Shown: piece after piece, positions 1 through 36,324 of the stretch
Position numbering within the stretch: the first letter of the stretch is position 1
How the letters are laid out: every line of letters starts with the position of its first letter
Virus record (IMG/VR): IMGVR_UViG_3300027773_000188
Location: 1-36,324 of that record
Strand: one strand, 5' to 3'
Source of the DNA: a virus
Length of the DNA stretch: 36,324 bases
Notes under the pieces: generated by a model
Told to the model about the DNA's origin: nothing
Database searches by the model: none
Seen by the model: the letters and a program-made list of their open reading frames with translations, nothing else
Position numbers and translations under genes: made by a program

Positions 1-447
1 CTAAATCGGGTGCCGATATTCGTAGATCACCGTCTTCTTGAGCGCCAACAGATTATCGAAAATGACCACCGTCGATGCTTCCACTGAAGTCGACCGCGCC
101 TCGCTGTAGCCGTCCAAGCTGAGCAGGTTGTAATCGAGCAGCGCGACAATATCCTTCAAAATATCGATCACCCCTTTGGTCGTTCCGTCGCCGATGATCG
201 AGCGCTCGGGGCGGACGACCTCCACATAAGCGGAGATCCGCACGGTGCGGACGATCTTCTTTGTCATCCCAGGCCGGTGCTCGATCGACTCTGTGCCGTC
301 GGTGATCCCGATCGCCGGGAACTGCGCCTCGGCCGGAAGGACGTCGTGATCGGGACCCTCCGGGATGATCCAGACCGAGCCCCTCAGATATGCGAGGGAA
401 TCGGCCGCTTTCATCTCCGATTGAATGGCCTTTAAAAGGAGATTCAT
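1..447 (-). CDS. Mu gp37-like head-tail/tail terminator protein
   Basis: The protein has 148 residues and no signal peptide or membrane segment. Its size, its mixed alpha/beta composition and its place directly after the gp35-gp36-G block suggest the Mu gp37-type (tail terminator/head-tail joining) role, acting at the top of the tail. The start codon overlaps the stop of the cold-shock gene by 4 bases, so the two are translationally coupled. The stop codon lies at the very first bases of the window, so the gene is complete but the operon clearly continues to the left into tail genes that are not visible. I recognise the family by context more than by motif, so the exact assignment is uncertain; a different minor tail protein is the main alternative. 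Confidence 0.55.
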   Translation of the reverse strand: MNLLLKAIQSEMKAADSLAYLRGSVWIIPEGPDHDVLPAEAQFPAIGITDGTESIEHRPGMTKKIVRTVRISAYVEVVRPERSIIGDGTTKGVIDILKDIVALLDYNLLSLDGYSEARSTSVEASTVVIFDNLLALKKTVIYEYRHPI

Positions 448-650
448 CGCAGCGCGATCACCTCGATCGCCGCGGGGCCCTTCTGCTGTTCCTCGATTTT
501 AAACTCCACCTTCTGCCCCTGCTGAAGCGAGCGGTGGCCGTCGCCAAGGATGCCCGAATAATGAACGAAGAAATCCTTGCCGATCTCGCTGGTGATGAAA
601 CCGAAGCCTTTTTTATCGTCGAACCATTTCACAGTGCCGCGCACTCTCAT
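444..650 (-). CDS. Cold-shock domain (CspA-like) nucleic-acid-binding protein
   Basis: This 68-residue protein is a single cold-shock domain. It shows the typical start GTVKWFDDKKGFGFI with the RNP1 motif (KGFGFIT) and RNP2 motif (DFFVHYSGI), and it has the full family length. Cold-shock proteins bind single-stranded RNA or DNA and melt RNA secondary structure. The gene sits inside the phage head-tail operon, between the G-like morphogenesis gene and the gp37-like gene, with an AAGGAG ribosome site and a 4-base overlap with the next gene. Its location means that it would be expressed late with structural proteins, which is unusual. The fold call is secure; a role in late phage mRNA translation or DNA packaging is only an inference. 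Confidence 0.93.
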   Translation of the reverse strand: MRVRGTVKWFDDKKGFGFITSEIGKDFFVHYSGILGDGHRSLQQGQKVEFKIEEQQKGPAAIEVIALR

Positions 651-662
651 TTTCCAAACTCC

Positions 663-1190
663 TTATTTGAGCGGTTCTAGAATGTAATCGACCGCGACCC
701 GGCCGATATATTGTTTATCGTCATCCTGCACGACCAGATAAGGCCGGGCCGGGATTGTCACGTGCATCTTCATCGGATGCGGGCTGACATGCGTCGACCG
801 GGGAGGAATTGGCTTTCCGAACGCTTTGTCCTGATAGCGCCAGTGCTCTTTCACCTGAACCGTTTTTCGGATTGTTCCGCCCAACTGCTGAATCGCTCCA
901 TAGGGTAGAATTGTCCCGATGACCAACCGATCGCTGAAGGCTTTATAGGTGATAGAGCTTTGGAGGATCTTATTTAAGACGAGTGTTTTCCCTCCGAACC
1001 GGATCACCCGCTTCGATGGCACCCAGGGTGTCGGCCGGCCGCCCACTGCAAAATTCTGATCGATGCTCGTCTTCATCCTCTCCCCGGCCACCTGAAAAAC
1101 CGGGGTTAAATTTTCCTTGCGGCGCAGCGCCTCTTTGAGTGCCGCTTGGAGCTTTTCATCTTTCCAGGTAATCACGATTTGAACAAGCAT
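663..1190 (-). CDS. Phage virion morphogenesis protein (Mu gpG-like)
   Basis: This 175-residue protein fits the phage virion morphogenesis / tail completion family that includes Mu gpG (Phage_tail_S). Visible family features are the N-terminal helix with a charged segment, the segment VAGERMKTSIDQNF near residues 35-50, and a C-terminal region with ARPYLVV followed by a conserved tail helix. Such proteins act in joining heads and tails. The start overlaps the end of the gp36-like gene by one base. In Mu the G gene lies directly after F, whereas here it lies after the gp36-like gene, so the order differs from the type phage. Confidence 0.8.
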   Translation of the reverse strand: MLVQIVITWKDEKLQAALKEALRRKENLTPVFQVAGERMKTSIDQNFAVGGRPTPWVPSKRVIRFGGKTLVLNKILQSSITYKAFSDRLVIGTILPYGAIQQLGGTIRKTVQVKEHWRYQDKAFGKPIPPRSTHVSPHPMKMHVTIPARPYLVVQDDDKQYIGRVAVDYILEPLK

Positions 1191-1642
1191 TAGAAATTAT
1201 CCATCGTTCCAGCGGTCGAAGTTCCGTTGCCGCTGGTCATCACCCGATCATCGGAGCTGACGGCGTTCTTCGGGCCGCCGAGCTGATCGGAGGAACGCTG
1301 GGGGGTGGCCTCCCCCAGCGTAGTCAACCCCTGCGCCAGTTGCTTAAGCCACGATAGCGCCGCGTTATATCGATCCATCCGATGCTGCGGCACATTCGCG
1401 CGCCGCGAGTAGAGATTGTAGATGGCCATATCGACCGAGTAGCGATTGATCACCGCCGGCACGGGCGCCAACGGGACGGAATAGCGCCCCGCGGCATAGG
1501 TGTCGATCTCCGCATCCGCGTCGGCGATCGCCTTTGCGATCACAGAGTAATCGATGACGCCGGTGTTCTCGTCATCGGTCAGCTGCTGAAGCTGCGCGTC
1601 GGAAAGTTGTTTCTGAAGATCCCCCGCGGTCGAATAGGCCAC
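1190..1642 (-). CDS. Mu gp36-like protein (DUF1320 family)
   Basis: This 150-residue protein matches the DUF1320 / Mu gp36 family. Its N-terminus has the typical layout of a Y-s-t-a-x-dL start, a DADAEIDTYAAGRYSVPL segment around residues 41-58, and an alpha-helical core with the motif DMAIYNLYSRR. These proteins are thought to act as head-tail connector (adaptor) proteins attached to the portal. The start is GTG at base 1642, chosen because an AAGAGGAG ribosome site lies a suitable distance upstream and overlaps the end of the small gp35-like gene. The C-terminal 30 residues are rich in Ser, Gly and Asp and probably disordered. Confidence 0.85.
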   Translation of the reverse strand: MAYSTAGDLQKQLSDAQLQQLTDDENTGVIDYSVIAKAIADADAEIDTYAAGRYSVPLAPVPAVINRYSVDMAIYNLYSRRANVPQHRMDRYNAALSWLKQLAQGLTTLGEATPQRSSDQLGGPKNAVSSDDRVMTSGNGTSTAGTMDNF

Positions 1643-1645
1643 CGG

Positions 1646-1804
1646 TTACTCCTCTTTTTTCGAGACGCCGCGGCTCATTCCCTCTTTCACTGCGCCCGAC
1701 TCGATGAGCTGCTGATGCTTCTTCGGATCGAGATCGATCCCCTCTCCTACCTGGTATTCCTTCCCGTCATGCTTGATCGGGGATGTCACTTCAAACTTCG
1801 CCAT
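1646..1804 (-). CDS. Small Mu gp35-like protein
   Basis: This 52-residue open frame begins with ATG at base 1804 after a good AGGAGG-type site (AGGAGGAAACAGGTT) and ends with TAA just ahead of the gp36-like gene. The sequence MAKFEVTSPIKHDGKEYQVG followed by an acidic and then helical segment (DPKKHQQLIESGAV) is the signature of small phage proteins located between capsid and gp36 genes, comparable to Mu gp35. They have the compact form of a beta hairpin plus one helix ending in a Gly-Ala-Val turn. Function is not known; by position it belongs to head completion. It is too short to be picked up by simple length filters. Confidence 0.8.
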   Translation of the reverse strand: MAKFEVTSPIKHDGKEYQVGEGIDLDPKKHQQLIESGAVKEGMSRGVSKKEE

Positions 1805-1895
1805 AACCTGTTTCCTCCTTATGCTTGGGTTTCGGGCGGCCCGAAGGCCGCCCCGTTCAACAATCTTTCACCGCTCCCGTGAGGAGCCGAATCAA

Positions 1896-2816
1896 CTAGG
1901 CGACTGCGTTCTGGATGAAATAGCCCGCATCTTTCGCCGTAACGACGACCTGGTAAACATCCTCGTCATAGACCACATTGAGATTCGGCTCCTCACGATA
2001 ACGGAGAACCCGCGGCCGTCCTTGCAGCTGTGGGGTGTATCCGAAGCTGGGGATGTAGCGGCCGGCGCCGGGAGGCACCCAGGCGAGCCCGGCGTGTTTT
2101 CCCCAGAGATCGGTGAAGTTGCCGGCGGCGTCGGAGTAGACCCCCTGGCCGACGATCACCTTGTCGATATTGAAGACTTGCGCCAGCAGCTGCGGAGTAA
2201 TAATCCCGCCCGGCAGCGTGTATTGAAAACGTTGATAGAGTTTCGGGTGCTGGCTCAATTTGGTATAGACGATCGGGCCGAGCCAAAGGGTATTCGGGTA
2301 TCGCCCGATCTTCGCCCGGATCGCCTCGCGGCCGACCTGCACATCATTGACCGGATCGCTATTGACGAAATCAGACCATTGAGCGGTTCCGGAGAGGGTC
2401 ACCCGGTTGCTGGAGTTGTAGGTCCCCAGTGTCTGCGCGAGGTCGGCCTGCTTCTTTTCCTTCTCGACGGCGATCGCTTCTTGCGCGATGATCGTGGCCG
2501 CGCTTTCCGGCACGATCGGGTCAATCGCCTCCTCAATTTCGGAGTCGTCCACCGGCACCTCCAGCGCGTGATCTTCGAGCGCCAGGATGACGGGGGAGAG
2601 GAGCGCCCAGTCGGCCCGGACCGCCTTGGCGCGGGTGGCGCGAAGGGTGTTATAGATTTTGAACGCTTCCTTCCCGAAGGAGACAATCTGACCTCCTCGC
2701 TTCATATTCGGCAGCGTCGGGAAGAGCTGGCCCCCGATCAGCTGCGCATTGGTATAGCCGAGGGCGACCTGGGACAAAACCGGGTCATATACCCTCAAAG
2801 TCTGTAAACGTGCCAT
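1896..2816 (-). CDS. Major capsid protein
   Basis: This 306-residue protein is the best candidate for the main head shell subunit. It follows the protease-scaffold and decoration genes, has a strong AAGGAGG ribosome site, and shows phage capsid features: an N-terminal arm ending in PTLPNMKRGG, a charged E-loop-like segment (residues 45-80), a long helix rich in Ala/Glu/Lys (residues 108-130), and a beta-rich C-terminal half with a conserved Pro/Gly turn (WVPPGAGRYIPSFG). It resembles HK97-fold capsid proteins of transposable and siphovirus-like phages more than Mu gpT itself. It is preceded by a terminator-like hairpin, suggesting that transcription or mRNA processing is adjusted for high expression. 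Confidence 0.8.
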   Translation of the reverse strand: MARLQTLRVYDPVLSQVALGYTNAQLIGGQLFPTLPNMKRGGQIVSFGKEAFKIYNTLRATRAKAVRADWALLSPVILALEDHALEVPVDDSEIEEAIDPIVPESAATIIAQEAIAVEKEKKQADLAQTLGTYNSSNRVTLSGTAQWSDFVNSDPVNDVQVGREAIRAKIGRYPNTLWLGPIVYTKLSQHPKLYQRFQYTLPGGIITPQLLAQVFNIDKVIVGQGVYSDAAGNFTDLWGKHAGLAWVPPGAGRYIPSFGYTPQLQGRPRVLRYREEPNLNVVYDEDVYQVVVTAKDAGYFIQNAVA

Positions 2817-2844
2817 GAAAACCTCCTTTTTAAAGTGTGTTTAA

Positions 2845-2875
2845 AAATATCGGATAAACGCGATCCGTTTATCCG
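2845..2875 (-). terminator. Terminator-like hairpin between decoration gene and capsid gene
   Basis: A perfect 10-bp stem is formed by bases 2851-2860 and 2866-2875 around a 5-base loop. In the direction of transcription it is followed by a run of T residues (ATATTTTTAAA). It begins only three bases after the decoration gene stop and lies about 35 bases ahead of the capsid start. In an operon that must continue, it is more likely a partial terminator or an mRNA end-stabilising structure than a full stop. Another possibility is that a separate promoter serves the capsid gene. Confidence 0.7.
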
Positions 2876-2878
2876 TGA

Positions 2879-3298
2879 TTAATGAACCAGCAAAACCTCG
2901 ATAAAATCTCCTGCTTGGGATGCGGGATCGATCGCGATCCCATTGACCTTTTCGGTCGGAACCGAGCCGGTGATATCGGTCGCCCCGTTCGCGGCGGCCG
3001 AGGTGACGGCGGTTGCGCCGGGGGCGATCGCAAGCGCATTGGCGGCGATCGCGCGCCCTTGATTGTCCGAGATCACATAAGCGCCGGCGGCGATCGCCCC
3101 CCCCGCCTCCACGATGGCCGTTCCGATGATGGTAACCGGGGTCAGATCATTGGTCAGCGCGTCTTGCTGCGCCACTCCTTTGGCGGCGTTTCCCTGGGTT
3201 GTGATTTGCAGATCATCGAAGCCGATAAACCGGCGCTTGGTGAAATTGCCCGCCGCCTTCACGGTTTTCGGCAATATTGGATTATAATTTTCCGACAT
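2879..3298 (-). CDS. Capsid decoration protein (DUF2190-like)
   Basis: This 139-residue protein is rich in Ala, Gly, Thr and Val, without membrane segments. The pattern is typical of DUF2190-type capsid stabilising proteins: a start that leads into an AAGN-F-R-FIGFD segment, repeated short beta strands, GTAIVEAGGAIAAGAYV in the middle, and a C-terminal beta strand ending in EVLLVH. Such proteins usually sit on the outer capsid surface and strengthen it. It lies between protease-scaffold and capsid genes, as expected. The gene has a GGAGCGACC ribosome region. Sequence alone does not show whether it is trimeric. Confidence 0.7.
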   Translation of the reverse strand: MSENYNPILPKTVKAAGNFTKRRFIGFDDLQITTQGNAAKGVAQQDALTNDLTPVTIIGTAIVEAGGAIAAGAYVISDNQGRAIAANALAIAPGATAVTSAAANGATDITGSVPTEKVNGIAIDPASQAGDFIEVLLVH

Positions 3299-3356
3299 AG
3301 GTCGCTCCTTTTTTTAGATCGTTCTTCGTTAAATATGAATCGCTAAAAGTGAAAAC

Positions 3357-3911
3357 CTATCGGGTCCCCGCGGTCACCTGCTTGAGCGCATCCGCATAGG
3401 GGATATTGTGCTTCTGCGCAAAGGCGGTGACCCGCCGATGAAGCGCGAGCCGCTGCTGGTCGACCGCAACCTTGAAGCCTTTTCCCGCTTCCGTCGCGGC
3501 GGCGAATTGCCCCTCGCCGGTGGCGATCACGTCCTCCTCGTCCTCGGCCGGCGCGATTTCCTCGAACTCGACCGTCTTCGGAAGCTCCGAGAGGAAGCGG
3601 CGGAAGAACGCGCCGGGGGTTTCTTTTTTCCCTTCGGAGAATTCGATCGTCTCGGTCTCTTCCTCGATCGCTTCCATAAAGGACTGAATCCCCATCGCTT
3701 CCCAGGCCGGGAGCAGCTTGCCCGATTTCTTCAGCCCCTCGCAAAACGCCTTGATCTCCGCCTTGCGTGCCGCTTTTTCTTTTTCCGAGGAGCTCTGCTT
3801 CAGCTGCGCGTTCTCGGCGGTGAGCTGCTCGATCTTCTGGGAAAACTGCGCCTTCACCCCATCGACCGCCTCCTGGATCTTTTGATTGAGTTCCACTTCA
3901 GTAATTCCCAT
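3357..3911 (-). CDS. Scaffold protein from in-frame internal start (Mu gpZ-like)
   Basis: Codon 200 of the protease gene is an ATG at base 3911, preceded by an excellent ribosome site (AAGGAGGAAGAG) directly inside the coding sequence. Translation from here gives a 184-residue protein with a coiled coil and a C-terminal helical capsid-binding-like region, ending at the same stop. In Mu the scaffold gene Z is nested in frame within the protease gene I, and the layout here matches. The internal ribosome site is seen directly; actual use of it is an inference. The scaffold should fill the prohead and then be degraded by the protease. Confidence 0.72.
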   Translation of the reverse strand: MGITEVELNQKIQEAVDGVKAQFSQKIEQLTAENAQLKQSSSEKEKAARKAEIKAFCEGLKKSGKLLPAWEAMGIQSFMEAIEEETETIEFSEGKKETPGAFFRRFLSELPKTVEFEEIAPAEDEEDVIATGEGQFAAATEAGKGFKVAVDQQRLALHRRVTAFAQKHNIPYADALKQVTAGTR

Positions 3912-4508
3912 CTCTTCCTCCTTTTGTTTGAATCCACCATTGCCTGCTGTGACCTCTTCCTCCTCGTCCTCTTCGGCCGCCTGCTGCTGGATGAATCCCA
4001 GCTGATCGCTGGGGATCACCCGGTCGGCGTCGTCGGAGCCGAACTTTTCAATGATCCACTCCCGCATCCTGCGGAAGAGATCGGCGATCGCCAAATCGTT
4101 ATAATCGGCGAACTCGATCACCGCCATCGGCTGCTCGGCCGCGTGGGTGATCGGCGCCAATCCCTTGATTGCCGGCGGGACCGCTCCCAAAAAGCCGACG
4201 TGCCGGATGGAGAAGTCGGGATTGATCGCCACGGAGCGATGGGGGAACATTTTCTTTGTCACCATCTCCGCAAATTCCGGCACAATGTCTTTGAACTTGA
4301 CCCAGATGCTCCCTGCCTCTTTCTTGACCGCCTCGACCCATGCCCATGCCGGGTCATCTGTTTTCGGGTGTCCGCAGACCGCCGGAATTTCTTTTCCGGT
4401 TGAAGCGGCGATAATCTTGTCGAGATCGGCCTCGGACCAGGTGCGCGTCCTCCCCTGCGAGTCGGTGTGCTTGCCTTTTCGGAATACTTCGATCCATTGA
4501 TCGGTCAT
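3357..4508 (-). CDS. Head maturation protease with scaffold domain (Mu gpI-like)
   Basis: This 383-residue protein combines a Mu-type prohead protease (residues about 1-165) with a scaffold-like C-terminal half. The N-terminus has the Mu gpI pattern: WIEVFRKGKHTDSQG, a segment PAVCGHP, then VKFKDIVPEFAEMV and FPHRSVAINPDF, ending in GFLGAVPPAIKGL. A Glu-rich linker near residues 180-198 leads to a coiled coil (residues 205-245: QKIEQLTAENAQLKQ) typical of scaffolding proteins. The protease is expected to cleave scaffold and perhaps capsid arms during head assembly. An internal start at codon 200 (annotated separately) probably makes the scaffold alone, as in the Mu I/Z pair. Confidence 0.82.
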   Translation of the reverse strand: MTDQWIEVFRKGKHTDSQGRTRTWSEADLDKIIAASTGKEIPAVCGHPKTDDPAWAWVEAVKKEAGSIWVKFKDIVPEFAEMVTKKMFPHRSVAINPDFSIRHVGFLGAVPPAIKGLAPITHAAEQPMAVIEFADYNDLAIADLFRRMREWIIEKFGSDDADRVIPSDQLGFIQQQAAEEDEEEEVTAGNGGFKQKEEEMGITEVELNQKIQEAVDGVKAQFSQKIEQLTAENAQLKQSSSEKEKAARKAEIKAFCEGLKKSGKLLPAWEAMGIQSFMEAIEEETETIEFSEGKKETPGAFFRRFLSELPKTVEFEEIAPAEDEEDVIATGEGQFAAATEAGKGFKVAVDQQRLALHRRVTAFAQKHNIPYADALKQVTAGTR

Positions 4509-4518
4509 TGCTGCCTCC

Positions 4519-6807
4519 TCACGTCAAAGATTGGTTTAAATCGACCAGCCGCTGCCGCAGCGCAGAAGGAATGCCGGCGGCGGGAACCCCGCCGAATCCG
4601 GGATCGGGCCGCTCCGTCGGAAGATCGGTCAACACCGTCAGCTTCTGTGCCGCGACCTCCTCCTCCGCCAGGGTGTGGACGGTGCAGCGGCAGTTAAAGC
4701 CGCAAGGGGGATACCAAATCTGCCAAAAGGCGGCATCAAAGCGATATACTTTTTTATCCTGCGCAAGATGCGTCGGGCGCGTCCGATCGTCATTCACTGC
4801 ATCGTATTGCCAGAAGGGGCGATAGCGCTGGACGAACGGCTGCGTCATCTGCTGATAGCGGCCCGCCTGGTATGCGGTCTGCAAATTCGTCCGATAGACC
4901 GTCTCCCAATAGTAGGGATTCTCGCGGGAGAGCCCGAGGCCGGAATAGATCGTCTCGATCTCATTTTGAAATTGCGAAAGCGACATCCCCTGCGAGAGCG
5001 CCTGGTCGAGCGCGCCCTTGACCCGCGTGATCACCTCCAGCTGACTCACCTTACCCAGCGTAAAGGCCCATTGGCGCGCCTCATCGGCGAGCTGATGCAC
5101 CGCATCCGGCGGCAGCGGGACGAGATCGGAGAAGAACGCCACCGCTTCGGCCGGTGGAAGCGGCGCAAAGTCCGTCTCCACCTCCACGGCGAATTTGGCG
5201 CCTGACGCCTGCATTTCGGAGGCGACGCCGGCGCGGCCGATCATCTTGCCGGTGGCGATCAGATTCGTCCCCCCGTCGACGCTGCTCGGGGCAGGTAGTC
5301 GGTTCTTGAGCGCCAGGAGATGATTGACCGCTTGATCGCGCGTGGCCGCGCCTTTGATGGAGGCGGCGACTTCCGATAAAAACTCATCGACCCCGACGCG
5401 GCGGGATACTGCATAGGCGATTAATTGATCGATCGATGCTTGATTCGGCTTCATCCCCTCTGAGAAGAGAAAGACTTTCGGAGCGCGGCGCCCCGAAAAC
5501 TCGGGGTCCATTCCATTGCCGTTGCCCCCGGCATTCCCCGCGGCGCCGGCGCCGGCCGGCGGGACGATGATCGGCTCTCCCGGATCGGGCTGCGGAATCG
5601 CATAGGTGTCATAAAAATATTTTTGCCCGATCGGCAGCCCCAGATGAGCGAGGGTGTTATCGCGGGTCGCCAGGGCGACGAGATCTTTCTCCGGGTCGGT
5701 CCGAATCCAAAATTTCGGATAGAGGGTGACCCCGGGAAAGTTATAGTCGACGAGCCACTTGATCAGCTGGGAGTTGAGGCATTCGGAGATCTCGTCGGCG
5801 TCGTCTTTGACCAGATCCAGTCGGACCTCATTGTGGACCTGCCCGAGGGCGCGGCTGCCGGAACTGCCGACGTCGGTCGTGAGCGTCTGCCCGACGATGA
5901 CCAGCGAGATCGCCTTATTCCAATGATCTTGCCATTGCTTGTAGGAGTCGATTGAGCCGGTGCGCTGCGCCTCCAGGATTTCGACGATCATATTGTCGGG
6001 AATTTTCACCGCCGCTTCTTGCTGAATCGCCTCGATCGCCTGGAGCAAAGCGTCCTGCTGATCGATCGGCGTGCCGGGGGGATATTTACCGACCACCGTC
6101 GGGCTGCCGAACTTCTCCAGGAAGATCGCCCAAAAGCGGACGCCGTTCTTCTTAAACCAAACCGGCCAGTAAAGCCGCATCCCAAGTCCGGAGCCATAAG
6201 GATTGCTTACCTTGCTACCGGAAGAGAGGACGAGGAACTTGCGCAGCGGCACCGCCTGGCCACGGATCATATCCTCCAGAGTGAGGAAGCGCAGCTCTCT
6301 TTTCAGATCGAAGGCGAACCGGCGCTGATCGCGCGCGATGATCTCCTTGATCCCGATCCGGCCGTCGGGCCGGACCTGCCACATCACTTCGGCGACGGAG
6401 AAACCTTTCAGTTTCGCGTCCAGCATCGCCTTGATCACATGGCCGAAGGGGAGTGACTTTAATTCATTCTCAACGAAGTCGGCGATCTCTTTATCGGCGG
6501 CCTCTTTCGTGGCGGGCATGATCTGCCACTCGCGACTCGAAACGGTGTTCTTTCGCTTTTGCAGCTCGGCGAAGACATGATCGTCCCGCTCCAGATCCTC
6601 ATAGATCTGAAGGGCGAAGCTGCCGCCGCCCCCTTCGGTTTTCAGCACCGTGTCGGGGTTGAGCAGCATCGGCCCGACATAGCCGAAGGTAATGTCCATC
6701 CGGCCGAGGGTGGCGATCTCATCGAGCACCGGTTTTTTGGAATCGTCCGGCGGCTGATCGATCGCCAGGAGCGGATCGGAGAATTCTGTCTTTTGCTCGT
6801 CGCTCAC
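4519..6807 (-). CDS. Portal protein (Mu gp29-like, DUF935) fused to gpF-like head morphogenesis domain
   Basis: This 762-residue protein carries two normally separate Mu functions. Residues about 35-410 match the DUF935 portal family (Mu gp29): YEDLERDDHVFAELQKRK, SREWQI, GFSVAEVMW, KFLVLSS, YWPVWFKKNGVRFW and EKFGSPTVVGKYP. A Gly/Ala/Asn-rich linker lies near 415-440. Residues about 560-745 match the phage Mu F / SPP1 gp7 family: YWETVYRTNLQTAYQAGRY, WQYDAVNDDRTRP, PPCGFNCRCTV. The portal forms the DNA entry ring, and the F-like domain is a minor head protein needed for assembly or DNA ejection. The start is ATG at 6807, overlapping the lipoprotein stop by 4 bases. The coding frame is intact across the linker. 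Confidence 0.9.
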   Translation of the reverse strand: MSDEQKTEFSDPLLAIDQPPDDSKKPVLDEIATLGRMDITFGYVGPMLLNPDTVLKTEGGGGSFALQIYEDLERDDHVFAELQKRKNTVSSREWQIMPATKEAADKEIADFVENELKSLPFGHVIKAMLDAKLKGFSVAEVMWQVRPDGRIGIKEIIARDQRRFAFDLKRELRFLTLEDMIRGQAVPLRKFLVLSSGSKVSNPYGSGLGMRLYWPVWFKKNGVRFWAIFLEKFGSPTVVGKYPPGTPIDQQDALLQAIEAIQQEAAVKIPDNMIVEILEAQRTGSIDSYKQWQDHWNKAISLVIVGQTLTTDVGSSGSRALGQVHNEVRLDLVKDDADEISECLNSQLIKWLVDYNFPGVTLYPKFWIRTDPEKDLVALATRDNTLAHLGLPIGQKYFYDTYAIPQPDPGEPIIVPPAGAGAAGNAGGNGNGMDPEFSGRRAPKVFLFSEGMKPNQASIDQLIAYAVSRRVGVDEFLSEVAASIKGAATRDQAVNHLLALKNRLPAPSSVDGGTNLIATGKMIGRAGVASEMQASGAKFAVEVETDFAPLPPAEAVAFFSDLVPLPPDAVHQLADEARQWAFTLGKVSQLEVITRVKGALDQALSQGMSLSQFQNEIETIYSGLGLSRENPYYWETVYRTNLQTAYQAGRYQQMTQPFVQRYRPFWQYDAVNDDRTRPTHLAQDKKVYRFDAAFWQIWYPPCGFNCRCTVHTLAEEEVAAQKLTVLTDLPTERPDPGFGGVPAAGIPSALRQRLVDLNQSLT

Positions 6808-7016
6808 TGTTTCTGCTCCGCTTGGTCACATGCTTCTTTTTCTTGCGCATCCTTGGAGCCGGCCTCCACGATCACGCAATGCAGATCATGCAGACTGCCT
6901 TTCCAGCGATGCTCCTGCTTCGGATCTTCCGGCGCGGGCTGCGGCTTCGGGTCGCTCGCGCAGGCCGAGATCAAAAGGAACAAGACAACCAATAATCTCA
7001 CGAGATTTTTTTTCAT
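6804..7016 (-). CDS. Small phage lipoprotein, possible Rz1-like outer spanin
   Basis: This 70-residue protein has a lipoprotein signal peptide: a short basic start (MKKN), a hydrophobic stretch, and a lipobox LISAC. The mature part starts with a Pro-rich segment (CASDPKPQPAPEDPKQE), then a stretch with two more cysteines. It would be anchored to the inner leaflet of the outer membrane. Small Pro-rich lipoproteins are often outer spanins, which disrupt the outer membrane at lysis, but there is no obvious inner-membrane spanin next to it and it sits between terminase and portal genes rather than with the lysis genes. It is overlapped by 4 bases on both sides. Confidence 0.6.
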   Translation of the reverse strand: MKKNLVRLLVVLFLLISACASDPKPQPAPEDPKQEHRWKGSLHDLHCVIVEAGSKDAQEKEACDQAEQKQ

Positions 7017-7237
7017 GATCGCTCCGGCCAGTGCCAGGTATCCTTTTCATTTTTGGAAGAGAAGAGAACTTTATATCGATGGAGGATTCCGAGCTGGACC
7101 CCTTTGACATAATCAAAAATATGAAGGCTGACGAGACCGAGCTCTTTATCTTCCACTTGTCCGATGATTGCAGCGACACATTTGCCTTCGGGATTGATAT
7201 AATGAACCGTCCGTCCCACTGCGCATCCTTCGACCAT
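7013..7237 (-). CDS. Conserved small phage protein with WHWPE motif
   Basis: This 74-residue protein starts with a GRTVHYI motif at residues 8-14 and ends with TWHWPERS, a pair of motifs shared by small proteins widespread in bacteriophages, where they lie between structural or packaging genes. It has a beta-rich middle with the form expected for a small OB or SH3-like barrel. No catalytic motif is visible. It has an AAGGAG ribosome site and overlaps the lipoprotein gene by 4 bases. Function is unknown. Confidence 0.7.
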   Translation of the reverse strand: MVEGCAVGRTVHYINPEGKCVAAIIGQVEDKELGLVSLHIFDYVKGVQLGILHRYKVLFSSKNEKDTWHWPERS

Positions 7238-7247
7238 GCTTTTCTCC

Positions 7248-8786
7248 TTACCTCAAATAGTTATCCATTTTGGTGAATTCCCGGCCGACTTCCGACGCCG
7301 CCTCGAACTCCGGCACCCAGGGGGCGCCTTGCTCAATGGCATAGGTGAGCATGGCGCCGGCAATCGCGGCATCGCCGTGTCGCTGGCCGCCGTCGGCCCC
7401 CTTCGTGCGGATCGTGTCCGGAACTTTGGGAATCCCGCGCTCCATCCTCACCAGCCGATGATCGGCGAGGATGTCGGAGTCCTTTGCAAGCGTCATCGTT
7501 TTATCTTCCAGATGCGCCTTATATTTCGGCATCGCCTCCAGATACCATTTCGGCGTCGGCATGACCTGAAGGATGCGGGTGACGCCATAGCGCTGCATGG
7601 CGACCTCGGCAAGGTATTGGCCATTGCCGCGGGCGTCCATTGCGCCGCAAGCAAACCAGGGGACGCGATCGAGAAAATAAAAGAGAATCTGCCGCTGCTG
7701 CTCGAAAGGGACGTTCCGCAATTCGATCTCGCAGAGCGAGCGATAACGCAGCCGCTGCTCCTCGATGGCGGGTCGGATTACGCTAAGGTCGCCCGTCCGG
7801 CCGAAATCCTCCCCGAAGAAGACACGATGATTCGGATTGATCTTCCCCAAAACCGGATCGAGATGCTCCCTACACCAATCGAGCGCCGCCGCCTCGCGGA
7901 TCTCTTTGGACTCCTGCGCAAAGGCCGTCGAGCATTTCCAGCGAAGCACGGGGATTTCGGAATCCATGCAGCTCAAAACGAGCGCGCGGGTAAAATAGTT
8001 GCCGGAGCTGCCGGAGGGAATGCAAAACAATTCCTCATCGGCCGCATCGCCATAATCTCGGATAAGATTTGCGCGCCAGATTTCCTGCGCCTCCAGAGAC
8101 CATTCGCGGCCGAGGACCAGACAGATCCGCTGATAAAGCCCTTCCGCCAGCGCATCATCGAGGGTGACGCGGTGGAGCGAAAAACTTTTCTTCCCGGCGC
8201 GAATCTCTTGAACAAGATCATTGAATGGGTTATCTTCGCCGAAGTGCGTGGAGATAATCCGCAGCTTGCCCCCCCACATCAAGAGCGCCAAGCCGGCCTT
8301 GAGCATTCCTTCAAAGTCATCGTGGAAGGCGGCTTCATCAAAAACAAAGATCCCCTGCTTGGAGCGAAGGTTCCGGGGACACGATGAAAGCGCGGTGATT
8401 CGCCAGCCCGATTTGAACTCGATGTAAAAGGTATGGATCTCCTTGTCGCCATCTGCGATGACCTCTTCACCGACTGCGTCTGCTGCGAGCTGATAGGCGC
8501 GTGCCCACATCGCGCAATCTTGGATAAAGGTCCAGGCCATGTCCTTTCCATACCCGATATACCAGACATGGCTCCCCTTCCTCTTCGAAGCGTGGAGGGA
8601 GCAGTCAGACGCCTCTCCCCAGGAAAAACCGGTCCGGCGCGACTTCTCCGAGACCTTTACGGCCGCATCGTCGGAGACCCACCGCTGCTGATAAGGGAGG
8701 AGGATACCTCCTTCGATCTGGCGGAGGACCTCGAAATCCTGCTGCGGGTTGGCGCCGAAAATTTCTTTTGGATCAGTGACGGTCAA
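7248..8786 (-). CDS. Terminase large subunit (Mu gp28-like)
   Basis: This 512-residue protein is the DNA packaging motor. The N-terminal ATPase has an atypical Walker A (EKSRRTGFSW, residues 47-56) as in Mu gp28-type terminases, and a Walker B (IFVFDEAAFH, with Asp150 and Glu151). The C-terminal RNase H-like nuclease shows Asp-rich motifs: GEDFGRTGD, then GAMDARGNG, then a final HGDAAIA segment. It binds the portal, cuts phage DNA and pumps it into the head using ATP. In Mu-like phages the first cut lies in host DNA flanking the integrated phage. The gene begins immediately after the upstream zinc-finger gene. Confidence 0.93.
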   Translation of the reverse strand: MTVTDPKEIFGANPQQDFEVLRQIEGGILLPYQQRWVSDDAAVKVSEKSRRTGFSWGEASDCSLHASKRKGSHVWYIGYGKDMAWTFIQDCAMWARAYQLAADAVGEEVIADGDKEIHTFYIEFKSGWRITALSSCPRNLRSKQGIFVFDEAAFHDDFEGMLKAGLALLMWGGKLRIISTHFGEDNPFNDLVQEIRAGKKSFSLHRVTLDDALAEGLYQRICLVLGREWSLEAQEIWRANLIRDYGDAADEELFCIPSGSSGNYFTRALVLSCMDSEIPVLRWKCSTAFAQESKEIREAAALDWCREHLDPVLGKINPNHRVFFGEDFGRTGDLSVIRPAIEEQRLRYRSLCEIELRNVPFEQQRQILFYFLDRVPWFACGAMDARGNGQYLAEVAMQRYGVTRILQVMPTPKWYLEAMPKYKAHLEDKTMTLAKDSDILADHRLVRMERGIPKVPDTIRTKGADGGQRHGDAAIAGAMLTYAIEQGAPWVPEFEAASEVGREFTKMDNYLR

Positions 8787-9170
8787 TTAAAACTCCAGAG
8801 CCATGTTGGAAATGCCCATCGTGGTTCCCTGCTGGCGGCCGGGAAGAGCGACGATTTGCCGGCCGGACTTTAATTGGATGTAAGGGTTGCGGATCGGCCC
8901 CTCTTCTTTGAAGCCGAGCTTCCGGGCAACATTGGCCAGGAGCTGCGGCCGATCGGCGACCGGAATGGAATATAGGTCGACAACCTTCGGCTCCTTCTTC
9001 ATGGCCGGCTTCTTTTCGATCCGTTTCCGGATGATCGCCTTCCCCTTTTTGACAAGCGCATTATGGTATGCGATCCGGCATTTTCCCCCAGGACAAAACC
9101 TGATTTGACTGCCCCGTCTGCGCTTCTGAACCGGAAGTACCTTGTTGCAATAGTCACAAGTGGCGCTCAT
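8787..9170 (-). CDS. Small zinc-finger protein upstream of terminase
   Basis: The 127-residue protein begins at ATG 9170, chosen because an AGAGGGGG ribosome site precedes it; an in-frame ATG 21 bases further upstream lacks one. The N-terminus holds a Cys4-like zinc knuckle (CDYCNK near residues 5-10, then CPGGKC near 26-31) followed by AYHNALVKKGKA, a motif also seen in small phage DNA-binding zinc fingers. A Lys/Arg-rich linker follows, and the C-terminal half has no recognised domain. It lies directly against the terminase gene and could help in packaging or be a DNA-binding adaptor, but this is not shown. Confidence 0.6.
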   Translation of the reverse strand: MSATCDYCNKVLPVQKRRRGSQIRFCPGGKCRIAYHNALVKKGKAIIRKRIEKKPAMKKEPKVVDLYSIPVADRPQLLANVARKLGFKEEGPIRNPYIQLKSGRQIVALPGRQQGTTMGISNMALEF

Positions 9171-9260
9171 TTTTCCCCCTCTTTTTGGCACAAAGGCCTT
9201 TTCTAAAGCGTGTATACGCTTTGTGGCTATACCCCTAGCCGGTCTGGGCGAAATCAGCCC

Positions 9261-9785
9261 CTACGCGGCGATTCCCAAAATCTTCTTTTTGATCGCATCG
9301 GCCAGCTCGTCCGACAGACCTTCCGCCTTCGCCATCTTCCCGATCGCCTCGGCCTCTTTCGCGAGCTTGTCTTTGAAGTCCATCTTCAATTTTTCCCGCT
9401 GGACGCTGGAGGATTGAAGCCGGGCCAGCGCCATCATTACTTTGGATGCTTCTTCCTGCTGCATATTAGAGAGGACCGGGTCCATCAGATATTCCATGAT
9501 GTTATTGAGCGCCACAGTCACGGCCGCCTCTTCCAGATTCAGCCCGTCTCCCCCTGCCTCGCTGACGATCGCCTTCGCTTGCTCCTTTACGGCCTTAAAT
9601 CGATTTAGCTGCCCGACAAAGTCTTTGACCTCCCGGCCGACCGCCGCCCGGCTAATGTCCTGACCGAGTTGGCGCAACCAATCGGTAATCTCCTGAATGG
9701 TATGGCCCTCACCCACTTTCTGATAGAACACATCGCGTACATCGCGGGGCATCCTGGAAACCTTGCTATGCCGTCGGTTGCCCAT
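9261..9785 (-). CDS. Terminase small subunit-like protein (Mu gp27, DUF3486)
   Basis: This 174-residue, largely helical protein matches the DUF3486 family that includes Mu gp27. The start GNRRHSKVSRMPRDVRD, the helix-turn-helix-like stretch GHTIQEITDWLRQLG, and SRAAVGREVKDF are typical. The family is thought to be the DNA-recognition (small) terminase subunit for Mu-like packaging. The gene precedes the large terminase, separated by the zinc-finger gene and a 90-base gap that contains a short inverted repeat. It is joined to the upstream gene by a one-base overlap. Confidence 0.87.
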   Translation of the reverse strand: MGNRRHSKVSRMPRDVRDVFYQKVGEGHTIQEITDWLRQLGQDISRAAVGREVKDFVGQLNRFKAVKEQAKAIVSEAGGDGLNLEEAAVTVALNNIMEYLMDPVLSNMQQEEASKVMMALARLQSSSVQREKLKMDFKDKLAKEAEAIGKMAKAEGLSDELADAIKKKILGIAA

Positions 9786-10090
9786 TATTCGAGCGCCTCA
9801 TTGATGCCGGGGTCGCGACCGGTCGAATGCTGGATTAGATCCCGTCCTTTTTTAGTGAGGCGATGCAGCCATATATCTTTTGCAAAGACCCGGCTGTACA
9901 CGGTTCTGCTTTCGATATATTCTCCCTGCCGCAGATAGAGGCATTCCGAGGCGATCTCATCCTTGGTCACTTGATGGCCGGCATCGTTTACACCGAGGAA
10001 AATTAATCTCTCTGTAGTCCATTCCGGCAGGGCCTGTTCAAGCAGCTTGAGGATCCGATACCGCACCTCTTTATATTCCAAAGGCCTCAT
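9785..10090 (-). CDS. Winged-helix-like protein (Mu gp26 position)
   Basis: This 101-residue protein has the pattern of a winged helix: helices with YRILKLLEQA, then a KDEIASECLYL recognition-like stretch, then a beta hairpin and a final segment HRLTKKGRDLIQ that resembles the wing and C-terminal helix of small DNA-binding regulators. It occupies the place of Mu gp26, between the gp25-like and gp27-like genes. Its role could be in packaging regulation, but this is unproven. It overlaps the upstream gene by 4 bases. Confidence 0.6.
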   Translation of the reverse strand: MRPLEYKEVRYRILKLLEQALPEWTTERLIFLGVNDAGHQVTKDEIASECLYLRQGEYIESRTVYSRVFAKDIWLHRLTKKGRDLIQHSTGRDPGINEALE

Positions 10091-10416
10091 CCCTTCTCTC
10101 CCCCCATTCTGAGCATCCCCTGAATTTCACTGACCTGCTCATTGACCTTGTCGAGCTTGTTATCGAAGCGCGATACCTTCAGCAGATAATCCTCCCGCAG
10201 CGGAAAGAGCTGTGGGGCAGCCTCTTTATAATCGGCGAGATCTTTCGTAACGCTAGTGATCTTCTCATCCTGGGCCTCCTCTTTCCTGTCCTGCCGTTCA
10301 AGATGGTTCTTCAAGGCCAGATAGAGCAGTGTGCCGACTATAGATGTGACAATCTGCAAAACAAACATCAGTAGCGCAAAACCGATCTGGAGCCAAAAGA
10401 CCATACTTGAATCCAT
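10087..10416 (-). CDS. Membrane-anchored coiled-coil protein (Mu gp25/DUF2730-like)
   Basis: The protein has 109 residues from ATG 10416, the start selected by an AGGAGAA ribosome site; longer frames upstream would have no such site. Residues about 4-28 form one hydrophobic membrane helix (WLQIGFALLMFVLQIVTSIVG), followed by a charged coiled coil of about 70 residues. This is the usual build of the DUF2730 family that includes Mu gp25. The family occurs between the lysis genes and terminase genes; an inner-membrane spanin-like role has been considered for such proteins because of the same topology, and together with the downstream small lipoprotein that would be worth testing. Confidence 0.7.
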   Translation of the reverse strand: MDSSMVFWLQIGFALLMFVLQIVTSIVGTLLYLALKNHLERQDRKEEAQDEKITSVTKDLADYKEAAPQLFPLREDYLLKVSRFDNKLDKVNEQVSEIQGMLRMGGEKG

Positions 10417-10424
10417 TTGTTCTC

Positions 10425-10625
10425 CTATTTGCAGAGCGTGTCGATGTTGATCTCGCCCTCGAATTTCGTGCCCTTTAAAACCTCCTTGGAGCCGGCCGGA
10501 TCGGCGCAAATGATTTTCACCAGATCATCGGACGCCTTTTGCTTTTCATTTTGCGGGAGCAACCCGGCGACCGTGCTGCATGCGGCGAACGTGACGAACA
10601 GGGCGAACAGAGCGATATTTTTCAT
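10425..10625 (-). CDS. Small phage lipoprotein next to membrane coiled-coil protein
   Basis: This 66-residue protein has a clear lipoprotein signal peptide (MKNIALFALFVTFAAC, lipobox FAAC). The mature part is short and contains two further cysteines, one of them two residues from the end. It ends 8 bases ahead of the DUF2730-like membrane protein. That arrangement of a lipoprotein gene with a one-helix coiled-coil membrane protein recalls an outer/inner spanin pair, but the mature part is not Pro-rich as in classic Rz1. Function remains open. Confidence 0.6.
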   Translation of the reverse strand: MKNIALFALFVTFAACSTVAGLLPQNEKQKASDDLVKIICADPAGSKEVLKGTKFEGEINIDTLCK

Positions 10626-10640
10626 AATTGCCTCCTTGGG

Positions 10641-11135
10641 CTAGGGAACCATTTGTAAGTTTTCGACGGTGAAGACCAGCTCATATTTTCCATAGCCGGT
10701 GCCTCCGTCCGGTTTGTTCCATGTCCATTCGAAAAGGGCTTTATGCTTTTCGAAGGTAGCGGTTCCAATGGCAATATTATCGAGTGTGTCCATCGTCCAA
10801 TTCAGCATCCCGGAGAGGACGTCTATCACACAGCCATTCGCGTTCAGCACGTTTTGCTTGTTGCGGCCGTTGATTACCGTGCCGGTGGCCGCGTCATACA
10901 AAGTCAGTGTGAGGGTAGCGATCTGATCGGCGGTGAGGGGATTGCCGTTCTGATCGACCACCTGTATCGTCAGCGGCCGCGTTTGCCGCTCGGCGATCTT
11001 GTCGGTGAGGATCGTCCGATAATTCAAGACGGTCAGCTGCGGATTAATCAGCTTCACCAGCACCGGACCGGAAGGAGAAGACCCGCCTCCTCCTCCGCCA
11101 CCGCCACCCGCATTCGATAAAATCAGAATGCCCAA
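10641..11135 (-). CDS. Beta-rich phage structural protein, TTG start
   Basis: This 164-residue protein begins with TTG at 11135, directly after the stop of the upstream gene and downstream of a GAGGAAG site. Residues 10-18 are a run of glycines. The remaining part is rich in beta strands and includes RPLTIQVVDQNGNPLT followed by ATLTLTLYDAATG and a late GTATFEKHKALFEWTW. This matches the layout of receptor-binding or baseplate accessory domains that read as an immunoglobulin-like fold. It has no signal peptide, unlike its upstream neighbours. The likely role is a fibre or baseplate accessory protein, but I do not recognise a specific family. Confidence 0.55.
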   Translation of the reverse strand: MGILILSNAGGGGGGGGGSSPSGPVLVKLINPQLTVLNYRTILTDKIAERQTRPLTIQVVDQNGNPLTADQIATLTLTLYDAATGTVINGRNKQNVLNANGCVIDVLSGMLNWTMDTLDNIAIGTATFEKHKALFEWTWNKPDGGTGYGKYELVFTVENLQMVP

Positions 11136-11318
11136 TTACTTCCTCGCCTTCTCGATAATGGTGAAGCCGGCATTTTCAAGCTGGGTGAGGATTGCCTTCC
11201 AGCTCCATTCATCCAGGATCACCAGCCCCTTTAAATTTTGCGCGGCGAGCTCCGGAGAGTCGACCGGATGCTGCACTTGCAGCCCGGCTAATTTATTGAT
11301 TAGCTGATCGCTCGTCAT
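11136..11318 (-). CDS. Small hypothetical protein coupled to fibre-like gene
   Basis: The frame starts at ATG 11318, overlapping the stop of the fibre-like gene by 4 bases (ATGA), and encodes 60 residues: MTSDQLINKLAGLQ at the start, helical, and ending in FTIIEKARK. No signal peptide, cysteine or known motif is visible. The tight coupling on both sides (the next gene starts on the base after its stop) supports that it is real. Small proteins at this place after a tail fibre can be assembly chaperones, but that is only positional reasoning. Confidence 0.6.
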   Translation of the reverse strand: MTSDQLINKLAGLQVQHPVDSPELAAQNLKGLVILDEWSWKAILTQLENAGFTIIEKARK

Positions 11319-14300
11319 TTGTTCACAATCGCAAAGGTGTCGCCGACCTGCGGCGTACCGGTGAGCCCCGGCGAGACAAGCTGCAAGCAGCCCCCTGCGG
11401 CCGTCAGCGCATAGCCATTGATCGTGGCGTTCTGGCCGGAGAGATTCCCGGATGTCATCTTGATCAGCTGGGGAGATTTCCAAGCATTCGGCGCCGTCTG
11501 ATTGAGCGATGTAGCAAAAACCGTCGCGGAATTCACCCCGCCGTTGCAGCCCGATCCGCCCGCGACGACGGCGCCGGTCGGCAGCCCCGAGGCGTTCTCA
11601 TCGATCGCATTGGTGGCAAATTTGGAATTGGTGATCACCCCATTATCGAGGCCGCCAATTTGCGATCGGACCAGGCCGGCGGTAAAGGTCAGCGGAGACG
11701 GGATCTTTGTATTGAACGCAGAGGAGGAGACCAGCGTCCCGGTGTCGGCCGTATGCCGATCCCAAAGACCGGTATTGCTCGGCGCGTTGCAGGCGCCGAT
11801 CCCATTGCAGAGATAGCCATTGATCAAGGCGATTGTGGCATTATCCGGCGCGGTATAGGAGGAGGCCGCCATGCGGGAGTTGATCGCGGCGTTGATGTAA
11901 TTTCCAATCAGATACCCCGCCGTGCCGGGGGCATAGGCGCCAGGGACGGCGGTGGCCAAAGGATCGCCGGCACTTCCCGCGGAGTTAATCTTACTCCCGA
12001 TCGTCCCCGCCGAATTAAACGAGGTGGCCGTGGCATTAAGCACCGAGGTGGCCGGATCTTGGCCCGAAGCATATCCGCCGACGGTGACGTTGCCCGCCGC
12101 CTGCCGGCTGGCGATCGTCGCGTTGATATTGTTCCCGATAATATTGCCCGCGGTTCCCGATCCATAGGAGCCGGGAAGTGGGGTGGCCCAGGGGTCGCCC
12201 GCGGTGCCGGCAGCGTTAATCTTGGCGCCGATCGTTCCGGCCGAGTTGAAGCCGCTCGCTGTCGCGGTCAAAACAGAGGTCGCCGGATCTTGTCCCGAAG
12301 CATAAGCGCCGACCGTCACATTGCCGGAGGGCTGGCGGGAAGAGACCGTCGTGTCGAGATTGGGCGCCACCGTGGAGTTGATCACCCCGGCCCCCGCCGC
12401 CTGCATGTTCGCGTCGACTCTTCCGCCGATCAAATTATTGATCGCTGAGCCATTGATCTTTGCGAGATCGGTCCGGCCGTTGGCGTCCACCGAGAGGGAA
12501 TTCCCATGCGTCACCGGCCGCAGGTTGTCGCACTGCGGCGCCGGAACGATGTCGAAGTAATCCCCCACCGAGATGAAGGCGCTGATATCTTCTCGCGTCA
12601 CGACTTGCAATGTGGAGAAGGTCGTGCTTTCAATGCAGGAGGATTTTTCAATCGCCCGATCGCTGGCGCGGTAGACCTGGATCAGATGGAATTTATCCCA
12701 TTGACCATCCGTAGTGATCCCCGTCGAGAGGGTCAATGTGGTTCCGCTCTTCGCCGTGATCGTTCCGGCCGGCTTCACCGCCTTCGGTCCAATGCCATCA
12801 TCCGCAATGGAGACATTCCCCGAGCTCAATGCTATTTGTCCGGTACCGATGCCGTTGGAGAGGAGCACAGAGGCACCGATATCGCGGGCGGTCAGCAGTG
12901 TTCCTCCCATATATTTGGCGCTGACGTTGAGGACATTGTTGCTGTCCAGCGTGATTGCCGTCCCAAGCGTCTTGCCCAGATCGACCCGACCGGAGCCGTC
13001 GATCGAGAGGCTGGAGAAATTGGCCGGCAGCGTGAAGGTGGCCATGCGAGAGCTGACCGTCGCGTTGAGATTGTTGCCGATGATATTTCCGGCGGTGCCC
13101 GCTCCATACGAGCCAGGGAGTGCGGTCGCCCAGGGATCACCCGCGGTGCCGGCGGCATTGATCTTGGCGCCGATCGTCCCCGCCGAGTTGAAGCTGCTCG
13201 CTGTCGCGGTCAAAACAGAGGTCGCCGGATCTTGTCCCGAAGCATAGGCACCGACTTGCGCATCCACTCGGCCGCCAATTAGATTATTGATGGCTGAGCC
13301 GTTCACTTTGGAGAGATCGGTCCGGCCGTTGGCATCGACCAAAAGTTGGTTCTGGTGAGTGATCGGCCGCAGATTGTCGCAAGCCATTGAGGGGAGGAAA
13401 TCAAATTTATCGCCCACGGTGATCAAGGCGCTGATATCCTCCCTCGTGACAACCTGCAGGGAAGAAAGGGTCGTTCCGGTAATACAGCTGGACGCCTCCG
13501 TCGAACCATCCGAAGGTTTGTAAACCGAGATCATCCAGAAGTTATTGTATTGGTTGTCCGCCAAAATCCCGCCCGAAACGGTCAGCGTCGTCCCACTCTT
13601 CGCGCTGATTGTCCCGGTGGACTGGAAGCAAAGCGGACAGATCGCATCATTCTGCAGAAGCACCTTTCCTCCGGAGAGCGATATCTGATTCGCCCCGGTG
13701 CCGCTTTGCACCTTCACCGCATTGTTCACATCGGTGGTCGGAAGACCACCGTTTGATCCCGGCGCGATATTCGGAAGCGCGGTTTTCACGAGCATCCCGA
13801 AACTGTTCGCTGTGGTGTTGTTCGCGGTCAATTGATCCCATACCGCCTGCGCGTTCTGCGCGGCGGTCGGTGCCGATCCTCCTCCGCCCCCGGAAGCAAA
13901 ATATGAAAGTGGGATCATGAAGACGCTGGTATTATCCGGCGTGATGGTCCAAGCCGTGTCGACCGTGGCGACCTTGGTCGCCCCGACATAGCCAGTGATC
14001 TGGCGCGGCACTTGCCCTGCGCCTGTGCCGCCGGTGATCATGATCGCGGCATTCAAATAAGCATTATCGGTAGCGCTGGCGCTCGCATCGAGCGTGATGG
14101 TGGTCGCGGTGCCCGCTTGCGCCGTGCCGGAGCGGACGACGATCTCTCTTTGTCCGAAGCTGCCGTTGCTTACATGGCTCGATCGGCTCGCATCCCAGAC
14201 GGCATTCTCGACCGAGGTCTTCATGGTGGAGGTGAGATCGCCGGAGACCGGAACGGCGCCATTGGCGGCGCGAAGATCGACATCGGTTAGATCGATATTT

Positions 14301-14722
14301 AAGACGGCCGGGACAACATTTAGGGCAGTGGTCGTCTCTTCCCTGCATTGAATTCTGACCCGATCGACGCCAGAGGCCAATGCCGCATCGGGAATATCCA
14401 AACGGTATTCTCCGGGATCGTGCGTGGAGTCTCTCTCCACAAATCCACCAGAAGTATAAGCGCCTCCTGTGGTTTGGGTGGCGAGGATGATTTGGGTTGG
14501 AGTGCCTGTTGCCCCGCGGGTGTAGTAACAAGCGAAATTGGTGGAATTGTAAACGAGGCCTGTTTTACCGGCCCCGGCATTCGAGGAGCTATCCCAAATA
14601 TGGAAGTCAACGGATTGGCTGGTCGCCCCTTTATGGAAAGAGAAATATTCCGAAGCCTGCGCCGGCAGAAGCGACGCCAGAAGCAAGACCATCACTAGAA
14701 GCCCGATTATTTTTTTCCGCAT
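11315..14722 (-). CDS. Large repeat-rich fibre-like protein with signal peptide
   Basis: The protein has 1135 residues from ATG 14722; I prefer this start over one four codons upstream because the GGAGAGG ribosome site lies between the two. Residues 1-23 form a Sec signal peptide ending near AQA. The following domain (FHKGATSQSVDF through DIPDAALASG) is a beta-sandwich also common in phage tail-tip and fibre proteins. The rest is built from internal repeats: three copies of about 70 residues (GQDPATSVL ... GTIGAKINAAG ... GTAGNIIG) and a duplicated block of about 120 residues with VVTREDIS and VDANGRTDL. No enzyme motif is visible. It may be a secreted adhesin or a fibre; the signal peptide argues for export across the inner membrane. 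Confidence 0.72.
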   Translation of the reverse strand: MRKKIIGLLVMVLLLASLLPAQASEYFSFHKGATSQSVDFHIWDSSSNAGAGKTGLVYNSTNFACYYTRGATGTPTQIILATQTTGGAYTSGGFVERDSTHDPGEYRLDIPDAALASGVDRVRIQCREETTTALNVVPAVLNIDLTDVDLRAANGAVPVSGDLTSTMKTSVENAVWDASRSSHVSNGSFGQREIVVRSGTAQAGTATTITLDASASATDNAYLNAAIMITGGTGAGQVPRQITGYVGATKVATVDTAWTITPDNTSVFMIPLSYFASGGGGGSAPTAAQNAQAVWDQLTANNTTANSFGMLVKTALPNIAPGSNGGLPTTDVNNAVKVQSGTGANQISLSGGKVLLQNDAICPLCFQSTGTISAKSGTTLTVSGGILADNQYNNFWMISVYKPSDGSTEASSCITGTTLSSLQVVTREDISALITVGDKFDFLPSMACDNLRPITHQNQLLVDANGRTDLSKVNGSAINNLIGGRVDAQVGAYASGQDPATSVLTATASSFNSAGTIGAKINAAGTAGDPWATALPGSYGAGTAGNIIGNNLNATVSSRMATFTLPANFSSLSIDGSGRVDLGKTLGTAITLDSNNVLNVSAKYMGGTLLTARDIGASVLLSNGIGTGQIALSSGNVSIADDGIGPKAVKPAGTITAKSGTTLTLSTGITTDGQWDKFHLIQVYRASDRAIEKSSCIESTTFSTLQVVTREDISAFISVGDYFDIVPAPQCDNLRPVTHGNSLSVDANGRTDLAKINGSAINNLIGGRVDANMQAAGAGVINSTVAPNLDTTVSSRQPSGNVTVGAYASGQDPATSVLTATASGFNSAGTIGAKINAAGTAGDPWATPLPGSYGSGTAGNIIGNNINATIASRQAAGNVTVGGYASGQDPATSVLNATATSFNSAGTIGSKINSAGSAGDPLATAVPGAYAPGTAGYLIGNYINAAINSRMAASSYTAPDNATIALINGYLCNGIGACNAPSNTGLWDRHTADTGTLVSSSAFNTKIPSPLTFTAGLVRSQIGGLDNGVITNSKFATNAIDENASGLPTGAVVAGGSGCNGGVNSATVFATSLNQTAPNAWKSPQLIKMTSGNLSGQNATINGYALTAAGGCLQLVSPGLTGTPQVGDTFAIVNK
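11870..13253 (-). repeat. Internal tandem-type repeats of fibre-like gene
   Basis: Within the fibre-like gene three long copies of a unit of about 210 bases occur near 11870-12090, 12100-12312 and 13040-13253. Each encodes GQDPATSVL, then GTIGAKIN and then GTAGN/YxIGN. The second and first copies share long identical stretches, for example around the GGATCTTGTCCCGAAGC motif. A longer block containing VVTREDIS and VDANGRTDL is duplicated as well (near 12390-12790 and 13260-13700). Such repeats allow length change by recombination. Confidence 0.75.
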
Positions 14723-14740
14723 AATCCTCTCCATATTGTC

Positions 14741-14794
14741 TTATCGACCTCTCAAACCCTTCATCCGCGCACCCCGCACCGACAACGCCCCGCC
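14741..14794 (-). repeat. Direct repeat encoding shared C-terminal tail (copy A)
   Basis: The last 54 bases of the 345-residue protein gene are almost identical to the last 54 bases of the 328-residue protein gene at 15795-15848, with one visible mismatch (base 14771 A against G in the other copy). They encode the same 17 residues. The sequences immediately upstream are unrelated apart from a Gly/Ser-rich linker, so the repeat is confined to the tail. Confidence 0.9.
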
Positions 14795-15778
14795 CGAGCT
14801 GCCACCGCTTAGAGAGAAAGCGTTGGAGTAAACCTGATTGGAATCCTTCACGCACGTCCAATAAGGTCCGCCGCCCGCCGGAAGACTGACTTTGATTGCT
14901 ATAGCCGAGTCTGAAATATTCGTTAGCTCTTGCCGGACAACGGTCCCCGCGCCACAGATCGAGGATGTATTGATCTCCACCGTGGGTCCATATATCTGCG
15001 TCGAACCCCAAGAGAATGCATCCATCCAAGTGGTAATATCGACTGCTTGAGATGCGCCAATATTGACCATGCCGATCAGAATGGTATTAATGGAATCAGT
15101 AATTCCCGGATCTAAAGAAAGGAGCTGTTGCCCTTCTACCCAATACTCGTTGAGTCGGGGAGAGCTCGATTTCCAATGGCCCATGAAGTCGTACCATCTT
15201 TGCGGTTGGAATTGGCCGGTTGGATTATTCACTTCCGAATGCGGATTGCCGTATTTAAAGCTCCAATAATCTGAGTAGGTGCAGGTCGCATCCCATCCCA
15301 AATCGACATAATAATTATTCAAATCGTAGAACTGTTTTAGAAAGCTATCCGGCCAGCAGCCTGAATTAAGCTGCATCGCAATATAGGCGTGAAACCAAAC
15401 ATCCTGACCGGAGGAGTTGGGAACGCCATTATAAGAAGTGCAAGGGGTCGGCGCTGCGCAAACTGGCGGGGGTGTATGATTAATCTCGAATTTAATCGAC
15501 TTTGAACCATGAATTTTAAACGTGGAATCATAGCTGCCTCCGCACGGACCTTGCCCGCAATACCCGTCCGCACTCGGATTGCTTCCTTCAAAGCTGAAGG
15601 AGTTCGCATTTGTCGTGAAATAGGAATCCCAATTTGTTTTATCCCAAGCAATCAGATTCGAACCGCTGATTGTTAGCGCCGATCCGTTCGTCACGGAGCC
15701 GGAGCTTCCACTAATCGTCGGCGCGGCTTGTGCCGCATGAGAAAACAAAAGAAAGATAAGGATGATTTGAATAATCAA
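14741..15778 (-). CDS. Secreted lectin/lyase-like protein with basic C-terminal tail
   Basis: This 345-residue protein starts with a signal peptide (MIIQIILIFLLFSHAAQA). Residues about 19-42 look like the first strands of an IPT/TIG-type or similar Ig-like domain. The large middle part is rich in Trp, Tyr, Ser and Gly, with segments such as SIKFEINHT, DVWFHAYIAM and EYWVEGQQLLSLD that resemble the jelly-roll (concanavalin A-like) fold of polysaccharide lyases and lectins. A Ser/Gly linker leads to the C-terminal tail ALSVRGARMKGLRGR, which the neighbouring 328-residue protein also has. A carbohydrate-binding or -cleaving role outside the cytoplasm is likely, but I do not recognise a precise family. 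Confidence 0.65.
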   Translation of the reverse strand: MIIQIILIFLLFSHAAQAAPTISGSSGSVTNGSALTISGSNLIAWDKTNWDSYFTTNANSFSFEGSNPSADGYCGQGPCGGSYDSTFKIHGSKSIKFEINHTPPPVCAAPTPCTSYNGVPNSSGQDVWFHAYIAMQLNSGCWPDSFLKQFYDLNNYYVDLGWDATCTYSDYWSFKYGNPHSEVNNPTGQFQPQRWYDFMGHWKSSSPRLNEYWVEGQQLLSLDPGITDSINTILIGMVNIGASQAVDITTWMDAFSWGSTQIYGPTVEINTSSICGAGTVVRQELTNISDSAIAIKVSLPAGGGPYWTCVKDSNQVYSNAFSLSGGSSGGALSVRGARMKGLRGR

Positions 15779-15794
15779 AACTGCTCCCTTTTAA

Positions 15795-15848
15795 TTATCG
15801 ACCTCTCAAACCCTTCATCCGCGCGCCCCGCACCGACAACGCCCCGCC
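15795..15848 (-). repeat. Direct repeat encoding shared C-terminal tail (copy B)
   Basis: This is the second copy of the tail-coding repeat; see the copy at 14741-14794. It starts at the stop codon and covers the final 17 codons. It lies about 1054 bases from the first copy, at the same place relative to its gene. Confidence 0.9.
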
Positions 15849-16781
15849 GGTACTTCCACCCCCGCCTCCAGTGGAATAGGGGCAGCCGATCTGCCCCGTG
15901 TTCGACACGGCATAATCATCCCAATCCTCATAGAGATCGCCGGACCCCTGGTTTCCATCGGTGCCGCTCGTATTGGATGGCACCACGAATCCCTGAAAGG
16001 TCGTGACTCCCCAGGGAACCACAGTCGAATGAAATCGCTGCGTGCCGTTTACCCACACATCCGCTTGCCCATCGGCTGCAACATTCGTAGACGACGCCTT
16101 AATATGAAATTCGAGGCACTGCCAACTGCCGTCCGAACAAGCGGTTGGATTCGCCGTGCCTGGGCAAGTCGTTGCACCGCTCGGATTCCAAAAATTCCAA
16201 TCTCCCCACCCGTTTTGCTGAATATTGGTGCTTCCATTACTCCAAAAAATGTAGTTATACTCGAAGGCAATATAGGCGTTCGCATTTCCGCTCGTATCGC
16301 GGGTATAGATCATCTTGTGACCGCCCGTTTGATTCGGATGGACGAGAAGAACATCATCATCTTCTAAGGCGTACCCTGCTTGATACCGAACATATGCCCG
16401 AACCCAAATCTCAGATTGACACGTTCCAACGCCGACCCAACAAAATTCAATATCAAGAGGCGAGGACTCCGAATTGCGAACGTGTGGATAGTTGTACTTC
16501 CGATATCCCTTTCCGCCTCCGCCGCCAGGGAAATTTGCAACAGGGTCAATAATGGAAAAGTTTCCATTGCCGGAATGATTACTTCCCTGAAAACGTCCCG
16601 GAAGAGAATCGCATTGAGGGGACGCCGTATTCGCCCAAGTGACGTTAACGGTAATGGACGACGCGGTACAGTTGGCTCCGCCGAAAGTCGTTGACCAGGG
16701 CACAGACAACTCAAGGTTCTGCGCCTGTGAAATAGAGGCACTAAAAATCAGAAAGAAAAATATCCCGAATGAGAATCTCAC
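15795..16781 (-). CDS. Secreted lectin/lyase-like protein with basic C-terminal tail (second)
   Basis: This 328-residue protein has a signal peptide (MRFSFGIFFFLIFSASISQA). The mature part is rich in aromatic residues, Asn and Gly; GYRKYNYPHVRN, IWVRAYVRYQAGY, HKMIYTRD, and CLEFHIKASS are strand-like pieces consistent with a beta-jelly-roll of the concanavalin A-like type. Several cysteine pairs suggest disulfides formed outside the cytoplasm. A Gly-rich linker precedes the C-terminal tail ALSVRGARMKGLRGR. The start shares one base with the stop of the glycosidase-like gene. It probably binds or acts on polysaccharide, but no catalytic residue can be named. Confidence 0.65.
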   Translation of the reverse strand: MRFSFGIFFFLIFSASISQAQNLELSVPWSTTFGGANCTASSITVNVTWANTASPQCDSLPGRFQGSNHSGNGNFSIIDPVANFPGGGGGKGYRKYNYPHVRNSESSPLDIEFCWVGVGTCQSEIWVRAYVRYQAGYALEDDDVLLVHPNQTGGHKMIYTRDTSGNANAYIAFEYNYIFWSNGSTNIQQNGWGDWNFWNPSGATTCPGTANPTACSDGSWQCLEFHIKASSTNVAADGQADVWVNGTQRFHSTVVPWGVTTFQGFVVPSNTSGTDGNQGSGDLYEDWDDYAVSNTGQIGCPYSTGGGGGSTGGALSVRGARMKGLRGR

Positions 16782-18289
16782 TAAAACTGCCCCCTCTTAC
16801 TTCGCCCGCGCAGCAGATGGCCGCGGCCGGTGAGGTTTGATGCTCCTGGGACGATCGCCTTTAAATAGAGCACTTGATCCTCCGTCCCGGAAGGCGCGGT
16901 GAAAGACTGAGAAGAAGATCCCCCCGCGACATTCGAGGCGGTAGTGATCGCCCCTGTCGTGGGATTAAACCATTCCACGGCGAGCTGCTGCGTGGTCCAT
17001 GAGAGATCGACTGTAAATGCTCCGCCCGCGCCGGTCGGCTGATAGATCAGCGCTTCTCCTCCGCTCGCCGCTTTGTTTGCCAGCGCGTAACCGGTGGAAG
17101 CGAGCGAGGTCTGGGGCGTCATCGCGCCGAGGTTCATTCGACTGACATAGGAGGCCGCTTGACCGAGATTGGTCCGGAAATTATTCCATCGAGTATCGAC
17201 CCCCGTGCAAACGCCGTTTGCCGGGGAGGCGCACAGATTGCGACTATTCGCAGGGATATAAATGATGTAGGGGTCCATGAACATGACCCCATTCCCATAC
17301 ATGAAATTTTGCCAAAGATACTGGCGGTTCACCTGCGCGGAATCGAGGTAGAGGAAATAGGTGTGATCGGAGTCGTTCACGTTGACTTTGCAGGTGGGCG
17401 AGCCGGTGCCACAGCTCGGCGCCAGCGGAGAAAACTTCGCCTTCGGCGCAACGATATCGGCGCTGCTGTTATAGAGCGTAGTGTCCACCTCGAAAGAAAC
17501 GTTGATCGAGGCGTAGAGGATGGGATGCTGATAAGTAAGAGAGGCCTCGGTCGATCTGATCGTCGCCATCACATGCTCGACCCAGCAAGTTTGGATTCCA
17601 TTCGGCCCTTCTTCTTGTGGTTCCCAAATCACTCCCGGTACGCTATTGAGCGTCTGAACGAGCTTGACGACGTAAGCATCCATAATCCCCATAATCGGAT
17701 TAGAACAGCTCGTAAAAGCGCCGGTCGATCCGCCGTCATTGATTGAATTGATGTTGTTGCCGTTGTGAAAGGGGAAGCCTGATCCCGCGCCGTCATCGTC
17801 GGTGACGCCCAGCCCGTCGAAGATCTGCACGATCGGATAGATATTCACATTATTGAGCTGCTGCGCCCGCGCGAGCACACGGTCGAAAAATGGCTGATTG
17901 AAAGTATTAAAATCAAATTTCGGCAGGCCATCATCCGCATTCCCCGGACCGGTCCGCGCCCAGGGATGCAAGGTCATATGCCACGTTCCCCCTTGCCAGT
18001 TAAAATAGGTCGGAAGGTCTTTGTGCCAGAGGATTGTGCAGTTGTGGCCATAACTTTGGAGAAAAGACACGTAACCGTTGAAATCAAACGCCGGCGGAGA
18101 TGTGGACTGACTAGTGTCCTGCACGTCATCCCATGTGTGCGAACAGAAAGGAAGCCACGCCTTTCCCGTGGTGGGATCTTTAAAATAGGCCGGGTGAACG
18201 GGATGCGCGACCAGGGGTGCGGTAATCGCGGCTTGTGCGGAGACCGCCCAAAGGAAGATTCCAAGAATGAGAAAGAAAAGCTTTTTCAT
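16781..18289 (-). CDS. Secreted glycoside hydrolase-like protein (DUF4038-type barrel)
   Basis: This 502-residue protein has a signal peptide (MKKLFFLILGIFLWAVSAQA). The mature part begins with VHPAYFKDPTTGKAWLPF and then a series of segments typical of the DUF4038/glycosidase TIM-barrel group (HTWDD, SYGHNCTILWH, FFDRVLARAQQLNNVNIYPIV). A GVIWEPQEEG stretch near residue 220 sits where barrel glycosidases carry an acid residue. A small C-terminal beta domain (EALIYQPTG then WFNPTTGAI) resembles the putative collagen-binding domain found behind such barrels. The last residues, TGRGHLLRGRSKRGQF, are again Arg/Gly-rich. Expected role is cleavage of an extracellular or surface glycan; substrate is unknown. 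Confidence 0.7.
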   Translation of the reverse strand: MKKLFFLILGIFLWAVSAQAAITAPLVAHPVHPAYFKDPTTGKAWLPFCSHTWDDVQDTSQSTSPPAFDFNGYVSFLQSYGHNCTILWHKDLPTYFNWQGGTWHMTLHPWARTGPGNADDGLPKFDFNTFNQPFFDRVLARAQQLNNVNIYPIVQIFDGLGVTDDDGAGSGFPFHNGNNINSINDGGSTGAFTSCSNPIMGIMDAYVVKLVQTLNSVPGVIWEPQEEGPNGIQTCWVEHVMATIRSTEASLTYQHPILYASINVSFEVDTTLYNSSADIVAPKAKFSPLAPSCGTGSPTCKVNVNDSDHTYFLYLDSAQVNRQYLWQNFMYGNGVMFMDPYIIYIPANSRNLCASPANGVCTGVDTRWNNFRTNLGQAASYVSRMNLGAMTPQTSLASTGYALANKAASGGEALIYQPTGAGGAFTVDLSWTTQQLAVEWFNPTTGAITTASNVAGGSSSQSFTAPSGTEDQVLYLKAIVPGASNLTGRGHLLRGRSKRGQF

Positions 18290-19137
18290 TGAAGCTCTTC
18301 CAATCCTTTCTTAGAAAAAATAAACGAGAGGTATTCATTTTTTTGGCGCGGATCTAAAAGTAGATGACTCCATAGCCATGCGCCCTTGCCGATTCCGCCG
18401 CCGCCCCCGCCGCCATCGCCGGCGACGTTGTACGCATACCAGACGTACATCTGATCGGTCGCCGATCCGCAGTCGAACGGCAATCCTGGAATCAGATGAT
18501 AGGTGTTCCCCTCCGTGTCGGAGACCGAGGCAGTGGACGCATTGTTTCCAATCCGGGATGCGACAAAAATAAAATCTCCTGCCGTAACCGGATTTGTAAA
18601 GATCAGCTGATCCGAGGCCACCGCGGAACCGGAATCATGCCCGGTTCCCTGGACGAAGGCCGGTGTGGAAGTGGTCGCTTTAAATGTCGCCAGCAGCGCC
18701 ATATAGTTTGAAGACCCCGTATTATTCCAGGTGGCCGTTTGCGCGCCGGTACTGGTGACCGCTTTCCATTCCACCGAGGTACGATTCGCCGTCGGCGTAT
18801 CATCGATCGTATAGCCGGCGCCGGCGCCGAAAGTGACCGCCGATCCCGTGATCAATACGCCGATCACCAATTCATTATTTTGAGAGGTCGCCGCAGATGT
18901 TCCCGTGGTCGGGGTGGAAGTGGTCGCCACGCAACTGCCGCTAGTGGTGGGATTCTTCACGTTCACATCGAGAGGATCGCTCCCGGTCTGAATCCCGTTA
19001 AATTCTTCAATGCGCGAACGGACCGTCTGCGTCGCGCCGGTCACCGTGATGGTGACGATATTATTCGCCGCTCGCGCCGGCGCGGGCCAGAAGAGGATAG
19101 AGCTCACCAGAAAGGCAATCAGCAATCTCTTAAGCAT
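18286..19137 (-). CDS. Secreted beta-rich protein of the exported module
   Basis: This 283-residue protein has a signal peptide (MLKRLLIAFLVSSILFWPAPARA). The mature part is rich in Thr, Ser, Gly and Ala, with strands such as VTITVTGATQTV, NELVIGVLITG, VSDTEGNTYHLI and MYVWYAYNVAG, arranged as in a jelly-roll surface domain common in environmental phage and bacterial proteins. A Gly run precedes a C-terminal segment of about 35 residues. It is the first gene of the exported module and starts 15 bases after the holin-like gene, with a GAGGGGAGG ribosome site. I do not know a function. Confidence 0.6.
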   Translation of the reverse strand: MLKRLLIAFLVSSILFWPAPARAANNIVTITVTGATQTVRSRIEEFNGIQTGSDPLDVNVKNPTTSGSCVATTSTPTTGTSAATSQNNELVIGVLITGSAVTFGAGAGYTIDDTPTANRTSVEWKAVTSTGAQTATWNNTGSSNYMALLATFKATTSTPAFVQGTGHDSGSAVASDQLIFTNPVTAGDFIFVASRIGNNASTASVSDTEGNTYHLIPGLPFDCGSATDQMYVWYAYNVAGDGGGGGGGIGKGAWLWSHLLLDPRQKNEYLSFIFSKKGLEELQ

Positions 19138-19152
19138 GCGATCCTCCCCTCC

Positions 19153-19524
19153 TCAAGCCGCCGGCTTTTTCGGCTCGGCTTCACCGAGGAAGAGTCGGAC
19201 GAGTTCACCGGGGATGCTGTCGGGTCCATAGTGCGTCTGAACGGATTTCGCGAGGTCATAAATCCAGCCGCCGACGGCGCCGAAGAGCGTTCCCGATGAG
19301 AGGATGGCCATGACGTTGCCGTCGGTGAGCTGCATGAGATCGCTCGGCAGGGCGACGCCGGTTAACTTGGAGATCGCGGCGATGATGCACCCCGCCAGGA
19401 TGGGACGCAGCGGCTTGAACCAGATGGGATAGGAATCACGCATCTTGGATAAGATTTTTTTAATGACCTCGGTAATGTAGGGAACCAGGATCGGAAGCAC
19501 CGCACTCCAGATTGCGACCATCAT
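19153..19524 (-). CDS. Holin-like membrane protein
   Basis: This 123-residue protein follows the endolysin with a 4-base overlap. It has hydrophobic segments near residues 2-19 (VAIWSAVLPILVPYITEV), 41-58 (PILAGCIIAAISKLTGVA) and 75-90 (AILSSGTLFGAVGGWI), with positive charge between the first two and a charged C-terminus ending in EAEPKKPAA. This fits a holin with two or three membrane segments, which forms holes in the inner membrane to release the endolysin. Small phage membrane proteins of other roles cannot be excluded, but the neighbouring amidase makes a lysis role likely. Confidence 0.7.
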   Translation of the reverse strand: MMVAIWSAVLPILVPYITEVIKKILSKMRDSYPIWFKPLRPILAGCIIAAISKLTGVALPSDLMQLTDGNVMAILSSGTLFGAVGGWIYDLAKSVQTHYGPDSIPGELVRLFLGEAEPKKPAA

Positions 19525-20057
19525 GTTTTGACTCCTTTCTCTCCGAATAAGATCGGATCAAATGTGGGGGAAAGTTTCTGCCAGGCTTTGAGGTCTCCTC
19601 TGACTTTGTTCATATCCATGTTTGGGCATGTCTTCCCTTCGGCTTTTCCCGAATCGGTCTCGCAGTGGCCCAGTATATTCTCGATTGGGATGTGATAGAC
19701 GAGGGTAAGATCGGCTAGTAGGCGCAGCAGCGAGAACATCTGCTTCGTACTGAATTCCTGCACGCCGATGACGCAGATGCCGATCGATTGATCGTTGTAG
19801 CCGAGGGCGTGCGCTCCGATTTCGACATCCTGAATAAAGCCGTCATCGTCCAGAGTACGGCCGCATTCGATGCTGCCGTCGAGGGAGGGAACGAGGTGCG
19901 CGTGCTGCATGTGGGAAAAGGTAGGAAGACCGTTGAGGATGACAAAATGATAGCCAATATCCTTGAAGCCTCGATCCAGATGCCACCCGCGAATTGCACG
20001 AGCGCATCCCCATTCAGAATCGGAGCAATGGATAATGGCGTTTTTGATCTGGCGCAA
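19521..20057 (-). CDS. N-acetylmuramoyl-L-alanine amidase endolysin
   Basis: This 178-residue protein is an Amidase_2/PGRP-type enzyme related to T7 lysozyme. It cleaves the bond between muramic acid and the first peptide residue of peptidoglycan. Zinc ligands expected for the family are visible: His10 (IIHCSDS), His131 (GHCETDSGK) and Cys144 (KTCPNMDM), with the catalytic Tyr36 in GYHFVI. The typical GWHLDRGFKDIGYH and IGICVIG motifs are present. No signal peptide is seen, so release depends on the holin-like neighbour. The start is TTG at 20057 behind an AGAGGT ribosome site. Confidence 0.93.
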   Translation of the reverse strand: MRQIKNAIIHCSDSEWGCARAIRGWHLDRGFKDIGYHFVILNGLPTFSHMQHAHLVPSLDGSIECGRTLDDDGFIQDVEIGAHALGYNDQSIGICVIGVQEFSTKQMFSLLRLLADLTLVYHIPIENILGHCETDSGKAEGKTCPNMDMNKVRGDLKAWQKLSPTFDPILFGEKGVKT

Positions 20058-20128
20058 GGGGACCTCTACGTTGGCACGACCGGCAACATACCAGCCCTCC
20101 CCCGCGAAAGTCCCATCAAGCGCTTGAT

Positions 20129-20473
20129 TTATTTCTCTGGGGGAGGAAGCTGGTCAAGAAGGGATGTTTGCCGATCGTCCGGGTGATCGACAATCGTCCG
20201 GATCTGGCTGACTGTTAGGTAATACTTGCGCGCGAGATCCTTATGATTCGCGCCGTCGAACTGTGCTCTGATCTTCTCGTTGCGCAGTTTCAGCAGCGGC
20301 CGTTCGAGCTTGGGAAGATAGTGCATCATGCCGCCGAACTCCCGCGCCAGGATCAGCGCGGCGTGAATGCCAACTTTCGTGGCGATCTCATCATACGGGC
20401 TTGGGAGATCGACCGGCTTTAACTCCAGCATCCACTCCTGCATACCGACAGTTAGTGGGGTCTCAATGCTCAT
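20129..20473 (-). CDS. Mor-like transcription activator
   Basis: This 114-residue protein resembles the Mor family of Mu-like phages, which activates the middle/late promoter after replication starts. The N-terminal dimerisation-like half has SPYDEIATKVGIHAALILAREFGG, and the C-terminal half is a helix-turn-helix (LRNEKIRAQFDGANHKDLARKYYLTVSQIRTIV), both characteristic. It sits just ahead of the lysis genes, exactly where an activator of late transcription should be. The next gene starts 71 bases downstream, and this gap would hold the promoter it acts on. No second activator (Mu C) is visible in this window. Confidence 0.85.
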   Translation of the reverse strand: MSIETPLTVGMQEWMLELKPVDLPSPYDEIATKVGIHAALILAREFGGMMHYLPKLERPLLKLRNEKIRAQFDGANHKDLARKYYLTVSQIRTIVDHPDDRQTSLLDQLPPPEK

Positions 20474-21078
20474 TTCTGGTCCTCTGTTTTTCGGTTGATC
20501 TGCTCTTCGATCTCTGCCAGTTTAAGAAATGCGCCGGGGGGAATCCGTTTGACGGCCGTCACCCGGTGCGCGAGGTCGGCGAGAAACTTCCTCTTCCACT
20601 CATCGAGACCCTCCCGCCCTTGCAGTGCCGCGACCCGGTTCATCAACGCGGGGCCGCCTTTCCTCGCGTCCCGATTCCATATCGCAGTGAGCGCCTCGTG
20701 GAGCTTGCCGGCCTCCTCGCGCGTCTGCGGCCAGACGCAGCCGCAGGCTTTCTTGGAAATCGACTTCAGCCCGGCTAGGCTGATCTGCAGCGTGGCCCGG
20801 ATGGCCTCAATGGTCTCCAGCTGCACCGGAGTGGGGAGATCTCCCGGCGCCGCTTCCTGCCGCCCCTTGTGGCGGGCGATGACGGCGATATCTTTGGTAA
20901 GGCGGCGCTTGACCTCTTCCGCCTGGGCGTAGGTGAGGCGGCGCGTGGAGCGCTGTCCGGTGAGCTCTTCGATAATATCGCGCATGCGGGACTCGCCTTC
21001 TCCCTCGCCGACCAGCTTGCTCAATTGGAGGGCGAGGCCCCACATCGCATTATTCTGGCCGAGGGTTCGGGGTTGCAT
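20470..21078 (-). CDS. GemA-like protein (DUF1018/gp16 family)
   Basis: This 202-residue protein matches the DUF1018/GemA family of Mu-like phages: the N-terminal GQNNAMWGLALQLSKLVGEGEGESRM, then EELTGQRSTRRLTYAQAEEVKRRL, and the late-half CGCVWPQTREEAGKLHEALTAIW. GemA modulates host gene expression and, through DNA gyrase/topology effects, has been linked with host DNA decondensation in Mu. It precedes the Mor-like gene with a 4-base overlap, as in many Mu-like phages. The start has an AAGGAG ribosome site. Confidence 0.85.
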   Translation of the reverse strand: MQPRTLGQNNAMWGLALQLSKLVGEGEGESRMRDIIEELTGQRSTRRLTYAQAEEVKRRLTKDIAVIARHKGRQEAAPGDLPTPVQLETIEAIRATLQISLAGLKSISKKACGCVWPQTREEAGKLHEALTAIWNRDARKGGPALMNRVAALQGREGLDEWKRKFLADLAHRVTAVKRIPPGAFLKLAEIEEQINRKTEDQK

Positions 21079-21268
21079 AGGATCTCCTTACGTCTGAGAT
21101 GAATCCAAACCAGTTGAATCGCCGTCCCATGAAATCCTGGGCGGAGACCTTGCAATATTTTCCGCAGATCGAAACAACCTGGCCGGTCGCTAGGTAGGTC
21201 TCAAACCTCCGCGACTTTACGGGGATCACTACGAGGTCGCCTTCCCTGATCGGCGCTTCTTCCGTCAT
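21050..21268 (-). CDS. Small hypothetical early protein
   Basis: The frame starts at ATG 21268, which overlaps the lipoprotein stop by 4 bases, and encodes 72 residues. The sequence has EGDLVVIPVKSRRFETYLATGQVVSI followed by YCKVSAQDFMGRRFNWFGF, consistent with a small beta-barrel. A longer frame continues upstream but its extra residues overlap the lipoprotein in another frame and lack a ribosome site. It overlaps the start of the GemA-like gene. No function can be assigned. Confidence 0.65.
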   Translation of the reverse strand: MTEEAPIREGDLVVIPVKSRRFETYLATGQVVSICGKYCKVSAQDFMGRRFNWFGFISDVRRSYATPNPRPE

Positions 21269-21576
21269 TGTTTCCTCCTTTGTGCCGCAACCGCCTTCAG
21301 CGCGATCTGATAGCCCAGCAGTTCCTGCACTTTGTCTTCCCAGCAGCGGACTATCTGATACTTCCAATCCAACTCGTAAAGGCATTCTTCTGAGAAGATC
21401 ACATACTTGGGTGGAAAAGATGGCACCTCATTTTCAGAGATAGAGGGCGATAAATCTTTAGAGGTTATCATTTCCGGCGAGCGCGTCCCTTTTTCTTCTG
21501 CCTTCGGATCGCTTGCCTTGGCCTGTTGACTGCTACAGGCCCCGAGTATAAGAAAAATGATGAATAGTTTTTTCAT
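21265..21576 (-). CDS. Early-operon lipoprotein
   Basis: This 103-residue protein has a lipoprotein signal peptide (MKKLFIIFLILGAC, lipobox LGAC). The mature part is Ser/Lys/Glu-rich up to about residue 55, then an ordered segment with two cysteines (ECLYELDWKYQIVRCW). It would be attached to a membrane in the periplasm. It is translationally coupled on both sides by 4-base overlaps. Phage early lipoproteins can block superinfection, but there is no direct sign of this here. Confidence 0.65.
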   Translation of the reverse strand: MKKLFIIFLILGACSSQQAKASDPKAEEKGTRSPEMITSKDLSPSISENEVPSFPPKYVIFSEECLYELDWKYQIVRCWEDKVQELLGYQIALKAVAAQRRKQ

Positions 21577-21755
21577 GGTTTTCTCCTCACTGATTCGATG
21601 GCGGCACGGACGGCCTTGCGGATGAGAAGCGGGCTGCGAAGCTTCTGCGCGCTCCTAAATTCGAGCCAGATTTGCCGCGGGATGATCACCCAGCAACGCC
21701 GGCACATGATATATGGGCGCTTATAGGTTGCGCCGCAGCCGGGGCAGGTTCGCAG
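21573..21755 (-). CDS. Zinc-ribbon protein with probable CTG start
   Basis: The frame encodes a zinc-ribbon (RTCPGCGATYKRPYIMCRRCW) followed by a basic helical part, 60 residues from the proposed start. There is no ATG, GTG or TTG in frame between the upstream stop and the first zinc cysteine. The codon in the place where related small phage zinc-ribbon proteins begin (M-R-x-C-P) is CTG at 21755, with a strong ribosome site GAGGGGAG six bases upstream. The stop overlaps the next ATG (ATGA) at 21576. Two CxxC pairs are intact. A rare CTG start or loss of the start by mutation are the two explanations. Confidence 0.55.
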   Translation of the reverse strand: MRTCPGCGATYKRPYIMCRRCWVIIPRQIWLEFRSAQKLRSPLLIRKAVRAAIESVRRKP

Positions 21756-21768
21756 TTCACGCTCCCCT

Positions 21769-22178
<410 letters not shown>

Positions 22179-22189
<11 letters not shown>

Positions 22190-22694
22190 TGTTACTCTCC
22201 AATAGGCGTAGTTGACCGAACACCTCTTCCACCGAGATCCGCTTGATCCGCGCGATCCGCACCGCCATGCTCGCCATCCGGTGATAGAGCTGGGCCAATA
22301 CCGCGTCGACTTCCTCCGCCGTCTCCGGAATGTAATAACCGAATGGGGGAGAGACGGCGCTGCCGATGAGGATGTTGTGTTTTTCCACCAGGCACTTTAC
22401 GATTTGCTGGGCGCGCCGCTCTTCTACCCCGAGCAACTCCGCGAAGAGCCGCACCTTGAGGGCGTTGGCGCGGCCGCGATGATGCTCCAAGATTCCTTTG
22501 GCGCGCGCCTCCTCCGGGGTGAGCGGGGGCGGATTGTCGGAGTAGACTGGTTGCTCCATTATGGCCGACCGCTCTCCCTTTTTCGCGGCGGCCAGGAGCT
22601 CGCTGCGATCGACAACCTCGACGGCGACGCCGCCGGTCCAACTCCAGTTCTCCTGCGGTTCAATCTGCATATTCTCGGTCTGTTTTTTAGGCAT
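22179..22694 (-). CDS. Winged-helix-type early protein
   Basis: This 171-residue protein has a disordered N-terminal part (to about residue 60) and a helical C-terminal domain. The segment ALKVRLFAELLGVEERRAQQIVKCLVEKHNILI is a helix-turn-helix or winged-helix fold, with YYIPETAEEVDAVLAQLYHRMASMAVRI afterwards, a pattern seen in phage-encoded DNA-binding replication or regulatory proteins. Located directly after Gam in the early operon with an 8-base overlap. It may regulate early genes, but this is not demonstrated. Confidence 0.6.
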
Positions 22695-23244
22695 TTTTCA
22701 ACCTCTCTGTGGCGGCCTTCAGATCCTCCGAGGCGGTGGTCTCCAGCCAGAATTCCTCCCCATCGGCGATCCGCAGACCGCACGAATTGAGCAAGCCGTG
22801 ATCGAGCCGGCCTTCCCGATCGGCGGCGAGGATCTTCTCTTTGTCAATAACGGGGACGTGTCTGACATAGTCGGATAGGTATGATTGGAGGTTGAAGAGG
22901 GCCTGCTCGGTCTTTTTGGCGACCGATTTAAAGAGCTCAACGCTTTTGTTTTTGACCCGGAACCCCAACCGCCCCCAAGGAGTGGTGATGCTTTTTTGCG
23001 GCCACTCGCCGCGCGCCTCTTTTGCCCAGGCCTCCAGCTCCCGGACAAGAAGGGCCTTCTCCTCTTGCATTCCCTGGACTCCCAGACGTTGCCGATATTC
23101 CGCATGCTGCTCCCTTACTTTGGCAATGTCTTGCGCCTCGGTGAGGAGGAGGGCGGCGAACATCCTATCGAGCTCGCAGATCCTGGCGAGGGCATGCTCC
23201 GCCCCGTCGCGGCTGGTGATTTTATTTTTCGGTTTCGTGCGCAT
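22687..23244 (-). CDS. gam: Host-nuclease inhibitor Gam (Mu Gam-like)
   Basis: This 185-residue protein matches the Mu Gam family (related to the eukaryotic end-binding protein Ku). Features are the early EHALARICELDRMFAALLL helix, long charged helices (VREQHAEYRQRLG and EEKALLVRELEAWAKEARGEW), then the beta segment TPWGRLGFRVKNKSVELF, and a final region DHGLLNSCGLRIADGEEFWLET. Gam binds ends of double-stranded DNA and protects them from host exonucleases. Its start overlaps the upstream gene by 23 bases. Confidence 0.92.
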   Translation of the reverse strand: MRTKPKNKITSRDGAEHALARICELDRMFAALLLTEAQDIAKVREQHAEYRQRLGVQGMQEEKALLVRELEAWAKEARGEWPQKSITTPWGRLGFRVKNKSVELFKSVAKKTEQALFNLQSYLSDYVRHVPVIDKEKILAADREGRLDHGLLNSCGLRIADGEEFWLETTASEDLKAATERLKNA

Positions 23245-23662
23245 GGTTGGCTCCTTGGTTTTTCTCCTTTTCTTTTTGCTCCCGCTCCAAAATGATTTTG
23301 GCCTGGCGCTGCAGCTCCTCGATCGTGGCCTGCTTGCGCGGGGTCATCTGTTTTCCGAGGCCGGTTTTCATATCGACCTCGTAGCTGACTCGGCTCATCA
23401 CCTCCTCCAGCGACGGCGGCCGGGCGATGGGGGCCCCGCTCGATCGGGATAGCCAATCATTAATGAAGCGTGCATAATTGCGATACCGCCGCCCCTTGGA
23501 AATCAGCCAGGCGTTCATTTTTTTGATCTCCGCGAGGATGTCGATCGGGTATGCATCGAGCCAGGCATCGACCTTTTTTTCCAGATTCTTAATGCCGGAA
23601 AAGAATTCATTCTTGCTGCAGTAGTCGATGATCGCCCGGCGAAGAGTTTCACGATCGTCCAC
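23222..23662 (-). CDS. Early protein with replication-protein-like motif
   Basis: The 146-residue protein has a central stretch KKMNAWLISKGRRYRNYARF followed by INDWLSR, a motif like that seen near the C-terminus of phage replication (O- or DnaT-like) proteins, where it reads as aWl..n..r..dy.rfi..Wl.r. The rest is charged and helical with a Lys/Glu-rich end (KIILEREQKEKEKN). It overlaps Gam by 23 bases and the upstream gene by 14 bases. The motif is suggestive of a protein that helps replisome assembly after transposition, but there is no further evidence. Confidence 0.55.
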   Translation of the reverse strand: MDDRETLRRAIIDYCSKNEFFSGIKNLEKKVDAWLDAYPIDILAEIKKMNAWLISKGRRYRNYARFINDWLSRSSGAPIARPPSLEEVMSRVSYEVDMKTGLGKQMTPRKQATIEELQRQAKIILEREQKEKEKNQGANHAHETEK

Positions 23663-23888
23663 TGGCCGCCCTCACCGGAAGAACGCGAATCGCGCCGTTT
23701 TGAACGCGGATGTAGAGCTCGCCGGCGAGAACCAGTGCGAGCACATCCCCTTCGATCCGGATCCGCTCCGCCCATTTAAGAGCGTGCGCGATATCCCCCT
23801 CTGTCGCCGGATTCATTCCATTGCTGGTTGCGAGAATGATCTTTTCCGTTTCCTCACGCGTTAAAGCGGGCGAGATTTTCATCTCCAT
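23649..23888 (-). CDS. Small hypothetical early protein
   Basis: The frame starts at ATG 23888 (an alternative ATG lies two codons further in) and encodes 79 residues. It includes a helical LTREETEKIILATSNGM segment, then EGDIAHALKWAERIRIEGDVLALVLAGELYIRV, which looks like a small alpha/beta protein. It ends overlapping the next gene by 14 bases. A longer frame upstream overlaps a neighbour and has no ribosome site. Function unknown. Confidence 0.6.
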   Translation of the reverse strand: MEMKISPALTREETEKIILATSNGMNPATEGDIAHALKWAERIRIEGDVLALVLAGELYIRVQNGAIRVLPVRAASGRS

Positions 23889-23889
23889 A

Positions 23890-24129
23890 CTACCACTCCA
23901 CGGTGATTGAAATTGTCTTCGGGTACTCCGCTCCCGCGCCGAAGATCCGCGCGTCGAGGTATTCGCTGCGGCCGGTGACGACGGAAACAAATCGGAGAAT
24001 GGGCGGCTGCTTTCGATGAGGGATCGAGAGATCGTCCGCGAAGCGGTATTGCTCGACGTGTTTTCTAGGGGGCTCCGCCGGCGCGGGAACAGGCAGAGGA
24101 ACCGGCGTTTTCTTTTGGTGTTTCTTCAT
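23890..24129 (-). CDS. Small hypothetical early protein, Lys/Pro-rich start
   Basis: This 79-residue protein has a basic, Pro-rich N-terminal 25 residues (KKHQKKTPVPLPVPAPAEPP) and a beta-rich remainder with RFVSVVTGRSEYLDARIFG. It overlaps the upstream gene by 4 bases and has just one base between its stop and the next start. Such coupling supports expression. No family is recognised. Confidence 0.6.
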   Translation of the reverse strand: MKKHQKKTPVPLPVPAPAEPPRKHVEQYRFADDLSIPHRKQPPILRFVSVVTGRSEYLDARIFGAGAEYPKTISITVEW

Positions 24130-24581
24130 GGTGCGTCTCCTTTGTTTTCGAAAAGTCGGTCCCAGTCGGCGCGGATAGAAAACACAATGCAGATCGGCCA
24201 GCCGGGATTCGATTTAATATCGGGGCGAAGATCTGTGTTTTGCGCGATGAGTCTTTCCTCCCAGGCCGTGACGGTGTCGGCGGCTGATGTTTTGAACCAG
24301 TCTGGAAAGGGAGAGAGCAGCAGCGGGATAGCGAGATCTGCAGCGAAATAGAGATTGACCCGTGTGGCGCTAGGATGCCGGCCGAGAAGAGGATTCATTT
24401 CGTAGAAGCCGCGGCTATTGAGGGTGAGCGTTTGCTGCCGGTCGAGATTCAGCGCCGCGAACATGGGCATGTAATTGGCCCAGTAGGCTGGAGCCTCATG
24501 CTGCGCCGGGGAGGTGCGGAAGTCGAGGTTGGGAGTGGCAGGCTCGATCAACAAGGCGGCGAGTAATAATGCGGCGATCAT
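24126..24581 (-). CDS. Probable membrane protein of early operon
   Basis: This 151-residue protein begins with a hydrophobic segment (MIAALLLAALLIEPA) that could be a signal peptide or membrane anchor. The later part LDRQQTLTLNSRGFYEMNPL and LYFAADLAIPLLLSPF resembles proteins of the DUF5658-like type that have a DxxxT...NP motif between membrane helices. It overlaps neighbours by 4 bases on both sides, after an AGGAGG ribosome site. Homologous positions in Mu-like phages often carry small membrane proteins of unknown role. Confidence 0.6.
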   Translation of the reverse strand: MIAALLLAALLIEPATPNLDFRTSPAQHEAPAYWANYMPMFAALNLDRQQTLTLNSRGFYEMNPLLGRHPSATRVNLYFAADLAIPLLLSPFPDWFKTSAADTVTAWEERLIAQNTDLRPDIKSNPGWPICIVFSIRADWDRLFENKGDAP

Positions 24582-24964
24582 GGCACCTCCTTGCGCTCGG
24601 TGAGGTTGCGCGCGGGGCGAGGGCTGAGCGACTCCGTCATCGGGATCAGGTCCCAGACGCGGCTGAAAATCTCATCGAAACTGTATGCTATGAGCTGGCG
24701 GCAGCCGCGGCAATAACAGCGATCGCAATCATTGCTCTTTAAATAAGAGGACCAGTTGCGGCGGCAATGGGGACAGAAGACCTCTCCGCGGACGTGCTCC
24801 CCCATCTGGCGCTGAAATTCGGGGGAGAGCAGGACACCGGTGGTAAAGCAGCCGGGGCAGGTGTACCAGAGGCCGATTTCGTTGACACTGCCTGCCGCGG
24901 GGGGATGCTCTTCGGGGATGAACCAGGTACCACATTTACACTTTATTGGCGTTCGACTGTTCAT
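24578..24964 (-). CDS. Cysteine-rich multi-zinc-ribbon protein
   Basis: Translation from ATG 24964 gives 128 residues. There are several paired cysteines: CKCG, CPGC, CPHC, and a CDRCYCRGC group, enough for two or three zinc ribbons in a row. The C-terminal part is helical (SFDEIFSRVWDLIP). I chose this start rather than one 16 codons upstream because it begins directly at the zinc-binding part and is close to the end of the neighbouring gene. It may be a nucleic-acid-binding or adaptor protein. It follows another zinc-ribbon gene, with a 29-base overlap. Confidence 0.65.
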   Translation of the reverse strand: MNSRTPIKCKCGTWFIPEEHPPAAGSVNEIGLWYTCPGCFTTGVLLSPEFQRQMGEHVRGEVFCPHCRRNWSSYLKSNDCDRCYCRGCRQLIAYSFDEIFSRVWDLIPMTESLSPRPARNLTERKEVP

Positions 24965-25601
24965 GGGACGGCTCCTTTGATTGGTTCTGTAAGATCGACA
25001 GCAAATGGGCATTCAGCTCCTGCGACATTTTCGATCCTTTAATGCGGGCTATTTTGTATCGATAGTTATGGCCGGTCATTCCGATGAGTGCGGCGCGATC
25101 GTCTGTGTGCAGATCGGGCGCCCCGAAGAACGTGAGGATGACGAGGAACCACTCTTTCATCGGGGTGCACGATTTATGGAAGACGGTTCCGGAGATGTCG
25201 GAAAATTGATAGAGGCAGTCCCGGCATTCGAAGAGGGCGATCTCGGGGTTGGTGAGAGACTGGGTTTTGATGCGGACGACGGCGGCCGGGTCATCACACC
25301 GGGGGCAAGCGATCTCTTGAGGCCAGCGGAAGGCTCTAAAGTGGGCGACGCACTCCTCTTCCGTCCAGCCGGCGACCTGGGCCAGTTGCCCTTTCAACGC
25401 GGTGCGGTCTACCTGCTCCGGAGAGGTCCAGCCGATGCGCCGGCGCATCTCTTCAATCGATTGAAATCGGATGTAGTAGGTTCTCGGGGCGTACCGGCCG
25501 TGCCGCTTGATGTCCGACGTGTTGAAAGCCGGCGCGATCCGGGCAACGCGGCGAAGATCCTCCAGCAGTTCCTCATCCGACACGAGATTTCGCGGTGCCA
25601 T
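24936..25601 (-). CDS. HNH-associated-repeat plus IS1595-type zinc-ribbon protein
   Basis: This 221-residue protein appears to join two modules. Residues about 8-58 match the repeat associated with homing HNH endonucleases (EELLEDLRRVAR, then TSDIKRHGRYAPRTYYIRFQ). Residues about 85-160 match the zinc ribbon of IS1595-type transposases: AFRWPQEIACPRCDD with Cys99 and Cys102, then CRDC (Cys126, Cys129) and YQFSDISGTVFHKS. The DDE catalytic part of IS1595 is missing, so it is not an active transposase. It may be a DNA-binding accessory factor. It overlaps the MuB-like gene by 29 bases. Confidence 0.7.
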   Translation of the reverse strand: MAPRNLVSDEELLEDLRRVARIAPAFNTSDIKRHGRYAPRTYYIRFQSIEEMRRRIGWTSPEQVDRTALKGQLAQVAGWTEEECVAHFRAFRWPQEIACPRCDDPAAVVRIKTQSLTNPEIALFECRDCLYQFSDISGTVFHKSCTPMKEWFLVILTFFGAPDLHTDDRAALIGMTGHNYRYKIARIKGSKMSQELNAHLLSILQNQSKEPSHEQSNANKV

Positions 25602-26583
25602 GGGCGACTCCGTTTGGTTTGGTATTTACGATCGCTTTGACTTCGGGTAGAGACTTTACGGCGGGAGCCTGCTTCTTCTGAACGCCTGGGGCCTCTCCAT
25701 AGAGCAGTTCCTGCGCGGCGATGAAATCTTCCGCGGTGACGGAGCGCTTTTCATAGGCGGCGTCGAGCGCGGCTTGGTCATAGAGTAAGACCAGTCGGCG
25801 GCCGCATGAATAAGAGAGCTGATGGGCAACCCGGCAGGCTTCGGCCGAAATCGAAGAATCGAAGGAATGCAGGATCAATGTGGCGTCCTCGATATCCAAC
25901 GGCGGAAGCTCTTTCTGAATGGCAATGCGATTCCTGACTTGCTCGAAGATCTCGACGCCGTTGCCGACCATGTGGTAATAAAGGCGCGGCATGCCGACGA
26001 AGACGACGCCGACTTTGGCGCGGTCATAGATTGCCCGCACCACACCGATGGCGTGGTGCGTGAGGTCCTGCGCCTCATCTACCACGATCAGGCGGCCGGA
26101 ACCGGTGAGCTCTTTGATGACGGCCCGCAACAATCCTCGCAGGGTGCCGCGCGTTTTTAAGCCGAGCGCTTCGACCAGATCATGAATCACCCCGGATGGG
26201 CTGTTGCTGACATCATCGGTCCGAAGGAAAACAACGCCGCCCTGGGTGGCGGCATAGTGCTCGATGGCTTTTGTCTTTCCAGATCCGGAGGGGCCGATGA
26301 CTAACCCCATCTTCCCGCGCGCGTGCGCGTAGCGCAGTGTGGCGATCATCGCTTTGCCCTGGCGCGTGGGGACAAAGCCGGAATCAACCTTGACCTTTTC
26401 TCGCAGATCCTGCCGGGAGAGATAGGCGGTGACGTCCCGCTCGATCGCCGCGTTGTCTCCGGAATAATCATCCCGAAGCCATTGAGAAAAAGTGGCGCTG
26501 GATTTGTCGATGGCCTTGGCGATGGCATTGCCAGATGTGCCCGTTCTTTCCATGTACGCTTTGCATTGCTCTCGAATCGTCAT
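25573..26583 (-). CDS. Transposition ATPase (MuB-like)
   Basis: This 336-residue protein is an AAA+ ATPase that binds target DNA and activates the transposase. The N-terminus is a helix-turn-helix (residues 8-48, with NAIAKAIDKSSATFSQWL), as in MuB. Walker A is GPSGSGKT (residues 97-104), and Walker B is RLIVVDEAQDL (Asp169, Glu170). The C-terminal residues 295-336 are Lys/Pro-rich. The partner transposase gene is directly upstream with a 4-base overlap. It would assemble as a filament on target DNA and choose sites away from phage ends (target immunity). Confidence 0.92.
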   Translation of the reverse strand: MTIREQCKAYMERTGTSGNAIAKAIDKSSATFSQWLRDDYSGDNAAIERDVTAYLSRQDLREKVKVDSGFVPTRQGKAMIATLRYAHARGKMGLVIGPSGSGKTKAIEHYAATQGGVVFLRTDDVSNSPSGVIHDLVEALGLKTRGTLRGLLRAVIKELTGSGRLIVVDEAQDLTHHAIGVVRAIYDRAKVGVVFVGMPRLYYHMVGNGVEIFEQVRNRIAIQKELPPLDIEDATLILHSFDSSISAEACRVAHQLSYSCGRRLVLLYDQAALDAAYEKRSVTAEDFIAAQELLYGEAPGVQKKQAPAVKSLPEVKAIVNTKPNGVAHGTAKSRVG

Positions 26584-28592
26584 GCTCCGCTCCCCTCAAT
26601 TTGGAACTCTTCTCCGAGTGCTCTTCTTAATTGACGATCTCGTCGCTCTTGCTTCAACCGATCGGATTCCGCCTGCTGCTCTTGCTGGAAGGCGAGCTCC
26701 CCCTCCATCTGCGCGACGAACCGATCCCATTTTTTAGGCGTGGCCGGTGTTGCCGGCTTCTCCTCCGCTACCTGTTTGGCCATGCCGTCAAACCGGGTGA
26801 TGACTTTGATTGCCCGGCTTCGCTTTGCCGGCGCTGGCGCCGGGGCCTCTGGTGTGGGGCTCAGCGATTCATTTGCCGCCTGCACCGCTGCGGCCGGGTT
26901 GTAGAGGATCTGCAGGTCGCTCTGATAGTTGGTGATCCGCTGGCGGGCGGCCTTGCGCTCTTTTGCTTTTTGTTTGATCACTGCCTCGCCAGTCTTCATG
27001 CTGCCAAGGACGGCGGTCTTTGCCTCGCAAACGAATTGCCCGGCGGCGAAGATGTAGAGGGTGCTCACGTCGGCGGTGTCGTAGCGGATCTCCAGCGTCT
27101 GCCCCATATAGCCGGAGAGCTTGGTGTGCCAGTAGAGCAAGCCGAAGAGGTGGATGCCGTCGTTGAAGACCTTGGCGGGCTTGTGCTTCATGAGACACAT
27201 GTCGAGGGCGCGTGCATCCGGGATCTGGGGGGTGGCGTCCTCCCATAAGGAGTTGGGGGAGCACCCGATCTCTGAATGCACGCGCGCGTGGTATTCCGCC
27301 ACGAAGACTGTGAACCGCTCCCGGAGCTGCTCCAGGGTGAGCAGCTCGCCCCGATCTATTTCTCCCTTCAGCTTCTCCGGTCGCTGCTTATTGTTGCGGC
27401 CGCACCAGCCGGGGAGCTCGCGCTCGAACTGCTGCGGGATGTTGAGGAACCAGCGCTCGATTGGCTTCGAGCGGGCGCAATAGGGAATGGCGTGAATGAC
27501 GCCGACATTGAGATGGCCGAAGACGCCGGTGAGCTCGGCGTCATAGTGAATCTTGCCGATCTTCTTGACCTGGCCGTTGAGGTAGTGCGAGTCATAATCC
27601 TTTCCGTTGTCGATATAGACGGTGCCGGGGCGGCCGTGGGTGAGGACGGCGTTGCGGAAGGCAACTGCAATGGTGCGCGAATTCGGCTCGATGTCGATAT
27701 GCCAGCCGGTGATTTTGCGGCTGCGGAGATCCATCCATGCGGTGAGCCACGGCCGGAAGATCCGCTTGCCGTCTGATACGAACAGATCCAACTCGCGATG
27801 GTCTCCGCAGAGGAATTCGCCGACGGCAAGATCGGAGTAATCCCGGCGGAGAACCGGCTCGAATTTATCCGACCAGGCTTTTCGGCCGATGCGGCAGTAG
27901 GTGGCGGTAGCCTCGTCGATCGACTGGATGACTCGGACGACGGTGGAATAGCTTGGGGCCTTTAATTCATTTTCGGTGGCGTAGGCGACGACCTCCCGGT
28001 GGACGGATGACGCGAGCGGCTGCGTTGGCTGCAGCCAGAGATATTTAATATAGCCTTCAATCTGCGGTTCGATCGATGGCGGGCGCTTCCAATTAGGAAG
28101 CAGGGCTTGATAGCCGCCGAATTTATAGGAGGAGAGGTAATTATAGAGGGTGGAGAAAGCGATGTCGTTTTTACGGGCGAGGTCTTGTAGGACCGGGGTG
28201 GCATTTCCCTTAAACTCTTTCTTGATGGCGAGTGCCTTTTGCACGATTTCCATTCTCCAATTCGCCTCGATAAGCGCCCACTCCGGCGCGGCCGTCAGCG
28301 CGACCGGCTCCCGAAGGATCTCCCCGCTTTGCGGGTCTATGAGCGTTCCGTCTCCCTGCACGATCGGCAGCTTCGCCTCGCGCGCGGCGCGGGATGCAAG
28401 CAGGTGCTCGTGATATTTGCGCGCGGCCTCGGGACCCAGATCATCGAGACAGAATAGGCGAGGGCGGCGGCCATTGGCGGAGACCTGGGTGGAATGGCGG
28501 GTTCGGACCTTTCCGTTTTCCGCATACCTTTGGAGTGTCCGGCTGGGCACCCCGCATATTCCGACTGCTTCGGCCTCTGAGATGTATTTCAT
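26580..28592 (-). CDS. DDE transposase (MuA-like)
   Basis: This 670-residue protein catalyses DNA cleavage and strand transfer for phage integration and replication. Domains: an N-terminal winged-helix (residues 1-55, ISEAEAVGICGVPSRTLQRYA), a second end-binding region (about 105-225), and an RNase H-type core with catalytic acids Asp264 (LCGDHRELDLF), Asp328 or Asp332 (YIDNGKDY), and Glu379 (KPIERWF). After it come a beta-barrel-like domain (about 495-560) and a C-terminal helical, charged region that would contact the ATPase partner. Length and domain order agree with MuA (663 residues). It overlaps the upstream fragment gene by 4 bases. Confidence 0.95.
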   Translation of the reverse strand: MKYISEAEAVGICGVPSRTLQRYAENGKVRTRHSTQVSANGRRPRLFCLDDLGPEAARKYHEHLLASRAAREAKLPIVQGDGTLIDPQSGEILREPVALTAAPEWALIEANWRMEIVQKALAIKKEFKGNATPVLQDLARKNDIAFSTLYNYLSSYKFGGYQALLPNWKRPPSIEPQIEGYIKYLWLQPTQPLASSVHREVVAYATENELKAPSYSTVVRVIQSIDEATATYCRIGRKAWSDKFEPVLRRDYSDLAVGEFLCGDHRELDLFVSDGKRIFRPWLTAWMDLRSRKITGWHIDIEPNSRTIAVAFRNAVLTHGRPGTVYIDNGKDYDSHYLNGQVKKIGKIHYDAELTGVFGHLNVGVIHAIPYCARSKPIERWFLNIPQQFERELPGWCGRNNKQRPEKLKGEIDRGELLTLEQLRERFTVFVAEYHARVHSEIGCSPNSLWEDATPQIPDARALDMCLMKHKPAKVFNDGIHLFGLLYWHTKLSGYMGQTLEIRYDTADVSTLYIFAAGQFVCEAKTAVLGSMKTGEAVIKQKAKERKAARQRITNYQSDLQILYNPAAAVQAANESLSPTPEAPAPAPAKRSRAIKVITRFDGMAKQVAEEKPATPATPKKWDRFVAQMEGELAFQQEQQAESDRLKQERRDRQLRRALGEEFQIEGSGA

Positions 28593-28780
28593 CCGCGCGC
28601 CCGCTTCTCCAGTTCAATGCGATAGCCGGATACCGTTCGGGTGAATTGATCGATAGAAACGGTGAGCTTTGGCCGGAAAATCTCTCCGCCCTCTTTCACA
28701 AACACGTCCATGAAAAGGCTTTCAATTTTCTTTGGTCTGTTACTGAAGGGAACGGCGTGGGTGACCTGTGCGTTCTTCAT
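28589..28780 (-). CDS. Stand-alone RNase H/integrase-core-like fragment
   Basis: This 63-residue protein shares with the adjacent transposase the stretch around its first catalytic motif: here DVFVKEGGEIFRPKLTVSID then TRTVSGYRIEL, in the transposase DLFVSDGKRIFRPWLTAWMD then SRKITGWHIDI. That corresponds to the first three strands of the integrase fold. The position of the first catalytic Asp is not conserved. The N-terminal THAVPFSNRPKKIESLF part also recalls the region of the third catalytic motif (HAIPYCARSKPIERWF). It has its own GGAGAAG ribosome site and 4-base overlaps at both ends, so it seems to be a maintained gene rather than debris. Function unknown; a regulator of transposase assembly is possible. 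Confidence 0.6.
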   Translation of the reverse strand: MKNAQVTHAVPFSNRPKKIESLFMDVFVKEGGEIFRPKLTVSIDQFTRTVSGYRIELEKRARG

Positions 28781-29217
28781 TTGGCTCTCTTCTCCAATTT
28801 TTTAATTTGCTCCTCTAACTTCTTTTTCTCCATGCGCAGGCGGACGATCTCCAGCGCTTGCGTTTCTTCCGGTCCGAGCAGGGTGCAGCCAATTGCCTGC
28901 GCCAGCAGATCGAGCGGCGCACGCGAGCCGGTCACCAGACAGAAGGCCGGGATAATCTCGGCCGGGATGCGGTGACCTTCGGCGCTCTCGGCGCAATACT
29001 TATCGAGCATCTCCTTGGTGATGTCACGGGAGATGAGCTCGGAGATCTGCGCGGCGATTTGATAACGAGATAAGGAGCACTGTTTGATGGCTTTTACGAG
29101 GGTGGCGCGAAGGGCAAGGGAGATATCCGCGAGCTGGCCTTCGGTAATTCCTTTTAGGTCTAGGAGAGAAAGCTGATCAGGATGGGCTGATGTCTCATTT
29201 TTTTTGAAATTTGACAT
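28777..29217 (-). CDS. Conserved Mu-like early regulator-type protein
   Basis: This 146-residue protein is mainly helical, with SLSRYQIAAQISELISRDITKEMLDKYCAES (about residues 49-79), EGHRIPAEIIPAFCLVTGSRAPLDLLAQAIG and a C-terminal coiled coil (ALEIVRLRMEKKKLEEQIKKLEK). This layout is typical of a protein found just ahead of the transposase in many Mu-like phages. The central part resembles a DNA-binding domain with a recognition helix and a following small helical domain. Function unknown. It is the first gene after the hairpin-rich leader and has only a moderate AAGGGAAA ribosome site. Confidence 0.65.
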   Translation of the reverse strand: MSNFKKNETSAHPDQLSLLDLKGITEGQLADISLALRATLVKAIKQCSLSRYQIAAQISELISRDITKEMLDKYCAESAEGHRIPAEIIPAFCLVTGSRAPLDLLAQAIGCTLLGPEETQALEIVRLRMEKKKLEEQIKKLEKRAK

Positions 29218-29260
29218 TGCAGTTTCCCTTTGCTTTCTGCTAATCTGAGCCTGTTTTAAA

Positions 29261-29348
29261 GGGGGTGAGGAGGTGCGAGCTCCCCACCCCGATCGGAGTC
29301 CGGTTTCTCTGGACTCCTAGATCCTCACCTGAACAGGGGGGGTGAGGA
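29261..29348 (-). promoter_or_regulatory. Three-hairpin leader between the Ner-like gene and the early operon
   Basis: The 191-base gap between the Ner-like gene and the next early gene holds three stems in a row. The first pairs 29262-29272 with 29280-29290 (10 pairs with one mismatch). The second pairs 29295-29301 with 29311-29317 (perfect 7 bp, loop 9). The third pairs 29322-29329 with 29341-29348 (perfect 8 bp). In the direction of transcription the last stem is followed by TTTAAAA, so attenuation is possible. No coding frame explains the structure. It could also be a small RNA. Confidence 0.6.
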
Positions 29349-29408
29349 CCTTGCATCGTTATCCCACCCAGCTTTTCCGGATACGATCAAAGGCAAAAAA
29401 AGCTGCGA

Positions 29409-29627
29409 TCAACTCGCCCTTTTAGAAAGATCACTCACCGCTATTCCGAAATAACGAGCGATCTTCTTCTTGATCCGGTCATTCGGGCGCAGGCCGTTGA
29501 TGACTTGGGACACGGCCGCGCGGGACTCCCCGATGTCATGAGCCAGATCCTTGATCTTTTTCTGGTTCCGATCGAGCAGGAGTTTCTTGATTTTTATTGT
29601 GTCTATCTCGTAACGATTGCTACTCAT
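29409..29627 (-). CDS. Ner-like/XRE helix-turn-helix regulator
   Basis: This 72-residue protein is one helix-turn-helix domain (KIKDLAHDIGESRAAVSQVINGL, residues 23-45) of the XRE type. It is the first gene read leftward from the divergent promoter and takes the place of Mu Ner, which turns down early and repressor transcription. It has no ribosome site upstream; the predicted transcription start falls on or next to the ATG, so it may be made from a leaderless mRNA. It is the first gene ahead of the hairpin-rich leader. Confidence 0.78.
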   Translation of the reverse strand: MSSNRYEIDTIKIKKLLLDRNQKKIKDLAHDIGESRAAVSQVINGLRPNDRIKKKIARYFGIAVSDLSKRAS

Positions 29628-29632
29628 GAGGG

Positions 29633-29680
29633 CATTTATAAACTATAGATTTATTATTGTCAAGTAAAATATTATAAATG
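29633..29680. promoter_or_regulatory. Operator-like inverted repeat in divergent immunity region
   Basis: Bases 29633-29641 (CATTTATAA) and 29672-29680 (TTATAAATG) are a perfect 9-bp inverted repeat, 30 bases apart. One arm covers the -10 box of the leftward promoter, and the other arm includes the start codon of the repressor gene. This is the expected place for Ner-like or CI-like binding. The very AT-rich DNA here stands out from the flanks. Confidence 0.6.
29635..29663 (-). promoter_or_regulatory. Early promoter, near-consensus sigma70-type
   Basis: On the minus strand a perfect TTGACA (29663-29658) is followed after 17 bases by TATAAA (29640-29635). Transcription should start near 29628, which places the ATG of the Ner-like gene (29627) at or next to the 5' end. 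It would drive the early operon toward the transposase. Its -10 box lies inside one arm of the operator-like repeat, so repression by occlusion is likely. Confidence 0.72.
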
Positions 29681-30142
29681 GCACAAGATTTTAATATAAT
29701 ACTTCATAATCTTACGGAATTTTTGAATGCAAAGTCCGATGCGGACATTGCAAGGGGGCTCGGTGTCACCCCTCAGGCGCTCTATGGCTTCAAAAAAAAG
29801 GGGAAATTTCCTCATGAGCTTTTAGTAAACTTCAGCTTTAAACATAAACTATCGCTTGATTGGCTATTTACTGGGAAGGGACCCAAATATTCGACGGCGG
29901 GAGAGCTGCATGCTGCTGTTGCGGAAGAAGCGACCTATTCTAAAGACCCATTCCAGGACAGTCTCGAAAGGCTACAAAAAACAATAGATCTCATTAAATC
30001 AACCGCGGCAGAGTTGAAGCTTGAGATTCAACCTCAGAAAATGAGTCATATTATCGAATTTGCTTTTGCTCATCGGCTCGATGCAGGAGGGATAAGGGAT
30101 CTTTTAGTATTATTGGCCTGGGTTGCAGAGGAGGGAAAATGA
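29678..30142 (+). CDS. CI-type phage repressor
   Basis: This 154-residue protein has a helix-turn-helix domain of the phage CI repressor family: NAKSDADIARGLGVTPQALYGFKKKG at residues 13-38 and the family signature HKLSLDWLFTGKGP at about 56-69. The C-terminal part is helical and probably mediates oligomers; it has no LexA-type self-cleavage Ser/Lys site that I can see. It is the only long phage gene on the plus strand, facing the early operon, as in Mu and related phages. No ribosome site precedes the start, so a leaderless or weakly translated message is possible. Confidence 0.85.
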   Translation: MAQDFNIILHNLTEFLNAKSDADIARGLGVTPQALYGFKKKGKFPHELLVNFSFKHKLSLDWLFTGKGPKYSTAGELHAAVAEEATYSKDPFQDSLERLQKTIDLIKSTAAELKLEIQPQKMSHIIEFAFAHRLDAGGIRDLLVLLAWVAEEGK

Positions 30143-30630
30143 AATATTTTTCTTTTTTGGCTGCTACTGGATTCTTTTTTATTTTTTTATATGGTTGCGC
30201 TGAGATAGCTCCAGCAGAGAGGGACATTCAAAGGGAATTTACTTTTGACTTTTCTATACCTGGTAAGAAAAAAAACGAGCTTTGGAAAAGCGCCAGGGAT
30301 TTTTTTGCTGAAAGTTTTTCTGATAGCCGGAGCGTCACTCGTGTATCCGATGAAAACGATGGCACGATTATCGGAAGGGCTCTTGCCCCTTGGAATCTTG
30401 CAGCGAATGTCTGTTACTCGGAATTCCATATTAGATTTGCAGCAAAAGATGAACGCGCACGGCTTCAATTTGAATTAATTGAAGCTGCTGTTCCTGTAAC
30501 CGGTTGCGGATATGATTGGCCGACGAGAAACGGTTATGATCAAATTGTTTCTTTATTTAATTCTACTGCAGTGAACTTAAAATCCGCTCTCTCCGGTAAA
30601 GGATCGACCGATAAATTGAAGGATTTTTGA
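30139..30630 (+). CDS. Lipoprotein co-transcribed with repressor
   Basis: This 163-residue protein has a lipoprotein signal peptide (LAATGFFFIFLYGC, lipobox LYGC). The mature part resembles small lipoproteins with a TATA-box-binding-like (DUF4468-type) fold: RDIQREFTFDFSIPGKKKNELW, then DFFAESFSDSRSVT, DNDGT-type turn, and a final helix. The ATG overlaps the repressor stop by 4 bases, behind a GAGGAGG site, so both are expressed in the lysogen. A gene expressed together with the repressor and directed to the envelope is a good candidate for superinfection exclusion or another lysogen trait, but this has not been shown. Confidence 0.7.
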   Translation: MKYFSFLAATGFFFIFLYGCAEIAPAERDIQREFTFDFSIPGKKKNELWKSARDFFAESFSDSRSVTRVSDENDGTIIGRALAPWNLAANVCYSEFHIRFAAKDERARLQFELIEAAVPVTGCGYDWPTRNGYDQIVSLFNSTAVNLKSALSGKGSTDKLKDF

Positions 30631-30631
30631 T

Positions 30632-30650
30632 CACCACTATATATTGTGGT
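30632..30650. repeat. Near-perfect palindrome after the lipoprotein gene
   Basis: The sequence ACCACTATATATTGTGGT directly after the stop codon is a near-perfect palindrome, with a 5-bp ACCAC/GTGGT stem and AT-rich centre. There is no T tract behind it, so a protein-binding site or weak terminator are the possibilities. Confidence 0.5.
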
Positions 30651-30666
30651 TGATTAGAAATAAGGA

Positions 30667-30757
30667 TTTGGCGCTTGGAGGTTTTGGAGGTCTTCATAAG
30701 TGATTGATTTATGAATGGCGCTAGGAAGTTTTAGTGGCGGTTGGTTTGGCGCTTGGA
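30667..30757. repeat. Repeated motif, probable transposase-binding sites of phage end
   Basis: Copies of one motif occur at 30667-30690, 30714-30737 and (shorter) 30745-30757, with the shared core TGGCGCT followed by T or A and GGA. The first two share at least 17 of 24 positions. Between the first two lies an inverted repeat TTCATAA/TTATGAA (30693-30699, 30709-30715). Mu-like phage ends carry several spaced transposase sites outside the repressor, which is exactly where these lie. The actual terminus (5'-TG...CA-3' ends) cannot be fixed because the other end of the phage is outside the window. Confidence 0.6.
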
Positions 30758-31086
30758 TTCAGCCTCGGCGATGGCCGAAAATGGTCATTGAATAGCCGTT
30801 TTCTTGAGTATTAAATAGGGTTTGAACGATTCCCCCGGCGCGGCGGCGGTTGTGGCAGCATTGGCGGTTTTGGCGGCGTTTTTCCAGAACCATTTGCGAT
30901 TGACTGGGGCGGTTGTAGTTCTGTTAAGTGTTCGTCTTTTCTCAGGATTTCCCGGAATATCTCACCTGCTTGGTTCTCTAAAACCTTTTGAAAACTGATA
31001 GGGATTGAAGTACTTCGATCCCGATTAAAGTTCTCCGGAAGATGGCCCTTGGGAATGCTTTTGATGATGACGGAGGATGATCCCTA
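30758..31086. other. Non-coding stretch likely to contain the phage left terminus
   Basis: No supported gene was found. Part of it (30835-30885) is rich in GGCGG and TTTTGGCGG pieces that may be a degenerate fourth copy of the end motif. The boundary between phage and flanking DNA must lie between the last recognised motif copy and the integrase remnant that begins at 31087. No target duplication can be read without the other end. Confidence 0.4.
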
Positions 31087-31221
31087 TCAATAACGAGTCT
31101 CCACTTGGCGTCTCTCATGTCGTGGATGCCGCCGCATCATTTGCACATCCTCCGTGCTCGCCCCGTTCTCCAACGCATTCGTCGCCGCCGTATGCCGTTG
31201 AATTTTTAAGCAATCAATCGA
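31087..31221 (-). pseudogene. Remnant of a tyrosine recombinase (integrase) C-terminus
   Basis: The minus strand reads QRHTAATNALENGASTEDVQ followed by MMRRHPRHERRQVETRY and a stop. This matches the C-terminal part of phage-type tyrosine recombinases, where the consensus is HTxATxxLExGAxxxxVQxxxGHxxxxTT. The catalytic His-Thr (RHT) is preserved, but the GH-motif part is changed to RRHPRHER and no upstream catalytic domain is present. A stop codon lies directly upstream of the readable part, so it is a decayed fragment. It may mark an older integrative element next to the Mu-like prophage. Confidence 0.7.
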
Positions 31222-31380
31222 CTATGCCATAGTCATTTTCAAAAAGCATCATTCCAATAATTCGAACTTTACCAATACCCTCCGCCCTTACAGGTACGTC
31301 ATGAATATCCGCCTTTCTCCTGCACCTTGCGAATTGTTAATTCACGCTGCGAATCATCCACTATTGGTATCTAAAATTAT
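31222..31380. other. Non-coding stretch between integrase remnant and terminator
   Basis: A short minus-strand frame without start codon (31214-31336, containing VPVRAEGIGKVRIIGM) overlaps the integrase remnant and could be a vestige of another gene, but nothing recognisable is found. No RNA gene is apparent. The sequence is more AT-rich than the phage genes. Confidence 0.35.
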
Positions 31381-31382
31381 AA

Positions 31383-31417
31383 AAAAAGGGAGCAACCCCG
31401 TTGGTTGCTCCCTTTTT
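31383..31417 (-). terminator. Strong bidirectional intrinsic terminator
   Basis: A perfect 15-bp stem (31383-31397 with 31403-31417) with a 5-base loop reads AAAAAGGGAGCAACC and its complement. Runs of A on one side and T on the other allow it to work in both directions. On the minus strand it follows the last gene of the accessory operon by about 28 bases. Confidence 0.92.
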
Positions 31418-31444
31418 AAAAGTAATTTGTCAAATTCGGCTGTT

Positions 31445-31582
31445 CTATTCCTTTAACCGGGAATTCGTTCCAGCCCGCTTTGATTGAGCAGGATCTCGCC
31501 GATCTCCGGTATGGCCCCAAATCCAGATCAGAATCCCTGCAGCCAGTAAAATCAGCACGCCATAAGAAAGATTGTTAATCAT
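31445..31582 (-). CDS. Small single-helix membrane protein
   Basis: This 45-residue open frame starts at ATG 31582, behind a GGAGGAGAGA ribosome site, and overlaps the stop of the upstream gene by 8 bases. It contains one membrane helix (YGVLILLAAGILIWIWG, residues 7-23) and a basic, polar C-terminus. It is the last gene before the terminator. No function is known. Confidence 0.6.
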   Translation of the reverse strand: MINNLSYGVLILLAAGILIWIWGHTGDRRDPAQSKRAGTNSRLKE

Positions 31583-31793
31583 TCTCTCCTCCATTAATTG
31601 AATTATCCTTAACCCCCTTCAGGAAGTCAACAGACAAATAACCAAATCCCAATGCAAGGCCGGTAATGAGTAGGATGTCCCAAAATGAGCCATGCATATA
31701 TTGGTATCCCACTCCCACGACAGCCAGCAGAGCGGTTTGCTGGAATAACTTGGAGGCGGACTTTTTTTGTACGTTCTCAAGCGTTCTATACAT
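31575..31793 (-). CDS. Small membrane protein
   Basis: This 72-residue protein has a charged N-terminus (MYRTLENVQKKSASKLF) and two probable membrane helices (TALLAVVGVGYQYMHGS and WDILLITGLALGFGYLSV). It has a good AAAGGAGGTG ribosome site. It overlaps the following small gene by 8 bases. The two may form a membrane pair. Function unknown. Confidence 0.6.
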   Translation of the reverse strand: MYRTLENVQKKSASKLFQQTALLAVVGVGYQYMHGSFWDILLITGLALGFGYLSVDFLKGVKDNSINGGEND

Positions 31794-31809
31794 AGAGTAA
31801 ACACCTCCT

Positions 31810-32190
31810 TTAGTCCTCTTCCGGCAGCATAATGGTGACCACCGGATCGAGATTGTCCCCTGGGCCGCAGATCGACTTCAGGCGGACGAGCTGCTTCTTC
31901 CCCTCCTTCGTGAATAAGACAGAGAAGAAAAGCCGATCGCCTTCCGGCTGTTGACGCTTGATCACCGAATGGAGAACCCACAGGAGATCCCAAAGGCGCC
32001 CCTGCTCCGTTTCTCCGAGTCGGCGGGCGCCTTCATCCGGAACGATCCAAGAGTCCCAGAGAACCCGAGTGACCGCGACCGGATAGCGACTTCCCACCTG
32101 CTTTGCGACAGAGGAGACCTCGACAAGAACGCCGTCCTCAATCGCCTGTTTTCTCGAATATGAGAAGATCAATTCTCCTTCGTTAAACAT
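31810..32190 (-). CDS. Conserved small protein of mobile elements (DUF6573-like)
   Basis: This 126-residue protein has the layout FSYSRKQAIEDGVLVEVSS followed by AKQVGSRYPVAVTRVLWDSWI and LWDLLWVLHSVIKRQ, and a beta-rich end (FFSVLFT ... DNLDPVVTIMLPEED). This matches a small family commonly found on plasmids and integrative elements (DUF6573). No catalytic function is known. It follows the acetyltransferase gene after 4 bases, in one operon. Confidence 0.75.
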   Translation of the reverse strand: MFNEGELIFSYSRKQAIEDGVLVEVSSVAKQVGSRYPVAVTRVLWDSWIVPDEGARRLGETEQGRLWDLLWVLHSVIKRQQPEGDRLFFSVLFTKEGKKQLVRLKSICGPGDNLDPVVTIMLPEED

Positions 32191-32194
32191 CGCG

Positions 32195-32641
32195 TCACTC
32201 CATTTGGTTTGGGTTCACCTCAATTGCTGGTTCGGAGGTTTGAGGCCGCTGGTAAACCAAATGCCAGATCAGCTGGCCAGCCATCTCAAAGAAGGCCCTC
32301 TGCTCAAAACCGAGGTTATGAAAGAGCCGCAGGCAGACTGGGTTGTCATCTCGGACCGTGCAGCAGACCAGCGGCGTTTGGATGCTCCCCAGCGCCGTTC
32401 GGACCATGCTCTTTGCGATCCCCTGTCGTCGGTACTCCGACAAGACCACGAGATGCCGCAGCTCGGTCAGATACCAAGACCGTTTTTTTACGCAGATCGT
32501 TCCCTTGATCTTTTCCTCGTCGACCAGAACATAGTAGGCGCCGTGAAACAACGGAGACGGGCTCCCTTCCAGCCGAGAGGTTTTGACGATTTCGCGGACC
32601 TTTCTCATGGTCCTCTTTTTTTTGACTCGCTTTAATACCAT
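32195..32641 (-). CDS. GNAT family N-acetyltransferase
   Basis: This 148-residue protein is a GNAT acetyltransferase. The acetyl-CoA-binding motif is seen as LVVLSEYRRQGIAKSMV (residues about 71-87), followed by the typical CTVRDDNPVCLRLFHNLGF segment. It transfers the acetyl group of acetyl-CoA to an amine; substrate is unknown. The N-terminal 30 residues are basic and may be an addition. The ATG lies inside the end of the amidotransferase-like gene (10-base overlap), so the two are coupled and probably act on a related product. Confidence 0.9.
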   Translation of the reverse strand: MVLKRVKKKRTMRKVREIVKTSRLEGSPSPLFHGAYYVLVDEEKIKGTICVKKRSWYLTELRHLVVLSEYRRQGIAKSMVRTALGSIQTPLVCCTVRDDNPVCLRLFHNLGFEQRAFFEMAGQLIWHLVYQRPQTSEPAIEVNPNQME

Positions 32642-33450
32642 CGCTCCCCTCCCTCCTCATTGAAAAGAGGATATGCGTTCCGTTGAACGTTAATTTTCAT
32701 TCGGTGGATCGGTTCGACCTCGAAGGTGTCGTCGTCGGCCACGCGATAAATGGTGTATGGCCGGGCGTCGAAATAAGAGACCCGGTCGATCGATGGGAGC
32801 AGTCCCATCAGAGGCCGCCAGGCGGAGACGAAGATCTCCGGTGTCGAGGTGAGCCACCGTCCGAGTCCGACTTTCCGGGCATCGAAGATAGTCAGCGGCC
32901 GATCGGGAGATCGCCAGAAGTAGATCACCTTGCTCTGAGGGTCAAGGTAAAGAAAGGCGAAGTTACCCTCATCGTTGATATGAGCGGTCACCGCTTCGAT
33001 CGACTTGATCAAAGCGGACTCGCTCGACCCCGCGTGATGCGCGATCGCCCGCAGGGCGGTTTCAGAATCGACTGAAGCCTTTTGAATCCGAAAAGCCTCG
33101 GCCAGGTTTTCGGTGTGATGGATTATCCCATTGTGGATTCCGAAGCAGGGACCCGAGGGAGAATTGATTTGAAATGGATGGGCATTCCGATCGTTGACAC
33201 CGCCCGACGTGGCCAGACGGTTATGCCCGAGCGCCATTCGGAAACGGCGATGAAAGAGCAGTTTGGTATACCCTTTCTGAACGAATTTTCCGCCGGAAAT
33301 GGCTTTCTTGATGAGCACCGGCTTCGGTCCGTTTAAGATCACAAAGCCGGTGGAATGTTTGCCTCTGACCTCATCGGCGATCAAAAGCGACTGGAAGAAC
33401 AGCGCCGCTTTCACCGATGAGGGGCCGGCAAATCCAATGACACCGCACAT
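32632..33450 (-). CDS. Class II glutamine amidotransferase-like protein
   Basis: Translation from ATG 33450, behind an AAGGAG ribosome site, gives a 272-residue protein starting MCGVIGFAG. The Cys2 is the N-terminal nucleophile of the class II glutamine amidotransferase (Ntn-hydrolase) fold; GHNRLATSGGVNDRNAHPF matches the conserved second strand region, and GIHNGIIHHTENL the third. Only the glutaminase domain is present, so an ammonia-using or amide-cleaving partner is needed. The adjacent amidoligase-like gene fits that role. An alternative is a gamma-glutamyl or peptide amidohydrolase activity. Confidence 0.88.
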   Translation of the reverse strand: MCGVIGFAGPSSVKAALFFQSLLIADEVRGKHSTGFVILNGPKPVLIKKAISGGKFVQKGYTKLLFHRRFRMALGHNRLATSGGVNDRNAHPFQINSPSGPCFGIHNGIIHHTENLAEAFRIQKASVDSETALRAIAHHAGSSESALIKSIEAVTAHINDEGNFAFLYLDPQSKVIYFWRSPDRPLTIFDARKVGLGRWLTSTPEIFVSAWRPLMGLLPSIDRVSYFDARPYTIYRVADDDTFEVEPIHRMKINVQRNAYPLFNEEGGERWY

Positions 33451-33471
33451 GGTCGGTCTCCTTAAAACAGA

Positions 33472-33500
33472 CTCCTCCCCCGTTGCCCGGCGGGGAGGAG
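33472..33500 (-). promoter_or_regulatory. Hairpin in amidoligase-amidotransferase gap
   Basis: A perfect 9-bp GC-rich stem (33472-33480 with 33492-33500, loop 11) lies in the 79-base gap between the amidoligase and amidotransferase genes. On the minus strand it is followed by TCTGTTTTAAGGAG, including the ribosome site. It may stop part of the transcripts or shape relative expression of the two genes. The T run is short, so a full terminator is less likely. Confidence 0.5.
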
Positions 33501-33529
33501 AGATGGCCCCGGCCGGTCCGGGAGTTGGG

Positions 33530-34867
33530 TTATTCGGATTCCTCGGTTGGAACCCTGTTGTTCCGCCAATGGTCATTACGGCCGGTCAAATATCCGTGAG
33601 ACCGATTAATAAGGGAGGTGCCGTCGGTCAGGCCGATGGCTTTACTGACTCCCGGCCAGGTCGGCTCGATATCGTCGGCCGTGAGTCCGCGCTTCACCGA
33701 GTCCATGAGCATGAGAAGAAAGACCACCCAGGAGATCACCTTCATGTTGCTGAAAGTTCCGGAGTGATTTCTGAACTCAAAGGTCCGATAGCGCGTCCAG
33801 GCGTTCAGGTTGAAGGAGAAATACCGGTCCTGGATTTGGGAAAGCGAATTGAGGCTCCGCATCCGGCCCACCTGGTTGACCAGCGCGTCGGTGAGCGCCC
33901 GGCAATAGCGGCTGTTTCTTCGAGAGGCCGGAAGAAGATAGAAGAGAACCGGCTCCTCTATTTTACGAATGACTTTCACGAGCCGCTTGATGTCCGAGAG
34001 CTCAAAGTTCCAGGCGTCGATATGGACATGGAGCCCACACGATCGGTTAACGCGACCTCCCAAACGATGGACGACTTCGCAGAGAGTAGAGATTTTCTGA
34101 AACCCCTCGGCCCCGAATAGCTTCGGCGTCACCAACTCAAACGGATTCGCCCCCTGAATCGAGGCGTCTTGAACGATTTTGAAAATGCTCTGCGTTTGAT
34201 GGTTGTACCCTTGGACCTCGGCCGGAAGACCTGCCTGACGAAGCGCTTCCGCCAGACGGTCCGCTTCGATATTGAATCCCTCGAATTCGATCCCAAAGGG
34301 ATAAATCGGCAATACCGAGAAGCTACCCTGGTGTTTAACGAGATCTTCCAGTTCCAGATAGGAAACTCCCTGTTTTGACAGCAGGCCCTCGATGACGAAG
34401 TAGGCCTGTTCGGCGGAGAGTCTTGGATGAGGCGTCACCCCTAGTTGACCCAGGAAAGCCTTCTGCCAGGCGCTGGGGAATTTGAGCGGATTATTTTCCC
34501 GATCGGGAATATTGGAAGGACGCTCTAAATAGGTGCAAATATGCTTGCAGACCGCTGCGGTGGCATCGGTCGGAAGCGCTTTCTCCAGCAATCCTCTGTT
34601 GAAGAGAAAGGAGAGACAGGTGCAGGCGATGGTTCCATCCTGCAAGAGCGAAATGGAATAGGTCCCGTTGTGATTCAGGGAATCCATCGTGGCGAGCAGA
34701 TGCTGGAGCGGTTTCTTCGGCCGCCGCCAGCGCTGCTCGAGAAGCAATATCGCCGTGGCGATCTCCTCCGTCGTCGCGTGATGGCACGATAACGAGGTAT
34801 TTAAATCGCCGCAGCTTTTGCATCGAATCTCTTCGGTCGTGACCTCGACCGATCCATTGAGGCGCAT
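33530..34867 (-). CDS. Putative amidoligase (Amidoligase_2-like) with N-terminal zinc modules
   Basis: The 445-residue protein begins at ATG 34867, chosen by its GGAGGG ribosome site; a frame-compatible start 45 bases upstream has none. Residues about 190-430 match the putative amidoligase family (related to glutamine synthetase and carboxylate-amine ligases): PFGIEFEGFN at 192, RSCGLHVHID at 275-284, followed by a helix with VKVIRKIEEPVLF and FNLNAWTRYRTFEFRNHSG. The N-terminal part has a CKSC...SCHH set and a SWIM-like CTC...CKH motif (residues 82-109). The enzyme is expected to form amide bonds using ATP on peptides or cell-envelope compounds. The neighbouring amidotransferase and acetyltransferase suggest a small modification pathway. 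Confidence 0.8.
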   Translation of the reverse strand: MRLNGSVEVTTEEIRCKSCGDLNTSLSCHHATTEEIATAILLLEQRWRRPKKPLQHLLATMDSLNHNGTYSISLLQDGTIACTCLSFLFNRGLLEKALPTDATAAVCKHICTYLERPSNIPDRENNPLKFPSAWQKAFLGQLGVTPHPRLSAEQAYFVIEGLLSKQGVSYLELEDLVKHQGSFSVLPIYPFGIEFEGFNIEADRLAEALRQAGLPAEVQGYNHQTQSIFKIVQDASIQGANPFELVTPKLFGAEGFQKISTLCEVVHRLGGRVNRSCGLHVHIDAWNFELSDIKRLVKVIRKIEEPVLFYLLPASRRNSRYCRALTDALVNQVGRMRSLNSLSQIQDRYFSFNLNAWTRYRTFEFRNHSGTFSNMKVISWVVFLLMLMDSVKRGLTADDIEPTWPGVSKAIGLTDGTSLINRSHGYLTGRNDHWRNNRVPTEESE

Positions 34868-34968
34868 GGTGCCCTCCAACGGACCACCGCCCCCTGCAGG
34901 CGATGGTCCCATGTTTCCGCCATACGACAGGGCGCGGCGCCCACGAAGGGCAAATGAGTGGATCTTTT

Positions 34969-35538
34969 TTATTTCTTTTCTTTGGTCAGCCCCTCGATGA
35001 CCTTCGAGGCCAATGAGCGGCTCTTCGCCTCGGAGATCATCTTTTCGATCTCGGCGACCTTGTAGCCCTTCTGGCCGGCGAGCTTTCGAATCATCGCGAT
35101 CTGACGCTCGCTCGCCGAAGGCTCCTCGGTCTCTTTCGGAGCGGGCTGTTCTCCGGAGGGTGGATCCTCCTCCGAAGGTAAATTCTCATCGGCCGCGTCC
35201 TGAGGCATCTCAGACGAGGAAGTATCTCGGTTTCCCAAGAAGATCGCTTCATCCGCGATCACTTCTGTTTTGTGTTTTCTGGCGCCTTCCTCTTCCCAGA
35301 CGCTTTTCTTCAAACGTCCTTCCACGAAGACCGGCTGGCCCTTTTTCAAATGGTCCCGGCAGATCTCCGCGAGCTTGCCGAACGCCACCACGCGATGCCA
35401 CTCGGCGACTTCTTCGCTGTAGGCGTTTCGTTCAGTTGTAGCTACCGAGAAGGTCGCAACAACCGTTTTGTCATTTGCTTTCACCTGAGGATCGTTTCCC
35501 AGATACCCCAGGAGCTGAACACGATTTAAAGTTTTCAT
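34969..35538 (-). CDS. ssb: Single-stranded DNA-binding protein with extra C-terminal domain
   Basis: The first 105 residues are a standard SSB OB fold: NRVQLLGYLGNDPQVK, VATFSVATTERN, WHRVVAFGKLAEI, and KKGQPVFVEGRLKK. SSB coats single-stranded DNA in replication and repair. It differs in the end: after a Pro/Glu-rich linker comes a helical domain (SERQIAMIRKLAGQKGYKV and IEKMISEAKSRSLASKVIEGL) of a kind seen at the end of phage recombination proteins. The usual DDDIPF-type acidic tip is absent; the protein ends TKEKK. A plasmid or element-encoded SSB is likely. Confidence 0.9.
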   Translation of the reverse strand: MKTLNRVQLLGYLGNDPQVKANDKTVVATFSVATTERNAYSEEVAEWHRVVAFGKLAEICRDHLKKGQPVFVEGRLKKSVWEEEGARKHKTEVIADEAIFLGNRDTSSSEMPQDAADENLPSEEDPPSGEQPAPKETEEPSASERQIAMIRKLAGQKGYKVAEIEKMISEAKSRSLASKVIEGLTKEKK

Positions 35539-36087
35539 TGCTTCTCCTCGATTTATCTCACCTCTAAAACCATCGAGGCGAGTCTGTTGTCCCCGATGGC
35601 GAGGGAATTCGGTTCTCCAATTTTGGAGATTTATTTGATGTGATCGGTTTTCAAAGAGCGAAGCCAGCGTTCCCGCGGCGGCGCGCGCATGGCAAGATTT
35701 TTAAGCCGCATCGAGGCCATGAGGTTCGATGAGACCGAGGTGGTCGCTTGTGACCGCCGAGGCAGCGGATGCGCCCTTCTCTTTGCTCCGGACCTGTCCG
35801 AAAACAAAGACAGCCGCAAAACCGTTTTACGGAGAGGGCGATCTCCAACCTCTCAGCTCGTATTTCCGAGAGGGATGTCGGCCAAGGGTTCTCCGAAAGA
35901 GTCGGCCGGTCTCTTTCAGAAGCGGCAAGACCGAAAACTTGTCGCAGAACGGAACGGAGTCGGTTTTGGGATTACGACTGAAGAATATCGAAGGGATCAA
36001 AGGGAAAAGCGTCTTGAATGTGAGGCAGTTTTTATAAGGAAGGAATGGGGTAGGTTCCCGGTTAAACAATAAAACCGGGAGGGGAAG
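35539..36087. other. Upstream region of ssb and following gene, no secure gene
   Basis: Several frames are open here on both strands but none has a recognised motif, so I do not call a gene. A perfect inverted repeat (TCTCCAA/TTGGAGA, 35614-35629) lies upstream of ssb and could be an operator. A 7-bp hairpin (36057-36063 with 36073-36079) stands just ahead of the ribosome site of the plus-strand gene at 36088. Confidence 0.4.
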
Positions 36088-36324
36088 ATGCCATTGACCA
36101 AAGAAGAATATGCGAAGGGTGCGCGACTGGTTTACGTGAATACGCCGGAGTGTCAGAAGATGCTGGAGTTATTGATTGAGACGGATAAAACGTGGAAGAA
36201 ATTAAATCGCGCTTTTATTCGAGGGAAGATAAGATTGGAGGAGGTGCATGCGCTTCACCTACAGTTCGAGGCGGCACTGCTGCAGATGAAAAATCATCTG
36301 ACTAAAGTTAGGTCATCCTTGTAA
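36088..36324 (+). CDS. Small helical hypothetical protein
   Basis: This 78-residue protein has a strong GGGAGGGG ribosome site and is almost entirely helical (CQKMLELLIETDKTWKKLNRAF, then EEVHALHLQFEAALLQMKNHL). Its stop codon coincides with the end of the window. No family is recognised. It is transcribed opposite to the ssb operon and is preceded by a small hairpin that could affect its translation. Confidence 0.6.
   Translation: MPLTKEEYAKGARLVYVNTPECQKMLELLIETDKTWKKLNRAFIRGKIRLEEVHALHLQFEAALLQMKNHLTKVRSSL

Follow-up and report, generated by a model that had tools for sequence, protein, structure and literature searches.

Five putative Sec-exported proteins encoded between the lysis and packaging genes of an uncultured Mu-like phage

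The late operon of an uncultured Mu-like phage contains five adjacent genes, gp1 to gp5, whose products each begin with a Sec-type signal peptide. The genes come from a 36,324-bp virus record of IMG/VR, referred to here as the window. The reading that we hold, at slightly better than even, is that gp1–gp5 constitute an accessory Sec-exported block in the Mu-like late operon that acts on envelope or surface polysaccharide around lysis. Morphogenesis of tailed phages is taught as a cytoplasmic process and virion proteins are taught as having no signal peptide, and exported sugar-cutting, binding or fibre-like proteins are unusual in a virion-building operon. The recurrence of signal-bearing late proteins of the appendage and glycosidase types would mean either that the dying host is given secreted surface-active proteins or that the cytoplasm is not where all of the virion is made.

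The hallmarks of a Mu-like phage in the window are DDE_2/Mu-transpos_C, Mor, GemA, Phage_Mu_Gp27, Portal_Mu (E=1e-114) and Phage_Mu_F. The window also encodes an AAA protein, an amidase, a Mu-type large terminase, a Portal_Mu–MuF fusion, a Phage_cap_E-type capsid gene and a Phage_tail_S gene, and it ends with a tail terminator-like gene at position 1, just short of the tail module. As claimed in the first-pass annotation, all five open reading frames are present between the lysis and packaging genes; they are adjacent on the minus strand, with Mor, amidase and holin genes on one side and small genes leading to gp27 and the terminase on the other (Table 1). The overlaps of 1–4 bases described there exist between gp1 and gp2 (4 nt) and between gp2 and gp3 (1 nt), whereas gaps of 16 nt and 6 nt separate gp3 from gp4 and gp4 from gp5, respectively. 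The five genes lie downstream of Mor, the amidase and the holin on the same strand with tight spacing, and no excess of promoters or terminators is seen in the block region (3 promoter-like sites vs 8.1 expected). The simplest reading is a single late transcription unit. Elsewhere in the window, a DUF4468 lipoprotein gene (30139-30630, plus strand) adjoins a repressor-like gene and is a candidate for a lysogenic-conversion or exclusion protein. A small lipoprotein ORF with an LGAC lipobox (21265-21576, minus strand) is located upstream of the GemA and Mor genes and overlaps another ORF (21050-21385) in a different reading frame. Beyond the repressor end, genes for SSB, an amidoligase, a class-II glutamine amidotransferase and a GNAT acetyltransferase are consecutive (31810-35538, minus strand), possibly forming a peptide- or cell-wall-modification cluster of the phage or of the host flank.

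Table 1 Genes of the late region of the window, the tail segments of gp3 and gp4, and runs of signal-peptide genes at other loci (designated L)
Feature	Position	Strand	Remarks
Mor/C-type transcription activator	20129..20473	-	PF08765 E=8e-17; upstream boundary of the late unit
Endolysin, N-acetylmuramoyl-L-alanine amidase	19521..20057	-	PF01510 E=5.9e-12; PHROG 822 amidase E=4.4e-26
Holin-like gene	19153..19524	-	PHROG 1299 holin E=0.018, weak; 15-nt gap to gp1 downstream
gp1	18286..19137	-	283 aa; signal peptide
gp2	16781..18289	-	502 aa; signal peptide; glycosidase-like; C-terminal Collagen_bind_2 (PF12904)
gp3	15795..16781	-	328 aa; GTG start; signal peptide; jelly-roll/polysaccharide-lyase-like
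C-terminal tail segment of gp3	15795..15848	-	duplicate of the gp4 tail
gp4	14741..15778	-	345 aa; TTG start; signal peptide; C-terminal tail as in gp3
C-terminal tail segment of gp4	14741..14794	-	53/54 nt identical to that of gp3
gp5	11315..14734	-	1139 aa; signal peptide; phage Ig-like/BppU_N-like domain; repeats
164-aa protein downstream of gp5	10641..11135	-	Gly-run N-terminus; no signal peptide
Mu gp27-like small terminase	9261..9785	-	PF11985 E=9e-26
Large terminase (Mu gp28 type)	7248..8786	-	
L114	4762-7782		three signal-peptide genes in the same slot as gp1–gp5
L105	438-3634		three signal-peptide genes in the same slot; one matches PHROG 3758 ('virion structural protein') with E=2e-21
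L141	6435-7759		same slot; fibre protein in which the signal peptide is followed by Mtd_N and collagen domains
L173 (MAG titled Nitrospirae)			two signal-peptide genes between the capsid gene and a DUF1320-like gene
L099	capsid gene to DUF1320-like gene		GH130/GH32-like glycosidase, then BppU_N protein, both with signal peptide
L016			four signal-peptide genes after a tail-tip-like gene, upstream of lysis-like genes

Signal peptides were called not by SignalP but by a custom heuristic that evaluates the hydrophobicity of the h-region, the charge of the n-region and the AxA site; the strict rule demands an n-region charge of at least +1, and the relaxed rule drops this demand. The h-region of each of gp1–gp5 consists of 9 residues with a mean Kyte-Doolittle value of 2.6–3.5, and the AxA-like cleavage sites are ARA|A in gp1, whose signal peptide is MLKRLLIAFLVSSILFWPAPARA, AQA|A in gp2 and gp4, SQA|Q in gp3 and PAQA|S in gp5. 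A second segment of strong hydrophobicity is absent from the mature proteins, whose highest 19-residue means are 0.8–1.75. gp1, gp2, gp3 and gp5 pass the strict rule (4 of 5), gp4 fails it, having neither Lys nor Arg in its n-region, and all five pass the relaxed rule. The claim that all five proteins carry signal peptides therefore holds, for gp4 by the relaxed rule only. Of 4292 ORFs of at least 90 aa in phage and prophage loci, 139 (3.2%) are flagged under the relaxed rule, and the chance of a run of five such genes is about 1e-6 at this background rate. Within the window, this rule flags only gp1–gp5 and the lipoprotein ORF near the repressor, and gp1–gp5 are the sole genes flagged in the late and packaging region. 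Chance ORFs or wrong starts were rejected, there being no alternative start in gp5 between the signal peptide and the domain. Spanins and other lysis proteins (o-/i-spanin, SAR-endolysin) were rejected on the basis of the sizes of gp1–gp5 (283–1139 aa), which show no lysis-family match, and single-pass membrane proteins were rejected as well.

Judged from its sequence, gp5 is a phage appendage-type protein that appears to have gained a signal peptide. Its earlier description as a generic repeat protein of 1135 residues (the length from the second ATG; 1139 from the first) is not borne out; a phage Ig-like/BppU_N-like domain, residues 29–157, begins right after the predicted cleavage site. This domain is present in 290 IMG/VR contigs, nearly always without a signal peptide. 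The homologues mostly start at the domain itself ('MAK', 'MST') or hold it within a longer protein, and a signal peptide precedes it only in the window and in L016; 'signal' calls in L345 and L359 were rejected as false positives within the domain. The domain was modelled with a pLDDT of 89. Most of the viral proteins that match it in fold are from phages; the top hit is an uncharacterised 733-aa protein (E=9e-11), and tail, tail-fibre and BppU_N proteins are among the weaker ones. A fold search of the PDB gave weak Ig-like matches only (E>0.002), and gp5 has no significant match in PHROG or Pfam. No relative of full-length gp5 was found in viral contigs, and a comparison with phages gave partial matches only, in four records. 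In one annotated phage, a homologue without a signal peptide is encoded between the portal and minor capsid genes. Because homologues of gp5 are found in such structural neighbourhoods, a virion part fits better than a free enzyme.

The mature forms of gp1 to gp5 contain 2, 8, 8, 8 and 12 cysteines, respectively. These even counts alone are weak evidence (1 in 32), and cysteine parity across 18 signal proteins from seven contigs, of which 13 have an even number, is weak evidence as well. Within the gp5-type domain, the pair C41 and C102 is present in both members with a genuine signal peptide (the window and L016) vs 1 of about 83 members without one, an association with p about 0.001 (3/85 x 2/84), uncorrected for relatedness. 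The eight cysteines of mature gp2 occupy alignment columns in which all seven homologues have no cysteine. The rarity of signal peptides ahead of the gp5-type domain, the C41/C102 association, the even counts and the cysteine gain of gp2 together argue that the signals are functional. We conclude from these sequence features that the signal peptides of gp1–gp5 are genuine, and the proteins are predicted to leave the cytoplasm late in infection. The first-pass annotation had offered secreted enzymes or adhesins provided to the host, surface-remodelling factors used during lysis and fibres assembled outside as options; what is well supported here is export, with signals added to known domains, exported relatives of gp2 and gp3, and cysteines both paired and gained.

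gp2 matches PF12904 with 34 bits against a cut-off of 22. Of 296 genomes from the phylum to which a MAG titled Nitrospirae belongs, 23 contain full-length homologues (best E 1e-60). In a Deltaproteobacteria-titled phylum, 1 of 198 genomes gave a match, which is partial (E=2e-4). The Pfam match and the full-length homologues uphold the glycosidase label given earlier, with the activity predicted, and we take the family to resemble the DUF4038/GH140-like architecture. Several of the chromosomal relatives are signal-peptide proteins or lipoproteins, and two of the loci examined are set among glycosyltransferase genes. In the motifs that probably form the active site (NE-type and DxDH), the Glu and the Asp are retained and the Asn before the Glu is replaced by Glu, so that the putative acid/base motif deviates from the standard NE in the alignment with homologues. 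The C-terminal tail of gp2 is basic. No relative of gp2 was found in viral contigs, phages or plasmids, and a sequence search of the PDB with gp2, gp3 and gp4 gave nothing useful.

gp3 has signal-bearing chromosomal jelly-roll relatives in the phylum of the MAG titled Nitrospirae (best phmmer E=1.4e-18). Its putative polysaccharide-lyase-like relation rests on these secreted homologues, since there is no Pfam match to polysaccharide-lyase families at E<=0.1. The jelly-roll label, which had been assigned to gp1, suits gp3 by virtue of the same homologues. gp1, which has a Gly-rich linker near its C-terminus, and gp4 gave weak matches only, those of gp1 being chromosomal; no relative of gp4 was found in viral contigs, and its AlphaFold2 model, predicted alone, has a pLDDT of 31, too low for use. 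gp3 and gp4 end in the same tail, GGALSVRGARMKGLRGR in gp3, and the bodies of the two proteins do not align with each other despite the near-identity of the last 54 nt. The tail appears to be a recently duplicated C-terminal tag; like tails on unlike bodies are what a common docking tag, or modules exchanged recently, would produce. A degenerate pattern of the tail, searched at the DNA level, had no match in other viral contigs.

The comparison set comprised 160 loci reached via the terminase, and L016 came from outside this set. Several of the 160 loci carry, independently of the window, consecutive signal-peptide genes other than spanins. The block is absent from the close terminase relatives L170, L171 and L230, and its absence there indicates that it is accessory. 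The run at L105 (438-3634) includes signal-peptide versions of small phage proteins of the PHROG 3758 and 4137 families, and a 786-aa repeat protein of this locus has an Arg-rich end (RNRTLTWATRNRTLTVQ) comparable with the basic tails of gp2–gp4. In a separate observation, some major capsid proteins have an extra N-terminus of ~45–50 residues (L189:6459-7484, L200:9436-10479 and L165:16234-17280; weaker in L176, L099 and L101), the capsid protein of L189 being a PF10124 gpT (E=2e-127). The extra N-terminus consists of a signal-peptide-like helix and a second hydrophobic stretch, and most relatives begin at the capsid domain. It is possible that this extension is a membrane anchor for head assembly.

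If gp1–gp5 are an exported block acting around lysis, they would be made together with the endolysin and the holin; cleavage and disulfide-assisted folding would take place beyond the inner membrane, and the proteins would loosen or bind a presumed surface glycan, keeping progeny from being trapped and letting them spread. gp2 and gp3 at least belong to families of exported host-type proteins. The same signals might instead belong to virion appendages, which would be exported, disulfide-folded outside the inner membrane and docked on finished particles upon mixing at lysis; gp5 would be an adaptor or fibre, gp2–gp4 spike-like enzymes and the gp3/gp4 tail a docking peptide. The phage-type Ig-like fold of the first domain of gp5 and the unsignalled homologue between portal and minor capsid genes agree with such appendages, as do signals ahead of virion families elsewhere (the Mtd_N and collagen fibre of L141, PHROG 3758 in L105, BppU_N in L099) and gp3/gp4 tails that are alike at 53 of 54 nt on bodies that cannot be aligned. 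Moreover, in vitro addition to particles is possible for some tail spikes and fibres. However, the nearest relatives of gp2 and gp3 are free chromosomal proteins, the gp3/gp4 tail is seen in no other viral contig, and no tailed phage is reported in the literature searched to load appendages in this way. We regard appendages as the main rival and a serious one, though unlikely on balance. In the one literature collection searched, appendages of tailed phages are nowhere described as having signal peptides, which does not by itself prove novelty. It is doubtful, as a general proposition, that in some tailed Mu-like phages virion fibres, spikes or decoration proteins are Sec-exported, disulfide-bonded outside the inner membrane and attached only at lysis.

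A role of gp1–gp5 in lysogenic conversion or superinfection exclusion, by altering the surface of the prophage host, is improbable. Exported glycan-active proteins encoded close to lysis genes are classical moron-like cargo, and gp2 has its relatives among envelope or secreted proteins of hosts; however, gp1–gp5 are on the late strand, in tight linkage with the genes for lysis and packaging. Because of this linkage and the promoter-like sites falling short of expectation, expression of gp1–gp5 in the lysogen is not expected. We give still less credence to hydrophobic N-termini serving as membrane-assembly anchors of proteins that stay in the cytoplasm. The similar N-terminal extensions of some Mu-like gpT-type major capsid proteins (L189, L200 and L165), which could not be exported if these proteins build capsids, speak for such anchors, but those extensions have a second, hairpin-like hydrophobic stretch that gp1–gp5 do not have. 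Moreover, cleavage motifs are present in all five proteins, and exported homologues exist for gp2 and gp3.

The order of lysis genes, Mup25/26, gp27 and TerL in Chromohalobacter phage YPCBV-1 and Shewanella phage MuM16-1 is the same as in the window. However, their lysis-to-terminase region consists of small genes only, and large genes with signal peptides do not form a block there. Like the putative enzymes of the window, the GH32 enzymes of Bacillus phages SP10, phi-NIT1 and SPG24 are phage enzymes predicted to act on an extracellular glycan, but they are stated to lack the signal peptide present in related bacterial enzymes (PMC4595243), whereas gp2 has one. gp2 resembles the glycosidase-like Collagen_bind_2 (PF12904) proteins in its full-length alignment with chromosomal members and its above-cut-off match, and differs from them in being phage-borne, in its eight extra cysteines, in having Glu rather than Asn ahead of the putative acid/base Glu and in its basic C-terminal tail. 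Likewise, gp5 resembles the N-terminal domains of tail-fibre and baseplate proteins of the BppU_N and Mtd_N types in its Ig-like fold, with phage proteins as the best viral fold matches, but differs from them in the signal peptide in front of the domain and in the cysteine pair.
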